From: an uncultured Opitutaceae bacterium
GTDB taxonomy: Bacteria > Verrucomicrobiota > Verrucomicrobiia > Opitutales > Opitutaceae
DNA: 64,000 nucleotides
Direction of reading: 5' to 3'
NCBI GenBank assembly: GCA_903862935.1
Contig: CAIOZY010000047.1
Coordinates: forward strand, 62,001 to 126,000
The stretch's first letter is position 1. Each line of letters opens with the position of its first letter. The notes under the pieces are model-generated. The model was not told where the DNA came from. It did not search any database and saw nothing but the letters and a program-made list of their open reading frames with translations. This document shows, piece after piece, positions 1 through 64,000 of this stretch. A program made the translations under genes and the position numbers.

Positions 1-1875
1 ACGCCCGCGACGCCATTCGTCCGCCTGTCCACGGGGGCCTCGGGGGTCGGCGTGCCGGCCTCCCTGGGTCTGGCTTGGGGCGCGGCCGACATGTTCGGCG
101 CCAACGCCCCCCGCGTCCACATGATCGAGGGAGAGGGCGGCATGACCCCGGGCCGTGTGGCTGAGGCCCTGGCTGCTGCGGGTACCTCGTCCCTGGGCAA
201 CGCGATCCTCCACGTCGACTGGAACCAGTCATCGATCGACTCCAACCGCGTCTGCCGCGACGGAGCCTCGCCCGGCGACTACGTCCAGTGGACCCCCGCC
301 GAACTCGCCTACCTGAACGACTGGAACGTCGTCTTTGTGAGCGACGGTTTCGACTGGCAACAGGTCGCCGCGGCCCAGGCTGCGGCGCTCTCCCTGGACA
401 ACGGCCAGCCGACCGCGGTCGTCTACCGTACGGTCAAGGGGTGGAGGTACGGGATCGAGGGCCGGGCCTCCCACGGGGCCGGGCACACCCTGTGCTCTCC
501 GGGTTTCATGGCGGCAATCGAGCCCCTGCTTTCAAAGCAGATCTGCGACATACCCACCTGCGGCGCGGGCCCGCTGCGCTGCGGGGGAACGAATGCCGCC
601 ATCATCGAGGGCTGCTACTGGGAGACCCTGCAGAAGATCCGCTCCCTGCTCGAAGGACAGCGCCCGATGGTCGAGGCCTTGGCGGGCGCGCTGCGCGCCT
701 CCCGCGACCGCCTGGACAAGCGCGCGCTCAAGCACCGCGACGGAGCCCCTGACGTGGAGAAGATCTACGTGGAGGCGGCAAAGGGAGTCCTTGAGGCCCC
801 ATCCTCATTCGCGCTTGCCCCCGGCTCAAAGGCCACGCTCCGCGACGAGTTCGGGCGCGTGCTTAACTACTTCAACAAGACCTCCGGAGGCGCTGTCGTG
901 GTCGCGTCGGCCGACCTGCTCGGCTCGACAAGCCTGGCGAAGGCCGGAGACGGGTTCCCGGCGGGATTCTACAACCGGCGCACCAACGCGCTCGCACGCC
1001 AGCTCTCCACTGGTGGAATCTGCGAGGACGCCATGACCGCGATCCTCTGCGGAATCTCCACCTTCGGCGGACATATTGGGGCGGGGTCCTCCTACGGGGC
1101 ATTCAGCGCCCCCTTGGGCCACATTGCGGCCCGGTTGCACGCGATCGGTAACCAGGCCCGGGCATCGCTGGACGGCGGTCCGCTGCGCCCGATGTTTGTT
1201 GTCTGCGCCCATGCGGGGGTCAAGACCGGCGAGGACGGGCCCACGCACGCCGACCCGCAGCCCCTGCAGCTGCTGCAGGGAAACTTCCCGGCAGGGACCC
1301 TGATCACCCTCACCCCGTGGGACCCGCGGGAGCTGTGGTTCCTGGTCTCCGCGGCCCTCGCGCGACGGCCCGCCGTCATCGCCCCGTTCGTCACCCGGCC
1401 GCCGGAGGTCGTACTGGACCGGGTTGCCCTGGGCCTACCTCCACCGTCGGCGTCAGCCAAAGGCGTCTACCGGCTGCGCGCCGCGCGGGGCGGCGGCAAC
1501 GGGGCCGTGGTGCTTCAGGGTTGCGGCGTAACCAACGCCTTCCTCACGGGCGCCCTACCCCTTCTCGACCGGGAGGGCATCGACCTGAACGTCTATGTCG
1601 TCACCTCGAGCGAGCTCTTCGACGCCCTGTCCGAAGACGAGCGCGAGCAGATCTTCCCAGAGGAGCACCAAGCCGAGGCCATGGGGATCACGGACTTCAC
1701 GCTTCCCACGATGGAGCGCTGGATCCGTTCAGACTACGGGCGGGCCCACACACTCCACCCGTTCCACGAGGGGCACTTCCTCGGAAGCGGGGCGGCGGCG
1801 ATGGTGATGTCCGAGGCCGGACTCAATGGGGAGAGCCAGTTCGAGCGGATCCGGGCCTACGTCAACGACCGCTGA
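1..1875 (+). CDS. tkt: Transketolase, 3' part (start lies before the window)
   Basis: The frame is open from base 1, so the N-terminus is missing; about 624 residues are present. Near the start, EGEGGMTPGRV followed about 30 residues later by DWNQ resembles the thiamin-diphosphate/metal motif (classically GDG...N). The pyrimidine domain carries GGICEDAM, placing the expected catalytic Glu, and DGPTHADPQPLQ matches the DGPTH transketolase signature. The C-terminal domain follows from about residue 480. Known role: two-carbon ketol transfer between sugar phosphates in the non-oxidative pentose phosphate pathway, in the cytoplasm. The motifs deviate from the common TktA type, so this is a divergent branch; a specialised ketolase is a weaker alternative. 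It ends convergently with gmd at a small hairpin. Confidence 0.88.
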   Translation, partial: TPATPFVRLSTGASGVGVPASLGLAWGAADMFGANAPRVHMIEGEGGMTPGRVAEALAAAGTSSLGNAILHVDWNQSSIDSNRVCRDGASPGDYVQWTPAELAYLNDWNVVFVSDGFDWQQVAAAQAAALSLDNGQPTAVVYRTVKGWRYGIEGRASHGAGHTLCSPGFMAAIEPLLSKQICDIPTCGAGPLRCGGTNAAIIEGCYWETLQKIRSLLEGQRPMVEALAGALRASRDRLDKRALKHRDGAPDVEKIYVEAAKGVLEAPSSFALAPGSKATLRDEFGRVLNYFNKTSGGAVVVASADLLGSTSLAKAGDGFPAGFYNRRTNALARQLSTGGICEDAMTAILCGISTFGGHIGAGSSYGAFSAPLGHIAARLHAIGNQARASLDGGPLRPMFVVCAHAGVKTGEDGPTHADPQPLQLLQGNFPAGTLITLTPWDPRELWFLVSAALARRPAVIAPFVTRPPEVVLDRVALGLPPPSASAKGVYRLRAARGGGNGAVVLQGCGVTNAFLTGALPLLDREGIDLNVYVVTSSELFDALSEDEREQIFPEEHQAEAMGITDFTLPTMERWIRSDYGRAHTLHPFHEGHFLGSGAAAMVMSEAGLNGESQFERIRAYVNDR

Positions 1876-1908
1876 CGGAGTAGAAATAGGAGTCGCCTAA
1901 GAGAGCCT

Positions 1909-1925
1909 GAACCCTGCCGGGGTTC
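1909..1925. terminator. Hairpin between convergent transketolase and gmd
   Basis: GAACCC (1909-1914) and GGGTTC (1920-1925) form a perfect 6-bp stem with loop TGCCG. It sits in the 57-base gap between two convergent stop codons. Neither strand has a U-tract, so it is only a candidate bidirectional terminator. Confidence 0.4.
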
Positions 1926-1932
1926 TGGAGTC

Positions 1933-2925
1933 CTACGCGCCCGGCCGCTGGGCCTCGAGGTCGGCGTCGACCATGATCCCGGCCAGTTCCGCCATGCGGG
2001 TCTTGGGCTCCCACCCCAGACGGGCCTTTGCCTTGGAGGGGTCTCCCACCAGACCGTTTACCTCCGTCGGGCGGACGAAGCGCTCCTCGAAGATGACATG
2101 ACTGCGCCAGTCAAGGGCCACCCTTGCGAAGGCCGCGCTGAGGAAGTCCCGGATCGAGTGGCTCTGGCCGGTCGCAAGCACGTAGTCGTCAGGCTCGGGC
2201 TGCTGGAGCATGCGCCACATCCCCTCGACGTATTCGGGCGCGTAACCCCAGTCCCGGCGCACGTCCAGGTCGCCCAGGTTTAGCTTGTCCTGGAGGCCCA
2301 GCTTGATCCGGGCCGCAGCGAGGCTGATCTTGCGTGTCACGAAATTTTCGCCGCGGCGGGGCGACTCGTGGTTGTAGGCGATGCCGTTGCAGACAAACAG
2401 TCCGTAGGCCTTGCGGTAGACCCGGCACAGGTGAACGGCGAACGCCTTCGCGCATCCGTAGGGGTTCCCCGGGCGGGTCGGGGTCTCCTCGTTCTGCGGC
2501 GAGGACTCCGGCGTGCCAAAGATCTCGGAACTGGCCGCGTGGTAAAACCTCACCGGGTAATCCTGGTCACGCAGGATCTCGAGCAGCCCCAAGGTGGCGT
2601 TTCCGACCTCGTGGCAGGTGACTTCTGGAATCTCAAAACTCAACCCCACGTGGCTCTGCCCCGCCAGATGGTAGACCTCGGAGGGCCTGACCTGGCGGAA
2701 GATCCGCCGGAGCGCCGTCGCGTCCTGCAGGTCGCCATAGTGAAGGAACAGGGACTTGCCGTAAACCGCCGGGTCATGCCGCAGGTGCTCGATACGGGAC
2801 CGGTTGAACATGCTGGCCCGGCGCACAAGCCCGTGTACTAGGTAGCCCTGCCGGAGCAGGAGTTCGGCGAGATACGAGCCGTCCTGCCCTGTTATCCCGG
2901 TTATGAATGCTACGGGCTGCGCCAT
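1933..2925 (-). CDS. gmd: GDP-mannose 4,6-dehydratase
   Basis: Converts GDP-D-mannose to GDP-4-keto-6-deoxy-mannose, a precursor of GDP-fucose, GDP-rhamnose and related surface sugars, in the cytoplasm. The 330-residue protein starts with the Rossmann motif GITGQDGSYLAE (residues 10-21), characteristic of GMD, and has ASSEIFG (catalytic Ser/Glu region) and YGCAK (YxxxK). NHESPRRGENFVTRK is also typical of the family. I chose the ATG at 2925 because the Rossmann strand follows directly; an ATG at 2961 would add 12 unconserved residues. Length is close to the family norm. No sugar-nucleotide partner gene is adjacent, so the final sugar cannot be told. It lies downstream of, and in the same direction as, the helicase. 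Confidence 0.93.
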   Translation of the reverse strand: MAQPVAFITGITGQDGSYLAELLLRQGYLVHGLVRRASMFNRSRIEHLRHDPAVYGKSLFLHYGDLQDATALRRIFRQVRPSEVYHLAGQSHVGLSFEIPEVTCHEVGNATLGLLEILRDQDYPVRFYHAASSEIFGTPESSPQNEETPTRPGNPYGCAKAFAVHLCRVYRKAYGLFVCNGIAYNHESPRRGENFVTRKISLAAARIKLGLQDKLNLGDLDVRRDWGYAPEYVEGMWRMLQQPEPDDYVLATGQSHSIRDFLSAAFARVALDWRSHVIFEERFVRPTEVNGLVGDPSKAKARLGWEPKTRMAELAGIMVDADLEAQRPGA

Positions 2926-4256
2926 GTTCGGCAGGTTGTGGGAAACTGGGCGGCCGGACAATCCCGGACCTTAAGGGCCCGGGGGACTCGCAAGTTCACC
3001 GGAACCGGCGGCGCCCTCCGTGCCCGGAATGACCCTGCCAGCCCGAGCCCCCCCCCCCGCCGGGGACCGCGGCCCTGGCTGGGCCCGCCTCCCGAGGGTT
3101 GCTGGGGACGTGCGGAGAAGGCCTTGTAGGGAAATCCGGTCAGGCGCATCTCCTCGATCCCCTGGCCGATGAAGCGCTCGATGTCGCGAATATTGGACCT
3201 GTCCTCCGGGGTGACCAGCGTGCAGGCGTCGCCGACCGCCTGGGCGCGGCCCGTCCGTCCAATCCGGTGAACGTAGTCCTCGGGGTTCTCGGGCACGTCG
3301 TAGTTTATCACATGGGTAATCCCCGCCACGTCGATTCCCCGGGCCGCGATGTCGGTGGCGACCATGATCTCGTACTTGCCGCTGCGGAAACCCTCAAGGG
3401 CCTCCAGCCGCTGGTTCTGCGAGCGGTTGGCGTGCAGGACGGCCACCGAGTGGTTGGCAGCGGACAGTTTGCGGGCGATCTTGTCGGCCCCGTGTTTGGT
3501 ACGGCTGAAAACCAGGACACTGTCGAAGCCCGCCTGTCCCAGCAGGGCAAGAAGCAGGTCGAACTTCTGGTCGAAGGACACCGGGTAGAGGGCGTGGTTG
3601 ACTGTCTGCGTGACGGAGCGGCTGGCGCCGACCTCGATGCGCTCCGGGCTCCGGAGGGCGAATGCGGCCACCGCTTGGATCTCCGGGGGCACCGTGGCAG
3701 AGAAAAACAGCGTCTGCCGCGCCTTCGGGCAGCGGCCGATGATATTCTTGACCACAGGAAGAAAGCCCATGTCCAGCATGCGGTCGACCTCGTCCAGGAC
3801 GAGGATCGACACCGCTGACAGGTCCATCGTCCTGTCCATGAGGTAGTCCATCAAACGTCCGGGGGTGGCTGCGACGACATCGACCCCCCGCGAAAGCTCC
3901 TGGCGCTGCTTGCCGTACCCGACCCCTCCGAAGACGGCGAGGGTCCGCAGCTTGGTGAACCGGGAAAAGGCGTGAAAGGCCGTCTCCACCTGGGCCGCGA
4001 GTTCGCGCGTCGGCTCGAGGATGAGCACGTGCGGCTTTCCGCGGGGGGCGGCAGGCGGCAGGCTGATCAACCGTGACACGATGGGAAGCCCGAAGGCCGC
4101 CGTCTTGCCCGTGCCTGTCTGGGCGGAGGCGATAAGGTCCTTGCCCGAAAGGACGACCGGAATTGCGCGGATTTGGATGGGCGTGGGGTCTGTGAACCCC
4201 GCCGCCTGGATGCCCCGCAGCACCGGCTCAGCCAGGTTGAATGATTTGAACGGCAT
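2910..4256 (-). CDS. rhlE: DEAD-box RNA helicase, C-terminal tail probably frameshifted
   Basis: ATP-dependent RNA helicase of the RhlE/DeaD type, acting on rRNA or mRNA structures. From the ATG at 4256: Q-motif region PTPIQ, motif I AQTGTGKT, PTRELA, motif II written DEVD rather than DEAD, SAT, and motif VI HRIGRTGR. The start is set by the usual FKSFNL N-terminus. After the core, the tail crosses a run of 11 C on the plus strand (3048-3058), reads on in a non-repetitive frame, and overlaps the gmd start. With 10 G in the gene, the tail would instead be a short Gly/His/Arg-rich end with its stop at 2996-2998, as in many RhlE proteins, and the overlap would vanish. I therefore think the real end is 2996. 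RhlE versus another subfamily is not resolved. Confidence 0.88.
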   Translation of the reverse strand: MPFKSFNLAEPVLRGIQAAGFTDPTPIQIRAIPVVLSGKDLIASAQTGTGKTAAFGLPIVSRLISLPPAAPRGKPHVLILEPTRELAAQVETAFHAFSRFTKLRTLAVFGGVGYGKQRQELSRGVDVVAATPGRLMDYLMDRTMDLSAVSILVLDEVDRMLDMGFLPVVKNIIGRCPKARQTLFFSATVPPEIQAVAAFALRSPERIEVGASRSVTQTVNHALYPVSFDQKFDLLLALLGQAGFDSVLVFSRTKHGADKIARKLSAANHSVAVLHANRSQNQRLEALEGFRSGKYEIMVATDIAARGIDVAGITHVINYDVPENPEDYVHRIGRTGRAQAVGDACTLVTPEDRSNIRDIERFIGQGIEEMRLTGFPYKAFSARPQQPSGGGPSQGRGPRRGGGLGLAGSFRARRAPPVPVNLRVPRALKVRDCPAAQFPTTCRTWRSP

Positions 4257-4324
4257 ACTGGATACGTATGCCCGGATTCGAGCCATTAGCGAGCCCCGTG
4301 TCTCCAGGGGGCCCGACCAGTCCC

Positions 4325-5710
4325 TCAGCCCCGGCTATCCTCCCAGCCTCCGCCGAGGGCCTTGTAGAGGGCAATCGCATCCGCCGACTCCGCCTGCCGG
4401 CTCTGCGCGAGGGCGATCTGCGAGGTGTAGAGCAGGCGCTGCGCATCCAGAACGGAAAGAAAGTCGGCCTGCCCCTCCGAATAAAGGTGTTTGGCCAGGT
4501 CGACCGCGCGCCGGTTCTGGATCACCGCCTCTGCCAGCGCCTTGCCGTGGTCCTGCTCGTTGCCCAGGGCCACAAGCGAGTCTTCGACCTCCTGCAGTGC
4601 CACAAGGACCGTCTTTCGGTAGGTCAGGTAGGATTGGTCCCGCAGGGCCTGCTGCAGCCGGACGTTTGCCAGCGTGCTGCCGCCCTGAAGAATCGGCCAA
4701 GTGACGCCTGGCCCGACCGACCAGGTCCGGTTCCCGGTCGCAAACAGCGTCCTCATCAGGCTTCCCTGATACCCGACCGCGGCCGTCAGAGGGAACTTCG
4801 GGAAGAAGTCGGATACCGCAACGCCGACCTGCGCGGTCGCGGCGTGGAGCTGGGCCTCCGCGGCGTGGATGTCAGGCCGGCGGCGCACGAGGTCGGACGG
4901 CAGTCCGACAGGAATTGCGGGCGGAGCCGGCGGAAGCACGCCGGGCTGTGAAAGCTCCCCAAGCAGCTCGTCCGGGGGCCGGCCGATGAGAACGCTCAGC
5001 GCGTGGATCGCTTGGCGCAGCGCCGTGTCCAGTGGGGAAAGGGTCGCGGCGGTTGTGGCTGCTTGGGCGTCCGCGTTCGCGGCGTCCAGGGCGCTCGAAA
5101 AACCGACCTTAAGCCTCTGGTGGACGATATCAGCGGTGTGCCTCTGGGAGGAGAGGTTCTCCCGTGCGATTGCGATCTGCTCCTGGAAGGACCTCGCCTG
5201 CACATAGTCGAACGCAACCTCCGCCACGAGCGAGACCCGGACATCATCCAGGCCTGCCTTTGCGGCCTCGGATGAGGCCTCAGCCGACTCCACACTGCGG
5301 CGGACTCCGCCGAAGAGGTCGAGTTCCCAGATCGCGTCGAGGCCGGCCTGGAAGGTGTTGGCGGAGGCCCCTCCGGATGTCGCCCCCCTCTGGGCGGATC
5401 CCGAGGCGGTGATCGCGGGCCAAAACCCGCCCGCTGCGACCCTCCGGGCTGCCCGGGCCTGGCGGAGCCGGGACTCGGCGATCTGCACGTCGAGATTGCC
5501 CTTGAGGGCGCGCTCCGCCAGCGACGTCAGCTCAGGATCGTTGAAGCCGTGCCACCACAGGGCCGTGCTTGCCGCGCCGGCGGGCGCACCCGCCCCCCAG
5601 TTCTGGGGAACGTCGGCGACCGGACTGTGGTAGCTTGGGCCGACCGCGCAGCCGCCGCACAGAAGCGCAACCGCGGCGGCGCGCAAAAAGGTTGGCCTTA
5701 GGCTACTCAT
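4325..5710 (-). CDS. Outer-membrane efflux lipoprotein (NodT/OMF family)
   Basis: Outer-membrane channel of a tripartite efflux pump, here most likely for the MacAB-type transporter encoded just upstream. The 461-residue protein starts at the ATG at 5710 with a lipoprotein signal, lipobox LLCGGC (Cys about residue 21), then AVGPSYHSP, the typical N-terminus of RND/MacAB-associated outer-membrane factors. Two long Ala-rich coiled repeats follow (around 60-230 and 260-450), with [16 protein letters not shown], a hallmark of the second OEP repeat. Its start overlaps the macB stop by 8 bases, implying translational coupling. An upstream ATG at 5773 lies inside macB and lacks a signal peptide. Substrate is unknown. 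Confidence 0.92.
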
Positions 5711-7832
5711 AGCGCAGGGCCTCGATGGGGTTGAGCCGGGATGCCTTCCATGCCGGATAGTATCCAAACACAATGCCGACCGTCGCGGAGACGGTCACCG
5801 CGGCGACGATAGCCGGCACCGACAGGAGTGTCGGCCAGCCCAAAAGAGCCGTGACCGCGATTGATGCCCCCCTCCCAACCACGATCCCAGCGACCCCCCC
5901 CGCAAGGCACAGGACAATCGCCTCGGCCAGGAACTGCCTGAGAATGTCCCGCTGGCGGGCCCCCACGGCCATCCGGGTGCCTATCTCGCGGGTCCGCTCG
6001 GTCACAGACACCAGCATGATGTTCATGATTCCGACCCCGCCGACGACGAGGGAGATCAGCGCCACGACCAGCAGGAGGTTCGTCATGACCCGGCTCGTCG
6101 AAGCCAGGGCCTGGGAGATTTCGGTGAGGTCGCGGATCCTGAAATCATCCGCCGCACCGCGCTGGATGCGATGCCTTTCTCTCATCAGGCCCGTGATCTG
6201 GGCGATGGCGTCAGGAGTGTCCTGCGCGCTCAGGGCGGAGACCCAGATGTCGTCGACGTCCGCGAATCGCGTGATCTGGAGCATGTCGGCCGCCTGGAGG
6301 GCGGACTGCTGGGGGTAGAACTGGACCTGCTGGTTGGGGTAGGACTGGCTGAGGGTATTGACCTGGCCGAGCGCCGCGGCCGCCGTCCCCGAGGTGGCCT
6401 GCCGGTCTCCGTTGATCCGGAACTTGATCGTGGTCCACGGGGCGATCATGTAGTCGTCCTGATCCCTGCCGGACATGCTCGTCCCCTTGGGGCTCAGGAC
6501 GCCGACGATCTTCATCGAGACGTTCTTCACCCTCACCTGCTTGCCCAGCGGCGGTTCGTTGCCGAAGAGCTGCCGGACCACCGTCTGTCCGATCAAGCAG
6601 ACCGGGGCGGCGCTCCGGACGTCGTCCGCGGTGAACGGCGCGCCGTCGCTCAGCTCCCACTTGCGGATCGATAGGTAGTCCGGGTTCGTCCCGAGGATAT
6701 TGTTGGGCGACCAGTTGCGGCTTCCGTAGATCACCTGGACCCGGCAGTCCAGGCTGGGGGCCACCCACCGGATGGCGCTGCATTCGCGGCGGATGGCGTC
6801 GGCGTCGTCATAGGTCACGGAGACCTGCCCTCCGCTGCCCGAGCTGACGCCGTTGATGACCGCCTCGTTGTTGTCGATCTGGATGACGTTGGCCCCGAGG
6901 CTAGCGATCGTTTGCTCAATCATGCTCGAGGAACCCCGGCCGATCTCCATCATCGCGATCACCGCGGCGATACCGATGATGATTCCCAGGCATGTCAGGA
7001 CGGACCTCATGACGTTGCGGCGCAGGGCCCGCAGGGCGGTGCGGAGGGTCCTCCAGCCCGACTTGACCGCCGGCCAGTCGATCCGGGGATGACCGGGCGG
7101 CAGCGGGGCCGGGGGCGGGGCCGGCGCCGCCGCTTTCCCCACTGCGGTCGCCCCGTCTTCAACGATGACACCGTCCTTGATTCGGATGATCCGCTTGGCG
7201 TGGTGGGCCACGTTGTCGTCGTGGGTGACGAGGATAATGGTGATCCCGGCCTCCGTATTCAGCTTTTGAAGGATCCTTAGGACGTCCTCCGTCGTGCGGG
7301 AGTCGAGATTTCCGGTGGGTTCATCCGCGAAAAGGAGCGGCGGCTGGCTGATCAGGGCGCGGGCGATGGCCACACGCTGCTGCTGGCCTCCGGACAACTG
7401 GGATGGCTCGTGATCCATCCGGTCTCCCAGTCCGACAAGCTGGAGCATCTCGGTCGCGCGGCGGCGGCATTCCTCCTCGGACGGATGGGCCGGCGAATAC
7501 GTCAGCGGGACTAGGGCGTTGTCCAGGGCGCTCGTCCGGGCTAGCAGGTTGAAATTCTGGAACACGAACCCGATTCTGGAGTTGCGAATGCGCGCTCGGT
7601 CATCGGCCGACGCCGAGGAGATCTCCCTGCCATCGAACCAGTATTGCCCCGAGGTCGGTTGGTCCAGGCAGCCAAGGATGTTCATTAGCGTGCTCTTCCC
7701 GGATCCGCTCACGCCGACCAACGCGATGAACTCCCCGCGCTCGACCCGAAGCGAGACGCCCTGCAGGACCGGAATCTCCATGTCGCCGCGGAGGTACGTC
7801 TTGCAGATCGAGTCTAGCCGGATGAGTTCCAT
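5703..7832 (-). CDS. macB: MacB-type ABC transporter, fused ATPase and permease
   Basis: Inner-membrane ATP-driven exporter of the MacB mechanotransmission class. The 709-residue protein has an N-terminal nucleotide-binding domain: Walker [10 protein letters not shown], signature LSGGQQQR, Walker [13 protein letters not shown] and the switch His in LVTHD. A linker of about 40 residues, Pro/Ala-rich, leads to one membrane helix (near residue 285), a large periplasmic domain, and three C-terminal FtsX-type helices. I chose the ATG at 7832, at the usual MELIRL start; the longer frame would run into the macA end. It lies 28 bases after macA and overlaps the outer-membrane factor gene. MacB homologues export macrolides, lipopeptides or toxins; the substrate here is not evident. 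Confidence 0.94.
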
Positions 7833-7860
7833 GGGCTGTCGCCTTGTTGTCCCGCCCGTC

Positions 7861-9147
7861 CTAGTGCCTCTGCGGGACTGGCATGAACGGGTTGGCCGCG
7901 CCACCCGACTGCGACCGGCCGATCTCGCCGGTGATGACCTCCTGGTCCTCGGCGAGGGAGGGGGCGGAGACGGCGGTGCTGACTCCGTCCGAGGCGCCGA
8001 CCGCGACGTCCACGGGGCGCGCGTAATCTCCGTCCTTCAGCCATACCGTGCCGCGGACTCCTTGGCCCGCTCCAGCGGTCGCCTCAATGGGTTTCCAGGA
8101 GCGGCTATCCGGGGAAACCTCGGCAAGGGAGGACGGAAGCCAGCGCAGTGCGGAGTTCGGCGCCAGCAGCGCCCGAGAATCCTTGCGCACCACAAAACGC
8201 ACGCTGGCTGTCAGATAGGGAAGCAGGAGTTTCTGGGGGTTCTCGGTATTCACCTCGACGGTGTACATGACCACGTTCTGCGTCATGGTGGCGTTCAGGC
8301 GCACCTTGCCGACCGTGCCCGAGAACTCCCTTCCGGGAAACGTGTCACAGGTGAATACAACCGGGGCCCCGGGCACGATGCGTCCGATGTCGGCCTCGTT
8401 CACGCCGACCCAGATCTGCATCTTGGTAAGGTCCTTGGCGATGAGGAACAGGCTTGGCGCGTTCAGGCTTGCCACCACCGTCTGTCCCGCGTTCACCCGC
8501 CGGTCGATGATGACCCCCGCCACCGGCGACTTGATAGTGCAGAAGGCCAGGTTTCGTTCCGCCTTGTCGAGGGTGGCCCTAGCCTGAACGGTGGCCGCCT
8601 TTGCCTGGGCTAGGGCCGCCTCGCCCACGGCGACATTGGCCACCGCAATGTCATAGCTGGCCTTGTATGAATCATACACAGTCCGGGCCAGAGCCTCGGA
8701 GGGGCCAAGCTCCTCCGCCCTCTTCCAGTCCGCCGACGCCTGGCTCGCCTTGGCCTTGAGCTGGGCCAAATTGGCGGCGGCGCTCAGTTCCCCGGCGAGG
8801 TCCTGCTCCACCTGGGCCCGGGAAAGAGCCAGGTCGGCCGCGTAGACCGACTCGTCAATCTTGGCGAGAACGGTTCCCTCCTCAACGGAGGATCCGTAGT
8901 CGATCATCTTCCCGCTCTTGTCCGTACCAAAGGAGCTGATCTGGCCGGCCACCTGGGCTCCGACATCGACGACCTCCTCCGGCTCTATGGTGCCGGTGGC
9001 GCTGATCGTCGTCGCGACGTCACCCCGGGTGATCCGGGCAGTCCTAAACGCCGTATCCTGTCCCGTATGGCTCCGCCACACCCAAGCGCAAATTCCTAAG
9101 GCTACGACAGCGGCAGCGATTCCAATCATCCTCTTCCGTGAAAACAT
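7861..9147 (-). CDS. macA: MacA-type periplasmic adaptor
   Basis: Membrane-fusion protein linking MacB to the outer-membrane channel. The 428 residues begin with [18 protein letters not shown], an uncleaved membrane anchor, followed by the barrel-sandwich start [20 protein letters not shown], typical of MacA. Residues about 95-175 form an Ala/Lys/Glu-rich alpha-helical hairpin, and the lipoyl half continues with [20 protein letters not shown]. First gene of the macA-macB-OMF operon, so its promoter should lie in 9148-9272. No regulator is adjacent. Confidence 0.93.
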
Positions 9148-9221
9148 GCCTCAAGTAGGTCAGAAGTCTGCCCGTTTGTGAAGCAGGCTTAACCATCCCG
9201 GCGCACGCCCGCCCGGGCTGC

Positions 9222-9240
9222 CGCAGGCCGAAAGCCTGCG
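9222..9240. terminator. Strong GC hairpin between the 447-codon membrane gene frame and macA
   Basis: CGCAGGC (9222-9228), loop CGAAA, GCCTGCG (9234-9240): a perfect 7-bp stem. A weaker neighbour, GGCAG...CTGCC, lies at about 9255-9269. The hairpin follows the stop of the upstream membrane protein gene and precedes macA, both on the minus strand, so it could end the former transcript or sit in the macA leader. There is no U-tract on the minus strand. Confidence 0.45.
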
Positions 9241-9272
9241 ATTCTTTGTGTCAGGCAGACCGCCTGCCCGGC

Positions 9273-10484
9273 TCAGGCGGGAACCCTTGTCTTGGCGCCC
9301 CCGCCAAAGAGCTGCTTCAGGGACGACCAGGCTTTACGCAGTCCGGCATCGCGAACCCCGCCGCCCAGCCCGTAGCTTCGGGCGACAGCCTCTTCGTGGC
9401 CCCGGTAGCGCGGCGGCAGCAGGAACAGGGTGTTGCTGTCGCCGGTGGAAATGTTGGAGACGAACAGCCCGCGCCCGACAGCCAGCTCAGAGCTGGCCTG
9501 CTCAATTTTCGCGCGGCGCTCCGACAGGACGAGACAGGGGCGGTAGGTAAACTCGAGTTCGCCGGCTGTCCCCCTGGAGAGCCGACCGAAGGTACGCACC
9601 GGCACCTTTTCCAGATGCGCTCCGGAAAACATCGCGTTGTTGTTTTCGGCCGGCGTGAACCGGTGCTTGGCTCCGGAAAAGAAATCCCAGCAGAAAACCG
9701 AGCCGAAGACCGTCAGCCTGAAGGCCCACCCAGCCACGAGGTAGGCGATCACCACAACCACAAGGGAAAGTATAGCGCCCACCCACGGGTTGATGGCCGC
9801 GGTCAGGGTCAGCAGGCCGAGGAGCGCCGTCCTCATCGCCTTGAGGAGGGTGTCGATCGCCCCCCAGGGACTGAGGAGAATCAGAACGGTGATCGCGTGC
9901 GAGGCCATCCAAACCAGCACAAACATCGCCACCCCAAAGGGGATGGTCAGGATGTCCAGCAGCCACGACAGATCGATTGCTGCGAGGTGGACCATCGCAA
10001 AACCTCCGGGGAGCGTGATCACCGCCGCGGCCGTTTTTCCCCCGACCATCATTTTGGAGACCGAGGCCATCGTCAGCGGAACGACCGCTCCGGCGGCAAC
10101 CAGGCCCGAGGCCTTGTTTTCGACCACCTCAAGGACGTCGAGGGGCTTCTTAAGCCCTGGGATGGCGGCTCCGAGGGTGTCCTTGGCTGCACAGGCCACG
10201 ACGAGCAGAAGCGCCGGGCCAAAGAAACTCCAGTGCGCATACCAAGGCAGCGCTTCGCGGGCCGCGTCGTCTTTGGCCGCGGTCCACTGGTAGGCCCCGT
10301 ACGCACCGGTCCCCAAGAGTGGGGATATGGCAACCCCGGTGACCGTTGATACTGCGGATACGAGCGGGGCTGCCGGGGAACGGTCGGATGTCTTCGCTTG
10401 GGCCGCCGGCGCCGCCGAGGCGCAGGGTGAGAGAACGCAGGCGAGGGGGAGAAACAACAGGGCTAGATGGGGTATCTGTTTCAC
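9273..10484 (-). CDS. Uncharacterised multi-pass membrane protein
   Basis: I do not recognise a named family. From a GTG at 10484 the protein is 403 residues and begins with a good signal peptide, VKQIPHLALLFLPLACVLSP then ASAAPAA; an in-frame ATG at 10616 would bury this signal behind 44 poorly structured residues. Several hydrophobic segments follow (LLLVVACAA, a Val/Ala-rich helix near residue 140, a helix around LLDILTIPFGVAMFVLVW, and LTAAINPWVGAILSLVVVVI). The C-terminal third is soluble and charged, with repeated mentions of a barrel-like pattern (TFGRLSRGTAGELEF). It is divergent from the DUF4337 gene, with 135 bases between starts, so the two may share regulation. Role unknown, envelope location likely. 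Confidence 0.7.
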   Translation of the reverse strand: MKQIPHLALLFLPLACVLSPCASAAPAAQAKTSDRSPAAPLVSAVSTVTGVAISPLLGTGAYGAYQWTAAKDDAAREALPWYAHWSFFGPALLLVVACAAKDTLGAAIPGLKKPLDVLEVVENKASGLVAAGAVVPLTMASVSKMMVGGKTAAAVITLPGGFAMVHLAAIDLSWLLDILTIPFGVAMFVLVWMASHAITVLILLSPWGAIDTLLKAMRTALLGLLTLTAAINPWVGAILSLVVVVIAYLVAGWAFRLTVFGSVFCWDFFSGAKHRFTPAENNNAMFSGAHLEKVPVRTFGRLSRGTAGELEFTYRPCLVLSERRAKIEQASSELAVGRGLFVSNISTGDSNTLFLLPPRYRGHEEAVARSYGLGGGVRDAGLRKAWSSLKQLFGGGAKTRVPA

Positions 10485-10619
10485 AGTAAAGGTTTCTAGT
10501 CCGGGTTTTGCCGATGGAAATATCAAAGTGTCGTTCTTGGGCCCCTGTTGGGCCTTGCAGGGGGCCATCTCTTGGGAAAACTCTCGGACGAACGCTGGTA
10601 CCCCAGAGGAGTCCACCCC

Positions 10620-11552
10620 GTGAAAATCAACATTCCCGAGAACCTAAAGTCCGAACTGCCCCAGAACAGCTGGGGAAAGATCCTGGGCGCGACGCCCGTG
10701 GCCATGACTGTCGTCGCAACCCTGCTCGCGGGGCTCGCCTCAAGCGAGATGACCCGCGCCCAGTACGACCGCTCGCTCGCTGCCCAGCTGCAGTCCAAGG
10801 CCGGGGACCAGTGGAGTTTCTTCCAGGCCAAGAAGCTCAGGGGGGCCCTGCAGCACACCACGCTCGACCTGATGTCCGGAGCTGTGTCGGTGAGGCCGCT
10901 GGATTCCAAAGCCTTGGGAGCGGCCCTCGCCGGAACCCCGGCCGCCGCGGAACTCGGCTCCCAAGCGGGCCAGCAGACCCTTGAAATTCTGGCCGGCGGC
11001 GGGATGCCGACGGCGGGCCCGGCCCCCCAGGCCGACCCAGCAGTGAAGGAGGCCCTTTCTGCCCTCGAGGTCCAGCGTCCCGAGGCCGAGATTGCCCTGA
11101 TTCTCGCAAGAATTTCCCCGGCAAGGCTCGAGGAGGGGCTGCGGGGCGCGCAAGCGCGATCACTCGCCTTCGATGCCGTCGCTAAGCCCGTGTCCCGGAT
11201 GATGGACTTGATTGAGAAGGACCTCGCTGGCTCGGGTTCGGGTGCCGAGATCCGCCGGGACTTCGTCGCGGCCCGTCTCGAGGCCAACGCCCGCCGTTAC
11301 GACATCGAGGCGTCGCTCAACCAGGCGGTCGCAAGCTACTACGAGCTGCAGGTGCGCAAGGAGAACCTCTCGGCGGAGCGCCACCACAGACGGAGCCAGA
11401 AGTTTTTCTATGGGATGCTCGGGGCCCAGATGGGTGTGATCATATCGACACTCGCCATGGCCGCGAGGAACCGGAGCCTGCTGTGGTCCCTGGCGGCAGC
11501 AGCGGGGTCCGCCGCGATAATCTTCGCCCTGTACGTCTACCTTTGGGTTTAG
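10620..11552 (+). CDS. DUF4337-like membrane protein
   Basis: 310 residues from a GTG at 10620, which is preceded by AGAGGAG at 10605-10611, eight bases upstream; the ATG at 10548 has no such site. The sequence SKAGDQWSFFQAKKLRG (about residues 60-76) is the recognisable core of DUF4337. One membrane helix lies near residues 19-38 (TPVAMTVVATLLAGLAS) and two at the C-terminus (GMLGAQMGVIISTLAMAA and SLAAAAGSAAIIFALYVYLW). Between them is an Ala/Glu-rich helical region that may be coiled coil. The biochemical role of this family is unknown. It is divergent from the uncharacterised membrane protein at 9273-10484. Confidence 0.8.
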   Translation: MKINIPENLKSELPQNSWGKILGATPVAMTVVATLLAGLASSEMTRAQYDRSLAAQLQSKAGDQWSFFQAKKLRGALQHTTLDLMSGAVSVRPLDSKALGAALAGTPAAAELGSQAGQQTLEILAGGGMPTAGPAPQADPAVKEALSALEVQRPEAEIALILARISPARLEEGLRGAQARSLAFDAVAKPVSRMMDLIEKDLAGSGSGAEIRRDFVAARLEANARRYDIEASLNQAVASYYELQVRKENLSAERHHRRSQKFFYGMLGAQMGVIISTLAMAARNRSLLWSLAAAAGSAAIIFALYVYLWV

Positions 11553-11559
11553 GGGTGCC

Positions 11560-12654
11560 TCAGCGGTAGGCGCCGGGAAACCGGGAATCGACCGCCCGGC
11601 GCACAGCGTCGGCCCCGCGTTCGTCTCTAAAGGTGACAAAGAGGTAGACCCCATCGGTGCCGATCGCATCCAGCAGCGGCACCACCTCATCCGGCTGGAC
11701 GTCGAGGACCTGCACCGACTTGCCGGCCTCACGGATGCGGCGGTAAAGGCCGTACCACCTCGGGTTTCCGCCGGTCTCTATCCCCGCCTGGGGGGTCCAC
11801 TCGACGGCATCCAGATCTCTGATTCCGAGCAGCGTCTCGAGATGGCCAATCGCCTGTGTGCCGTCGAGATGGTACAGGGAGTGGTCGAGCCAGGCGCACT
11901 GCTCGGTGAGCGCGGGCATGGCGAACCTGCAGTACATCTCCGGGGAGAACTGCGCGGAGGCGTCGCACTGGATCTTGGCAACCCGGCCCGGGCCCCAGAT
12001 CCGGAAGGGGCCGAAGGCTGAGCTTCCATCCTCCATCTTGATCATCTGGTAGATGCGCTCGTAGGCCTCGTGCCAGGCCCGGTTGATCTCGCGGACTTTC
12101 TCCTCGACCCATTCCGGGCGCTCGATCAGGTCGATCAGCAGGGTCTGCGCCCCGCGCAGCGAGGCGAGCACGTCCAGGTTTTCGATCAGGTCCGGGCAGC
12201 CCGCAATGTAGTTTCCCCGCGCGAGCCCCGCACAGGCGCCGACGATGCCCTCGGTCGCGCGCCACCAGGGATTGTCCGGATCGAACCGAAGGGGCGGCAG
12301 CCGCTCGGGCTCGGCCTCATTCTCCCAGCACGGGTAGTACCAGACGGTGTCCTCCGTAAAGCCAGGGATGGCACCCAGAATTAGTGCCAGCGAGCCAGGC
12401 CCTATGTTAGTCGTCGCAATCGGGAGCATATCCAGGGGAAAGACCGACCGGGACAGTTGGTAATGGGCTTGGGCGGCCCGGAATTCCGGGTCGCAATAGA
12501 ATCCCTCCAGCGTCGCGGGCCGGTTCGGGGGAGGCGCCACCCCGTGGACACATCGTCCCCCATCCAGGGCGCCGTACCGGCCAATTACAAGGCCCTCCCG
12601 GTTCCACCACCGGGTGAGGCGGCTCTTCGTTTCCTCCCAATTAGATTTCCACAT
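11560..12654 (-). CDS. URO-D-like protein (uroporphyrinogen decarboxylase fold)
   Basis: 364 residues resembling the uroporphyrinogen-decarboxylase/corrinoid-methyltransferase superfamily: MWKSNWEETKSRLTRWWNRE start, the central DLIENLDVLASLRGAQTLLIDL segment and late barrel strands with YHLDGTQAIGHLETLL and DAVEWTPQAG. Unlike the protein at 18904-20067, the HxC metal motif is replaced by HLD, so it is not a standard MtaA/MtbA enzyme, nor a haem enzyme by its N-terminus. The ATG at 12654 gives the expected length. It lies 71 bases downstream of the phytanoyl-CoA dioxygenase gene in the same direction, suggesting co-transcription under the divergent AraC regulator. Substrate unknown; a methyl transfer or decarboxylation role is inference. 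Confidence 0.78.
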   Translation of the reverse strand: MWKSNWEETKSRLTRWWNREGLVIGRYGALDGGRCVHGVAPPPNRPATLEGFYCDPEFRAAQAHYQLSRSVFPLDMLPIATTNIGPGSLALILGAIPGFTEDTVWYYPCWENEAEPERLPPLRFDPDNPWWRATEGIVGACAGLARGNYIAGCPDLIENLDVLASLRGAQTLLIDLIERPEWVEEKVREINRAWHEAYERIYQMIKMEDGSSAFGPFRIWGPGRVAKIQCDASAQFSPEMYCRFAMPALTEQCAWLDHSLYHLDGTQAIGHLETLLGIRDLDAVEWTPQAGIETGGNPRWYGLYRRIREAGKSVQVLDVQPDEVVPLLDAIGTDGVYLFVTFRDERGADAVRRAVDSRFPGAYR

Positions 12655-12725
12655 GGCTTTCCTTGGAGGCAGGGCTCTGGCGGCCCCCTCAACCCTCCGT
12701 CTTTCCCCTTGGGTTCCGCAAACCG

Positions 12726-13547
12726 TTAATTCGCCTTGGGCAGAGGACCGTAGGTTTCGGCGTTGTCCCCCGCGCGGTCATACACGGACCTGCCGCCTTT
12801 GAGAAAGGGAACCGCAAGGGTCCGGATCCGCCCGTCCGGGCGCAGAATCGGCTCGGCGCTGTACTGGGGCAAATAGATGCGCCTCATCCGGTCTGTCGTG
12901 TTCGCGCCGCTGCGGTGTAAAAGGAAGCTGTCGAAGGCGACGATACTGCCGGCCGGCACGATGAGCGGATCGCCCGGATCCTTTCCCGAATAGCCCACCA
13001 GGTCGTTCAACCCCTCCTCCTTAACGTGGTCGATGATCCGGCCGCGGGTGCCCCCTCGCGAATGTGGCAGGATGTAGACCGTGCCATTGGCCTCGTTCAC
13101 GTCGTCGAGGGTGCACCAGCACGTCAGGTACGGCCGGTGCCGGGTGGACGGGTCGCTCCACTTCACGTAGCCACTGTCCTGGTGCCAGGCGAACCGCATG
13201 CCCTGCTCGGCCCCTTTGACCACCCACTGCTCATGGAAAAGAAAGACGTCCGGGCCGAGCGCGGCCTGGGTCACCTCCGCCATCAGCGGGCTGAAGATGA
13301 ACTTCCACAGCCGGCTGCTGAGCCGGTAGCGGTTGTTGACGAAGTACCGCTTGCCCCGGTGGCTGATGCCCTCCGTCTGGACGCCCTTCGCGTCCATCAT
13401 CGAGTCGTAGTAGCCGAGGAAGTACGAGCATTCCTCGCGCAGCATCTGGAGGATGTCGGCGGGGATGACGCCCGGCAGGATCATGTAGCCCTCCTTGTGG
13501 AAGAGCTCGCGTTGGGATTCCGTTACGGTGTTCACGGCGTCGATCAT
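12726..13547 (-). CDS. Phytanoyl-CoA dioxygenase family (PhyH) Fe(II)/2-oxoglutarate enzyme
   Basis: 273 residues from the ATG at 13547. The iron-binding facial triad is visible: HQD (H122, D124) and a second His in LLHRSGANTTDRMRR (H211), with Arg about ten residues later to bind 2-oxoglutarate. The N-terminal FHKEGYMILPGVIPADIL is typical of PhyH proteins. The enzyme should hydroxylate a small molecule in the cytoplasm; substrates in this family vary widely (fatty acyl-CoA, ectoine, antibiotics, phosphonates). An ATG at 13598 would add 17 residues that overlap the promoter region of the divergent AraC gene. The genes upstream and downstream suggest an inducible catabolic unit. Confidence 0.88.
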   Translation of the reverse strand: MIDAVNTVTESQRELFHKEGYMILPGVIPADILQMLREECSYFLGYYDSMMDAKGVQTEGISHRGKRYFVNNRYRLSSRLWKFIFSPLMAEVTQAALGPDVFLFHEQWVVKGAEQGMRFAWHQDSGYVKWSDPSTRHRPYLTCWCTLDDVNEANGTVYILPHSRGGTRGRIIDHVKEEGLNDLVGYSGKDPGDPLIVPAGSIVAFDSFLLHRSGANTTDRMRRIYLPQYSAEPILRPDGRIRTLAVPFLKGGRSVYDRAGDNAETYGPLPKAN

Positions 13548-13609
13548 ACCGCCGCCCACGCGGATTCTCCTCTCGTTTTTTCGCCGTGTTTCTATCATTT
13601 CTTGTCGTC

Positions 13610-14425
13610 ATGCGACAGCGCCTCAACCTGCCTCCATCATGGGACGGAAACCTGTGGCAGTGCGGTCACCTGGGCCGGGCGCGCCCAGCCCATCGCCACG
13701 CCGAACTGGAGTTTAATCTGGTCACCCAGGGGTCTGGAACCTACCTGCTCGCGAACCGCAGATACCGGATTGGACGCGGGGACCTGCTCTGGCTCTTCCC
13801 GGGCCAAGAGCATGTCCTTGTTGGGGAGACGGCCGACTTCGAGATGTGGGTGGGGGTGTTCAGGCCGCGCATGGTTCAACGGGTCGCGACCGACTCCGGC
13901 ACGCGTGTATTGAGGCTGGCCGATCCTCCCGGTGAATACTGCCGCCGCCTGAGTCGGGACGACCTGGACCGTCTTGTTGGACTCTTCGCGGAGGTCGCGG
14001 GAACAAGGAGCTGTCTTGGCCTGTTCAACACAGGCTCGGCCTACGCCCTTCTGGCCACCTGGCGCGCCTTTGAGGGGGCCGTTGATGTTTCCGTGGGAGA
14101 CGTCCATCCGGCGGTCGAGAAGGCCGCCCGGCTCATCCGATCCGACCCCGGGGCGCTGAGACTTGTTGAACTCGCGCGGCGTTCAGGGCTGAGTCCCTCC
14201 CGCCTCAGCCGCCTGTTCAAGCGACAAACCGGGATCGCCTGGGTCGACTTCAGAAACCGGGAACGCATCAAGCGCTTCCTCAATATGTACGGGGCGGGCC
14301 AGCGCCATAACGTCCTGGAGGCTGCCTTGGAGGCGGGGTTTGGGAGCTACCCCCAGTTTCACCGTGTTTTCCGACGGGTAATGGGCTGCACTCCCGCGTT
14401 TCACAGAAAGAAAACGGGGAAATAG
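13610..14425 (+). CDS. AraC-family transcriptional regulator
   Basis: 271 residues. The N-terminal half is a cupin-like sensing domain (HRHAELEFNLVTQGSGTYLL, then GRGDLLWLFPGQEH), and the C-terminal 100 residues form two helix-turn-helix motifs: LARRSGLSPSRLSRLFKRQTG, and the second near AALEAGFGSYPQFHRVFRRVMGCTP. The ATG at 13610 is preferred over 13586 because the conserved part begins with MRQRLNLPPSW. It is divergent from the PhyH gene with 62 bases between starts, so it most likely controls the PhyH/URO-D-like genes in response to a small ligand. Ligand unknown. Confidence 0.9.
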   Translation: MRQRLNLPPSWDGNLWQCGHLGRARPAHRHAELEFNLVTQGSGTYLLANRRYRIGRGDLLWLFPGQEHVLVGETADFEMWVGVFRPRMVQRVATDSGTRVLRLADPPGEYCRRLSRDDLDRLVGLFAEVAGTRSCLGLFNTGSAYALLATWRAFEGAVDVSVGDVHPAVEKAARLIRSDPGALRLVELARRSGLSPSRLSRLFKRQTGIAWVDFRNRERIKRFLNMYGAGQRHNVLEAALEAGFGSYPQFHRVFRRVMGCTPAFHRKKTGK

Positions 14426-14557
14426 GGCTCTAAATTAGGTAAAAAACATCAAGATTATGAAGGTAAACACCCTATCATTTGTCTCTGCACTCGCTCAATT
14501 GCTGTACTAGCCTCACCCTTCTTGGGCCTAGTAGGCAAACGACCCACCTCTAAGCCG

Positions 14558-14998
14558 ATGTCTGAAAGTACTCCAACCCCGCCCCGGATTCTCTTGGTAG
14601 AGGATGATCGGGATATCCGGGAAACTACGGCTGACCTGCTTGAATTCTCCCATTTCACGGTGCTATCGGCCGCCGGGGGCGTCCAGGCCCGGGCTGTCCT
14701 TGAGGCGCAGCCGATTGACATCGTCGTCACCGACATTGTCATGCCCGAGGGCGACGGTTACAGTCTGTTGCGCTACATTCGGGGCAGTGAATCGTTCGGG
14801 CACCTTCCTGTGATCATGGTCTCTGCCAAGGCCGACAAGAATGACCTCAGACAGGGATATGAACTCGGCGTGGATGAATACCTCACCAAGCCCTACAACT
14901 CCGGCGAACTCGTTCGGCTGATTCGCGAGCTGCTCTCCGGAGGGCGGACCCGCGCAAGAGGAACGGTCCGGGACGTCAACAGTAAGAGCGTCCAATAG
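14558..14998 (+). CDS. Single-domain response regulator (receiver only)
   Basis: 146 residues, essentially one CheY-like receiver: acidic pair D16/D17 in LLVEDDRD, phosphoacceptor D59 in VVTDIVMPEGDG, Ser/Thr switch in IMVSAKA, and K111 in YLTKPY. A basic tail of about 20 residues follows but no DNA-binding domain. The ATG at 14558 fits the receiver start; 14522 would add 12 unrelated residues. It ends 7 bases before the histidine kinase gene, so the two are probably one transcript and a cognate pair. Output must pass through another protein or by protein contact. Confidence 0.92.
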   Translation: MSESTPTPPRILLVEDDRDIRETTADLLEFSHFTVLSAAGGVQARAVLEAQPIDIVVTDIVMPEGDGYSLLRYIRGSESFGHLPVIMVSAKADKNDLRQGYELGVDEYLTKPYNSGELVRLIRELLSGGRTRARGTVRDVNSKSVQ

Positions 14999-15005
14999 AC
15001 GGTCT

Positions 15006-18000
15006 GTGGCTAGCGAACGCATGAGTGCGCAATCCGGTTCCGGCAGCCTCGGTCGCCTGTTCCTGGAGAACGTCCTCCTGGCGGGCGTGTGTTATTGCAT
15101 TGCCGCCCTCAGTATTCACTTTGCCCTAATCCACGGCCAGACTGCCCTGTTCTGGCCCCTGGCTGGAATCTGCATCATCGTCCTCGTGTCCCGGGGTTAC
15201 AGCCTCCTGCCCGGGATTATCCTAGGATACTTTCTGCACTACATCTTCTGGCCGATGGGGTTTATTCCCGCCGCCGTGTTCACGGTGGGAAGCGCCATGG
15301 AGGGCATGCTTGGAGCCTGGTGCTACAAGCGGGTCAGTGACCGGCTAAGCTACAGCGCCGGATCTTACGCAGAGCCCCTTGCGATGATCGCAACATGTGG
15401 CCTTGCGCCGATCGCCAGCGCGGTTATCGGTTTTCCCGGGTTAATCAGCGCCTTTCGACTTCCCTACGCGGAGGCCTTTGCGACCGTCGAACAGTGGTGG
15501 CTGGGCGACGCACTCGGCGCCCTGGTGGTTCTCCCGATCGGCATTGATCTCGTTTGGAATGCGCGGAGCTGCCCCCTTAGGAGGGTTGTTTGTGTGGCCC
15601 GAATTGTCGCGATGCTCGCCCTGGTCGCCCTCCTCTCATGGCAGGTGTTTTCGACAGTCTGGGGCGTTTATTTCCTGTTCGCCCTCCTTCCGCTGGTTCT
15701 GATCGGCGGTGCCTGGTTCGGCGAGCTGGGGGCTCAGCTCTCGTCCGCAACGATCATTGTATGCGGCCTGGCGGCCATGGAGCTCGGCCACGGGGTGCTC
15801 TATCCGGGTTCTTATAACAACGTCAGGCTGCAGATGTTCGAAGTGTATCTGATCGTCGTGGCCCTGACGACAATGACGGTCGTCTTGCTCGCCAGGCAGA
15901 AAGCGCTGCGGATTCCAGGAAGGGTCCTCCTCATGGGATGGCTGCTCGGGGGGACCGTATTTGCATACCTGCAGTGGGAGGAAGAGAGGGTGTCGGGGCT
16001 GAAGTTTGAACAGACGATTGGCGAGACGGAGAAGGTGATAACGGACCGGTTGGACCGCTATGTCGAAGCCCTTACCGGAGGGGCAGCGCTCATCACCGTT
16101 AACCCGTCAATCGGACAAAAACAGTGGCACGAATTTTCGGAGGCGCTCCAGCTGCAGGAAAGATATCCCGGGATACGCGCAATCGAGATAGTCCGTTTCG
16201 TTCCGGCCGATAAACTGGAATCTTTCTCCCGCGAGGCCCCCATGCCGGGCGACACGCCATTCAAGATCCACGGTGTTGGCGGCGTTCCGGACCCCGGTCC
16301 GGCCGGTAAGCAAGACCGCTTTGTCATCACCCACGTCTCGCCTCTAGAACAGAACCTTCCCGCCCTGGGTCTCGACCTAGCCGCAGAGCCTGCCCGCAGG
16401 CTCACCTGCGAACTCTCACGGGACACCGGCCGCGCCTGCATGACGACAGAAATTACCCTGGTTCAGGACGGGGCGCGGCGGCCCGGCTTTCTATTGATTT
16501 TGCCCGTCTACGAGCCGGGTATGCTGCTCTCAACAGTCGCCGATCGGCGCGCCGCACTAAAGTTTTGGATCTGCGCCCCGTTTGTGACCGAGGAGTTTTT
16601 CTCGGGGGCCATCAGCAGGCTCTCGCAGCGACCCATGGCCACGGTCTTCGACCTGGGGGCCGGCGCCGAGAAGGCTCCCTTGTTCAGCACGGACGCTCCA
16701 ATCCAACTGCAGACCTTCGCGCCAGAGCGCACAACCCAACTCGTTCTGGCGGGTCGGGCTTTCAAGATAAGATGGAGCCCCCGGACCGACGACGCCGCAG
16801 CCCCGTCGACGGGCCCCATATGGGCAGGCGCTGCGTGCTCCCTTTTTACCCTGCTTGTGGCCGCCTTGGTGGTCAGCCTCCTCGACACTACGGTCCGCGC
16901 CAGCGGAATTGCCGAGGAGCGAACCCGGGAGATCAAGCGGATCAACGACCGGCTCCAGCAGCAGTTCGCAGAGCTGGTCCGAACCCAGGCCGACCTTGTC
17001 CGCCTCCAGAAATTCCACGAGTTCATCCTGCGCTCAGTCGGAGACGGAATCTACGCCATAGGCCCAAATGGGGATTTCATCATGGAGAACGGCCGGTCGG
17101 CCCAGCTGCTCGGATGGCCGCCGGACGAGTTGATTGGCAAGCCCGCCCACGACACGGTCCACCACCACCGTGCAAACAATGAGCATTACCCGGAGAACGA
17201 GTGCCCTATTTACGCCACGATGAGGGACGGTCAGGTTCGGCGGGTTGCCGGTGAGGTATTCTGGCGGCGCGATGGGAGTAGCTTCCCGGTCGAGTACACT
17301 GCAGCCCCACTGGTGGATGAAAACGGAAAGATACAGGGGGCAACAGTAACCTTTAGGGACATCACCGAGCGCACGCGCCTCGAGGAGGCCCAGGTGGAGA
17401 TGTTGGAGAAAGCCCATGAGCTATCCGAGATGAAGTCGCGCTTTATCGGCGTCACATCACACGAGTTCCGCGCCCCGCTTCAGGTCGTTGAGAGCGCCAT
17501 ACAGCTCATTGAGAATCACTCGGCTGCCATGGGCCCCGAGAAGACAAAGGAGCTGTACACCCGCGTCCGCGGATCGATTCAGCGCATGACCGCGTTGCTT
17601 GATGACATCCTGATCTTGAACCGGATCGACGCGCAGCAAAACAAGGTGACCCCAATCCGTGTGGACGCCGACCGGCTGCTGCGAGACCTCATCGACGAGC
17701 ACCGCATGGCCGACAGCAACGTCCACCAGTTCGAGATCAAGTCCGAGAAACCGATCGGCGAAGTCATGCTGGACACAAAGCTCCTGCATCACGTGCTCTC
17801 CAACCTTCTCGGCAACGCCGTGCGCTATTCCCCGCGGGGATCAATAATCACGACCTCTGTTGGCTTGGAGGGTGGTGAACTGTCGATCTCTGTGGCGGAC
17901 CAGGGAATAGGCATTCCCCAGGCTGAGAGGGAGAAGATTTTTGAGGCCTTCGAGCGGGGAACCAATGTAGGGAGGGTTCGCGGAACAGGCCTTGGGTTGA

Positions 18001-18122
18001 ACATCGTCAAACGTGTGGTTGCTATGCTCGGCGGCACTATTCAGGTCAGCTCCCAAGTCGGTCAGGGTTCGTGTTTCACGGTCGTGATTCCCGTCGAACC
18101 GCCGACCCCGGGTCCCGCCTGA
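15006..18122 (+). CDS. Membrane sensor histidine kinase with MASE1, CHASE and PAS domains
   Basis: 1038 residues. An N-terminal multi-pass MASE1-like region (about 20-310; FWPLAGICIIVLVSRGY), a periplasmic CHASE domain (about 345-570; ERYPGIRAIEIVRFVP), a further helix, a coiled coil (about 640-660), a PAS domain (about 665-780; FILRSVGDGIYAIGPNGDFI), the dimerisation domain with SHEFRAP (His819), and a HATPase with N box NLLGNAVRYSP, GIGIP and GTGLGLNIVK. The CHASE domain senses extracellular small molecules; MASE1 may sense another membrane signal. GTG at 15006 or ATG at 15021 could be the start. Partner: the receiver protein just upstream. Confidence 0.93.
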   Translation: MASERMSAQSGSGSLGRLFLENVLLAGVCYCIAALSIHFALIHGQTALFWPLAGICIIVLVSRGYSLLPGIILGYFLHYIFWPMGFIPAAVFTVGSAMEGMLGAWCYKRVSDRLSYSAGSYAEPLAMIATCGLAPIASAVIGFPGLISAFRLPYAEAFATVEQWWLGDALGALVVLPIGIDLVWNARSCPLRRVVCVARIVAMLALVALLSWQVFSTVWGVYFLFALLPLVLIGGAWFGELGAQLSSATIIVCGLAAMELGHGVLYPGSYNNVRLQMFEVYLIVVALTTMTVVLLARQKALRIPGRVLLMGWLLGGTVFAYLQWEEERVSGLKFEQTIGETEKVITDRLDRYVEALTGGAALITVNPSIGQKQWHEFSEALQLQERYPGIRAIEIVRFVPADKLESFSREAPMPGDTPFKIHGVGGVPDPGPAGKQDRFVITHVSPLEQNLPALGLDLAAEPARRLTCELSRDTGRACMTTEITLVQDGARRPGFLLILPVYEPGMLLSTVADRRAALKFWICAPFVTEEFFSGAISRLSQRPMATVFDLGAGAEKAPLFSTDAPIQLQTFAPERTTQLVLAGRAFKIRWSPRTDDAAAPSTGPIWAGAACSLFTLLVAALVVSLLDTTVRASGIAEERTREIKRINDRLQQQFAELVRTQADLVRLQKFHEFILRSVGDGIYAIGPNGDFIMENGRSAQLLGWPPDELIGKPAHDTVHHHRANNEHYPENECPIYATMRDGQVRRVAGEVFWRRDGSSFPVEYTAAPLVDENGKIQGATVTFRDITERTRLEEAQVEMLEKAHELSEMKSRFIGVTSHEFRAPLQVVESAIQLIENHSAAMGPEKTKELYTRVRGSIQRMTALLDDILILNRIDAQQNKVTPIRVDADRLLRDLIDEHRMADSNVHQFEIKSEKPIGEVMLDTKLLHHVLSNLLGNAVRYSPRGSIITTSVGLEGGELSISVADQGIGIPQAEREKIFEAFERGTNVGRVRGTGLGLNIVKRVVAMLGGTIQVSSQVGQGSCFTVVIPVEPPTPGPA

Positions 18123-18276
18123 TACTTAGGCGGACGAGCACCAGCCGAGTGCCACCCCCCTGGGGCAGGCCCAATTAAGCACCGGGTCACAGCCCCCGCC
18201 GGGATGATCTAAGTTCCGTGGACAGCACCATCCCGCCCCTTCAGGATCCGCAGCAATCCCGACACCTCGTCAAACC

Positions 18277-18750
18277 ATGAGGCTGTACCTTCCTGCTATA
18301 TCCGACGCGCGGGTGCTTCGTTGTTGCCCCTCAGAATTCAGGGGATTGGTAATAATTCCGGGCGCCCTGCCGCCGGACATCATCTTTGAGCAGGCTCTCC
18401 GCCAGGGAAGCGGGGACTGATTTATGCCCCGGCTCTTCATTGACGAACCCAGGGACGAGATCGTGGGGTCGGGGGGATTTAAGTCAGAGCCGCAGGGTCG
18501 GTCGGTTGAAATCGGCTATGGGATCGCGACGTCTCGGCGCAACCTGGGGCTCGCATCGCAGGCCGTCCCGTTGCTTGTGCAGGAGGCGTTCGCAAGCGGG
18601 ATAATAGATGAAGTTCGGGCTGAAACCGTATCTGACAACATCGCCTCCGCCCGGGTGCTGTCAAAGTGCGGCTTCCATCCGGTGGGAACGCGCCCAAGTC
18701 CGGAAGGCCTGCTCAACTTGTGGGCACTTCGAAACCCCGCAGAAGCTTAG
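18277..18750 (+). pseudogene. GNAT acetyltransferase broken by an in-frame TGA
   Basis: ATG at 18277 opens a frame that runs 47 codons (MRLYLPAISDARVLRCC...) to a TGA at 18418-18420, and the same frame continues two codons later as MPRLFIDEPRDEIVGSGGF to a stop at 18750. The second part has GNAT features: GSGGF (strand 4), IGYGI, RRNLGLASQA (the acetyl-CoA loop) and SARVLSKCGF. Both parts in frame make one 157-codon gene of normal GNAT length. One base change (TGA to TGG, Trp) would restore it. It could be a true nonsense pseudogene, a sequencing error, or the 108-codon second part alone could be translated. Confidence 0.7.
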
Positions 18751-18903
18751 CCATCCCCATGTCTTAACGCCACGGGAGCATCATTCCGCTCGTATCTATC
18801 GTACTCTTGGTTAGGATCTTCCGGGCAACCACTTCTCTTTTTTCCCCATCTTTTTCCCCGACTGACAGGCAAAACCCTAGACACCATCAGCGACGCCAAG
18901 AGC

Positions 18904-20067
18904 ATGACCGCTCAGAAGAAATATACCTCCCGGACCCGGCTTGCGGCGGCTATGCGCCTGGAAAAGCCAGACCGGGTGCCTGTCATGTGCCAGCCCTCCT
19001 GGGGTTTCGTTCTGAAACAGATCCCCGACCTAGATCCGATCGACTTCTGGCACAATCACGACGGGGCTCTGGCGCGAGGGTTTTCGGAGATCAGCCTGCG
19101 CTTCGGGTTTGACGGGGTCCTGATACCGGCGGTGGGCGCCGCGCCGCTTGACGAAAGCAAGGTGACCAAGATAGACCGCGCTCATCCCGAGGGCCCGGAA
19201 GTAACCTTCAAGAACGGGGACTCCTGCATCTACTGCAGCAACGACCTGCCTCGGTACACCCATGCCGTGGCCCCTGAGCAAGAGATCGACGCGGTCAATC
19301 CGGAACTGATTGGGGAGCGGCTGACCTATCACCCCCCCACGAACCACCTCAGGATGTATCTTGCCGAAGGGTCCGGGGGTCGGGTCGCAGAACTTACCCA
19401 GGCCAGGAAGATCATAGGTCCTGATGTATCTCTCCACGGCTCTTTGTACTCTCCCGAGGATTACCTCATCGACATGTTCGGCGTGGACGGCGCTATGGTC
19501 GCTTTGCTGACGGAGCCCGAAAAATGCAGAGTCCTGCTTGCGGCCTTCGCCCGGGCGGTGGCCGGCCATGCGCGGGAGCAGGCTGCGGCTGGCGTCGACG
19601 CCCTTAACGTATCAGCGCCGTGGGTCGGACAGACCTTCGTCTCGCCGGAGCTGCACCGAGGGCTCATCTCGCCCGCCCAGGCCATCCTGGTGCGGGTGTG
19701 CCACTCCGAAGACATTCCCTGCTACTGCCACACCTGCGGAGCGATTGGCGATCGCCTTGAGGGAATTATAGACATCGGCTTTGATGGCCTGGAGTGTCTT
19801 GACCCCCCGCCCTTGGGCAACGTGGAACTGGCCGACGCCGTGCGCCGCATCGGCCATCGAGCCTTCATCAAGGGAAACATCGACCCGGTGCACACCCTCC
19901 TACTGGGAAGCCCGGAGGCGATAAGGGAGGACGTCGCCCGACGGCTTGAGGCGGGCATGCAGGCCCGCGGATTCATCCTGAGCACGGCGTGCTCAATCGC
20001 GCCGAATACGCCGGCGGCTCATGTCGCCCTTCTGCGGGAGCTGGCAGAACGGTACGGAACCTACTGA
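18904..20067 (+). CDS. URO-D superfamily, MtaA-like methyltransferase with zinc motif
   Basis: 387 residues. The N-terminal RTRLAAAMRLEKPDRVPV is the standard opening of corrinoid-type methyltransferases in the URO-D superfamily. The metal site is visible as HTC (H276, C278) and a third ligand C363 in STACSIAPNTP. FIKGNIDPVHTLLLGSPE lies on the barrel. Known relatives (MtaA, MtbA, CmuA domain) move methyl groups between a corrinoid protein and coenzyme M or another acceptor. No corrinoid protein is encoded nearby. It ends 104 bases before the arsR start; a strong promoter at 20123-20151 lies between, so the arsenic genes can be transcribed alone. A link to arsenic or another methylated metabolite is only inferred. 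Confidence 0.82.
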   Translation: MTAQKKYTSRTRLAAAMRLEKPDRVPVMCQPSWGFVLKQIPDLDPIDFWHNHDGALARGFSEISLRFGFDGVLIPAVGAAPLDESKVTKIDRAHPEGPEVTFKNGDSCIYCSNDLPRYTHAVAPEQEIDAVNPELIGERLTYHPPTNHLRMYLAEGSGGRVAELTQARKIIGPDVSLHGSLYSPEDYLIDMFGVDGAMVALLTEPEKCRVLLAAFARAVAGHAREQAAAGVDALNVSAPWVGQTFVSPELHRGLISPAQAILVRVCHSEDIPCYCHTCGAIGDRLEGIIDIGFDGLECLDPPPLGNVELADAVRRIGHRAFIKGNIDPVHTLLLGSPEAIREDVARRLEAGMQARGFILSTACSIAPNTPAAHVALLRELAERYGTY

Positions 20068-20122
20068 CGTTGGAATGGGCCAGTCGGTCGGGCGCAAAAT
20101 GCGCAGCACAGAAGAAATACAC

Positions 20123-20151
20123 TTGTCAATATACCCGTAATGGAATATACC
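20123..20151 (+). promoter_or_regulatory. Sigma-70-type promoter with repeat operator, arsR operon
   Basis: TTGTCA (20123-20128), 17-base spacer, TATACC (20146-20151): a good sigma-70 pattern about 20 bases before the arsR ATG. The motif AATATACC occurs twice as a direct repeat (20128-20135 and 20144-20151), flanking the spacer and overlapping the -10. This is where ArsR autorepressors usually bind. Which bases form the operator is not proven. Confidence 0.6.
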
Positions 20152-20171
20152 TGTGGGCGTATTTGAAAACA

Positions 20172-20540
20172 ATGGACCTTGTTGGAATCTATCAATGCCT
20201 TTGCGACCGGACCCGGCTGCGGATCCTGCACCTGCTGGGCCAAGGACCCCTTTGTGTCTGTCATTTCCAGAAGATCCTTCAGGAGCCCCAAGTTAAGGTC
20301 TCAAAGCACCTGGGTTACCTGCGGGCGCGGGGCATGGTTCGGAGCGATCGGCGGGGAAACTGGATGATCTACTCCCTTCAGGCGAAACCGTCTCGCGAAC
20401 TGGCGGCTAATTTGGCGTGTCTCCAAGACTGCGCGCGTGAGGACCCCGTCTTCCAGCGGGACTTGGAACGGCTGAGGAAGCTCTCCCCTGGGTTTGCAGA
20501 GTCGAGCCCCTGCTGTCGCGCCGCAACAGTCCATCGCTGA
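20172..20540 (+). CDS. arsR: ArsR-family arsenite-responsive repressor
   Basis: 122 residues from the ATG at 20172. A winged-helix fold with [23 protein letters not shown]28 and C30 match the CVC arsenite site of classical ArsR. The recognition helix is near [16 protein letters not shown]. The last residues carry CC, possibly a further thiol. A longer frame from 19989 overlaps the previous gene and contains the promoter, so it is rejected. It heads arsR-arsC-small protein-acr3 and should repress it until As(III)/Sb(III) binds. The operator is probably the repeat pair at 20128-20151. Confidence 0.92.
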
Positions 20541-20553
20541 ACCCCATTTTTGT

Positions 20554-21006
20554 ATGCAATCCGAGAAACCAACCGTCTTGATTCTCTGCACGGGTAATTC
20601 CTGCCGCAGCCACCTCGCAGAGGGGATCCTGGGCGCTGCGGCTGGTGACTTCCTGAACGTAGTCAGTGCCGGCTCTAAGCCCGCGGGCTATGTGCACCCC
20701 CTTGCGATTGCGGCAATGAAGGAGATTGGGATAGACATCTCCCATCACTCCTCGAAGCACCTGAGCCAATTTCTATCGGGCAAGATTGAGACGGTCATCA
20801 CTGTCTGCGGCAACCTGGACCAAGGATGTCCCGTTTTTCCGGGCCAACTCAATCGACACCACTGGCCATTCGAAGACCCTGCGCACGCCACGGGCACCGA
20901 TGAGGAAAAATTGGAGGTGTTTCGGCGCGTGCGGAACGAGATTCGGAGGACCTTCACGGCATACGCCGACGGACGGCGGGACGGGCTCCGGGCGACAACA
21001 GATTGA
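20554..21006 (+). CDS. arsC: Arsenate reductase, thioredoxin-coupled (LMW-phosphatase type)
   Basis: 150 residues. The P-loop CTGNSCR places C12 and C17; C85 (VITVCGN) and C92 (GCPVFPG) are spaced seven apart, as in the Cys82/Cys89 pair of the thioredoxin-linked type, so the three-Cys relay is intact. EDPAHA supplies the catalytic Asp. It reduces arsenate to arsenite in the cytoplasm. The ATG at 20554 is preferred; the earlier 20494 start lies inside arsR. It is 13 bases after arsR and 6 before the small protein gene, so one operon. Confidence 0.94.
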
Positions 21007-21012
21007 CCCCCT

Positions 21013-21240
21013 ATGACCACCTACGTTTACGAAACAATCCCCGCGGCGCCGGGCCAGAAGGCGCAGCGCTTTGAGGTTCAGCAAAGCATGAAGGATGCCC
21101 CACTGACCACGCATCCCGAGAAGGGGGTTCCCGTGCGCCGGGTCATCCTCGGCGGTTTCGGCATCATCAAATCGATCGAGAAATCGATGCCTGAGTGCGA
21201 GGGTGGCTGCTGCTGTGGGTCCGGTGAGTGTCCCAACTGA
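21013..21240 (+). CDS. Small Cys-tailed protein, degenerate FmdB-like, in the ars operon
   Basis: 75 residues. The central part, FEVQQSMKDAPLTTHPEKG then PVRRVILGGFGI, resembles the FmdB-type small zinc-ribbon regulator family, but the CxxC knuckle that normally precedes it is absent (YVYETIPAAPGQKAQR instead). The C-terminus is unusual: PECEGGCCCGSGECPN, with five Cys in 13 residues. Such a tail could bind arsenite, zinc or an iron-sulphur cluster. It starts 6 bases after arsC and overlaps the beginning of the longer acr3 frame. Role unknown; an arsenic-binding accessory is inference. Confidence 0.75.
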   Translation: MTTYVYETIPAAPGQKAQRFEVQQSMKDAPLTTHPEKGVPVRRVILGGFGIIKSIEKSMPECEGGCCCGSGECPN

Positions 21241-21248
21241 GGCATCCC

Positions 21249-22319
21249 ATGAGCCAGCCAACCAAACGTCTCAATTTCTTCGAACGGTACCTCTCCCTTT
21301 GGGTGCTCGCCTGCATGCTCGTGGGAGTGGCCTTCGGCAAGGGTTTTGCCGGGGTGGTCAACCAGCTAAGTAAGCTGCAGTTCGGGCAGGGCTCTCAGGT
21401 CAATGTGCCTATCGCAATCCTGATCTGGCTGATGATCTACCCGATGATGCTGAAGATCGACTTTGGCTCGCTCATCGATGTGACAAAGCGCCCCAAGGGG
21501 CTGCTTGTGACGCTCTTTGTCAATTGGCTGGTCAAGCCGTTCAGCATGGCCTTCCTGGCCTGGCTGTTCTTTCGGCACCTATTCTCTCCCTGGGTCGATC
21601 CCGCAACCGCAAGGGACTACACTGCCGGCTTGATCATCCTCGCAGCCGCGCCCTGCACCGCGATGGTGTTCGTCTGGAGTTACCTAACCGACGGCGACCC
21701 GGCCTACACGCTCGTACAGGTCGCTGTTAACGACCTGATTATGCTCGTGGCCTTCGCGCCCATCGTGATGTTCCTCTGCGGAGTGTCCAATGTGGTCGTG
21801 CCGTCCAGGGTTCTTGTCACGTCGGTTGTCGTCTTTATCTTGATCCCTCTATCGGCAGGCTGGCTGACCCGCACCCTGCTGCTGAAGTCACGGGGTCGGG
21901 AATGGTTTGAGCAGACCTTTCTCCCTAAATTCCATCCAGTGACGGTGGTGGCCCTGTTGGCCACGCTCGTCCTTATCTTCGCGTTTCAGGCTGAAAACCT
22001 CACAACCAGGTGGCTGGCGGTCGTCCTCCTGGCGGTGCCGATCACATTGCAGGTCTACTTCAATAGCGGCCTCACCTATCTTCTGATGCGCAAGCTTAGG
22101 GTACCGCAGAATGTGGCAGCCCCGGGGGCCCTTATCGGCGCGAGCAATTTCTTCGAACTGGCGGTCGCCGTGGCAATTACCCTTTTTGGTCCCGGTTCAG
22201 GCGCGGCCTTAGCCTGTGTTGTCGGTGTCCTTGTGGAAGTTCCGGTGATGCTTTCTGTGTGCAAAGTCTGCAACACCTCCCGTTCTTGGTATGGCAGGGT
22301 TGCGCCAACCAAGACCTAA
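21249..22319 (+). CDS. acr3: ACR3-family arsenite efflux permease
   Basis: 356 residues and about ten membrane helices. Diagnostic ACR3 segments are LIWLMIYPMMLKIDFGSL, LILAAAPCTAMVFVWS (with the essential helix-4 Cys), GDPAYTLVQVAVNDLIML and the C-terminal GASNFFELAVAVAITLFGP. It exports arsenite driven by the proton motive force, in the inner membrane. The ATG at 21249 begins MSQPTKRLNFFERYL, the usual start; 21228 overlaps the preceding small gene. Last gene of the operon, ending near a hairpin at 22359-22375. Confidence 0.95.
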   Translation: MSQPTKRLNFFERYLSLWVLACMLVGVAFGKGFAGVVNQLSKLQFGQGSQVNVPIAILIWLMIYPMMLKIDFGSLIDVTKRPKGLLVTLFVNWLVKPFSMAFLAWLFFRHLFSPWVDPATARDYTAGLIILAAAPCTAMVFVWSYLTDGDPAYTLVQVAVNDLIMLVAFAPIVMFLCGVSNVVVPSRVLVTSVVVFILIPLSAGWLTRTLLLKSRGREWFEQTFLPKFHPVTVVALLATLVLIFAFQAENLTTRWLAVVLLAVPITLQVYFNSGLTYLLMRKLRVPQNVAAPGALIGASNFFELAVAVAITLFGPGSGAALACVVGVLVEVPVMLSVCKVCNTSRSWYGRVAPTKT

Positions 22320-22358
22320 GCTCGATCTGTCTCCACGCCGGAGGCCCCCCCAGGACAA

Positions 22359-22375
22359 CGGGATCATCCATCCCG
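22359..22375. terminator. Hairpin between convergent acr3 and M48 protease genes
   Basis: CGGGAT (22359-22364), loop CATCC, ATCCCG (22370-22375): a perfect 6-bp stem in the 96-base gap between two convergent stops. No U-tract follows on either strand. Confidence 0.4.
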
Positions 22376-22415
22376 ATCATCAGGTTAATGACCCGAGGTT
22401 TCCTTATGGCCTGTT

Positions 22416-24386
22416 CTAATCAATCGGGCCCGCCGCCAGCAGCGGCATGGGAATATCCAGCGCGGCAGTGATCGCGCGAAGCAGTTCCGCCTCGGCAACC
22501 AGAATCTGGTTGTCGGCTCCAACGACATGGGCTGCGGCTGCAACCACGCACTGTTTCACCAGGCCGCTCGCACCGGCCAGCTTGTCCAGAGCTGCGTCCA
22601 GGGCGTCAAACCCGCAATCCGCGGCATTGAGAAACGTGAGTCTTGGCCCGGCGTCCTTTATTTTTGAGACTCCCGCGGCAAACGCGGCGCGTTCGTTCAT
22701 GTCCTCGTTACTCGCTGTGCGAGCAAGAGCCGAAAGGACAATAGAGATTTCGGGCAATACCTCTTCCACGGTCGCCACCTGGACACCGCCCTCCCTGGAG
22801 GGGTTGCCTCCAAGCGACAACGCCCTGGTGACCAACTTTTGCAGCGCAAAGCTGAACATGGACACCTGTCCCTCGACCCGAACAAGCTCTCTAAGGGTTG
22901 CAAGGAAGGGCATCACCCGCACGGACGGCATCTGCCGGAGCGCCGGAAGCGCAAGCTGCGCGAGGGGAAGCCGTTGCTCAGGGCTAAGCTCACGAAAGGC
23001 GCTGTCGAGCCCGTTGAACACCCGGCTTACGGAGCCGTCCGCCCGTTCAACAACCAGGGCCTGCTGGCGCCGCCGTAGTGTCTCGTCCTCACTATCCAAC
23101 ACTAGGCCGTACAGGAGTGCGACAACCCCGTCCGGACTTTGGGCCGCCGAGCGCAGCGCCGGTGGAATGGAGGCGATGAGCCTCGCCGCCCCTCCGATAT
23201 GAGTGCCGGTCATCACCCCGACGGAGGCGATCGCGATCAACGGGTCTGCCACTAGGGGTATAGAGGAGATGTCTCCCAGATCGGAAGCCTTTTCCGACAA
23301 TGGTGGAGGCGAAATGCCCATTTTTGCAGGAACCGGAGCTGGGATGAATCCCGTCCGTTTTGCAGAGTCTGCGTCTAGACCCGGGAACAGGGCCTTGATT
23401 CTTGCGTCAAGCGGTGGATGCGTGGCCCAAACAGGGTCGAACATGGATGTGAACCCCTGCGCGAATAGGAAGTGCCCGATCTCGGCCGACCGGTGTGTGT
23501 CTAACTCCGAGCCGGCCCCGCCTGCTCCGATCTTCTGCAGCGCTCCAACAAGACCATTGGGGTTGCGGGTGAACTGCACACTGGATGCGTCAGCAAGAAA
23601 CTCGCGCTGCCGCGACACCGCGGCCTGGATTATCCGGCCAAAGAAGTACCCAATGTAACCGATGATGAGGAGCGACACCCCCACCAGAAATAGGAAAAGA
23701 ACGATCTGCCCACCTCCTTTTCCGCGGGACGCACGGAAACCCCGCAGCGACCAGAGCACCCCCCTCCCGGATAGCGCAATGACCAGAATTCCAAAAACGA
23801 TGGCGCCGATGCGGAGGTTTAGGCGCATGTCCCCGTTGAGGATGTGGCTCATCTCGTGGCCAATAACCCCCTGCAATTCGTCGCGGGTCAGCTGCTCAAG
23901 GGTTCCCTGGGTGACCGTCACAGCCGCATCCGCTGTGGTCAGCCCTGCGGCAAAAGCATTAATGCCCTGTTCCCCGTCCAAAATGTAGACGGCCGGCACC
24001 GGAATGCCGGCGGCAATCGACATCTCCTCAACCACGTCAAGGAGGACCCTTTCCTTTGTGTTCGTCGTGTGGGGTTCGACCAGCCGGGCGCCGAGCCCTT
24101 TTGCAACCGCCGATCCACCCGAGGCATACTGGGCCCATTTGTAGAGGGAGCCCAATCCAACGACCACCAGTGTCACCATACCGACGCACAGAAGGGCTTC
24201 CGGCCGCCATAGGGACATCGGCGGGGTGATGTCGTCCGCCTTGGCCTGCGCCCTCTCGGCAAAATCTAGCCCATAGATGACCAAGAAGTAGGTGGTGGCG
24301 ATGGTGCCCCCGACGGCGGCTGCGAAAAGCCAGACCAAACGCGCGGTTCGCCTCTTTGCACGAGCTTGAGCCTCAAAGAAGTCCAT
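22416..24386 (-). CDS. M48-family membrane metalloprotease with long C-terminal TerB-like region
   Basis: 656 residues. Two N-terminal membrane helices, then the zinc motif HEMSHILNGD in the loop after LQGVIG, two more helices, and EFLADASSVQFTRNP supplying the Glu ligand, as in HtpX/M48. Residues about 330-656 are absent from HtpX: another hydrophobic stretch (PLVADPLIAIASVGVMTG) and a helical end (CVVAAAAHVVGADNQILVAEAELLRAI...LDIPMP) resembling TerB-type domains. It acts as membrane protein quality control by family analogy. The ATG at 24386 fits the first helix. It is followed upstream in transcription by lemA, 43 bases away, a common pairing. Confidence 0.88.
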   Translation of the reverse strand: MDFFEAQARAKRRTARLVWLFAAAVGGTIATTYFLVIYGLDFAERAQAKADDITPPMSLWRPEALLCVGMVTLVVVGLGSLYKWAQYASGGSAVAKGLGARLVEPHTTNTKERVLLDVVEEMSIAAGIPVPAVYILDGEQGINAFAAGLTTADAAVTVTQGTLEQLTRDELQGVIGHEMSHILNGDMRLNLRIGAIVFGILVIALSGRGVLWSLRGFRASRGKGGGQIVLFLFLVGVSLLIIGYIGYFFGRIIQAAVSRQREFLADASSVQFTRNPNGLVGALQKIGAGGAGSELDTHRSAEIGHFLFAQGFTSMFDPVWATHPPLDARIKALFPGLDADSAKRTGFIPAPVPAKMGISPPPLSEKASDLGDISSIPLVADPLIAIASVGVMTGTHIGGAARLIASIPPALRSAAQSPDGVVALLYGLVLDSEDETLRRRQQALVVERADGSVSRVFNGLDSAFRELSPEQRLPLAQLALPALRQMPSVRVMPFLATLRELVRVEGQVSMFSFALQKLVTRALSLGGNPSREGGVQVATVEEVLPEISIVLSALARTASNEDMNERAAFAAGVSKIKDAGPRLTFLNAADCGFDALDAALDKLAGASGLVKQCVVAAAAHVVGADNQILVAEAELLRAITAALDIPMPLLAAGPID

Positions 24387-24429
24387 GGCCATGACTCAGT
24401 GCGGTCCGGGTTGGCGCAGGGGCCGGACC

Positions 24430-25032
24430 TCAGCTGAAGGTCACCTTGGGGGCTTTGCCCTCCGCCGGGTCTTCAATGTGGAAGAGTTCAGCCGGCGAAA
24501 ATCCGAACACCCCGGAGAACGCCACGGCTGGAAATGTCTCCCGGCCTGTGTTGTAGGCCATCACGCTGTCGTTGTAGGCCTGGCGCGCAAACGAGACCTT
24601 GTTCTCGGTCGAGGTGAGTTCCTCGCTCAGTTGAAGCATGTTCTGATTCGCCTTCAGTTCCGGATATTTCTCAACCACGACCATCAGCCTCGAAAGAGCC
24701 CCGCCGAGGCCAGATTCGGCACTGACCAGTCCCTTCATTGCATTGCCGTCGGCCGGATTTGCGGCCGCGGTTTGCGAGGCGGCCAGGGCGATGTTGCGCG
24801 CCTTGGTCACGGCCTCGAGCGTCTCGCGCTCGAACTTCATGTACTTGTCGGCAACGGCGACCAAATTGGGAATGAGGTCATAGCGTCTTTTCAGCTGAAC
24901 ATCTATCTGCGCGAATGCATTCTTAAATCGATTCCGCAGGGCGACCAGGGAGTTGTAGATGCCCACGATCCAGGCGATGGCGATGGCGGCAAGAATTGCA
25001 ATGACCAGAAGAGACAGGAGGAGGGTTTTCAT
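24430..25032 (-). CDS. lemA: LemA-family protein
   Basis: 200 residues. An N-terminal membrane anchor (LLLSLLVIAILAAIAIAWIV) is followed by the LemA signature YNSLVALRNRFKNAFAQIDVQ and LKRRYDLIPNLVAVADKYM, then long helices. ELFHIEDPAEGKAPKVTF is the usual C-terminus. The protein is anchored with a periplasmic or cytoplasmic helical bundle; function is not firmly known, but it is often coded with an HtpX-like M48 protease, as here. The ATG at 25032 gives the correct anchor position. It is divergent from glycerate kinase. Confidence 0.93.
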   Translation of the reverse strand: MKTLLLSLLVIAILAAIAIAWIVGIYNSLVALRNRFKNAFAQIDVQLKRRYDLIPNLVAVADKYMKFERETLEAVTKARNIALAASQTAAANPADGNAMKGLVSAESGLGGALSRLMVVVEKYPELKANQNMLQLSEELTSTENKVSFARQAYNDSVMAYNTGRETFPAVAFSGVFGFSPAELFHIEDPAEGKAPKVTFS

Positions 25033-25367
25033 GGGGATTGGCCCGCATTTTACCACGAAAAGACCAAGGGACGCACCTTTTTCGCGTCCTCTTTGAATCC
25101 ATTACCCTTAGCGGGTCGGCACCCGTCAGGCCGCGGTGCGGCGGATGCGGTGGCTCAGACTTAGCGGGTGAACAGCGATACAACGGTATAGACGTAGCCG
25201 GTTGGATAACCGACGGATGCTTGCCTCTAAGACCCGCAATCGAAGTCACCTCAATAGTGGGCCTCCTATTTTAAGATTTCGAAATCGGTTTCTTAGGCCC
25301 AAGCTTGAACCATCTTGTCACCACCGAAAATTGTCCGGTAAGATTTTGCGCTAATACTAACACCTTC
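25033..25367. other. Divergent intergenic region lemA / glycerate kinase
   Basis: 335 bases between divergent starts. I see a sigma-70-type promoter for the glycerate kinase (separate entry) and a 12-base palindrome GATTTCGAAATC at 25275-25286 that could be an operator. No convincing lemA promoter and no gene are visible. Confidence 0.5.
25315..25344 (+). promoter_or_regulatory. Candidate sigma-70 promoter of the glycerate kinase gene
   Basis: TTGTCA (25315-25320), 18-base spacer, TAAGAT (25339-25344), about 24 bases before the ATG at 25368. No good ribosome-binding site is visible before that ATG. The 12-base palindrome at 25275-25286 is upstream. Confidence 0.45.
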
Positions 25368-26699
25368 ATGGAAAAAAAATATCGCTCCTTGGCCCGACAG
25401 ATGATCCTGGCCGGGGTTAGTGCTGCCGATCCACGGCAGTCAATTAGAAGCACAGTTCGCGTGGATGGGGACACCGTCACCGTGCGGGACGACACCTATG
25501 CCCTGAAAGATTATGACCGCATCCTTCTCTTTGGTATCGGCAAAGCGGCGACTCCCATGTGTCAGGCCTTCGAAGAAATCTTGAAGCCTGACGGCGGACT
25601 AGTGATCACGAAAATCGGCGCGGAAATCGGCATCGCGGAGGTGAAGTCAATTCCCGTCAGGCGCGCTTACCACCCCGAGCCGCGCAAGGAAAATGCGGAA
25701 TATTCCCGCATGATTTTGGACATGATTGATGCGATAGGCCCCAACGAACGCGTTCTGGTCTTCCTGATGGTGTCCGGCGGAGGCTCGGCTCTATTCTCCT
25801 GCTCCCCGACCACAGTGAGCATTGAGGATAAGTTCGTGCTCAACCAGTTGCTCATGAAATGCGGCGCGAACATTCATGACATCAATACCATCCGAAAACA
25901 TTGTTCCGAGGTAAAGGGAGGCAAATTTGGAAAACGGGTGGCGGCCAAGGGAGCCACGCTGGTCTCCCTGATCCTTTCAGATGTGGTCGGTGACGATCTC
26001 AGTGTCATTGCCTCCGGACCAAGCTACAAAGATGCCACCACCTTTGCGGACGCGATCCGCCTGTTGAAGCAATATGGAATTTGGGACGAGACGCCCGCGT
26101 CAATCCAGGCCCATCTGCAACGTGGATTGGAAAATCCGGAAATGGAGCCCCCTCGGCAGGTGCCGGAGCGCGTGCACAATTATCTGATCGGAAACAATCT
26201 GGCAGCCCTTAATGCGGTAAAGGCCATTGCCGTGAGAGAGGGCTTTAAGGCGATGATCTTGACCAGCCAAAATACCGGCGAGGCCAAGATAGCAGCCAAG
26301 GCGTATATGGGCATCGCCAAGGAAATTCAGGACTCAGGAAATCCGGTGCAACCGCCGGTCTGCCTGATCGTCGGCGGGGAAATGATTGTGACTTTCAAAT
26401 GGGAAGATCGCGACGGATTTGGTCCAACCCGTGAGTTTGTCCTGAGCTCGGCCATCGAAATCCAAGGGCGTAAGAACATCGTGATCGCCGGCTGCGATTC
26501 CGACGGGGTGGATGGCGAGGGCAAGTCGGGGGCAATTGCCGATGGTCAGACCGTTGCCCGTGCCACCTTGAACGCGAAGCACTATCTGGACACGCATGAT
26601 GCGGAGGCGTTCTTCGATAGCCTGGATGATTCCATTCAGTTCAGCAGCATGACCAACGTGAACGACATTATCGTCATTTTTGTTGGAAAAAATTCATGA
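25368..26699 (+). CDS. Glycerate 2-kinase, GckA/TtuD (MOFRL) type
   Basis: 443 residues. LFGIGKAATPMCQAFEE, LMVSGGGSALFSCP-like loop (VSGGGSALF), and SDVVGDDLSVIASGPSYKD are diagnostic of class II glycerate kinase; the C-terminal MOFRL domain contains GCDSDGVDGEGKSGAI. It phosphorylates D-glycerate to 2-phosphoglycerate using ATP, in the cytoplasm. The ATG at 25368 begins MEKKYRSLARQMIL; 25305 would add 21 residues that include the promoter. The gene looks markedly less GC-rich than its neighbours, with many AAA, GAA and AAT codons, suggesting recent acquisition. No partner dehydrogenase or sugar gene is adjacent. Confidence 0.93.
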   Translation: MEKKYRSLARQMILAGVSAADPRQSIRSTVRVDGDTVTVRDDTYALKDYDRILLFGIGKAATPMCQAFEEILKPDGGLVITKIGAEIGIAEVKSIPVRRAYHPEPRKENAEYSRMILDMIDAIGPNERVLVFLMVSGGGSALFSCSPTTVSIEDKFVLNQLLMKCGANIHDINTIRKHCSEVKGGKFGKRVAAKGATLVSLILSDVVGDDLSVIASGPSYKDATTFADAIRLLKQYGIWDETPASIQAHLQRGLENPEMEPPRQVPERVHNYLIGNNLAALNAVKAIAVREGFKAMILTSQNTGEAKIAAKAYMGIAKEIQDSGNPVQPPVCLIVGGEMIVTFKWEDRDGFGPTREFVLSSAIEIQGRKNIVIAGCDSDGVDGEGKSGAIADGQTVARATLNAKHYLDTHDAEAFFDSLDDSIQFSSMTNVNDIIVIFVGKNS

Positions 26700-26975
26700 A
26701 CCAGTGAGTAATCTTTGGTTCTGATGTCCGCCTGGGCGACGTAGCGTCCGCCGAGTGGCCGGCGCCCCTCACAAATCCCAGTTTAAGCCCTGCACTCTCA
26801 ATTGGGGGTGATGTGATTCCGGAAATTAGGGGTCGCGTCACCTGGGTATCGGTTTGCGGCATTCGACCGGCCCCATAGCCATCTCTGGCGTTTGCGCAGT
26901 TGGAAGGCCAGTCTCTCCGGCCCCACAGCACCGCAAGAACCCGAATTGTGATCCGGCGGCCAACGCCACTAAGGT

Positions 26976-28700
26976 TTACTGCTCGTCGTCCTTCGCCATC
27001 CCAGCCTGGGCCCGTAGCAGGTCGTGCAGGGTCACCAGCCCTATCACTCTTTCTTCGACCTGTCCTAGAAGGACGACCATTCCCAGACCCGATTCGATCA
27101 GCTTCGCCTGGATCTGTTGCACGCTCTCCGAGAGCTGGGCGGACACGGGCGGGAGTAGCTGTGGAACCCTGCCTTCCTTAAGAGAGAGCTTTGCCTCGTC
27201 GCGCGAGAGGATTCCGGTCAAACGGCCACCCTCGACTACCGGGAACCGAGCGTAAGAGCAGTTGCCAAGGATTCGCTCGAGATCTGCTGCGGTGAGACTG
27301 GAAACTACCACCGGTTGGAGGTTCGCTATCGCAGCCACCGGCAGCTGCTGCCAGCTTCGCAGGTCCCGCGGCGGCTGGACCAGGTCGAGGTTGACCCCAT
27401 CCTGCTTCAGCAGGGCATCATAAAAGCCGTGCTTGAGCATCCGGCGGGTGATCACCTGGCTCACCAGCGTGCCCAGCATTAGGGCGGGCACGAGGCCGAA
27501 CTCGTGGGTCATCTCAAACACGATCAGCACACCCGTGACCGGCGCCCGAACCACCGCACCGAGGGTGGAACTCATCCCCACGACCGCTAGCGTGAGCAGA
27601 TCTACCTGGGAAACGTGCCACTGCAGTCCGACCAACCCAGCCACGGCCACACCTACCATCCCACCGAAGAATAGCGTCGGCGAGAAGATCCCGCCGCAGC
27701 CGCCGAACCCATAGCACGCAAAAGTGGCAATGAACTTCGCAACCAGAAGCACCGCTGCGATCTTCCATCCGATGTTTCCAGCCAAAGCATCGGATAGGTC
27801 GCCGTAGCCCAGGGAGAAGACCCCCAGTCTGCCAGTCCCAAAGAAAACAGCCACGCCCAGGCCCCATGTAACCAACCCGCCGATTACGGGCATCGTCCAT
27901 GCCGGGAAAGCCGCGGATCGCTTGCACCGGCTCCGGAGGCCCAGGGCCGAGCGCTGAAAGTACACCCCGACAACTGCGGCGAGCGCCGCCACCAAGGGTG
28001 TCAGCGCATAGCCGGTCCAAGTTGGCGTATCCACATACGGGATAAGAAATGAGGGTTGCCGGCCGATGATGCCGTGCACCATGAAGGCGCCCAGCACCGA
28101 CGCCAGCAGCAGCCCGCCGACATAACGGCTGTTGAGGTCGCCTATGATTTCCTCGAGTGTAAACGAGATCGCGGCCAGGGGGGTGTTGAATGCCGCCGCC
28201 AGGCCCGCCGCGCCGCCAGCCGCTGCACTGAACCGTCGGTTCTGCTTTGGCTCACCGGCCAATCCGCTCAGATTCGAGGCAAACGCCCCAGCCAGCTGTA
28301 CCGAAGGGCCTTCCCGTCCCAGGCTGCAGCCCCCGCCGATGCTCACGACACCGGCCACAAACTTCACCCAGACCACCCGCCACGGCACGAAGCCGAAGTC
28401 CTTCCAGAACGCCGCCTTGAGCTGCGGGATTCCGCTTCCCGCCGCTTCTGGGCAGAATGCGCTGAGCAGCCATCCCACGACAAGCGAGGCCGAAACAATA
28501 ACCGCGAGGCTGCCGAACAGAAAGATCGGCCATGACTGCCGGGAGAGAGCGACCAGTCCGCGCTGATAGACCAGGTTCATTCCAAGCTGGAACACAACCG
28601 CAGCGAGCCCCGCCGCCGCGCCGTATAAGCAGGTCAATAATACAGCCCGGGTGCGTTTCGGAAGATGCTGGTACCGATCCGCTATTCTCCGAAAATTCAT
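26976..28700 (-). CDS. ClC-family chloride channel/transporter with CBS domains
   Basis: 574 residues with about ten membrane helices. The anion-filter motifs are GSGIPQLKA, GREGPSVQLAG (with the gating Glu) and a GGIFSP-like GCGGIFSPTLFFGG. A C-terminal pair of CBS domains (about 445-570) follows, with LTAADLERILGNCSYARFPV and VIGLVTLHDLLRAQAG; CBS pairs bind adenine nucleotides. It moves chloride, possibly in exchange for protons, across the inner membrane. It is preceded in transcription by 223 bases before the UbiA-like gene's end. Confidence 0.94.
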   Translation of the reverse strand: MNFRRIADRYQHLPKRTRAVLLTCLYGAAAGLAAVVFQLGMNLVYQRGLVALSRQSWPIFLFGSLAVIVSASLVVGWLLSAFCPEAAGSGIPQLKAAFWKDFGFVPWRVVWVKFVAGVVSIGGGCSLGREGPSVQLAGAFASNLSGLAGEPKQNRRFSAAAGGAAGLAAAFNTPLAAISFTLEEIIGDLNSRYVGGLLLASVLGAFMVHGIIGRQPSFLIPYVDTPTWTGYALTPLVAALAAVVGVYFQRSALGLRSRCKRSAAFPAWTMPVIGGLVTWGLGVAVFFGTGRLGVFSLGYGDLSDALAGNIGWKIAAVLLVAKFIATFACYGFGGCGGIFSPTLFFGGMVGVAVAGLVGLQWHVSQVDLLTLAVVGMSSTLGAVVRAPVTGVLIVFEMTHEFGLVPALMLGTLVSQVITRRMLKHGFYDALLKQDGVNLDLVQPPRDLRSWQQLPVAAIANLQPVVVSSLTAADLERILGNCSYARFPVVEGGRLTGILSRDEAKLSLKEGRVPQLLPPVSAQLSESVQQIQAKLIESGLGMVVLLGQVEERVIGLVTLHDLLRAQAGMAKDDEQ

Positions 28701-28923
28701 CGGTGCCCTAGGTTATTAGGATAGTTCCCGGTCAGGTGCGTGTTTAAGTTTACCTCAGGGGATTCTCGTGGTCTTTGAGAATGGGTTGCAAGCGCCCTGT
28801 GCCCGTTTTCCCAATCCCAACGTCACCACGACCGCTGTCTCTATCGGCCGAGCTTACGCTATCAATCACGTACTTGCAACGAGACGGCCCACCGGGGGCG
28901 TACGTCCGAAGCCGGGTCCAGAA

Positions 28924-29793
28924 TCAAGCCGATCTCATCAATAGATGCGAGACCATGGGCAGGAGGGGTGTCATTAGAGCGACGTCGGCAAGGACTCGGG
29001 CAAGTTCACGGCCGATTCGCCGCTCTGCGGCGTCTACAAGGCCCAGAAGGGCTCCACTTGTGGCGGTACACATTAACGCGGACCGGACAGCGCCAACGAG
29101 GTGGAATCCCAATACGACCGCAATCCCCGCCAAAATCCACGGCAGCGCGTGACCCAGCGCCGCGCCCCGGGGAAACTGTCGTGCGAATGATACTTGGCCG
29201 TGGCTGTGATCGACCGCCTTCTCCCAACTCGAAATCAGTGCGCAATTGCTAAAACAGAGCAGTGTGAAAACTCCAAGGGGCCCCGCCAGATCGCGCAAGC
29301 TGGCGGCTGGTGCCGCCGCAACCAAAACAGCCACACCGGCCCCAAAGAGAACGCCAACGCATATCTCTTTCGGAATCCTCCAGGGGCTATGCCGGTGCAG
29401 GTGTTGATGGGAAATCAGGTAAACCAAGACCGGGGTAAGCAAGGCAAGTCCTGCCGCAATTTCACGCCCGCTAAGGCAGGTGAACGCCATAGCCAGCCCG
29501 GCTAATGCCACAGCAATCCAGGCGAACATAACCGGTCGGCTCCAGCGGTAATAGAAATAATGCCGCTGCGTTCTGATGTCTTTGGCGCTCAGTCTCCGTC
29601 CCTCGATCCATCGGTCGGCCGAATAGACCAGCCAAACCGCCGCGCCTAGAATCAAGCTCCGTGACGGCGCAAGAACGACTCCAGCAACCCTTGCCATCTG
29701 CCATTGCCACACCAGCGCAACTGCCGGGGCGTCCAGCGACAGTACTGTTGGCCACTGCCACCAATACGGACGGCCTAGCATCGACTCCTTCAT
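28924..29793 (-). CDS. UbiA-like multi-pass membrane protein
   Basis: 289 residues, with at least eight hydrophobic segments. YSADRWIEGRRLSAKD (residues about 55-70), where UbiA has its first Asp-rich motif, and a later WEKAVDHSHGQVSFA suggest a divergent member of the UbiA superfamily of prenyltransferases, but the aspartate pattern is reduced. Start at 29793, or 29781 (MLGRPYWW). It is 21 bases after the PAS/HTH gene and in the same direction, so probably co-transcribed. Product and substrate unknown. Lower certainty than its neighbours. Confidence 0.6.
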   Translation of the reverse strand: MKESMLGRPYWWQWPTVLSLDAPAVALVWQWQMARVAGVVLAPSRSLILGAAVWLVYSADRWIEGRRLSAKDIRTQRHYFYYRWSRPVMFAWIAVALAGLAMAFTCLSGREIAAGLALLTPVLVYLISHQHLHRHSPWRIPKEICVGVLFGAGVAVLVAAAPAASLRDLAGPLGVFTLLCFSNCALISSWEKAVDHSHGQVSFARQFPRGAALGHALPWILAGIAVVLGFHLVGAVRSALMCTATSGALLGLVDAAERRIGRELARVLADVALMTPLLPMVSHLLMRSA

Positions 29794-29814
29794 AGACCGG
29801 AACCCATCGGCGAC

Positions 29815-30459
29815 TCAGCGGAGCAAAGCCGGCGTGGGGCAGGTGGAATCCCCCTTGCGTATCCGATGCTGGGCGGCGCGGACCGCGGTATCGGAAATTC
29901 CCACCAACGCAGCAATCTCCTTCCCCCTGAAGCCAAGGTCAGTCAGCCGGCGGACCTCTTCTCGGGTTGCTTCCCTCATCCATCCTTTCCCGGGTTTTTC
30001 AGGCTCGAGGGTGGACTCGGAGGCGAGCAGGCTCGCGCTGAGCAGGCTCAGAAGTACACCCTCTGCCTCCCGGATATGGCCCTCCTCCACCAGGAGCCAC
30101 AGCCGGAAAAGTCCCGCCGGGTCGATGGGGGACTTCACTGCGATCAGTTTGAGACAGGCGTGTATGACTTTCTTGTCCCGCGTCATCTGAGGGATCGTGC
30201 CCTCCCAGCCGGCTAGGGGTGTGGAGGTTCTCTTCCTCGCCGATCCCAGCTTCTCGGCCGCGGTGTCCGGGGTCACCAAAATCGCACTATTGAGGCCGAG
30301 AACTTCATCCAGCCGCCAGCCATACGCCTGCGTGAAGGCCGGGTTGAGGTAAACTAATCGGTAGTCGCTGTTAGCGATGGCTGCGGCAAACGAGTAATTG
30401 TCGAGGGCCTTGCCCAGGTTGGAGTCCCGGATCCGTTCGTACTGGTCGCGATAAGTCAT
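29815..30459 (-). CDS. PAS-domain regulator with C-terminal helix-turn-helix
   Basis: 214 residues. The N-terminal part is a short PAS domain (FAAAIANSDYRLVYLNPAFTQAYG, then LDEVLGLNSAILVTPDT). A middle region of about 50 residues leads to a basic HTH-like end (TREEVRRLTDLGFRGKEIAALVGIS, then DTAVRAAQHRIRKG), suggesting a transcription factor or a PAS-controlled DNA-binding protein. Likely a sensor of a soluble ligand or redox state, in the cytoplasm. It may control the downstream UbiA-like gene. No kinase or receiver domain is present. Confidence 0.75.
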   Translation of the reverse strand: MTYRDQYERIRDSNLGKALDNYSFAAAIANSDYRLVYLNPAFTQAYGWRLDEVLGLNSAILVTPDTAAEKLGSARKRTSTPLAGWEGTIPQMTRDKKVIHACLKLIAVKSPIDPAGLFRLWLLVEEGHIREAEGVLLSLLSASLLASESTLEPEKPGKGWMREATREEVRRLTDLGFRGKEIAALVGISDTAVRAAQHRIRKGDSTCPTPALLR

Positions 30460-30718
30460 AGATACCCTGCAGCGAGGAATGGGAGAGGGGCCGGCAACGG
30501 CGCGCGGCTAATTCATAAGATGGCCGCTCCCTGGGTCAGTCAAGAAGACCCCGCCATCCGTTGGATAATTGAAATTGTGAGACGGCTCAGGATCGACGGC
30601 GTTGGGTCATGCTGAAACACCTGGCGCGCCTTTTAATAGACGTTGGCGTATCTCGTGACGGAAGCGGCCAACCAAAACTTAACTCATTAAAAAATTTAAA
30701 CTAGACCTATGGAATAGA
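30460..30718. other. Intergenic region between the PAS/HTH gene and tRNA-Ile2
   Basis: 259 bases. It holds an AT-rich stretch just past the tRNA 3' end, in which the run AAAAAA at 30689-30694 reads as TTTTTT on the minus strand and could end tRNA transcription. No gene is visible, and no convincing promoter for the PAS/HTH gene. Confidence 0.45.
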
Positions 30719-30794
30719 TGGTGGGCCCACAGGGATTTGAACCCTGAACCAAAGGATTATGAGTCCTCTGCTCTAACCGTTGAGCTATAGGCCC
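30719..30794 (-). tRNA. tRNA-Ile2 (anticodon CAT, lysidine-modified)
   Basis: A 76-base cloverleaf, CCA end encoded (30719-30721). The acceptor stem pairs GGGCCTA with TGGGCCC with one G-T pair, and the T arm CAGGG...CCCTG is perfect. The anticodon arm is GGACTCATAATCC; CAT with the flanking GACTCATAATC is the mark of bacterial tRNA-Ile2, whose C34 becomes lysidine to read AUA, rather than of elongator Met. The + strand sequence is the reverse complement of the tRNA. Confidence 0.9.
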
Positions 30795-30868
30795 AGAGGG
30801 GAAAACGAGCAGATCCTGCCCGGCCTTGGGCTCTCTTCAACTGAAATTCCCCAAGGGGGGCGTCTGAG

Positions 30869-32224
30869 CTAGAGCTCCCCACACAACCAATAGAGTTTGA
30901 GAAGCGCTAGGCGCCGCTGAATTTCAGCTGCAAACAAGTCCGCCTCGGCCTGTTGCAGGTCCGCCCCGGCCGCCTGGGCTTTGGCGGGCAGAGACAGGTC
31001 GTGTTCCGCTGACTGCCGAGCTATTTCCGCCGCTCTTTGACGGTACACGCAGGCTTGGCCTGCAAGTTTGGAGAGCTCTTCCGCATACTCCAGATCCTGA
31101 TAGGCAATCCGAATCTCCCGGGCTGCGTTTTCCTCCAGGCGCTCCCGATTGGCTTCGGCGGAGCCCTGTCGGGCCAGACTCCGACGAACCTCTGCGCGCT
31201 TCCGGCCGAAATCGAAAACATCCCATTTCAGCGTGACCCCAACCAGCGCGGAATCACGGGGAAAGAGTTCCTCGCCGTCCTGCGCATAACCCAAAGCAAC
31301 AAGGGAAACGTCCGGGATGTAGTCCTGTCGCGCCGCACGCACGCCTGCGGCTGCCTGTTCGGCCTGAGCTGCGGCTACCTGCCGGGACGGATTGTGAGGA
31401 ACCCGCGCAAGCCAGTATTCGAGCGGGTGTTCCAGCCGATCGGGAAGGTCGGAGTTGAGGGCGATTTGCTCGGTTCCCGGAGCTCCGATAAGATCGCCCA
31501 GCTGAAGTGTGAGACGACCGCGCTCCTGACCGCTCCGGAGAAGGTCCGCCTGCACCTCGGTTACCTCAGCCTGGAGGCCGAGAACAGAGTCGTCTAGTAC
31601 CTCTCCAACCCCTTGCGCGTTCTGTACATCCCGCAACCGAGCCTTGCGGGCCTCAAGCCGCGCAGCCCGGGCGGAGTGCCGGCGGTCCTCAACCAGTATC
31701 CCGCAGTAGAGCTGCTCTACAAAAAAACGGATTTGCGAGGCCTCTTCCGCCTCCTCGCGCTGGGCCGCGGTGCGCCCAGCCCGGGCGGCAATCACGCCAG
31801 TATCTATCTTCCACTGCAGGCTTAACGGCTGGATGATCCCCACCCCCGCGAGGTAAATCTCGTGGTTCCCCCTCGACAGGGTCATGTCCCCAGGCGGAAA
31901 CGTGCTCAGGAGACTCGAGCTGGACGGAATCCCCAGTTGGGCGCCGAAGGCGGTGATAAGCGGCGTCAGTGAGCCCGAGGGCAGCTTGATCTCGTATGGA
32001 CGGGGGGTGTAGCCGGCCAAACCGACCACGGTCGTTTGGGGGTAGCGCTGGGCAACAGCGGCGTCCACTCCGGCACCGGCTTCGTCGACCTTCAAGCGGG
32101 CAAGCTGCATCGCCCGACTGCGGCGGAGGGCCAGATTCACGGTCTGCTCCAGGGTAAGGGGCTCGGGAGCAGCCGTCGCGAGGCCGCCGGCGAACAGCAG
32201 CAGCAAAATAGAGATCCGTCTCAT
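30869..32224 (-). CDS. Outer-membrane efflux channel (TolC family) of the RND pump
   Basis: 451 residues. A cleavable signal (MRRISILLLLFAGGLATAAP) precedes TLEQTVNLALRRSRAM, the usual start of OEP proteins. Two helical-barrel repeats follow, Ala/Gln/Glu-rich (about 120-230 and 330-440). There is no lipobox Cys, so it is not the lipoprotein NodT kind. It is last in the operon, overlapping the RND gene stop by four bases (ATGA), so made with it. The drug or metal exported is unknown. Confidence 0.92.
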   Translation of the reverse strand: MRRISILLLLFAGGLATAAPEPLTLEQTVNLALRRSRAMQLARLKVDEAGAGVDAAVAQRYPQTTVVGLAGYTPRPYEIKLPSGSLTPLITAFGAQLGIPSSSSLLSTFPPGDMTLSRGNHEIYLAGVGIIQPLSLQWKIDTGVIAARAGRTAAQREEAEEASQIRFFVEQLYCGILVEDRRHSARAARLEARKARLRDVQNAQGVGEVLDDSVLGLQAEVTEVQADLLRSGQERGRLTLQLGDLIGAPGTEQIALNSDLPDRLEHPLEYWLARVPHNPSRQVAAAQAEQAAAGVRAARQDYIPDVSLVALGYAQDGEELFPRDSALVGVTLKWDVFDFGRKRAEVRRSLARQGSAEANRERLEENAAREIRIAYQDLEYAEELSKLAGQACVYRQRAAEIARQSAEHDLSLPAKAQAAGADLQQAEADLFAAEIQRRLALLKLYWLCGEL

Positions 32225-35200
32225 GGGCCGGAGGGAATTGCCGAGAGCCGGGTGCCTTTCATCGTCCAGGCGTAGACGGTTGGAACCACCAGAAGCGTCA
32301 TCACCATAGACCAGACTATCCCGACCGAGAACACGCTGGCCAGGGGAGCCCAGAGGGGTGAACGGGAGAGGATCATCGGCAAGACCCCAACCGCCGCCGC
32401 CATTGAGGTGAGAAAAATCGGCCGAATTCGCCGCAAGCCGGCCCGCAGCGCAGCCTCGTTTGAATCCAGTCCCTCACGGATCCGAAGTTCGTCGGCATAG
32501 TCGACCAAAATGATCGAATTGCGGATCACAATGCCAACGAGGCTGATCATGCCGACAGCTGCGGTGAAGCCAAACGGATTGCCGGTCAGGAGGGGCCCTA
32601 CGACGGCACCGAGAAAAGTGAGTGGAATCGCCAGCATCACGACCAGGCTCTCGCGTGTGCTCTTGAACTGGAAAAGGAGCACTAGGTAGATGAGAGCGAC
32701 GCTCGTGAGCAGAGCCCCCGACATCTTCCCAAACGTCTCCTGTTGCCCCTCATACTCGCCTCCTATTTCCACGCTGTAGCCGGGTGGAAGCCGGAGCCGG
32801 TTTAACCCGGGTCGGATCACCGAGAGAATCTGAGAGGGCAGGACATCGGGAGCCGGGTTTGCGCTAACGGTTAGGGTTGGAACCCCGTTGCGCCGCGCAA
32901 ACTGAGCCGGGACCCAGGACGGCGTCGCCCGGGCAACCTCAGAAAGCTGAACATTGGCTTGGCTCAATGGCGCCCGTAGCACGAGGGACTCCAGGTCGGT
33001 GAATCGCTCCCGGTGGGCCGCCTCCAGGCGGAGGACTATAGGCACCGGGGCGTCGTGCTCCCAGAGCTGGGTCACCGACATGCCCTTAAAGCCCGTCATC
33101 ACCTGGGAGGCGATCACGCTCGTGGCCAGGCCGAGGCGGTTAGCCACCTCGCTGTTCACATCAAGATCGACGCTGAAGTCGTCCCTAAAGTCGTCCCGGA
33201 CTTGCGCCGCCCCGGGGGCACCCAGAAACAGGGCCTTAACTTGGTCCCCAATCTTCCGAAGGGTCACCGTATCCGGCCCTGTTATCCTCACCTCGACCGG
33301 TGCGTCGACCGGAATTCCCTGCTGGAAACTCATCACGTTGATTCGGGCTCCGGGCTGGAGATCGCGGAGCCGCGCGTTGAAATCCCTCACCAGAACCTCC
33401 GTCGTCGCCGCATCCGGAGTCTCAACCAAGAGCATCCCGTAGCTCGGCCGCGGAAATTCCGGAGCAAAGCTGTAATAAACCCGCGGGGCAGAGGTTCCAA
33501 CAAAGGCGGCGAACCCGCGCACGCGCCGGTCCTCCTTAAGGGCAGTCTCCACCTTCCTCACGACCTGGTCCGTCGCCTCAAGCCGGGTTCCGATCGGCAT
33601 GTCGACCTCAATCAGAAACTGCGCCCGCTCGGCAGCTGGGAAGAACTTCTGTTGAACCAGCAACAAGAGCGCCGCCCCCACGGCGAGCGAGAACGCCGCC
33701 GCGAGCACTGTTCGTCCGGGATGCCGGAGCGTCGGGCCTATTATCCGTCCATAAGTCGACTGCACCCAGTCGAGGATAACCGCGCCCAGGTTCCTCCGCC
33801 GGCCCTTTAACCCCTCCTTGATAAAGCTGAAGCAAAGAAGGGGGGTGAAAAGCATCGCCACCACAAACGACATGGACAAGGCGATCGCCACCGTGATCGG
33901 TAGCGCAATGATGAACTCCCCAGTGGCCCCCTTCAGGAAGAATGCCAGCGGGGCGAAGGCAAGGATGATGGCCAACGTCGCCGTAAACACAGGAACGGCC
34001 AGTTCCCCCGCGCTGCGCCGCGCGGCGTCCCAGCGCCCCAGCCCCTCGTCCAATTTCTCGACATAATTGTCGGCGATCACAATCGCGTCATCCACGACCA
34101 TTCCGAGGACAACAATCAGCGAGGCGAGCGACACCTCGTGCAGCTCGATTCCGAGTAGGTCCAGCGCCTTGAACGTGAAGGCGACCGTGACGGGGATTGC
34201 CATGGCCGCAATCATGGCCACCCGAATCGGCAGGAGCAGAATAGTTACCAAGATCACCGCCCCCACCGCGATAAAAAACTCCCCGATGAAGTGCCCCACC
34301 GCCTCGGCGACCACGCTGGGCTGGTCGTTGATAACCCGCACCTTTAGGTCAGCGGGCAGCACCTTCTGGGTCTCCGCCAGCCGAGCCCGAAGGTCGCTGC
34401 CGAAGATGACAATGTTATACCCGGGCTGCATTTCGACGGCGAGGAGGAGTGCGGGGTCGTCGTGGCCGTCTACCCGCAGCAGTGAGTCGGGGTCTGCCAG
34501 GCGCCTCTCCACGCGGGCCACGTCGCCAATCCTTACAACACGATTTCCCACGGGGTCGGAGAACACCACCTGCTGTGACACCTCCTCCACTGAGGAATAG
34601 CGTCCATGGGTGTGGAGGGGCACCTCAAGAGTCCCCACTTTCATGCTGCCGGTGTAGGGAATCGAGTTCTGGAGCCTCAGAGCCGTGACCACCCGGGGTA
34701 GGTCGACGCCATACCGCGCCATGCGCTGGGAATCGGCCTCCACATAGATCGCGTCGTTGCGCTCGCCGTAACGCCGGATTCGGCCCGCGCCCGGAACGGT
34801 TCGAATCGCGTCCTCGACGCGCTCCAAGTTTCGCCGCAGGTCGCCGTACGAGAGCCGCGGCGCGGTGACCGCGATCAATAAAGCCACGCTCTCGCCAAAA
34901 TCCGAATCAACAATGGGTCCCAAGGTTTCGGCCGGAAGCTGGGTTTGCTTTAGCTCAGCCAGGCTCAGGCGCAGCCGCGACCAAAAGCCGTCCTTGTCCT
35001 TAACCCACTCGCGCAGTTCAACCGTCACCACCGCCAGGCCCTCCCGGCTTACGGAGTGGGTCTTCGTCGAGTCGATCTCGGTGAATGAGAACAGGTGTGA
35101 TTCGATCGTCCGGGTGAGCTGCTGCTCGACCTGGGCGGCGTTGGCACCGGGGTACAGCGCGATCACCAGCGCCTTGTGGATCGTGATGGCCGGCGTGTCC

Positions 35201-35304
35201 TGCCGGGCCATCGTGAGCAGCGAGTGGAGTCCGAAACCAAGGATCACCACGGCGACGATGACCGCCACGTGCCGGTGGCGCAGGGGCCAGAGGATGAGGC
35301 TCAT
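32221..35304 (-). CDS. RND-family efflux transporter (inner-membrane pump)
   Basis: 1027 residues, the normal RND size, with 12 helices and two large periplasmic loops. MSLILWPLRHRHVAVIVAVVI, SLIVVLGMVVDDAIVIADNYVE (the DD proton-relay pair in helix 4) and the second half SLVGIVIRNSIILVDYADEL with GIVIRNSIILV mark an HAE-type pump of the heavy-metal/drug class. It uses the proton gradient to expel substrate through the adaptor and the TolC-like channel. The frame overlaps both neighbours by four bases, indicating an operon. Substrate cannot be read from the sequence. Confidence 0.95.
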   Translation of the reverse strand: MSLILWPLRHRHVAVIVAVVILGFGLHSLLTMARQDTPAITIHKALVIALYPGANAAQVEQQLTRTIESHLFSFTEIDSTKTHSVSREGLAVVTVELREWVKDKDGFWSRLRLSLAELKQTQLPAETLGPIVDSDFGESVALLIAVTAPRLSYGDLRRNLERVEDAIRTVPGAGRIRRYGERNDAIYVEADSQRMARYGVDLPRVVTALRLQNSIPYTGSMKVGTLEVPLHTHGRYSSVEEVSQQVVFSDPVGNRVVRIGDVARVERRLADPDSLLRVDGHDDPALLLAVEMQPGYNIVIFGSDLRARLAETQKVLPADLKVRVINDQPSVVAEAVGHFIGEFFIAVGAVILVTILLLPIRVAMIAAMAIPVTVAFTFKALDLLGIELHEVSLASLIVVLGMVVDDAIVIADNYVEKLDEGLGRWDAARRSAGELAVPVFTATLAIILAFAPLAFFLKGATGEFIIALPITVAIALSMSFVVAMLFTPLLCFSFIKEGLKGRRRNLGAVILDWVQSTYGRIIGPTLRHPGRTVLAAAFSLAVGAALLLLVQQKFFPAAERAQFLIEVDMPIGTRLEATDQVVRKVETALKEDRRVRGFAAFVGTSAPRVYYSFAPEFPRPSYGMLLVETPDAATTEVLVRDFNARLRDLQPGARINVMSFQQGIPVDAPVEVRITGPDTVTLRKIGDQVKALFLGAPGAAQVRDDFRDDFSVDLDVNSEVANRLGLATSVIASQVMTGFKGMSVTQLWEHDAPVPIVLRLEAAHRERFTDLESLVLRAPLSQANVQLSEVARATPSWVPAQFARRNGVPTLTVSANPAPDVLPSQILSVIRPGLNRLRLPPGYSVEIGGEYEGQQETFGKMSGALLTSVALIYLVLLFQFKSTRESLVVMLAIPLTFLGAVVGPLLTGNPFGFTAAVGMISLVGIVIRNSIILVDYADELRIREGLDSNEAALRAGLRRIRPIFLTSMAAAVGVLPMILSRSPLWAPLASVFSVGIVWSMVMTLLVVPTVYAWTMKGTRLSAIPSGP

Positions 35305-36344
35305 GGCGCGGAGGCGATCCGCAGCGGCATGCCCTCGAAGAGCGTGGCCGGGCAGTCAACCACCACGACATCCCCGGGATGCAGGCCCGAGAGAATCTCT
35401 ACCCGGGTCGCCTGCAGCGGTCCGGTCTCGACAATGCGGCGGGCGGCGGAGCCTCGCGGGGGCTCCACGGTCCAGACGTAAAGGGTTCCGTCCGGGTAGT
35501 GCCGTATGGCCTGCGGCGGCAGCAGCAGTGCGGAGCGCGTTCGGCCCGTCTGGATCTGCGCAGTCACCACGTTGCCCGGTCTCAGCGCGCCTTCGGAGTT
35601 GGGCAACCGGATCTTGACCGCGAACGATCGCGACAAGGGGTCGGCCTGTGGCTGAATCGCCCCCACGACACCGTCAAAGGCGCGGTCGCCTACCGACGGC
35701 AGGCTGACGCGCGCGGCCTGTCCTATCCTAACCTTGGAGATGTCGGCCTCGGGGATGCCAACCACCGCCCAGACCGGTGCCGGAGCCAGAATCGTGTACG
35801 CTGGCACGCCCGGGGCCATCACAAGGCCAACCTCGATGCCATGGCGGATCGCCCATCCTGAAAACGGAGCCCGCAGGTGGGTATAGTCGAGCTGGCGTCG
35901 GGCGAGCTCAGCCGCGGACTGGGCCTGCGCAAACGCACTCGCAATTTGCTCAAAGTCTGTAGCGGTCAGGCTTCCGAGCTCACGCAGGCTCTTCAGGCGC
36001 TCGTACCGGGCGCTCACTTCCGCAAGGCGCGCCTCGGCAATTTTCAGCTGCTGTTCGTGGTCGGCGGGATCGAGTTCCGCCAGTGTGTCCCCAGTCCGGA
36101 CAGCATCTCCGTCCTGAACTGCGACGCGGATCACCCTGCCGGGCACGAGGAACCCGACGGAGACCCTCTCCACCGCCTCGATTCCGCCGGATACGGCAAG
36201 CGTTTCGTCCACCGGCAGGGACTCGGTGCGGGTAACCGTAACGACCACCGACTCAGTCGGCGCCTCAGTTCGACTGCAGGCGGCGCCACAGAAAAGAAAA
36301 ACACCGCAGGCGACAGGAACAAAGAGGGAAGAACTCGGACGCAT
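35301..36344 (-). CDS. RND-pump periplasmic adaptor lipoprotein (HlyD/AcrA type)
   Basis: 347 residues from the ATG at 36344. An N-terminal lipobox (FCGAACS) suggests lipid anchoring to the inner membrane. LAVSGGIEAVERVSVGFLVPGRV is a lipoyl half-motif, the hairpin runs about 90-170, and the second lipoyl half (THLRAPFSGWAIRHGIEVG) follows. It couples the RND pump to the TolC-like channel. First gene of the operon; its stop overlaps the RND start by four bases. The 181-base gap upstream must hold the promoter, though I see no clear one. Confidence 0.93.
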   Translation of the reverse strand: MRPSSSLFVPVACGVFLFCGAACSRTEAPTESVVVTVTRTESLPVDETLAVSGGIEAVERVSVGFLVPGRVIRVAVQDGDAVRTGDTLAELDPADHEQQLKIAEARLAEVSARYERLKSLRELGSLTATDFEQIASAFAQAQSAAELARRQLDYTHLRAPFSGWAIRHGIEVGLVMAPGVPAYTILAPAPVWAVVGIPEADISKVRIGQAARVSLPSVGDRAFDGVVGAIQPQADPLSRSFAVKIRLPNSEGALRPGNVVTAQIQTGRTRSALLLPPQAIRHYPDGTLYVWTVEPPRGSAARRIVETGPLQATRVEILSGLHPGDVVVVDCPATLFEGMPLRIASAP

Positions 36345-36525
36345 GGGATGACGCCTCAATGTTGCCTTAAGAGCGAGCCCATCGGCGAGATCTTCCCGTC
36401 ACCGCGCGTCGTCATTAGGAGCCGTCATAGGCATGAGGGGCCTCTTTTTATAAGGCCTCCTTCGCGGCAGCTTTGAGGCAAGGCCACCGGACGACCACCC
36501 CGATATGGTGTCCTACCGGGTTCCC

Positions 36526-37047
36526 TTAGGGCAGGGTCCCAAGTATTCTGCCGTACGCGTCCCAGACCTCTGATGAGAAGCAACTGAACACCACCTGTTC
36601 AAGGGACGCGTCGTTGCCCAGGAACTCTTTGACGGCAGATACCGCAACGCGCGCCGCTTCGGATACCGGATAGCCGTATACGCCGCAGCTGATCGCCGGA
36701 AAGGCCAGGTTCCTCGCACCGCAAGACACGGCAAGTAGAAGGCTGCTCCTGTAGCACGACGCCAGCAGCTCCGGTTCCTTAAAGGTCCCGCCCATCCAAA
36801 CCGGACCGACGGTGTGGATCACCCACTTTGCGGGTAGCAGGTACCCTTGGGTAACCTTGGCCTCCCCCATCTTGCACCCTCCCAAGGTGCGGCATTCCGC
36901 GAGCAGATCCGGTCCCGCCGCTCGGTGGATCGCGCCATCCACACCGCCCCCTCCAAGGAGCGTGGAGTTGGCCGCGTTGACGATAGCGTCGACATGGAGC
37001 GTTGTAATGTCTTCGCGGGTCCGCTCGATTCTCGGCCCCATGTTCAC
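36526..37047 (-). CDS. Macro-domain ADP-ribose deacetylase (YmdB type)
   Basis: 173 residues and only a macro domain. [22 protein letters not shown] is the ADP-ribose-binding signature, and the second loop is [10 protein letters not shown]. The family removes O-acetyl groups from ADP-ribose or ADP-ribose from proteins. Start is the GTG at 37047 or the ATG at 37041. The GTGA overlap with the upstream methyltransferase stop (37044-37047) couples translation. No sirtuin, ADP-ribosyltransferase or NADAR gene is visible next to it. Confidence 0.92.
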
Positions 37048-38048
37048 TTCACCGCCGTGACGATCGAACTCATTCCGTCGTCCTGGTAGTCAATTTTCAC
37101 CGCTTTGAATCTTGCCTCCTCGAGGTCGGCGCGAAGTTCCGCGAACGTGAAGGTCCCGCCGCCCGGTGTTCCGACCAGCATATTGACCGCGAAGAGAGCC
37201 CCTGAAACGGGCCGGGTTCGGGTCTCGTCCATGACCATGTCGCGGATGGCGATCCGTCCGCCCGGGACGAGCGCGGCGTGCACCTTTCCAAAAAGCGCGC
37301 GGTTTTCCTCCCGGGAGTTCTGGTGGACGATCGCACTCACCCAAGCAAGGTCGGCCCCCGCGGGCAGCGGGTCCGCGGTGAAGTCGCCTGGAACCAGCCT
37401 GACCCTGCCGCCAACGCCTGCTGCCGTAAGGCGGCGTTCGGCCATTGGAATTACCACAGGCAGGTCGAAGAGGATCGCCGTCGAACCCGGACAGGCATGG
37501 AGGAACGTGATCGTCCAGGTGCCCGAGGCCCCGCCGATGTCGAGGAGCCTGCGAAATTCGAGCGGCTGTATACGCCTCACGACCGCGTCGGCCATGGGGG
37601 CTGATGTGTTGTCCATCGCCGCGATGAAGGACTCCTCATCGCCTGCCTCTCCCCGGACGCTCGGCGTCCGGTCCGCGGGCCTGCCGTCCCTCACCACCCG
37701 AGCCAGCTGGGCCCACCGCCGCATGCAATTCGCCTGATGCTGGGCCATTCCGAGGGAGGTTTGGGCCCCACCGTGGGTCAACACCTCCGCCACCCCGGGC
37801 GCAAGCGTGTATCCGCCGTTCTCTTTTCCTAAGAGTTTGAGCGCAGCCAGGGCGTCCAGAAGGACGGCCATCCCCCTGGGGTCGCACTCCAGGGCCTTCG
37901 CCAGCTCACGGCTTGTCGCGGGTCCTCTCCCCACGGCGGAGAAGAGATCGAGCTCCGCGGCGGCGGTCATGACGGCCGCCGCCTGATAGCCGCGCATCAG
38001 CGCGTGTATTTCAGGGGGATTCCAGGATTTCGCAGCATCTCCGGGCAT
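37044..38048 (-). CDS. SAM-dependent O-methyltransferase (plant-type dimerisation fold)
   Basis: 334 residues. An N-terminal dimerisation/winged-helix half ([28 protein letters not shown]) and a C-terminal Rossmann half with [20 protein letters not shown], the AdoMet motif I (GxGxG-like GGASG), and FDLPVV. This is the type seen in acetylserotonin, hydroxyneurosporene and antibiotic O-methyltransferases. ATG at 38048. It is translated with the macro-domain protein by the GTGA overlap. Substrate unknown. It is convergent with no gene; it runs on from the degQ-like gene in the same direction, 18 bases away. Confidence 0.88.
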
Positions 38049-38066
38049 GAAGCCACGCTACCACCC

Positions 38067-39554
38067 CTACTGGGACTCGTCGACAACGACGTAGCGGGTT
38101 ACCCCTCCCCGCCACAGCCGAACCAGGACCTTGGGGCCCTTGATCTCGTCGCTCAGTTTCACCGCCTCATCGGCGCTGTGGACCGGCTTTCGGTCGAGGT
38201 CCAGGACCACGTCTCCCCGGCTGAGGCCGGCCCTCGCCGAGGCGCTGTCGGGGTCGACGTCGGTGATGACGGCTCCCTGGAGCTTGTCGGGAAGCCGCAG
38301 CTGCTCCCTGTATTCCGGGGTGATGTCCCCAACCGTCACGCCGTTCAAGACCCCCTCCTTGCCGCCCTTTTGGCGGTCCTCGGAGGCCAGACCCGTGGCG
38401 GGCCGGTTTCCAAGCTTGATCGTGGCCGTGTTTGTCTTTCCGTCGCGCAGATATTCGATCGCCGCCTCGGATCCCGGGGCAAGCTGGCTCACCGCAAGCC
38501 TCAGCTGGTGATAGTCCTCCACCTGCTTTCCGTTCAACTTGACGATGACATCCCCGCTCTTGAGCCCCGCCTTTGCCGCGGGTGTTCCCGACTCAACGTC
38601 GGCCACCAGCGCGCCCCGGGTTGTCCCAAACTGGGCCGCCAGGTCGGGCGTGATCTCCTGAAGCGAGACCCCCATGTAGCCGCGGGAGACCTTGCCGCTT
38701 CCCACCAGCTGCTCGGCAATCGATCGAACCAGATTGACCGGGATCGAGAAGCCTATCCCATTCGAGCCGCCGCTGTGGCTAACAATCGCCGTGTTGATGC
38801 CGACGACGCGGCCGGCGGTGTCCAACAGCGCCCCGCCGGAGTTGCCGGGGTTGATCGGGGCGTCGGTCTGGATGAAGTCCTCAAAGGCCTCGATGTTCAG
38901 GTTGTTGCGGCCAAGGGCGCTCACGATCCCGTGGGTCACGGTCAGGCCGACCCCGAACGGGTCGCCGATTGCGAGCACGGCGTCTCCTACTTGCAGCTGG
39001 TCGCTGTCGCCAAGGGTCGCGTAGGGGAGGTCGGTTGCGTCGATCTTGAGGACCGCCACGTCGGCCTCGGAATCCCGGCCGACGACCGTTGCCGTGTACT
39101 CCTTCTGGGGCTGGCCGAACTTGACCTTAACGTCGTCGGCCCCGTCGACCACATGGTTGTTGGTCAGGATGTAGCCGTCCGCGCTGACGATGATCCCGGA
39201 GCCCAGGCTCTCGGCGAGCTGCTCGCGCGGGCGCCCGTTGAACGGTCCATTCGGGGTGCCGAAGAAACGCCGGAACATCGGGTCGTTGTAGAACTGCGAC
39301 ATGTCCTGCGTGTGGACCTTCTTGCTCGAATAGACGTAGACTACGCTTGAGGAGGCCTTCTTGACGATTGGCGCGTAGCTGACCGGGGTTCCCACGCTTC
39401 GGTCTATCGGCTGCGTGTCGACATGGAGCTTAAGTGCCGCTTTTTCGCCGGATTTGGGTTCCGGTTTGTCCTTGGCCTGCAGGCTAGCGCTAATCCCGAA
39501 AATCGGTAAGATACTTACTGCCAATATGATTCGATAAAGTGCCTTGAGGTTCAT
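38067..39554 (-). CDS. degQ: HtrA/DegP-family periplasmic serine protease
   Basis: 495 residues from the ATG at 39554, which begins with a signal peptide (MNLKALYRIILAVSILPIF then SLQA). The trypsin-like domain has the triad His in TNNHVVDG, Asp in EADVAVLKID and Ser in PGNSGGALLD. Two PDZ domains follow, one with RGYMGVSLQEI and SGTPAAKAGLKSGDVI, the second at the C-terminus (DPDSASARAGLSRGDVV). Start is chosen because the longer 39659 frame lacks a leader. It degrades or refolds damaged envelope proteins. It is divergent from glycyl-tRNA synthetase with 111 bases between. Confidence 0.94.
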   Translation of the reverse strand: MNLKALYRIILAVSILPIFGISASLQAKDKPEPKSGEKAALKLHVDTQPIDRSVGTPVSYAPIVKKASSSVVYVYSSKKVHTQDMSQFYNDPMFRRFFGTPNGPFNGRPREQLAESLGSGIIVSADGYILTNNHVVDGADDVKVKFGQPQKEYTATVVGRDSEADVAVLKIDATDLPYATLGDSDQLQVGDAVLAIGDPFGVGLTVTHGIVSALGRNNLNIEAFEDFIQTDAPINPGNSGGALLDTAGRVVGINTAIVSHSGGSNGIGFSIPVNLVRSIAEQLVGSGKVSRGYMGVSLQEITPDLAAQFGTTRGALVADVESGTPAAKAGLKSGDVIVKLNGKQVEDYHQLRLAVSQLAPGSEAAIEYLRDGKTNTATIKLGNRPATGLASEDRQKGGKEGVLNGVTVGDITPEYREQLRLPDKLQGAVITDVDPDSASARAGLSRGDVVLDLDRKPVHSADEAVKLSDEIKGPKVLVRLWRGGVTRYVVVDESQ

Positions 39555-39665
39555 GTGAGGTACGACACGTTGGATGCAAACAGGTTTCCTTTGGAGCACA
39601 TTCCAAGCGAGGAATTGACCCCCCCACCCCCTGCCTGTTGAGTCGCTCTCTTTTACCAAACCGCC

Positions 39666-41189
39666 ATGTCATCCAAGCCCGAGTCTCCGAACCTCATGGA
39701 CGCCATCGTCTCGCTGTGCAAGCGGCGGGGCTTCGTCTTTCCCTCCTCTGAAATCTACGGGGGGCTGAACGGTTTCTTCGACTACGGGCCCCTTGGGGCC
39801 GAGCTCAAGAAGAACATCCGGGACTGCTGGTGGAACGACATGGTGCGGCGCCGCGACGACATCGTCGGGCTGGAGAGCTCCATTATCATGCACCCGAAGG
39901 TCTGGGAGGCCTCGGGCCACGTAGCCGGGTTCACCGACCCCCTGGTGGACTGCAAGGCCTCCAAGCAGCGCTTCCGGGCCGACCAGCTGTTCTTCTCCCC
40001 GGTTGTCGTCGACGGGAAGACGGTCGGCTACGTGAGCGCCCTGGAGAGCGAGAGGACCCAGGAGGAGCTCCAGGAGAAGGCCGAGTTATTCAAGCGCAAG
40101 CACGCGATCCAGGGAAAACTCGAGCCCGTCCAGCCCCGCGACATGACCGAGGCGAAGGCCGAGGAGATCTCCCTTATCCCCTCGCCGGCTACCGGCGAGG
40201 CCGGGAGCCTCACCCCCCCGCGCGCCTTCAATATGATGTTTGAGACGTATGTCGGGGCCCTTCGCGACGCCTCGGCCGTATCCTACCTGAGGCCGGAGAC
40301 GGCCCAGGGCATGTTCGCCGACTTCAAGGGCGTGGTCGACACCGGCCGCGTCAAGCTCCCCTTCGGAATCGCGCAGATCGGAAAGTCCTTCCGAAACGAG
40401 ATCACCCCGCGCAACTTCATCTTCCGCTCCCGCGAGTTCGAGCAGATGGAGATGGAGTACTTCATCCACGAGGATGCCGACTGGGCCAAGTGCCACCGGG
40501 AGTGGATCGACTGGTGCACCAACTGGCTCCTGTCGATAGGCCTGCCCGCCTCGCACCTGACCGAGTACAACCACCCGAAGGAGAAGCTCGCCTTCTACTC
40601 CAAGGGGACGACCGACATCATGTTCCGCTACCCCTTCGGGGTCCAGGAGCTGTGGGGTATCGCCGCCCGCGGCGACTACGACCTAAAGCAGCACGAGAAG
40701 GCCTCAGGGGTTCCCCAGGTCTTCTTCGACGAGGCGTCAAAGCGCAAGATCACCCCCCACGTCATCGAGCCGGCGGTCGGCGTCGACCGTATCTTCCTCG
40801 CCGTCCTGTGCGCGGGCTATACGGAGGACGAGGCCCCGGACGACAAGGGCAAGATGGAGAAGCGGACCGTGCTGCGCTTCCACCCGAGGATAGCGCCCAT
40901 CAAGGTGGCGGTGCTCCCCCTCATCAAGAACAAGCCCGAACTCGTCGCGCGGGCCCAGGAGCTGTACCGCAGGCTCAAGCGGCGGTGGGCGGTCTTCTAC
41001 GACGAAGGCGGCGCCATCGGCCGGAGGTACCGCCGCCAGGACGAGATCGGCACCCCGTGGTGCGTCACGATCGACTTTGATACGATCGAGAAGGACGGCA
41101 GTTTTACGCTGCGCGATCGCGACTCCATGAAGCAGGTTCGGATCCAGGAATCCGAGCTGTTCTCCATGCTTGACGAAAAGATTTTCTGA
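39666..41189 (+). CDS. glyQS: Glycyl-tRNA synthetase, homodimeric (alpha-2) type
   Basis: 507 residues, cytoplasmic, charging tRNA-Gly. Class II motifs: motif 1 region [16 protein letters not shown], motif 2 [25 protein letters not shown], and motif 3 near [11 protein letters not shown]. The [15 protein letters not shown] segment is a signature of this eukaryote-like single-chain form, distinct from the alpha/beta glyQ/glyS tetramer of many bacteria. The C-terminal anticodon-binding domain starts about residue 410 ([11 protein letters not shown]). ATG at 39666; an intact length. The cytochrome b561-like gene follows 28 bases later. Confidence 0.96.
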
Positions 41190-41217
41190 GGCATCCACCA
41201 CCCATAAGAACCCCCTT

Positions 41218-41853
41218 ATGAACTCGTCTACCCCAAGTTCCCCCATCCTCCGCCATTCTGTCGCCGCGCGCCTGATTCACTGGCTGCTGGCTGTTGGGTT
41301 TATGGTGGCTATGGCGACAGGGCTGTCCCTGTACTGGCGGAGCATCCTGGGCTGGACGATGCCCCTGTTCGGGGGCAAGCCGATGGCTGTTCTCCTGCAC
41401 TTCTGGTTCGGGATCGGCTTTGCCGTCTTCGCGCTGCCGCTGTTCCTCATCTGGAGGAAGCGCATGCGCTGGACTCCCGCGGACTCGGAGTTTGCCAGAA
41501 ACCTCAAGGAGCACGCCCTGAACCCCGGCCAGCAGCAGCCGCAGGAAACCGGGTTCTTCAACGGGGGCCAAAAACTCTTCTTCATCCTGGTGTCCTGGAG
41601 CGCGGCGATCCTGCTCTTCACCGGGTTGGTCTGGTGGTTCAGGAAGGACCTTCCCCACCCCCTCTACGCCGTCTGTCGCACGACCCATCGGGTCCTCGGA
41701 GTCGTCATCGCCGGGGGCTTTCTCGCGCACCTGTACAAGTCAACCCTGGGCGAGCGCGGAACCCTCCGCTCGATGATCACCGGCAAGGTGACCGAGGATT
41801 GGGCGAAGGCCAGAAGGCCGGCCTGGCACCGGGAAATCGGCGGCGGGCGCTAG
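41218..41853 (+). CDS. Cytochrome b561-like membrane protein (FdoI/formate-dehydrogenase gamma type)
   Basis: 211 residues, four or so helices. Candidate haem His: RHSVAARLIHWLL, LHFWFG, CRTTHRVLG and GFLAHLYKSTLGERG. The last, HLYxxTLGERGT, is typical of formate dehydrogenase gamma cytochrome b556. It would carry electrons from a periplasmic dehydrogenase to quinone, but no catalytic subunit is coded next to it. ATG at 41218 is preferred over 41170, which overlaps glyQS. Its stop and that of the convergent next gene are separated by one base. Confidence 0.82.
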   Translation: MNSSTPSSPILRHSVAARLIHWLLAVGFMVAMATGLSLYWRSILGWTMPLFGGKPMAVLLHFWFGIGFAVFALPLFLIWRKRMRWTPADSEFARNLKEHALNPGQQQPQETGFFNGGQKLFFILVSWSAAILLFTGLVWWFRKDLPHPLYAVCRTTHRVLGVVIAGGFLAHLYKSTLGERGTLRSMITGKVTEDWAKARRPAWHREIGGGR

Positions 41854-41854
41854 C

Positions 41855-42733
41855 CTACCGGTACCGCACGCTGCGGCCCAGGTAGTTCAGCATCCAGATT
41901 TCTTTCCAGACGCGGTAGCGGCCCTCCTGGGTGATCTTGCCCAGGTCCTCGCGGTCGCCAAGGGCGTGCAAGAATCCGAGCTCGGTGTTGACCCGGTCGA
42001 GCTCGTGCTGGGCGGCGTTAAGGTCCGCCAGCGGCTCTGCAGTGAAGGGGACCGATGGCGAGCCCGCGGAGGCGACCCTCGAGCGGTGCCGGGCAAGCAG
42101 CCGCGGCAACGACCGGTTCCAGGGATAGCGGTCGACAAACCACTCCTCGGGATAGAAACCCCCGAAGGGGATGTAGAGGTTGTCGGTCACGAGCCTTCGC
42201 CCGTCCTCGGTGAGCGAGCTCACCGAGTAGCACGCGACAATCGCCCCGCCCGACTGCGGAAGGAAGGTCACCTGGACCCTGACTGTGGCCGTGTCGTTCT
42301 GGTAGACGGACACGCGCAGGTAGATGCCGCCGCCCACTTCGGCCTTGAGGGCCTGGACCTGGCGGAAGCCCTGGGCGCGGAGCCAGCCCCGGATCTTGAG
42401 GAGCCTGGCCTGAACGGGCCATTCCTCGCCGCTCGCGTTCACGGTGTAGCGCGGAAACAGCGGCATCGGGCTCGAGCTCAGGGCCGAGATCGCCAGCCAG
42501 TTGTAGAGGGTCTCGCCCAGAAACCAGAACAGGAAGAAGGAGGTCGCAAGCACCCAGTACGGCCGGTCGATCAGCCCGAGGTTCTGGCACACCAGGGCCG
42601 CCCCGAAGGCGAACCCGAACCAACGCAGCCAGCGGTCGATGATCGCGATCAGCGGCGAACCCACCCGCTGGTTGACCTGGACAAGGATCAGCGAGGCGAC
42701 AATGACCGCCAGGATGAGGTAGAGGGGCTGCAC
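41855..42733 (-). CDS. Uncharacterised membrane-anchored protein downstream of dnaN
   Basis: 292 residues with no family I recognise. N-terminal membrane segments (MQPLYLILAVIVASLILVQV and LIDRPYWVLATSFFLFWFLG) are followed by a soluble domain with LKAEVGGGIYLRVSVYQNDTATVRVQVTF, a beta-rich pattern, and a helical C-terminus. It lies 10 bases after dnaN and is probably translated from the same message, with a membrane protein downstream of a replication gene. Its stop is one base from the convergent cytochrome gene. Role unknown. Confidence 0.7.
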   Translation of the reverse strand: MQPLYLILAVIVASLILVQVNQRVGSPLIAIIDRWLRWFGFAFGAALVCQNLGLIDRPYWVLATSFFLFWFLGETLYNWLAISALSSSPMPLFPRYTVNASGEEWPVQARLLKIRGWLRAQGFRQVQALKAEVGGGIYLRVSVYQNDTATVRVQVTFLPQSGGAIVACYSVSSLTEDGRRLVTDNLYIPFGGFYPEEWFVDRYPWNRSLPRLLARHRSRVASAGSPSVPFTAEPLADLNAAQHELDRVNTELGFLHALGDREDLGKITQEGRYRVWKEIWMLNYLGRSVRYR

Positions 42734-42743
42734 CGCAGGCGCG

Positions 42744-43868
42744 TCAGCTCAGCCGCACGGGCATGATGACGCAGATGAAGCTCTCGAGCGTCTTGAACAC
42801 GCCGGGGCTCACGTCGTCCTTCACCTCAAAGAAGACCTCGTCCTTGGCGAGGGCCCTCAGGGGGTCGAGCAGGAAGGCGGGGTTGAAGGCGACCTGGAGC
42901 TCCGGGCCGCTGTAGCCGATGGCCATCGATTCGTGGGCCTCGCCGAAGTCCGGGCTCTGGGCCGTGATTTCCAGGAGGTTGCTCGAGAGCTTAATCCGCA
43001 CGGAGTTGGACTTTTCCGAGCACACGAGGGCGGCGCGGTGAACGCACTGCAGGAACAGCTCGCGCTCGAGTTTGATCCTCTGATGGGTCTCCTTCGGGAT
43101 CACCTGCTGGTAATTCGGGTAGTTGCCCTCGACGACCTTAGAGTACAGGTAGACGCTGTCCACCAAGCCGCTTGTGTCCTTGTCGGTGGCAATCTGGAAG
43201 GCGCAGCGGCGGTCGTTGAAGTTGATCTTCACCTTTTCGCCCTTGTCCAAGAGGCGGGTCAGCTCCCCGACCGTCTTGGCGGGCAGGATGATCGCGCCCG
43301 CGCTCGAGGCCGGAATCTCCATGTCCTTGGAGATAACGGCGAGCCTGCGCCCGTCGGTTGCGACCAAGGACAGCTTCCCGTCGCGGAAGTTGAAGTAGAC
43401 GCCGTTCAGGATGTAGCGGGTCTCGTCGATCGACTGGGCATAGGAGACGCTGCGGATCATTCCGCTCAGTTCGCCCTGCTCGAGGGTGTAGGCCTTCTCA
43501 TCCCCAAACTCCGGCAGCGGCGGAAACTCCTCGCGGCCAATACCCATGATCCGGAAGGTGGAACCACCCGAGGACAGCTTCACCTGGTGGTTCGGGGACG
43601 CATCGAAGGCGACGTCGAGGTTAGGCATCTCGCGGACGATGCTCGCCAGGCGCTTGACCGGCAGGGTCACCGCGCCGGTCTCCTTGACCTCAGCTTTGAT
43701 CCGGCACCGGATTCCGAGGTCGAGGTTAGTCGTTGTCAGGGAGATCACATCCTTCTCCGCCTCAATCATAACATTGCTCAGGATGGGCATCGTGGCCTTG
43801 GACCCAACAACGTTGAGCACCTGGGCGAGGCCGTTGGCGAAATGATCGCGGTTGATTTTGAATTTCAT
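42744..43868 (-). CDS. dnaN: DNA polymerase III beta subunit (sliding clamp)
   Basis: 374 residues. Three-domain clamp: N-terminal [21 protein letters not shown], the middle [10 protein letters not shown]-like [26 protein letters not shown] signature, and the C-terminal [28 protein letters not shown], the end of the clamp that binds partners. It encircles DNA and holds the polymerase. The usual neighbour dnaA is not here, so the gene is away from the origin or the region was rearranged. Its leader 43869-44098 carries an AT-rich stretch; no promoter is called. Confidence 0.97.
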
Positions 43869-44079
43869 GGGGACGACGCCCTAGCGGGCTGACTGGCGGT
43901 AATTAACAAAGTCTGGGAGAGTATGGAACCTATAATGAATTAGAACAGTATTCTTATGCGCAAGAACAAGGCTAACAAGACGCTTATTTTCCTCTGAAAA
44001 CTGGTCAATCGGCGGCTGTGAAGAACCTCCGAGAATAGGGTAATAAGTTAGGGGTTATTTGCAGGAATTAGTTACTGGC

Positions 44080-44096
44080 AACCCATTGGCTGGGTT
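44080..44096 (-). terminator. Weak hairpin after pssA
   Basis: AACCC (44080-44084) and GGGTT (44092-44096) make a 5-bp stem with a 7-base loop, starting three bases after the pssA stop. It is followed on the minus strand by no U-tract. Only a weak candidate terminator; the rest of 43869-44098 is AT-richer leader of dnaN. Confidence 0.3.
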
Positions 44097-44098
44097 CT

Positions 44099-45001
44099 TC
44101 ACAAGTTGGTCGCAACAGAGGGGTTCCTCTTTGCATGACGATGGCGCCTCCAGTGACGAAAAAGGCCGAAGAATATGTAGCCGAAGCAGATACAGATAGC
44201 AGCCACCTCCTTGAAGGCAACTAGGAAGCCTAGGATGATCACGAACCCGGTCAAACGGCGCATGCGGGTTTGGGTCTGCAGGTCCACATTCTTTCCGCTG
44301 GGGTACCGCACCGTGCTCATCATGAGGAACGCAATGAGGAGCATGAGCAGGGGAAGAAGCAGGGCGAACCGGTTGAGCGACTTGTCGGCGTTGCCCAAGT
44401 GAAGGAGGAAAAGCACCATTGCCGCGACCGTAGCCGCGGCTGCCGGAACGGGCAGCCCCACAAAGTCGCTGTTCGACTCCTTCTGACCCCGGTGCAGAAG
44501 GGGATTGGTGATGACATTAAACCGCGCAAGGCGCATCGCGGCGCAGAGCAGGTACACGAATCCAACAAACCAACCGATGTCCCGAAACCACGGAAATCCT
44601 TGGGAGGGAGAAAGGATAAGAAAGAACATCAACAGGGCCGGCGCTATCCCGAAAGAGATCACGTCGGCCAGGGAGTCGAATTCAGCGCCAAAGAGCGACT
44701 CGCGCCCCCCGAGGCGGGCGAGCCTGCCGTCCAGCGAGTCGAAGGCCGCGGCTCCAAAGATGAACCAAACCGCATAGCGGTAATGATCGGGCGCGTTGGC
44801 GCCCAAATATTGACCAAATGACTCTGCGAGGCGGGCGTGGATGCAGTTGATGACTGCCATGAAGCCGCAGAACAGGTTTGCCGCGGTCATCAGGTTCGGC
44901 AGCACATAGATGCGGCTCGCCTGGGTCACGTTATAGGGATCGCCTCGCCGGGCTAGGTCGGTCCTGGCCTCTTCTTCCTTGTTTGGGGTGCTGGGTATCA
45001 T
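44099..45001 (-). CDS. pssA: CDP-diacylglycerol-serine O-phosphatidyltransferase
   Basis: 300 residues, seven or so helices. The CDP-alcohol phosphatidyltransferase motif DG..AR........G...D...D is complete: DGRLARLGG, then LFGAEFDSLADVISFG. The protein joins serine to CDP-diacylglycerol to make phosphatidylserine, the precursor of phosphatidylethanolamine, at the inner membrane. The start ATG at 45001 shares ATGA with the stop of the upstream RelE-like gene. The N-terminal tail (about 35 residues, NKEEEARTD...) is soluble. Confidence 0.93.
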   Translation of the reverse strand: MIPSTPNKEEEARTDLARRGDPYNVTQASRIYVLPNLMTAANLFCGFMAVINCIHARLAESFGQYLGANAPDHYRYAVWFIFGAAAFDSLDGRLARLGGRESLFGAEFDSLADVISFGIAPALLMFFLILSPSQGFPWFRDIGWFVGFVYLLCAAMRLARFNVITNPLLHRGQKESNSDFVGLPVPAAAATVAAMVLFLLHLGNADKSLNRFALLLPLLMLLIAFLMMSTVRYPSGKNVDLQTQTRMRRLTGFVIILGFLVAFKEVAAICICFGYIFFGLFRHWRRHRHAKRNPSVATNL

Positions 45002-45348
45002 TTAGTCAGGCTGTCCAAGTACTTCCAGAACTTCGAGTGCTGCTCAACCAGTTGCTGCTCGGACACCGGAAGCCGGTTTCGCAACAGAAAATCCTCCAAG
45101 GAGTTCATATGGAGGATGTAGTCCACATGGAGCGTGTCGTCACTGACCTGAAAATAGAACCGATAGTCGCCGGAACGGAGCCGGTAATACGTTCGGTTGC
45201 CCCGGTGGAAGCGCCCCAGGGGCTCCCGGGGGTGGGCAAGGTCGTCGAGCTTGAGGTTGCTGATCGGTTCCACAACCGCCAGTTGAGCCAGCGTGTCCAG
45301 CCGGTTCAGCTCGCCTAAGGCTTGTTCCGAAAAGGTGACCTGATGCAT
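44998..45348 (-). CDS. RelE/ParE-like small protein coupled to pssA
   Basis: 116 residues. VTFSEQALGELNRLDTLAQLAV, LGRFHRGNRTYYRLRSGDYRFYFQV fit the RelE/ParE fold (basic cleft, RxGDYR pattern). The C-terminus adds a charged helix (ENSLEDFLLRNRL type, here NSLEDFLLRNRLPV). There is no antitoxin gene on either side: upstream is a 59-base gap to moaA's end, and downstream is pssA, joined by a four-base ATGA overlap. A lone toxin-like fold in such a setting may have been re-used as a regulator or an RNA-binding protein. Activity unknown. Confidence 0.78.
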   Translation of the reverse strand: MHQVTFSEQALGELNRLDTLAQLAVVEPISNLKLDDLAHPREPLGRFHRGNRTYYRLRSGDYRFYFQVSDDTLHVDYILHMNSLEDFLLRNRLPVSEQQLVEQHSKFWKYLDSLTK

Positions 45349-45407
45349 CCGTTTGCGTCCTGAGGGTCTATCGCGGGTACCCCTGTCGGCAACGCTATTC
45401 CGACCCT

Positions 45408-46421
45408 TCAGCCTCCAATATAGCTCATCTCCACCTTTGCGCGGGCCTGGCCGGCCGCCAGGAGGGTGGCCCGCTCGTCGCTGTAGCGGTCCATTCGACC
45501 CTGCCAGACCCGGGCCACGAACCGTGACAGCTCCCCGTCGTCAGCCCCCGCCCTGAGGCAGCCCAACACATCCCAGCCGAGCGAGGCGAAAAGGCAGGTG
45601 TACAGTTTCCCGTCGGCTGCGAGCCGGGCGCGGTGGCAGTCCCGGCAAAACGGCTCGGTCACGGAGCTGATAAGGCCTATTTCGCCCTTCTCGTCGCGGT
45701 ACCGGTAGCGGGCGGCGACCTCGCCCCGATAAGCCGGGGCTGATGCCTCCAGGGGCCATATTGCCGCAATCCGTTCCACGATCTCTCGGGCGGGAATGAC
45801 CCGATCGGGGGACCAGTGGTTCGTGTTTCCGACATCCATGAACTCAATTAGCCGCAGCGTGTGACCCCGATCCCGGAAATAGGAGCACAGCCGGGGAATC
45901 TCGTGGTCGTTCACGCCGCGCTGGACGACGCAGTTGATCTTAACCGGGAAACCCAGGGCCGCGGCGGCGTCGATCCCGCGCAGGACGCGAGAGACGCCGA
46001 ATCCGACCCCGTTCAGGCGCCCCGCTCCGCCATCATCAAGCGAGTCGACCGATACAGTGATCCGGTCCAGGCCCGCCTCCCTGAGCCCCCCTGCCATCTT
46101 CTCGAGAAGCCATCCGTTTGTGGTCAAGGCGACGTCGCGCACACCCAGCTCTCCCTTGATGGCCCGGACAAGATCCGGAAGATCCGGCCGCAGCAGGGGC
46201 TCCCCCCCTGTCAGCCGCACCTTTTCCACCCCGAGACCCACAAAGGCCCGGGCTATCCGCCTGAGCTCGGGCAGCGTCATCAGGTCCGGCTGGCGCAGGA
46301 AGGCGTGCTCCGGACCAAACACCTCCTTCGGCATGCAGTACGGGCACCGGAAGTTACACCGGTCGGTGACCGATATTCGGAGGTCGCGCAAGGGGCGGTT
46401 GAGCGTGTCGCGGACAGGCAC
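45408..46421 (-). CDS. moaA: GTP 3',8-cyclase, molybdopterin synthesis
   Basis: 337 residues. Radical-SAM iron-sulphur motif CNFRCPYC (C22, C26, C29) and a second cluster at EPFCRDCHRARL...YTC in the C-terminal third, as in MoaA. The last residues are GG, which in MoaA reach into the active site. It turns GTP into 3',8-cyclo-GTP, first step of molybdenum cofactor synthesis, with MoaC finishing cPMP. It is divergent from moeA; 94 bases separate the start from the moeA ATG and hold no visible Moco riboswitch. Confidence 0.95.
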   Translation of the reverse strand: MPVRDTLNRPLRDLRISVTDRCNFRCPYCMPKEVFGPEHAFLRQPDLMTLPELRRIARAFVGLGVEKVRLTGGEPLLRPDLPDLVRAIKGELGVRDVALTTNGWLLEKMAGGLREAGLDRITVSVDSLDDGGAGRLNGVGFGVSRVLRGIDAAAALGFPVKINCVVQRGVNDHEIPRLCSYFRDRGHTLRLIEFMDVGNTNHWSPDRVIPAREIVERIAAIWPLEASAPAYRGEVAARYRYRDEKGEIGLISSVTEPFCRDCHRARLAADGKLYTCLFASLGWDVLGCLRAGADDGELSRFVARVWQGRMDRYSDERATLLAAGQARAKVEMSYIGG

Positions 46422-46515
46422 AGCCTCCTAGGTACGTCACTTGGGGAGGTTATTCAACCCGGCGGTGATCGCGATTGGACTTCACGATCCGGCCCATCCG
46501 CGCTTGGATCAGCCC

Positions 46516-47724
46516 ATGATCAGCCCTGCCGAAGCCGAGAGGCTCGTCCTTGGATCGATCCGCCCGATAGGCCGAGAGGACTGCGGGATCGGCCGGGCCC
46601 AGGGAAGGGTCCTAGCCGGCGAGGTGAGCGCCGACAGGGATCTTCCCCCATTCGACCGGGTCATGATGGACGGGTACGCCCTGCGGGCCTCCTCGTTGGT
46701 GGCCGGGATCCGCGATTTCAAGGTGGAGGCGGTCCAGGCAGCGGGGATGAGGGCCGCAAAGCTGGGGCCCGGTAAGGACGCTTGCGTCGAGGTGATGACC
46801 GGCGCCGTGCTCCCGATGGGCGCGGACTGCGTCGTCCCCTGTGAGCACGCCCGGCGAGAGGGCCCCGGGGTCCGCCTCCAGGCCGCACCCGGAGAGTTCA
46901 AGCCAGGCAATGCCATTCATCTCCGTGGCACAGACCTGAGGGCCGGAGACCTCGCTGTGCCGGCGGGGATCCGGCTCACCGGCCGTGAGATCGCCGTCGC
47001 GGCCTCGTGCGGCTGCGCCACAGTTTCCGTGAGCCGGCTTCCCGAGATCGCCGTAGTGACGACGGGTGACGAACTTGTCCAGGTCGGCTCCCCGGTGGCG
47101 CCCCACCAGATCCGCCGGAGCAACGACTTTGCGATCCAAGCCTCCCTGGCCTCCTCGGGATACCCCAACGCGGAGCTCTTCCACTTGCATGACATGCTCC
47201 ACGAGATCGAGCACATGCTCTGGCATATCATCGCCGAGTACGACTTCGTGCTGGTCACCGGGGGTGTTTCCAAGGGCAAGTTTGACTACCTGCCGGCGGA
47301 ACTCGACCGCCAGGGGGTTCGCAAGGTGTTTCAAGGGGTGGCCCAGCGTCCGGGAAAGCCATTCTGGTTTGGACTCAGCTCCCGCCAAACCCCGGTTTTC
47401 GCCCTCCCTGGAAATCCGGTCTCCGCATTCACATGCCTGCATCGTTACGTGCTGCCGGCCCTCGAGAAGGCAAGCGGACTGTCCCCCCTGCCCCATCCGG
47501 TTGCGGCCCTAGCCTCCCCGGTTCCGGCCGACCCGGAATTTACGCGCTTCATTCCTGTCAGGTTATCGGTGGGCCCGGGAGCCGAGAGGATTGCCGCGCC
47601 AGTTCTCGTCAACACTTCGGGGGATTGCGCTGGGCTTGTTGGAACAGATGGATTTGTGGAACTTCCGGCAGGCCGGGCCGGGTTTTCCGCGGGGCACGTG
47701 GCCCCTCTTTGGATGTGGGTTTGA
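46516..47724 (+). CDS. moeA: Molybdopterin molybdotransferase
   Basis: 402 residues from the ATG at 46516, at the usual MISPAEAERLVL; the 46441 frame adds 25 residues with no conservation. MDGYAL, GAVLPMGADCVV and TGDELV are MoeA motifs, then the MoaB-like domain with VTGGVSKGKFDY and FALPGNPVSAF. It inserts molybdate into adenylated molybdopterin. First of a run moeA-moaC-moaD-moaE; the MoaC start lies 29 bases after its stop. Confidence 0.95.
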   Translation: MISPAEAERLVLGSIRPIGREDCGIGRAQGRVLAGEVSADRDLPPFDRVMMDGYALRASSLVAGIRDFKVEAVQAAGMRAAKLGPGKDACVEVMTGAVLPMGADCVVPCEHARREGPGVRLQAAPGEFKPGNAIHLRGTDLRAGDLAVPAGIRLTGREIAVAASCGCATVSVSRLPEIAVVTTGDELVQVGSPVAPHQIRRSNDFAIQASLASSGYPNAELFHLHDMLHEIEHMLWHIIAEYDFVLVTGGVSKGKFDYLPAELDRQGVRKVFQGVAQRPGKPFWFGLSSRQTPVFALPGNPVSAFTCLHRYVLPALEKASGLSPLPHPVAALASPVPADPEFTRFIPVRLSVGPGAERIAAPVLVNTSGDCAGLVGTDGFVELPAGRAGFSAGHVAPLWMWV

Positions 47725-47753
47725 AGGGTCCAAGGGATTGAAATCCCCGGCGC

Positions 47754-48260
47754 ATGGCGGATAGTGGGGCGATGCTCACCCATCTTGATTCCGGCAACCG
47801 GCCCCAGATGGTCGACGTCGGCCCGAAAGCCGTGACAGATCGCGCAGCGCACGCGGTCGCAGTCGTTGTCCTTCCACCAGCCCTAGCCGAACTGCTGAAG
47901 GATGGGGAGATCTCCGGGCCCAAGGGCCCGGTCCTGCAGACGGCGGTTCTGGCGGGAATTCAGGGGGCAAAGCGAACGAGCGACCTGATCCCGCTCTGTC
48001 ATCCCCTGCCCCTGGACGACTGCAAGATCGAGATCGGTTTTCCGGGAGGAAGGGCCGCGGACGGCTCGGTGGCCGCGGAGATCCACTGCCGCGTGCGCGC
48101 TCATGCAAGAACAGGAGTGGAGATGGAGGCCCTGACCGGCGCGACGGTGGCCGCCCTCGCCCTCTATGACATGGGCAAGGCCGTGGCGCCGGGAATTGTG
48201 ATCCGCCAGGTGAGGCTCTTGGAGAAGACAGGGGGAAAAAGCGACTACCGCGCCGGATGA
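47754..48260 (+). CDS. moaC: Cyclic pyranopterin monophosphate synthase
   Basis: 168 residues. LTHLDSGNRPQMVDVGPKAVTDR near the N-terminus, KRTSDLIPLCHPLPL in the middle and VEMEALTGATVAALALYDMGKA are MoaC signatures with the catalytic Lys and His. With MoaA it makes cPMP from GTP. Start ATG 47754 or the ATG at 47772. It overlaps moaD by four bases (ATGA). Confidence 0.95.
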   Translation: MADSGAMLTHLDSGNRPQMVDVGPKAVTDRAAHAVAVVVLPPALAELLKDGEISGPKGPVLQTAVLAGIQGAKRTSDLIPLCHPLPLDDCKIEIGFPGGRAADGSVAAEIHCRVRAHARTGVEMEALTGATVAALALYDMGKAVAPGIVIRQVRLLEKTGGKSDYRAG

Positions 48261-48499
48261 AGACCGTTCATGTGCGCTACTATGCCGTCCTGCGCGAGCA
48301 GAGGGGGGCTTCTGAGGAGGTCGTTGTAACGCGGGCTGAGACCCCGGACGCCCTTTACCGGGAGCTAAAACAAAGCCACGGTTTCACCTTGCCCCAAAAC
48401 CGTGTCCGGGCCGCCCTCAACGGGGAGTTTGCGCCCCAGGGGGCCGTCTTAAAGGAAGGCGACCAGGTTGCGTTTCTGCCCCCTGTCGCCGGAGGCTAG
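48257..48499 (+). CDS. moaD: Molybdopterin synthase sulphur-carrier subunit
   Basis: 80 residues, a ubiquitin-like fold. VHVRYYAVLREQRGASEEVV start and the C-terminal diglycine of FLPPVAGG, which becomes the thiocarboxylate, identify MoaD. It carries sulphur to MoaE for dithiolene formation. It overlaps moaC by four bases and is 6 bases from moaE, so co-expressed. Confidence 0.92.
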   Translation: MKTVHVRYYAVLREQRGASEEVVVTRAETPDALYRELKQSHGFTLPQNRVRAALNGEFAPQGAVLKEGDQVAFLPPVAGG

Positions 48500-48505
48500 A
48501 CGTCG

Positions 48506-48946
48506 ATGAGTTTTAGAATTCTTTCCGATCCAATCGATCCGGCGACGCTCAGGGCCGCGCTAGTAAGGACCCATGCGGGAGCCTGTGTCGTGTTCGAGGG
48601 GTGGGTCCGGGACCTGAACGAGGGAAGACCTGTTGTCTCCCTCGAATACGAGGCCTTCACACCGCTTGCGGAGCGGGAGGGAGACCGGGTCATTGCCGAA
48701 GCCCGGGGAAAATTCTCAATCCTGGACGCGGCCTGCGTCCACAGGACGGGAATCCTCTCCTTGGGCGACCTCGCCGTGTGGGTCGGGGTTACCGCCGCTC
48801 ACAGGGGGGACGCCTTCGAGGCCTGCCGTTACATCATCGACCAGGCCAAGAAAAGGATTCCTGTCTGGAAGCGCGAGCGCTATGCCGACGGCTCGTCCGC
48901 ATGGATTGAGCAGAAACAGGTTGGTTTTCCTGGGGGACCCTCGTAG
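48506..48946 (+). CDS. moaE: Molybdopterin synthase catalytic subunit
   Basis: 146 residues. [19 protein letters not shown] and LEYEAF are MoaE motifs, and [21 protein letters not shown] holds the catalytic Lys pair. It turns cPMP into molybdopterin using MoaD thiocarboxylate. It is followed 14 bases later by gnd, which probably has its own control. Confidence 0.94.
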
Positions 48947-48960
48947 TTTTTTGGCCACTT

Positions 48961-50463
48961 ATGGCCAAACCGCTATCTGACATCGGACTCATCGGCCTTG
49001 CCGTTATGGGTCAGAACCTGGCGTTGAACATAGCCGACCACGGCTTCCAAATATCGGTTTTCAACCGGACAACCGACAAGACGGACAAGTTCGTCGCGGA
49101 AAACCCGGGGACGCCTGGGGGGGTGGTCGGCACAAAGACCCTTGAGGAATTCGTCCGGAGCCTCGCGAGGCCCCGCAAGATCGTCCTGCTTGTCCAAGCC
49201 GGGGCAGGCACAGACGCCGTGATCGACAGCCTTGTTCCGCTCCTTGAGGCAAACGACATCGTGATCGACGGCGGCAACTCGCGCTGGACCGACACGATCC
49301 GCCGCGAGAAGGCGCTCCGCGCAAAGGGGCTGCGCTTCATCGGAAGCGGGGTTTCCGGCGGGGAGGAGGGTGCGCGCTTTGGGCCGGCGCTCATGCCTGG
49401 CGGGGAATTCAACGCCTGGCTCGAGTTGAAGCCGGTCTGGGAGGCGATCGCGGCCAAGGTAGATGCGAAGACCGGAAAGCCCCTAGAGGGGGCTGCGCCC
49501 GGAAAACCCGTCTCTGGCGGCGTCCCCTGCGCCGCCTACATCGGCGAGAACGGAGCGGGCCATTACGTGAAGATGGTTCACAACGGAATCGAGTACGGGG
49601 ACATGCAGATGATCTGCGAGGCCTACGCTCTTATGAGCGGCCTCGGCGGGCTCAAGCCCGCGGAGATGGGTGAGATCTTTTCGGATTGGAACCGCGGCAA
49701 CCTCGACAGCTTCCTGATCGAGATCACCGCCGACATCCTCAAGCAGAAGGATCCGGCGACCAAGAAGCCGTTCGTGGACATCGTCCTCGACACCGCTGGA
49801 CAGAAAGGCACGGGAAAGTGGACCTCGACGAGCGCCCTGGACATGGGGGTTCCCGCCCCGACGATCGCCGAGGCTGTCTTTGCCCGCTGCATCTCGGCGA
49901 TCAAGAGCGAGAGGGTAGCCGCGGCGAAAATTCTAAAGGGGCCCTCCAAGAAGTACCGCGGTAGCAAGAAGGCCCTGGTCGCAGCGATCCGTGACGCACT
50001 CTACTGCTCAAAGATCTGCTCTTATGCGCAGGGTTTCCAGCTCATGCGCGAGGCCCAGAAGGAGTACAGCTGGAAGCTCAATTTCGGCGAGATCGCCCAG
50101 ATCTGGAGAGGGGGATGCATTATCCGCGCAGGCTTCCTGCAGAAGATCACCGAGGCCTTCGCCCGGAAGCCCGACATGGCGAACCTCCTGCTCGACCCGT
50201 ACTTCAACAAGACTGTGAAGGCGGCCCAGGAGAACTGGCGCAAGGTCGTGGCCCTTTCGGCCGAGTGCGGCGTTCCCGCGCCGACCTTCAGCTCGGCTCT
50301 GGCCTACTACGACAGCTACCGTTCAGCCCGGCTGCCCGCCAACCTGCTGCAGTCCCAGAGGGATTTCTTCGGGGCCCACACCTACGAGCGGGTCGACCAG
50401 CCGCGGGGGAAGTTTTATCACTTGGACTGGCCCAAGCCGAACCGGCCGCAGCTTCCAATCTGA
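48961..50463 (+). CDS. gnd: 6-phosphogluconate dehydrogenase, decarboxylating
   Basis: 500 residues. The N-terminal Rossmann domain has [18 protein letters not shown] and VFNRT; then [32 protein letters not shown], the catalytic [19 protein letters not shown] and the C-terminal [15 protein letters not shown]-like [16 protein letters not shown]. It oxidises 6-phosphogluconate to ribulose 5-phosphate, giving NADPH, and links to the transketolase step at the window start. Residues 170-180 carry a Gly/Pro/Lys-rich insertion before [12 protein letters not shown]. It ends in a 220-base gap with no clear terminator. Confidence 0.96.
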
Positions 50464-50683
50464 AACCGGCGGGATGGTAGTTTGAGATAATGAGGCCTGC
50501 ACTTTGGGATATATCGCCTGCATCACAGAAATAACATTTCCCGTCTTTTCGCCTAGGTAGAATGGACCCCAACCGGGGCCCTATTTAGGCGGATCGATCC
50601 GTTTAAGCAAAACGGCGCGATCCGGAGATATCCTCCTCGATAGCACAAGGAGTGGGGTAAACAGGTCTCCCATGCTGCGCACT
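50464..50683. other. Intergenic region between gnd and the small two-helix gene
   Basis: 220 bases, convergent stops. It contains a short 4-bp hairpin (CCCC 50567-50570, loop AACC, GGGG 50575-50578) and a 12-base palindrome CGGATCGATCCG at 50590-50601. No gene is evident. Confidence 0.4.
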
Positions 50684-50907
50684 TCAGCGCAGCCAATTGG
50701 TAAGCAGGATATACATGGCCCCGCTTACAATCCAGGCGCAGACGAAAATTCGGACCAGCAGGCGCCTAAAAAGCTGCTTCTCTTCGGGTTTTTGTTGGAC
50801 AGCAACGGGTCTTTGCGCTCCCAGACGGATAATATCCCAACTGTAACCAGAGCAACCAGTACCCCGGCCAGCGAGCCGTTTATAATCAGAGCAACCAAGC
50901 GATCCAT
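50684..50907 (-). pseudogene. Small two-helix membrane protein, frameshifted
   Basis: From the ATG at 50907 the frame reads MDRLVALIINGSLAGVLVAL, then VTVGILSVWERKDPLLSNK. At a run of five T on the plus strand (50789-50793) it drops into an unlikely tail. In the -1 frame the sequence continues as KPEEKQLFRRLLVRIFVCAW, then IVSGAMYILLTNWLR, to a stop at 50684-50686, with a second helix. One extra A in the gene (or a -1 ribosomal shift on AACAAAAAC) would make a coherent 74-residue protein with two helices around a basic loop. I do not recognise a family. It may be a real mutation, a sequencing error in the A-tract, or recoding. Confidence 0.5.
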
Positions 50908-51003
50908 GTGTGATTGGGGTTGAGGTTGAACCGCTACGCCAAACCATCTCAACTGCCTGCCTCTCGCAAGGACGAAGCGCTGTCCTGTGTCGCCCCGTCA
51001 GGG

Positions 51004-52419
51004 TTACGGCACTTCATAAGCCTCAAGTAGAACCGTGCCCGTCGATCCCGATAAACTGGTGGCGGAAGCCGTGTAGGCCCCGGGCGGGAGTGTCATGACG
51101 ATGCTTACGTCACTGCCCAAGTACGACCTGGAGGGAAAGGTTCCGGCCAGTTTCACCGCACTGTAAATGTTATCAAGATTTTGGCCGTCCGCGCTCGAGG
51201 CGATCAATTGTCCGGTGCTGTCGTAGATTTGCAGCAACGGGTCGCGCAGGAAGTCCGAGAGCCCGAATGTTGCCAACGTTGGGCCGACAGCCCGCACAAG
51301 AACGGTCTGGGTGACACTGCCCTGAACTATGAATCCGGCGACAAGCGGCGAGGAATTGGACACCGTGCCACGAGCCGAGAGGTTGGTGAAGCGGATTGGG
51401 CCTTCGGTGTTCGCCGCGGGGATGCCACGGCGGATACCGGTCGCATCGGCAACGTATAGGTTGCCGCCCGCGCCCAAGGCCACGGCGGAGGGCCCGCCGA
51501 ACAGTGCTTGGTTGCCCAATCCATCGACTGGGCCCGGGGTCCCGACCCCCGATCTTCCGGCCACCGTCGTGACAACGCCCGCCGGGGTGATTTCGCGGAT
51601 TGTCTTATTGCCGTTATCGGCGACTAGGACATCGCCGGAGGTGTCCACCGCCAGCCCCATCGGCTGAGTGAACCGCGCCGCGCTTCCCGACCCATCCGCC
51701 GATCCTGGCTCCGCCTGGCCCGCCAACGTGCGGATCGTTCCGTCCGGTGCAATTTTGTCGACCGCGTTGGGCTTGCCTCCGGGGGGAAACTCCAAAAACG
51801 GCCCTTCGGAAACATAGACATTCCCAGAGCCATCGAGCGCGATGCCGGTGGGAAAACCGCCATTCGCCATGAGAGCAACCGTGGAAATGAGACCTCCCAG
51901 GCTGATCTTTCGGACGGCCTGGTTGCCGAAGTCGGCCACGTAGATATTCCCCGCGGGATCAACGGCGAGGGCGGTCGGCTTGTTGAAAGTGGCACTAGTG
52001 ATCGGCCCATCGGTGTCTCCAGCGGAGCCAGCGATCCCGGCGATTGTGATCACCGTACCGCCGGGGGTGATCTTCCTGATCGTGTGGTTACCAGGATCTG
52101 CGACGTACACATTCCCGGCCAAGTCGACCGCCAGCCCGCGTGGTGCTGAAAAACTCGCACTCAATCCGGGGCCATCGGCATTGCCGTGTACACCCATAGT
52201 CCCCGCGAAAACCTTGGCCATAATGCCCTCCGGCGGAGTCTTTCTAATCACCGAATTCAGCGGGTCGGCAGTATAGATGTTGCCAGTGGCATCAACGGCA
52301 ATTCCCGCGACATAAGCTATTCCCAACGGCGTTATCTCGATCGTCGAAACCCAGCGCGTCTGCGCCACGGTCTGCAATGCAGACAGCAAGAGGCAACACA
52401 AGGCTCCGCGTAAGAACAT
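51004..52419 (-). CDS. Secreted NHL-repeat (beta-propeller) protein
   Basis: 471 residues from the ATG at 52419, with a signal peptide (MFLRGALCCLLLSALQTVAQ). Five to six NHL-type repeats follow, each with a GIAVDATGNIYTAD-like or GLAVDLAGNVYVAD unit, then R/I-R-K-I/T. The C-terminal 130 residues (NLSARGTVSNSSPLVAGF, then VLVRAVGPTLATFGL, DPLLQIYDS) are a domain frequent in Opitutaceae and other Verrucomicrobiota secreted proteins. The propeller binds an unknown ligand or works as an extracellular scaffold. An ATG at 52461 would precede the signal with a charged, unlikely extension. Confidence 0.85.
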   Translation of the reverse strand: MFLRGALCCLLLSALQTVAQTRWVSTIEITPLGIAYVAGIAVDATGNIYTADPLNSVIRKTPPEGIMAKVFAGTMGVHGNADGPGLSASFSAPRGLAVDLAGNVYVADPGNHTIRKITPGGTVITIAGIAGSAGDTDGPITSATFNKPTALAVDPAGNIYVADFGNQAVRKISLGGLISTVALMANGGFPTGIALDGSGNVYVSEGPFLEFPPGGKPNAVDKIAPDGTIRTLAGQAEPGSADGSGSAARFTQPMGLAVDTSGDVLVADNGNKTIREITPAGVVTTVAGRSGVGTPGPVDGLGNQALFGGPSAVALGAGGNLYVADATGIRRGIPAANTEGPIRFTNLSARGTVSNSSPLVAGFIVQGSVTQTVLVRAVGPTLATFGLSDFLRDPLLQIYDSTGQLIASSADGQNLDNIYSAVKLAGTFPSRSYLGSDVSIVMTLPPGAYTASATSLSGSTGTVLLEAYEVP

Positions 52420-52553
52420 AAGAATTACGACAACCGCATTATTGTCGAAGATCATTAACAAGAGGGCGATAGTGAGATTTTTACGGAACGCTTATAGCAC
52501 GCAACAGCCAAACACATAAGCCCGGGCCTACATGAGCTTATCAGTGATCCATA

Positions 52554-52832
52554 ATGACTAAATTGGGCGTCTTAAAAGAACCGACTTCAAGGGTAAAGGG
52601 GCGTGTTGCGTTTGGCTGGATTGTCGCAATGGCCGCAGCGGCGGTGGTCTTAGGTTCCTGCCCGGTTGTCTTTCTCGGCAAGAACTATGTTTCACCCAAC
52701 CACGGAACACTCCTTCTCTACGACAATTATCCAACGTTGCCAGGATATGAGGACACCCGGTGGGGTGACCCGAAAAGTTCGGATGTCCTGCGCAGCTGTT
52801 ACTTTGGGGAGTTGGGCAGCGGAAACCCCTGA
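52554..52832 (+). pseudogene. Truncated gene: membrane-anchored N-terminus only
   Basis: 92 codons. The N-terminus is basic then hydrophobic (FGWIVAMAAAAVVLGSCPVVF), like a membrane anchor, followed by GKNYVSPNHGTLLLYDNYPT and LPGYEDTRWGDPKSSD, which reads like the start of a larger periplasmic domain, perhaps of a membrane protein. The frame then stops inside the convergent glycosidase (52799-52832 overlap), too soon for a domain. I read it as the 5' end of a gene cut by a rearrangement. Not recognised. Confidence 0.4.
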
Positions 52833-54223
52833 TCGGCGTCCTCGATTATCAGGACCCAGTCTTGGCCGCGGCCCGAAGTCGGGGGCGTATAGGTCTGATA
52901 GCCGCGGCTGTCAGTGGAGTGCAGGAGATATGAGCAACCGTAGCGCGGATCATACCAGATCTCTCGAAGGCGGCGGGCCCTAATGACATTCCTGTCCACC
53001 GTGAAGGGTTCGCCCTGGGCCGAGTAGATTATGGCGAAGGATCCATCGCTGGCACAAGCCGCGCGCACTTTGGCTCCGCCTGCAGGCGCTTCCCCAAGGA
53101 GCATCGCAACATTCGGTACAAGCTTAGTAAAGGGACGGGATTCAAACAGCCGGCGAACAAGTCCCATTTGAAAAGCGCCGGGAGTGTCAAGGGAGGCCTG
53201 CCAGCGGATATTCGCCCAAAGCACCGGTTCGCGGCCCGGTTGCAGGAACTGCCAAACATTATTGTTCCCGTAAGTATGCCCACAGGCACCAGCCAGCAGT
53301 GACCAGTAGGCCGCCTGACGGGTATCGTAGTCGTCGAAGCGGTCGATACGGCTGACATCTGCATAATAAAAGCCGACTGGCATGCACTCGTAACGCGGCT
53401 CTCCGTCAAGCGTCGGGCGGGGAGGAGACAGCGCATAGTCGTGCTGGGCAAAGAGACCGTTGTCGTGGTCGTGGCTGCCGTGCGAAGACTGGTACATGTT
53501 GAAATCAAGCCAGCTGGCATCACCCAAAGAATCCGATGAAAAACCGGGTCCGCGCGGATGATAGGTTATCAGGTGCAAACCGCCGTCGCCTTCCTTGAGC
53601 CCCGCCGCGAATGCATCGATCACTGCGCGTTCCGCCGAAGAGGCAATATCTTGATCGCCACCGAGAATCCAGATCACAGTCCTGTCGCGGTAGCGGTGTC
53701 CAAGAAACAAGCCGAAGGTGTGCGCGCCGGAAACCGTGAAGATGCAAGAACCATTACCCCTGGACTGTTTCCAGTAGGTGCCCCAGGAGGGCAGGATGCC
53801 CACGAAAAGCCCGAGACCAGCGGCCTTGTTTACGATGTAATCGACATGTCTGAAATAGGATTCGTTTGGTCGGTTGGGATCCCTCCCAAGCAGGGGAACA
53901 TCACCGTATGCATTGGGAACGGTTAGACCCCCCTCTGGGGCAAGCACGGCGGCCTGAATGACGGTGAATCCCTTTGAGGCGCGATTCGCAAGGTAACGGT
54001 CGGCCTCATCGCGACTCGTGCGGGAAAAGAGCGTCCATGCCGTGTCTCCAAGATAGAAAAAGGGGGTTCCGTCCGCGAACTCGAGATAGCGATGACCTGC
54101 CGCAACGCGCAACCGCCCGTGATCAGCGGCAGCTGAAGTCACAAATGCGAGGATGGAGGAACCCGCGACCAACAGGAATCGAAGACAATAATTTTTTGGG
54201 GAATAAGAAGGGAATAGTCTCAT
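52799..54223 (-). CDS. Secreted DUF4038 (apiosidase-like) glycoside hydrolase
   Basis: 474 residues from the ATG at 54223, with a signal (CLRFLLVAGSSILAFVTSAAA). GHRYLEFADGTPFFYLGDTAW is the standard N-terminus of the DUF4038 TIM barrel; the catalytic barrel continues with WILGGDQD and SWLDFNMYQSSHG. The last 90 residues form a beta domain (FAIIYSAQGEPFTV, QDWVLIIEDA). Homologues cleave apiosyl or arabinofuranosyl links in plant pectin and similar glycans. The longer 54391 frame adds 56 unrelated residues. It is in the same direction as the NHL gene, but the truncated convergent fragment lies between them. Confidence 0.88.
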   Translation of the reverse strand: MRLFPSYSPKNYCLRFLLVAGSSILAFVTSAAADHGRLRVAAGHRYLEFADGTPFFYLGDTAWTLFSRTSRDEADRYLANRASKGFTVIQAAVLAPEGGLTVPNAYGDVPLLGRDPNRPNESYFRHVDYIVNKAAGLGLFVGILPSWGTYWKQSRGNGSCIFTVSGAHTFGLFLGHRYRDRTVIWILGGDQDIASSAERAVIDAFAAGLKEGDGGLHLITYHPRGPGFSSDSLGDASWLDFNMYQSSHGSHDHDNGLFAQHDYALSPPRPTLDGEPRYECMPVGFYYADVSRIDRFDDYDTRQAAYWSLLAGACGHTYGNNNVWQFLQPGREPVLWANIRWQASLDTPGAFQMGLVRRLFESRPFTKLVPNVAMLLGEAPAGGAKVRAACASDGSFAIIYSAQGEPFTVDRNVIRARRLREIWYDPRYGCSYLLHSTDSRGYQTYTPPTSGRGQDWVLIIEDADQGFPLPNSPK

Positions 54224-55012
54224 GACGTGAAGAAGACCCTTAGGTTGGCGATCAATCCAACCCCGCAGATCTTCGACCGCAAGCGTCGGAGGATGTTGAG
54301 AATCGAGGCTGCCGGCACCAGAGACACAGCACAGATTGAAATATGAACCGTCATCAAAATGGCCCATCCGCCGATGGAGGGAATCATCCATGGCGCGCTG
54401 TAACTTGAATTCAAGGGGGATGTGGGGGTGGCGGTGTTTGATCGATCAGAGTCCAAAGCCAACGGAAGTTTCTACGTCCAACACGAGATTGCCGGCAAGA
54501 ATTACAAACACCCCCGGTGGTTATCCAATTGGAATGACGCAGAATTTTCTTGGATGGCCGGTTGCAAAACGGGGCCCAGAAACACAGGTCTTCACCAAAG
54601 CACCCCCGGTCCAAGAGAAGCCAAACCCCAAAGGCGGTTCCCCGGGGGTCCCCGCCGGAAAATTGATAGAGAGGTCCTTGACTGTGGGAAGTTTTTGCCG
54701 AGCTGTTCAGTGATAGACCACAAACAATTTGTCTCGCCGATTTTAACCCCGGCCCGGATGAATCACTCCGTTCCGCGAAAACGGTCCTGTTTTCCGGTTA
54801 AGGTGGCTTCTGAACCCCCGCGGTGACCCAGGTTTGTTTGTCCCGGCGGGTGTCTGGCTTGTTTTTGCCCCAGCCAAGGCACAGAACTTGATTTTTTGGG
54901 GTGACTATTCGGGTAGTAACCGGAGGCACCAAAGGGTCGTGGCTCCCTGAAGGATTCGTCGCATTTTATTTCATGGCGCCGGAAGGCCGGTCCTATTCTT
55001 ATAACGCCTTCG
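54224..55012. other. Long non-coding gap upstream of the pot operon
   Basis: 789 bases with no complete gene. The composition differs: many runs of G, C, A and T (such as TTCCCCGGGGGTCCCC and GATTTTTTGGGG) and a lower GC. One fragment at 54422 (plus) opens with VAVFDRSESKANGSFYVQHE in a protein-like mix of residues for about 48 codons and then turns Pro/Arg-rich; it may be the remnant of a lost gene. It could also be an assembly join or poorly resolved sequence. The pot promoter should lie near its right end. Confidence 0.45.
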
Positions 55013-55819
55013 ATGTCCGCTTCCCGGCCGCGCACAGTCTCTGGGCTCAAGTCGCTCAATTGGTTCCTGGGCGCTTGGACGACGCTGGTGTTTGTTTTCC
55101 TCTATGCGCCCATAGCGGTCTTGGTGGCCTATTCGTTCAATGCGTCGCGGCTCAACATCGTGTGGACGGGCTTCTCGCTCGAGTGGTACCGGCGCCTTTT
55201 GGATAACACGCCGCTTCTGCGCGCGGCGAAGAACAGCCTGATCATTGCCACCGTCACGACGGTGCTGTCCGTGGCGATCGGCACGGGAGGAGCTTGGCTG
55301 CTGCATCGCTACCGCTACCGGGGAGCGCGCGGCATCCAAACATTGGTGGCTGTGCCTATGGTCATGCCCGAGATCCTCATGGGCATTAGCCTTCTGATCT
55401 TTTTCGCGACCCTGGGTATAGGCCTTGGCTTTGCCACGGTGATCGCAGGACATGTGACGTTTTGCTTCCCGTTCGTGATGGTGGCGGTGCAGGCGCGCCT
55501 TAAGGGACTCGACCCGGCGTTGGAGGAGGCGGCGCTCGACTTGGGCGCCACGCCCTGGCGCGCGTTTTGGTTGGTGATCGTGCCCAGCCTGAGGCCGGCG
55601 ATCGTCGCCGGCGGTCTGATGGCGTTCACCCTGTCGCTCGACGAGCTGATCGTCACCTTCTTCACGACCAGTGCGGCCTCCGCAACGCTGCCGATTCGGG
55701 TGTTCGGCATGGCTAAGGTCGGCCTAAACCCGATGCTCAACGCGCTTTCCGCGATCTTTATCCTCGCAACCGTCGGTTTTGTGCTCCTCTCCGATCATCT
55801 CCGGAAACTGAATCGTTGA
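55013..55819 (+). CDS. potC: Polyamine ABC transporter permease, PotC type
   Basis: 268 residues, six helices. The inner-membrane-protein motif EEAALDLGATPWRAFWLVIVP (EAA loop) lies near residues 180-200, and WTTLVFVFLYAPIAVLVAYSFN starts the first helix. The second of two permeases in a spermidine/putrescine importer. Here it is first in the operon, unlike the common potABCD order. The next gene, potD, starts 15 bases after its stop (a TTG start would overlap it). Confidence 0.92.
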   Translation: MSASRPRTVSGLKSLNWFLGAWTTLVFVFLYAPIAVLVAYSFNASRLNIVWTGFSLEWYRRLLDNTPLLRAAKNSLIIATVTTVLSVAIGTGGAWLLHRYRYRGARGIQTLVAVPMVMPEILMGISLLIFFATLGIGLGFATVIAGHVTFCFPFVMVAVQARLKGLDPALEEAALDLGATPWRAFWLVIVPSLRPAIVAGGLMAFTLSLDELIVTFFTTSAASATLPIRVFGMAKVGLNPMLNALSAIFILATVGFVLLSDHLRKLNR

Positions 55820-55833
55820 GTTACGCCCCACCC

Positions 55834-56859
55834 ATGAAACGCTTTATCACTCTCTTCATCGCGGCGCTGGCATTGGGCGGCGTGGACCCAGCTCAAGGGG
55901 AGGAGTCGCTCGACCTTTTTGGATGGTCGGAATATGTCCCACAAAAGGTACTCGACGGCTTTAAGCGCGAGACTGGGATCGAGGTCAACTACGAGACGTA
56001 CGCCTCGAATGAGGAGCTGCTGTCAAAACTCCTGGCGGGCGGCGGCGCGTACGACCTCATCCAGCCGTCGGATTACGCGGCTGAGGTGATGATCCGCCAG
56101 AAGATGCTTGCGCCGCTCGACTTCGGGCAGCTGCCCAATCTCGGAAACATCGGGACGCAATACAGGCATCTGCCGCATGATCTCGAGGGCCTCTACACAG
56201 TCACCTACATGACGGGAACGGTAGGGATCGTGGTGAACACCGCCGCCGTGAAGGATCCCATCCGGGGCTTTCGGGACGTGTTTCAGTCGAAGTTCAAGGA
56301 TCGGATCGTGGTGCTAAACGACAATCGCGAGATCGTTACCTGGGCCCTCTACACCCAGGGTATTTCGGCCAATGCCGTTTCCCGGGAGAACCTGGAGCAG
56401 GTGCGACCGATTGTGGCGAAATGGATTCAGCTCATCAAGGTGTTCGACTCCGACAGCCCGAAGACCGCGCTTCTCAACGGCGATGTCGACCTCGGGGTCG
56501 TGTGGAGCGGCGAGGCCGCCATCCTCTGGAGGACGGACCACAAGTACCATTACGTGCTGCCCGCCGAGGGGGCGGCGCAGTTTGTCGACGTGCTGGCGAT
56601 TCCCGTCGCCGCCAAGCACAAGGGGGCGGCGCACAAGTTCATCAACTACATCCTGCGACCAGACGTCTCAAAGCTCATCTCGGACGAGTTCCCGTACACC
56701 AACCCAAACCTAGCGGCGCGGCGGCTCCTGACCCCTGAGCAGCTTGCGAACCCCGCCAGCTATCCACCGGAAGGGGCAAAACTTGAGACCTTTCACGACA
56801 TCGGCCGCCGGGCGGCTGATATCGACCGCCTCATGACCGATCTCAAGAGCGGCCGATGA
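55834..56859 (+). CDS. potD: Spermidine/putrescine-binding periplasmic protein
   Basis: 341 residues from the ATG at 55834, with a signal peptide (MKRFITLFIAALALGGVDPAQ). LDLFGWSEYVPQKVLDGFKR and NYETYASNEELLSKLLAGG are the usual PotD start, with YDLIQPSDYAAEVMI. Trp and Asp/Glu in these loops usually bind the polyamine. It delivers substrate to the PotB/PotC channel. The stop overlaps potB by four bases (ATGA). Confidence 0.93.
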   Translation: MKRFITLFIAALALGGVDPAQGEESLDLFGWSEYVPQKVLDGFKRETGIEVNYETYASNEELLSKLLAGGGAYDLIQPSDYAAEVMIRQKMLAPLDFGQLPNLGNIGTQYRHLPHDLEGLYTVTYMTGTVGIVVNTAAVKDPIRGFRDVFQSKFKDRIVVLNDNREIVTWALYTQGISANAVSRENLEQVRPIVAKWIQLIKVFDSDSPKTALLNGDVDLGVVWSGEAAILWRTDHKYHYVLPAEGAAQFVDVLAIPVAAKHKGAAHKFINYILRPDVSKLISDEFPYTNPNLAARRLLTPEQLANPASYPPEGAKLETFHDIGRRAADIDRLMTDLKSGR

Positions 56860-57752
56860 GCTTGGAGCGCACGCCCACGCCGGAGACGGGTGCCGCGCCG
56901 CTGAACGCCGGCCGGCCCCTGGCGCGCCTGACCGCGTGGATCCTGCTGGCACCGATGCTGGTGTGGATCTTGGGGCTGGTGGTCGCTCCAACCGCAATCC
57001 TTGTGGTGTACAGCTTCTGCGATCGCGACGAACTGGGGCGCGTGGTGTTCACCTTCACCCTGGACAACTACAGCCGAGCATTCGACCCGATCTACCTGCG
57101 CATCTTCTGGCGGTCGATCGGCTATGCAGGCCTGACCACGGCCCTCTGCATCGTGATCGGCTACCCGGTGGCCTTCTTTATCGCGAAGGCGAAGGAGGAG
57201 TGGCGCCACCGGTTGCTTCTGCTGGTCATGGTCCCGTTCTGGACCAGTTTCCTGATTCGAACCTACGCCTGGATCACGATTCTCAAGGAGGAGGGGCTCT
57301 TAAACGGCCTGCTGCAGCTCATTCGGGTGCCAATCGCGCCCCTCGACCTGCTCTATACGCCCACCGCCGTCGTTATCGGCCTCGTCTACGCCTACCTGCC
57401 GTTCATGATCCTGCCGATCTACAGCAGCGCAGAGAGGCTGGAAAACGCGGTCATCGAGGCGGCGTATGATCTCGGGGCGGGCCCGATCCGCGCCTTTTCT
57501 ACTGTGATCGTGCCCCTCACCATGCCGGGAATCGCCGCGGGCACGCTCCTCGTGTTTGTGCCGGCGATCGGCATGTTCGCAATCACCGACTTGATGGGCG
57601 GCGCGAAGGTGCCCATGATCGGCAACGTGATTCAGAACCAGTTTTTGCAGGCCCGCGACTGGCCCTTCGGGGCAGCGCTCGGGGTCGTGTTCATGCTTAT
57701 GTTTGCCCTTACCTACTGGATGCTCCAGCGGCGCGGAGCTCGAATGGGCTGA
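56856..57752 (+). CDS. potB: Polyamine ABC transporter permease, PotB type
   Basis: 298 residues, six helices. First permease of the importer: LTAWILLAPMLVWILGLVVAP-type N-terminus and the EAA loop EAAYDLGAGPIRAFSTVIVPLT. A basic ALE-type start. It overlaps potD by four bases and potA by one (TGATG), so the three are made together. Confidence 0.93.
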   Translation: MSLERTPTPETGAAPLNAGRPLARLTAWILLAPMLVWILGLVVAPTAILVVYSFCDRDELGRVVFTFTLDNYSRAFDPIYLRIFWRSIGYAGLTTALCIVIGYPVAFFIAKAKEEWRHRLLLLVMVPFWTSFLIRTYAWITILKEEGLLNGLLQLIRVPIAPLDLLYTPTAVVIGLVYAYLPFMILPIYSSAERLENAVIEAAYDLGAGPIRAFSTVIVPLTMPGIAAGTLLVFVPAIGMFAITDLMGGAKVPMIGNVIQNQFLQARDWPFGAALGVVFMLMFALTYWMLQRRGARMG

Positions 57753-58849
57753 TGAACGAGACCAACGGAACAATGGTTGAGATCCGCGGCGTCACGAAGC
57801 GCTTCGGATCCTGCACGGCGGTCGACGACGTGAGCCTTGCCATCCGTCCCGGCGAATTCATCACCCTGCTCGGGCCGTCGGGCTGCGGCAAGACGACGCT
57901 CCTGCGCCTACTTGCCGGCTTTGAGACCCCCGACACTGGGGAGATATTCTTCGATCACAACGACGTCACCCACCTGCCGCCCTACCGCCGTAACGTCAAC
58001 CAGGTGTTCCAGAGCTACGCCCTCTTTCCGCACCTGAATGTGCGCGACAACATCGGCTTCGGCCTGCGCATGCAGCGCCGGCCCGGACCTGAGACAGAGG
58101 AGCGCATACGGGAGGCGATACAGATCGTATCGCTCATCGGGCTTGAGGACCGGTTTCCGGATCAGCTTTCCGGGGGGCAGCGGCAGAGGGTGGCCCTGGC
58201 GCGCGCGATCATCTGCCGGCCCAAGGTGTTGCTGCTCGACGAGCCGCTGTCTGCGCTCGACGCCAAGCTGCGCCGCGCTATGCAGTTGGAGCTCAAGCGA
58301 CTGCAGCGGATGCTCGGACTGACCTTCGTCTTTGTCACCCACGACCAGGAGGAGGCGCTGACCATGTCAGACCGTATCGCCCTGATGAACCGGGGCCGAA
58401 TCGAACAGCTGGGTGAGACCTACGAACTTTACCACAAACCACGAACCGCCTTTGCCGCGGACTTTCTCGGCCAGGCAAACCTGTTCCAAGCCGACATCGT
58501 CGGCCGCAACGGCACGACGGCGACGGCGCGCCTGCGGGACGGGCTCGAGCTGACGATCAGCTCGGCTGAACTGCCCAGCGAAGCCCGGTCGGTTCTGCTG
58601 TCCGTGCGGCCGGGAAAAGTGTTCATCTCAAAGCGCAAGGTGGCCGCGGCCAACGTCTTTGGGGCCCGCATCAAGGAGGAGATTTTCCAGGGCGCCATGG
58701 ACCAGCTTCTTCTGGTCACCGACATGGGCATCCCGCTGCATGCGCTGGCGGCCAACGAAAGCGCGATGGAGAAGGCCTTCCACGAGGGAGATCGTGTTTA
58801 CTGCGGGCTGCACCTGGACGACATCGTCGTCGTTCAGGCGGAGTCCTGA
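57752..58849 (+). CDS. potA: Polyamine ABC transporter ATPase
   Basis: 365 residues. Walker A LGPSGCGKTT, the Q loop, signature LSGGQRQRVALARA, Walker B LLLDEPLSALD and VTHDQEEALTMSDRIAL. The last 110 residues form a TOBE-type regulatory domain (ADFLGQANLF, then VLLSVRPGKVFIS). It powers spermidine/putrescine uptake with PotB, PotC and PotD. It is convergent with the TlpA-like gene. Confidence 0.94.
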   Translation: MNETNGTMVEIRGVTKRFGSCTAVDDVSLAIRPGEFITLLGPSGCGKTTLLRLLAGFETPDTGEIFFDHNDVTHLPPYRRNVNQVFQSYALFPHLNVRDNIGFGLRMQRRPGPETEERIREAIQIVSLIGLEDRFPDQLSGGQRQRVALARAIICRPKVLLLDEPLSALDAKLRRAMQLELKRLQRMLGLTFVFVTHDQEEALTMSDRIALMNRGRIEQLGETYELYHKPRTAFAADFLGQANLFQADIVGRNGTTATARLRDGLELTISSAELPSEARSVLLSVRPGKVFISKRKVAAANVFGARIKEEIFQGAMDQLLLVTDMGIPLHALAANESAMEKAFHEGDRVYCGLHLDDIVVVQAES

Positions 58850-58852
58850 ACT

Positions 58853-58865
58853 TGGGCGCCGCCCA
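58853..58865. terminator. Hairpin between convergent potA and TlpA-like genes
   Basis: TGGGC (58853-58857), loop GCC, GCCCA (58861-58865): a 5-bp stem in the 18-base gap between two convergent stop codons. No U-tract on either strand. Confidence 0.35.
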
Positions 58866-58867
58866 CC

Positions 58868-60055
58868 CTAGAGCCCCAGCTCCCGGCTGACCTCCTCCTC
58901 AAGCTTCGGCCCGCGGGCATTGGTGGAGACAATGGTCCCGTCCTTGCCCAGCAGGAACATGGCTGGGATCACGCTAATTCCAAACCGCGTTGAGATTTCG
59001 TTTTGACGGTATTTGCCATCAAAATACTGCGGCCAAGGCATATCGTGAGCCTTAGTGTAGTTGATGAGCGCTTGTTTGGAGTCGGCTTTGTCGAGTGAGA
59101 TCCCGATCACCTCAAACCCCCGGTTGTGGTACTTCTTGTACACAGCGAGGACATTGGGAATCTCGGCCTTGCACGGTCCGCACCAGGTGGCCCAGAAGTC
59201 GATCAGCACCACCTTTCCCCGCAGTTGCTCAAGGTCGACCTTCCGGCCATCGAGCGCCGTGAAGGAAAGAGTAACGGGTCTTGTAAACAGGTCAGAGTTC
59301 TTCAGGTGCTCCTCGGCGAACCGACGCACCGCGTCATCCTTGGAGGCCGCAAAGCGTAGACACGCCTCCTGCATGGAACCCGGGACGATGCGATCCCAGG
59401 CGCCCAGGATAAGTTGGACCTCGTATCCCAGCCTTGGGCTGCCCGCGAACCGCGAGAAATGCTCGTCAAGCCCGGCAAGGAGGCCGAGCCAGGCCTCGTG
59501 GGGGTTGTGTTCGAGGCCGGATCTTATGCGGGCGCCAAGGGCCCGGGATCTTGAGGAAAGGCCGCCGAAGTCGGCCATTTCGCGTTGTTCTGGCTTGCTG
59601 TCTGGCGCGGCGATCAGTTCCGAGCGGAGCCGATCAGCCTCGGTGTTCCACTGGTCCTTAGCCTGCTCGTCGATGATTGCGGCGCCGGCCCCCCTGGTCA
59701 CTACATCGGGCCTGAATCCCTTCGCAAAAAGCGGAGGGGAGTTCAGCATCGCCATCAGGACGTCCCAGCGCCTGGGATCTTGGGGGTGGGCCTGGTAAAA
59801 GTGGATCGCGGCGGCGGAGACGCTCCGCGAATGGCCGTCCCCCCAGCGCACGTAGGACTCCCACCCCATGTCGGAGGGCTTTCCCGGTGGCTTTGACAGG
59901 CGCAGTTCTTCAAATGAGGCAAAATCGCGGTCGGCAGCCGCCTTTTCCTGGGGAGGGGGCGCGGTCGGGGTGCCTGCGGCGAGGGCCGGGGCCAGCAATC
60001 CGGCAAATAAGATGAACCGGATGTAGGACCGGGTTATCGCTCTAAGGAGGGGCAT
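58868..60055 (-). CDS. TlpA/ResA-like thioredoxin-fold envelope protein
   Basis: 395 residues. A signal peptide (RFILFAGLLAPALAAGTP) leads to an Ala/Arg-rich helical domain of about 220 residues that I do not recognise. The C-terminal domain is thioredoxin-like: VVLIDFWATWCGPCKAEIPN (CGPC redox pair), VIGISLDKADSKQAL, and the cis-Pro region SVIPAMFLLGKDG. It probably reduces disulphides in the periplasm, for example in cytochrome c assembly or stress repair, and the helical part may bind a partner. ATG at 60055. Confidence 0.9.
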   Translation of the reverse strand: MPLLRAITRSYIRFILFAGLLAPALAAGTPTAPPPQEKAAADRDFASFEELRLSKPPGKPSDMGWESYVRWGDGHSRSVSAAAIHFYQAHPQDPRRWDVLMAMLNSPPLFAKGFRPDVVTRGAGAAIIDEQAKDQWNTEADRLRSELIAAPDSKPEQREMADFGGLSSRSRALGARIRSGLEHNPHEAWLGLLAGLDEHFSRFAGSPRLGYEVQLILGAWDRIVPGSMQEACLRFAASKDDAVRRFAEEHLKNSDLFTRPVTLSFTALDGRKVDLEQLRGKVVLIDFWATWCGPCKAEIPNVLAVYKKYHNRGFEVIGISLDKADSKQALINYTKAHDMPWPQYFDGKYRQNEISTRFGISVIPAMFLLGKDGTIVSTNARGPKLEEEVSRELGL

Positions 60056-60195
60056 CGCGGTTCTCTAATCGGAGGCGCGGGGTGACTCAACCTATTCTGA
60101 AAGAACGGCGCCCGCTCATATCCGGGGAGCATAGAGGTCCCGCGGCGAGCGCCTTCGCATTGCCATAGGCCGTGGATCTCTTTAGGAGAACGAGC

Positions 60196-60906
60196 ATGCT
60201 CACGCCATTCCGAGCACGCATCGCGTCCAGAATTGCCGCAGGTCTCTGGGCCCTGGCAGGGATAACGACTGGTTTATCCGCCGCAGAAACAAAGGACGGG
60301 GACAAGGGAGGGGAATCGGTGCTGTCCAAGGTCTTTGGGGCTTGGACCGGCTGGCAGGACAACGCGACCCTCCATGGGATAACCTTTCAGCGAGCCAAGA
60401 CAGATCAGCGGGGGTTCGTGATCGGGTACCTCGCTGCGGACACTGCGATCGCCGGCCGGCCCTGCCGGCAAGGATGGGTTCATCTTCACCCTAACGGCAT
60501 TCCGGCCGGCTATACAGCGGCGGCGGACATCCCGCTCAGCCGCCTCACGATTCCCGCCGGAACCTGGGTTTTTCAGGATGACAAGGGAACGCTAACCGTA
60601 TGCTCGTTTCCCCGCGACATGAAGATCCAGAACCACGACTGCCGCGGGGGCATCGGCGGGTCCGAGGGGGTGCAGACCGCGTTCTATCCCAGCGGCGCCC
60701 TGAAGCAGTTTTTTGCACCGAAGGCCGTCGAAATCGAGGGGTTCCCGTGCCGGGCGAGCGCGTTTCAGCCCGGGATCGAGCTCTACGAGGACGGGCGCCT
60801 TAAGAGCGCAACGCTCGACAAGGACATCGTGCGGGACGGACACGTCCTCCACGGCGGTGACCGCGTCCGGTTGACGCCCCAAGGGAGCCTGCAGCAGGCC
60901 CATTAG
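60196..60906 (+). CDS. Secreted protein with MORN-like repeats
   Basis: 236 residues from the ATG at 60196; TAGGAGAA (60183-60190) just upstream is a good ribosome-binding site, better than for the ATG at 60172. The signal peptide ends near GLSAAE. The body has short units of the kind FYPSGALKQFFAPKAVEIEG, LYEDGRLKSATLDKDI, similar to MORN or YwqK repeats, with paired Cys (PCRQGW, DCRGG, PCRASA). A surface or periplasmic scaffold is likely, exact role unknown. Divergent from the TlpA-like gene. Confidence 0.78.
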   Translation: MLTPFRARIASRIAAGLWALAGITTGLSAAETKDGDKGGESVLSKVFGAWTGWQDNATLHGITFQRAKTDQRGFVIGYLAADTAIAGRPCRQGWVHLHPNGIPAGYTAAADIPLSRLTIPAGTWVFQDDKGTLTVCSFPRDMKIQNHDCRGGIGGSEGVQTAFYPSGALKQFFAPKAVEIEGFPCRASAFQPGIELYEDGRLKSATLDKDIVRDGHVLHGGDRVRLTPQGSLQQAH

Positions 60907-60933
60907 TCAGGGGTGGGCCGGTGTAGCGGGCCC

Positions 60934-60948
60934 AGGCCGCTCCGGCCT
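60934..60948. terminator. Hairpin between convergent MORN-like and cupin genes
   Basis: AGGCCG (60934-60939), loop CTC, CGGCCT (60943-60948): a perfect 6-bp stem, followed on the plus strand by ATTAATA. It is in the 74-base gap between convergent stops and so could serve both genes. Confidence 0.45.
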
Positions 60949-60980
60949 ATTAATACCCCGGAAGCGATTGCGAACAGCGG

Positions 60981-61460
60981 TCACTCCTCGCCGTCGAGGT
61001 ATTCCAGCGACTCCGACCGGATCAGCCTGCGGCCGGGCGATCTGACGAGCCACTTTGAGCTGTCGGGATAATGGCAGGACTCGCCCAGAGGGTTGTCGGC
61101 CACGATATAGACGACTAGGTCGTCGACCCCACCGTTGATCAGCTGATGGGGCTCGTCGGGTTTGAAAAGGAAGGCATCACCCACCCCGACCGGTGTTTGC
61201 CCGTCCTTGTGCCGGACCCTGCCCGAGCCCGAGAGGATGTGGTAAAATTCCCACTGGGCGCTGTGGGAGTGGTAGGGGCAGACGCACTTTCCGGCGGGGA
61301 TGCGGCATATCTCGACGTCAAAGGGGTGGCGCTCGTTGAGATCGCTCGATTGAGGCTTTCGGCCGAGCGCCACCGACAGTTCCTTGTCGATGCTGGCAAA
61401 CTTCCCCTTAGGGGAGACCCATGTGGATTCGGGAATGTCCCGGACATTGATCTTCTGCAC
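60981..61460 (-). CDS. Cupin-domain protein
   Basis: 159 residues, one cupin barrel. CPYHSHSAQWEFYHILSGSGRV holds the first motif (two His and Glu), and GDAFLFKPDEPHQLINGG the second with a His, so a metal site is likely. The N-terminal extension (about 50 residues, INVRDIPESTWVSPKGKFA) is common in the family of sugar or acid isomerases, but the substrate cannot be told. ATG at 61460. It is 24 bases after the pyruvate carboxylase start direction end, on the same strand. Confidence 0.88.
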   Translation of the reverse strand: MQKINVRDIPESTWVSPKGKFASIDKELSVALGRKPQSSDLNERHPFDVEICRIPAGKCVCPYHSHSAQWEFYHILSGSGRVRHKDGQTPVGVGDAFLFKPDEPHQLINGGVDDLVVYIVADNPLGESCHYPDSSKWLVRSPGRRLIRSESLEYLDGEE

Positions 61461-61484
61461 GGCGGGAGAGAAAATACCTCCGGT

Positions 61485-64000
61485 TCAACTGGAGGCGCGC
61501 AGCTTCAAGAGCAAGTCCTTGCTTTCGACCATGTCGCCGACGGCCATGTAGAGCTGCGCGACGACGCCGTCGCAGGGGGCATACACCGTATTCTGCATCT
61601 TCATCGCCTCCATCATGAAGAGCTTGTCGCCCTTGGTTACCCTGGAGCCGACGGAGACAGGCAGGGCTGCTATGAGCCCGGGGATTGGGGCCGCGATCTG
61701 CATCGGGTCGGCGAGGTCGGCCTTGGGACGGGCCCTGGCCTTGGGTGCGATGGAGCGGTCGGTGATGAAGGCCTCGCGGGTCATGCCGTTCAGCTCGTAG
61801 ACAATCGTTCGCTTGCCGTCCTTGTCGGGCGCGCTGACGGAGATCAGTCGGATGATAAGGACCTTTCCCTCCTCGATCGAGACAGAGACCTCCTCGCCGA
61901 CGGAGAGACCGTAGAAGAAAGCCGCGGTCGGAAGGACGCTCACGTCCCCGTAGGAGAGCTGGTGCTTCGCTAAGTCGGCAAAGACCTGGGGATACATGAG
62001 GTGAGAGTAAACGTCGTCATCGGAGGCCTCCCGGCGAAGTTTTTCCGAAAGCTCGTTCCGAATGCGCCGCAGCGCGGCGCCTCCGGTCCTAGACGACACG
62101 TCCCGGGCCTTGGCGCACCGGGTGTCGCGGGCAAATTTGGCGCGTGCCTCCCTATGCCGCGTCTCGCCGAGAACAGCACGCGAGACGGCGTCGGGCCACC
62201 CGCCGTCAGGCCATCCCAGGCCGCCCATCAGCATGTCGATTACGCTCTCAGGGAAGGGAACCGAGCCCGGATCCAGATTAACGACGTCGGCCGGCTTGAT
62301 CCCGCGGCTGAAGAGAAAGAGCGCCATGTCACCCACGACCTTCGACGAGGGGGTCACTTTGACGATGTCGCCAAAAAGCTGGTTCACCTCGGCGTAGGTC
62401 CGCGCGATCTCCGGCCAGCGGTGGGCCATGCCCATGGAGGAGGCCTGCTCCTTCAGGTTGGTGTACTGGCCGCCCGGCATCTCGTGGAGATAGACGTCGG
62501 CGGAGCCCGCGGACGGGGCGGTGTCAAAGGGGACGTAGAGCGAGCGGACCTGTTCCCAGTAGTCCGAGAACTCGTTCAGGGTCGCCAAGTCCAGCCCCGT
62601 GTCGCGCGGGGTGTTTGCCAGGGCCGCGACAATCGAGTTCAGATTCGGCTGGGAGGTCGTTCCTGACATTGAGGCGATCGCCAGATCGGCCACGTCGACC
62701 CCGGCGTCCGAAGCGCGCAAAATCGAGGCGGCGTTGATTCCGCTTGTGTCGTGGGTGTGAAAGTGGATCGGAAGGCCGATTTCGTCCTTGAGGGTCCTGA
62801 CCAGCTTCTGGGCGGCGTACGGGCGGCACAATCCCGCCATGTCCTTGATCGCCAGGAAGTGCGCACCCATGCGTTCCAGCTCGCGGGCCAGGCGCACGTA
62901 GTATTTGAGCGGAAACTTGTCCCGGCTGGGATCGAGGATATCCCCGGTGTAGCAGATCGTGCCCTCGCAGATGGCGTGGGTCCCCCTAACGGTCTCCATC
63001 GCCGCGCGAAGGTTGGGCAGGTAATTCAGCGCGTCGAAGATCCTGAAAATATCTATCCCACTCGCGGCGGCATGCCGGACGAAACCCCGGACCACGTGCT
63101 CGGGGTAGTTCGTGTACCCGACGGCGTTTGCGCCCCGGAACAGCATCTGGAAGCAGATATTAGGGACCCGCTCGCGCAGCAGCCGCAGGCGCACCCAGGG
63201 GTCCTCGGACAGGAAGCGCATCGAGGTGTCGAAGGTCGCCCCGCCCCACATCTCAAGGGAGAACAGTCCCGGCAAGCGATGGGACAGCGCGTCGGCGCAG
63301 GCCAGCATGTCATAACTGCGGACCCGGGTGGCCATGAGCGACTGGTGGGCATCGCGCCAAGTCGTGTCCGTGACAAGAAGACGCTTCTGTTTTGAGGCCC
63401 ACTCGGCAAACCCCTTGGGCCCGAGCTTGAGCAGGAGCTGCCGGCTTCCCGGAGGAGGGGGAACGCGGTGATCGTAGGACGGCGGCTTCGGGGACAGCAG
63501 GACCTTCGACGGTTGGTAGCCCTTAACATGGGGGTTTCCGTTGACGATTACGTTGCCAAGGAAATTGAGCAGCCGCGTGGCGCGGTCTTTCCGCGCGGGA
63601 AACGAGAACAGTTCCGGCGTCGTGTCGATCAGGGTCGTCGTGGCCCGGCCGCTGCGGAACTGCGGGTGGGTGATGACGTTCTCAAGGAAGGGGATATTGG
63701 TCTTGACGCCGCGGATCCGAAATTCCCTGAGAGACCGCAGCATGCGCTGGAGCACGAGTTCGAACCCCTGCCCGCTCGCGGTCATCTTGACGAGAAGGGA
63801 GTCGTAAAAGGGCGTTATTACCGCCCCCGAGTAGCCCATGCCCCCGTCGAGCCGGATGCCCAGCCCTCCGGGCGACCGGTAGGCGAGGATCCTACCGTAG
63901 TCGGGAATAAACCGGTTCTCCGGGTCTTCCGTCGTGATGCGCACCTGCACGGCGTAGCCGTTTCTCGGAACGTCCGCCTGGAGGGGCATCTGCACCTCCG
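61485..64000 (-). CDS. pyc: Pyruvate carboxylase, 3' part (start beyond the window)
   Basis: At least 838 residues, open to the right edge. It begins in the biotin carboxylase C-terminus (VPRNGYAVQVRITTEDPENRF), then the carboxyltransferase barrel with DTTWRDAHQSLMATRVRSYD, the MWGGATFDTSMRFL loop, HFHTHDTSGINAASIL with metal His residues, and TSQPNLNS. The C-terminal biotin carrier domain has MEAMKM, whose Lys takes biotin. It carboxylates pyruvate to oxaloacetate, feeding the TCA cycle and gluconeogenesis. Single-chain length, with no separate accA/accC-type subunits nearby. Confidence 0.97.
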   Translation of the reverse strand, partial: EVQMPLQADVPRNGYAVQVRITTEDPENRFIPDYGRILAYRSPGGLGIRLDGGMGYSGAVITPFYDSLLVKMTASGQGFELVLQRMLRSLREFRIRGVKTNIPFLENVITHPQFRSGRATTTLIDTTPELFSFPARKDRATRLLNFLGNVIVNGNPHVKGYQPSKVLLSPKPPSYDHRVPPPPGSRQLLLKLGPKGFAEWASKQKRLLVTDTTWRDAHQSLMATRVRSYDMLACADALSHRLPGLFSLEMWGGATFDTSMRFLSEDPWVRLRLLRERVPNICFQMLFRGANAVGYTNYPEHVVRGFVRHAAASGIDIFRIFDALNYLPNLRAAMETVRGTHAICEGTICYTGDILDPSRDKFPLKYYVRLARELERMGAHFLAIKDMAGLCRPYAAQKLVRTLKDEIGLPIHFHTHDTSGINAASILRASDAGVDVADLAIASMSGTTSQPNLNSIVAALANTPRDTGLDLATLNEFSDYWEQVRSLYVPFDTAPSAGSADVYLHEMPGGQYTNLKEQASSMGMAHRWPEIARTYAEVNQLFGDIVKVTPSSKVVGDMALFLFSRGIKPADVVNLDPGSVPFPESVIDMLMGGLGWPDGGWPDAVSRAVLGETRHREARAKFARDTRCAKARDVSSRTGGAALRRIRNELSEKLRREASDDDVYSHLMYPQVFADLAKHQLSYGDVSVLPTAAFFYGLSVGEEVSVSIEEGKVLIIRLISVSAPDKDGKRTIVYELNGMTREAFITDRSIAPKARARPKADLADPMQIAAPIPGLIAALPVSVGSRVTKGDKLFMMEAMKMQNTVYAPCDGVVAQLYMAVGDMVESKDLLLKLRASS

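Follow-up and report, generated by a model that had tools for sequence, protein, structure and literature searches.

Closest described systems

The MTI enzymes CdmB, MtvB, OdmB, VdmB and MtoB have the UroD fold and act together with a corrinoid protein and another methyltransferase, in aromatic or haloalkane surroundings. CdmB is reported to be a zinc-free methyltransferase of the UroD superfamily, and zinc is reported in some O-demethylases of this superfamily (PMC13222342). Superfamily and fold are shared by the methylcobamide methyltransferases MtaA, MtbA and CmuA (PF01208, TIGR01463), and the fold by HemE. An iron/2-oxoglutarate sulfoquinovose dioxygenase is also known (PMC12890257), and the Sulfo-SDO (sulfo-ASDO) pathway, with SqoD and SquF, includes an oxygenase of this kind.

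Here, we analyzed a three-gene unit in a 64-kb stretch of DNA (the window) from an uncultured Opitutaceae bacterium, in which an AraC-family gene faces a gene for a PhyH-family oxygenase and a gene for a URO-D-like protein. Like the MTI enzymes, the URO-D-like protein has a predicted UroD fold, with CdmB as the member described as having no zinc requirement, and some of its relatives have corrinoid and methyltransferase neighbors. Compared by description with CdmB-type systems, however, the window's unit contains no corrinoid gene and is paired with an oxygenase, and members of its clade often lie beside sugar genes. It differs from MtaA, MtbA and CmuA in having HLD in place of the zinc HxC motif and no family match, and from HemE, whose fold its model shares (Z about 20), in matching no TIGR01464. 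The likeness to Sulfo-SDO is an iron/2-oxoglutarate oxygenase in a sulfoquinovosidase-type locus (genome G060); the unit adds the URO-D-like protein and AraC, and PhyH is set beside SqoD by description, not by sequence. A sulfoquinovosidase is not found in the window, whereas GH31 proteins of that type occur in the G060 locus and in that of a paralogue from the host's own genome. No named pathway of AraC/PhyH/URO-D-like composition was found in the open-licence papers searched, in agreement with the preliminary description. The clade has no Pfam model, and both the gene order and a promoter element common to the two link it to an oxygenase.

Organization and conservation of the unit

The AraC-family gene (13610..14425, plus strand) encodes AraC_binding (cupin) and HTH_18 domains (43.4 and 62.3 bits) and diverges from the minus-strand pair, which consists of the gene for the PhyH-family Fe(II)/2-oxoglutarate oxygenase (12726..13547, 273 aa) and the URO-D-like gene (11560..12654, 364 aa), the latter belonging to the HLDG clade of the UroD superfamily. 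All three ORFs were confirmed at these positions. The PhyH start was set at the ATG at 13547, near where alignments of relatives begin (the longest ORF, from 13598, gives 290 aa), and the AraC start at the ATG at 13610 (the longest ORF begins with GTG at 13586). The gaps given earlier, 71 bases between the PhyH and URO-D-like genes (12655..12725, minus strand) and 62 bases between PhyH and AraC, are exact from the ORF coordinates.

The joint search in other genomes proposed in the preliminary description retrieved the same order, AraC diverging from PhyH and URO-D, in five genomes from three families. The URO-D partners in these triads came from three parts of the URO-D tree, in which the inner branches are unequally supported (30 of 58 starred). 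With the home-made gene caller used for relatives, which makes starts, gaps and overlaps approximate, the PhyH/URO-D gap was 87 bases in L044 and 6 bases in L052, with 4-base overlaps in L138 and L139. Among 15 close PhyH loci, AraC was divergent beside PhyH in 12, and an HLDG-type URO-D gene directly followed PhyH in five; in one of the other ten, the contig breaks off at the locus. The AraC-PhyH pairing is thus kept more steadily than the URO-D-like partner.

Separation of the genes in relatives had been named as the outcome that would speak against the unit, and the result was mixed, with the genes together in five genomes, but with no HLDG-type URO-D gene directly after PhyH in 10 of the 15 close PhyH loci and no PhyH within 4 kb in 53 of 59 URO-D loci. 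The 59 loci leave out L053 and L147 as duplicates of L013 and L009 and take in L122, which encodes a distant URO-D protein (56.6 bits, HCCG). Either enzyme is thus also encoded on its own.

Co-occurrence at the genome level was assessed in a class sample of 384 genomes, where a URO-D-like gene (E 1e-50) was present in 7 of 11 genomes with a close PhyH (E 1e-120, a threshold chosen after the list was seen) vs. 9 of 373 others (Fisher p 1.5e-8, relatedness uncorrected). With PhyH at E 1e-70, the counts were 9/19 vs. 7/365 (p 2e-9), and a wider phylum sample gave a weaker association (4/9 vs. 30/378; p 0.005), both likewise uncorrected for relatedness. The AraC/PhyH/URO-D-like trio is a genuine, repeatedly conserved unit, and conserved order, co-occurrence and a shared promoter element bear out the earlier view of one regulated unit.

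The divergent promoter contains a direct-repeat element, TCTCGTTTT-N13-TATCATTT (13571..13600, plus strand), which is the likely operator of AraC as predicted from sequence. This pattern had one match only in the 3.35-Mb host assembly. The element is conserved at the AraC-PhyH junctions of relatives, and L074, a locus in which no PhyH was found, has it between AraC and URO-D; its presence at both kinds of junction suggests one regulator common to the PhyH and URO-D-like genes. Of the 14 relatives searched, 8 lacked the strict pattern, and the relaxed pattern was derived from the same junctions that it then matched, in DNA taken around these genes. Another operator match (G564:C10) stands before a different gene and was judged to be due to chance. 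The idea that the AraC-PhyH junction is conserved because it codes for additional N-terminal residues of PhyH was ruled out, since its length varies by numbers of bases not divisible by three and L124 and L146 have no ATG there.

The two enzymes

PhyH matched PF05721 with 81.9 bits (cut-off 22). It has the full iron site previously attributed to it, with H139-x-D141 and H228, followed by RSGANTTDRMRR and downstream arginines that are candidate 2-oxoglutarate ligands. The HxD motif and the HRS stretch were present in all 17 PhyH proteins examined, including that of the window. Its best PDB sequence match was the orthosomycin oxygenase EvdO2 (4xab; E 2.5e-11), a partial match over residues 119-251. 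We take EvdO2 to be a PhyH-type oxygenase acting on sugars, presumably in a biosynthetic role, unlike our reading of the window's PhyH.

The URO-D-like protein had no match in Pfam at E 10 or in NCBIfam at E 1 (TIGR01464 and TIGR01463 included), and its sole match by sequence in the PDB was 1vhc at chance level (E 0.39). A PDB profile search with A2 also gave only chance-level matches (best E 0.18). By hhalign, a 50-row profile of the protein matched PF01208-type proteins (97.6%, E 3.6e-12), with HLDG aligned onto the HxCG zinc motif; only 3 of the 50 aligned members reached PF01208 at E 0.01. The structure prediction proposed earlier returned a UroD fold at pLDDT 91 (AlphaFold), and the model resembled the Methanosarcina mazei methyltransferase 4ay7 (Foldseek E 1.9e-8), with VIA Z scores of 18.9-21.1 against HemE and the 4ay7/4ay8 rows. 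Profile and predicted-structure comparison thus both assign the URO-D-like protein to the UroD superfamily. The fold alone gives no preference for methyl transfer, because HemE has the same fold and similar scores.

H262 and G265 are invariant in the 50 rows and D264 is conserved in 98%, while G94, D161, Q229, D231, H271, W286, W300 and G311-K312 are also invariant or nearly so. The motif alignment upholds the earlier remark that HLD replaces the HxC metal motif, and with HLDG in place of HxCG the protein is predicted to lack zinc. HLD is not confined to this gene: HxDG occurs in 5 of 16 other URO-D proteins examined, and one of the five is encoded next to a corrinoid gene of the same genome. 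The motif rules out a zinc thiol methyltransferase. A HemE paralogue, the refuting case considered earlier, was also rejected: there is no TIGR01464 match, and the host genome has a separate strong PF01208 match on C53 (384 bits).

Genomic neighborhoods

Genes for corrinoid proteins were found within 4 kb in 6 of the 59 URO-D loci vs. none of 18 PhyH-only loci, and a homocysteine-methyltransferase-like (S-methyltransferase) gene in 5 of the 59, in counts made with HMMs whose source proteins were themselves part of the set (as for the GH31 locus survey) and with 4 kb on both sides in only 34 of 63 URO-D copies. One locus (L139) has the triad, a corrinoid gene and a homocysteine-methyltransferase-like gene all together. 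There is no corrinoid gene beside the window's own unit, and none within 4 kb in 53 of the 59 URO-D loci. Away from the unit, the host genome encodes B12-binding_2 proteins; it also has a RACo-type corrinoid activator, of a family present in 1 of 14 control genomes, and a cluster of MTHFR with genes similar to FTHFS and S-methyltransferase.

Seven of 20 scanned neighbors had an obvious link to carbohydrates (GH4, GH65, alpha-L-rhamnosidase, GH95, PfkB, sugar symporter, ROK) and 13 had no such obvious link; GH31 and sulfatases were also met among the neighbors of relatives. As the glycosidases vary from locus to locus, no single methylated sugar is indicated. In the URO-D tree, the window protein groups with its own-genome paralogue L003 and with L044, the G060 triad, in a clade of 3 rows (100/98). 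L003 and L044 each have a GH31 gene about 5 to 6 kb from URO-D, and both GH31 proteins pass NF007746 (616 and 953 bits, cut-off 553). We take this model (PRK10426) to be YihQ, although its library name is alpha-glucosidase. The nearest PDB chains of the L003 GH31 are the sulfoquinovosidase-type 8r56 and 5aed, and the two loci share an MFS transporter (67% identical). Beyond AraC, L044 has genes closest to dissimilatory sulfite reductase (Dsr) alpha and beta (E 1.3e-74 and 4.7e-85), accompanied by what we take, by eye from sequence, to be DsrC, DsrM, DsrK and glycerol kinase; molybdopterin oxidoreductase, NrfD, YeeE and a multihaem cytochrome were presumptively named in L166 in the same way. 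Neither sulfoquinovosidase, nor any of 11 further proteins from the L003, L044 and L052 loci, had a match in the 64-kb window.

The URO-D protein closest to that of the window, both in path length and in identity, is L145 (67%), found in a sugar-acid setting. Beside it lie an SDR gene and two genes that resemble own-genome members of the galactarate/altronate-dehydratase and MR_MLE families (78% and 82% identity). The second nearest by path, L008, adjoins a corrinoid gene. The close AraC-PhyH units of L146 and L144 adjoin GH31 proteins nearest to alpha-xylosidases. Neighbors of L129 and L145 with TonB-receptor-like and kinase-like matches give no substrate clue, and an L050 neighbor considered as a GH188 sulfoquinovosidase is a GH4-family protein closest to alpha-galacturonidase. 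The genes for glycosidases and corrinoid proteins near members of the clade, joined at some loci by a sulfoquinovosidase-type gene and Dsr, suggest turnover of a sugar, perhaps a sulfosugar.

Proposed function

The unit probably serves the breakdown of an unusual sugar compound. Our reading, which is tentative and somewhat more doubtful than not, is that a zinc-free, corrinoid-linked, dealkylase-like URO-D protein and an O2-dependent PhyH act on one sugar-type compound under an AraC switch. The regulator, at its own direct-repeat operator, would turn on both genes. PhyH would oxidize a carbohydrate-type small molecule using O2 and 2-oxoglutarate, while the URO-D-like protein, as the substrate half (MTI) of a corrinoid dealkylation system, would bind a sugar derivative. 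A corrinoid protein whose gene lies away from the unit may then, through its Co(I), remove a methyl (or other alkyl) group from this derivative, to be handed to homocysteine or folate. The pair could offer an O2-dependent and an O2-independent entry to the same compound or catalyze two consecutive steps. We infer the substrate class, the corrinoid dependence and the division of labor between the two enzymes. The earlier suggestion of hydroxylation followed by cleavage or methyl transfer fits insofar as two enzymes may serve one compound, acting in succession or as alternatives.

Several observations weigh against dealkylation: no corrinoid gene lies at the window's unit or within 4 kb of most URO-D genes, zinc is present in some O-demethylases of the superfamily (PMC13222342), and sister proteins sit in sulfoquinovosidase-type loci, yet the product of such an enzyme bears no methyl group. 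These sister loci, one of them with sulfite reductase, make a sulfosugar a serious candidate. PhyH could then be a SqoD-like dioxygenase cleaving the C-S bond of sulfoquinovose or another sulfosugar, with the URO-D-like protein as O2-independent partner or next step and sulfite as product. The 3-row clade, the MFS transporter common to L003 and L044, the Dsr-like genes of L044 and the precedent of an iron/2-oxoglutarate sulfoquinovose dioxygenase (PMC12890257) favor this. We nevertheless consider it rather unlikely for the window, which has no sulfoquinovosidase match, whose nearest URO-D proteins have a sugar-acid setting (L145) or a corrinoid gene (L008), and whose relatives also adjoin alpha-xylosidase-like GH31 proteins (L146, L144) or unrelated glycosidases; moreover, Dsr of Verrucomicrobiota may work in the oxidative direction (PMC10591310). 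A B12 route for cleaving the C-S bond of sulfoquinovose seems very improbable: Co(I) would displace sulfite, as CdmB displaces halide, with the URO-D-like and corrinoid proteins acting without O2 and PhyH with O2, and sulfite would pass to Dsr in the same cell (e.g., G060). If true, it would mean desulfonation of the main plant sulfosugar via a corrinoid.

It is also rather unlikely that the URO-D-like protein acts without a corrinoid, decarboxylating, cleaving or isomerizing a sugar acid or keto-sugar (PhyH-made or otherwise) by acid-base chemistry at H262, D264, D231 and D161. The fold common to HemE and the model, the invariant acidic residues and histidine, the sugar-acid genes beside L145 and the scarcity of corrinoid genes nearby agree with it, but the recurring corrinoid and methyltransferase neighbors and the missing HemE family match do not. 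As URO-D genes mostly occur away from PhyH, an obligate PhyH product as their substrate is unlikely. The same separation, with URO-D and PhyH apart more often than together, would suit three chance neighbors with unrelated roles; this is highly improbable in view of the triad's conservation in five genomes of three families, the overlapping genes in two of these triads, the co-occurrence in the class and phylum samples and one element type at the promoters of both genes.

Near the unit, the window also carries an MtaA/MtbA/CmuA-type gene (18904-20067) of the PF01208/TIGR01463 kind. The host assembly has 22 PF01208 matches, most of them of unknown use, and the unit gives a tractable handle on such genes.

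Gene organization and conservation of the unit

Checking the open reading frames of the window confirmed the positions and orientations of the three genes. The URO-D-like gene (11560-12654, minus strand) lies 71 bases after the PhyH gene (12726-13547, minus strand), which faces the AraC gene (13610-14425, plus strand) across 62 bases, counted with an inner ATG as the start of both. PhyH passed PF05721 and carries HxD...H, bearing out its full iron site, and a profile search found both expected domains in AraC.

Two samples, comprising 387 genomes of the phylum and 384 of the class with some genomes in both, yielded 15 PhyH genes matching at E 1e-110 or better. A divergent AraC gene adjoins 12 of them (exceptions: loci L118, L122, and L123). 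Directly after PhyH comes a URO-D gene with HLDG, the motif in place of the zinc motif HxCG, in five of the 15, namely the window, L044 (genome G060), L052 (G216), L138 (G402), and L139 (G418); according to our own gene caller, the two gene ends overlap by 4 bases in L138 and L139. The contig of L140 ends directly after PhyH, and in L122 one further gene separates PhyH from a distantly related URO-D protein that has HCCG. Of the 11 class-sample genomes that had a PhyH match at E 1e-120, 7 also carried URO-D (E 1e-50), vs. 9 of the 373 others (p 1.5e-8); with PhyH at E 1e-70, the counts were 9/19 vs. 7/365 (p 2e-9). The link was weaker in the phylum sample (4/9 PhyH genomes vs. 30/378, p 0.005; with URO-D at E 1e-10, 5/9 vs. 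70/378, p 0.016). The seven co-occurring class genomes are not independent events, since four share one family and two another. PhyH-linked URO-D proteins were spread over three parts of the tree, and the pair therefore probably came together, or was rearranged, on more than one occasion.

Beside the AraC start, 15 AraC-PhyH junctions carry a pair of similar half-sites (consensus CTTCTCATTTT and TTATCATTTTTTGTCG) spaced by approximately 21-22 bases. TATC[AG] was present at all 15, while the first half-site was weak in L052, L124, L142, and L156. AraC-family regulators commonly bind direct repeats of this kind. Across the host assembly (3.35 Mb), a strict pattern matched once, at 13571-13600 of the window, and its reversed control had no match there; among 14 other genomes, six had one match each, five at the junction and one not. 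A relaxed pattern, which the window's site does not fit, gave 25 matches representing 14 distinct sites in 1.55 Mb of partly repeated DNA fetched around the loci (reversed, one match). Thirteen of these sites were at AraC junctions, including an AraC/URO-D junction without PhyH (L074), and one was elsewhere (L155). Gene order in five loci, co-occurrence, and the junction element support the single inducible unit proposed in the preliminary description: the three genes are very likely regulated together, and their two enzymes very likely serve one pathway.

Nature of the URO-D-like protein

The URO-D-like protein had no match in Pfam or NCBIfam and only a chance-level match in a PDB sequence search, and its clade has no family model. 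We aligned 50 clade members, most of them belonging to the same phylum and a few to others. Five columns were invariant (G94, D161, D231, H262, G265) and many nearly so, including D264 and several tryptophans; the alignment upheld the earlier reading that HLDG replaces the HxC metal motif. Only three of the 50 reached PF01208 at E 0.01. A profile-profile comparison with 12 PF01208-type proteins gave a probability of 97.6%, with HLDG aligned onto HxCG. With an AlphaFold model (8 sequences, pLDDT 91.0, pTM 0.89), Foldseek placed a Methanosarcina mazei methyltransferase closest (E 1.9e-8), and VIA-align placed this enzyme and HemE about equally (Z 18.9 to 21.1). The protein firmly belongs to the UroD superfamily. 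Assignment to HemE was rejected on the lack of an NCBIfam match, and assignment to the zinc methyltransferases on HLDG in place of HxCG. HxDG also occurs outside the clade: 16 other URO-D proteins comprised 5 with HxDG, 10 with HxCG, and 1 with neither. At L129, in the same genome, one of the HxDG proteins adjoins a corrinoid gene.

Genomic surroundings and possible function

A census within 4 kb of 59 URO-D loci (63 copies) found a corrinoid protein in six (L008, L045, L081, L082, L139, L151) and a homocysteine-methyltransferase-like gene in five; none of 18 PhyH-only loci had a corrinoid protein nearby. Other URO-D proteins occurred in 9 and 8 of the 59 loci (two models), sulfatase in 6, GH31 in 3, and AraC in 11. 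The predicted corrinoid methyl-transfer repertoire of the host genome (G000) is large, with 22 PF01208 matches, five B12-binding_2 matches, one RACo corrinoid activator, and two DUF1638 genes. Three of these B12-binding_2 matches lie in proteins roughly 210 to 220 residues long that resemble the L045 corrinoid protein (63-72%). Its locus L132 holds a URO-D gene together with an MTHFR gene; two further L132 genes share 74% identity with an FTHFS gene of L081 and 47% with the S-methyltransferase gene of L139, respectively. Because the thiol-binding zinc motif is lost, corrinoid proteins lie near some relatives, and the genome carries a corrinoid toolkit, we favor a zinc-free corrinoid-linked dealkylase, a chemistry that we infer from these features. 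The available text of PMC13222342 describes one such characterized enzyme, CdmB.

A scan of 20 hand-picked neighbors found seven clearly related to carbohydrates, the remainder including TPR, Mur ligase, ThrE, sigma factor, SpoIIE, and unrelated proteins. A sugar derivative is the likeliest substrate, with either a methyl ether or a sulfonate as a candidate substituent. That the unit serves sulfosugar breakdown, acting on a sulfonate-bearing sugar derivative, is a serious candidate reading, though less likely than not. The window's URO-D-like protein forms a clade at 100/98 with its own-genome paralogue at L003 (66%) and the protein of L044 (65%); L145 and L008 are equally near it by path and identity. 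Neighbors at L003 are GH31, FAD oxidase, FGGY kinase, GlpD-like oxidoreductase, GntR, and MFS genes. This GH31 passes NF007746 and in the PDB best matches entries of the sulfoquinovosidase type; the L044 GH31 also passes, at 953 bits, and the two MFS transporters are 67% identical. In L044, the genes directly beyond AraC most resemble dissimilatory sulfite reductase alpha and beta and are followed by apparent DsrC, DsrM, and DsrK, read by eye. Dsr genes of Verrucomicrobiota were already known, according to the available text of PMC10591310. However, the close AraC-PhyH units of L144 and L146 adjoin a GH31 whose best NCBIfam match, below the cut-off, is alpha-xylosidase, and the closest PDB entry to the L146 enzyme is the alpha-xylosidase MeXyl31. 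Furthermore, the sulfoquinovosidases and 11 other L003, L044, and L052 proteins had no match in the 64-kb window.

Other observations

L044, which comes from a genome of the same family, holds in one stretch (1-17001) a glycerol-kinase-like fragment (by eye), the sulfoquinovosidase-type GH31, a TonB receptor, MFS, the triad, DsrA-DsrB, and the apparent DsrC-M-K. In the host genome, at a distance of a few kb from the sulfoquinovosidase-type gene, L166 (6996-14568) contains a molybdopterin oxidoreductase, NrfD, two YeeE-like proteins, and a multihaem cytochrome, all identified by eye. L122 (3334-8088) has in one row PhyH, a fatty-acid-desaturase-family protein, the HCCG URO-D, and a GH29-fucosidase-like protein (by eye); the row of L123 is similar without URO-D. 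A second PhyH group (L125, L126, L127) is approximately 54% identical to the window's PhyH, with neighbors of similar lengths, judged on length alone; a CstA carbon-starvation gene directly precedes PhyH in L126 and L127. The window also encodes a second URO-D-superfamily protein (18904-20067), of the MtaA/CmuA type (PF01208, 110.7 bits), which retains H276-x-C278 plus a C-terminal C363. An efflux operon of the MacA-MacB-OEP type occupies 4325-9147 (minus strand), with OEP and MacB identified by Pfam and the adaptor (7861-9147, minus strand) by eye.
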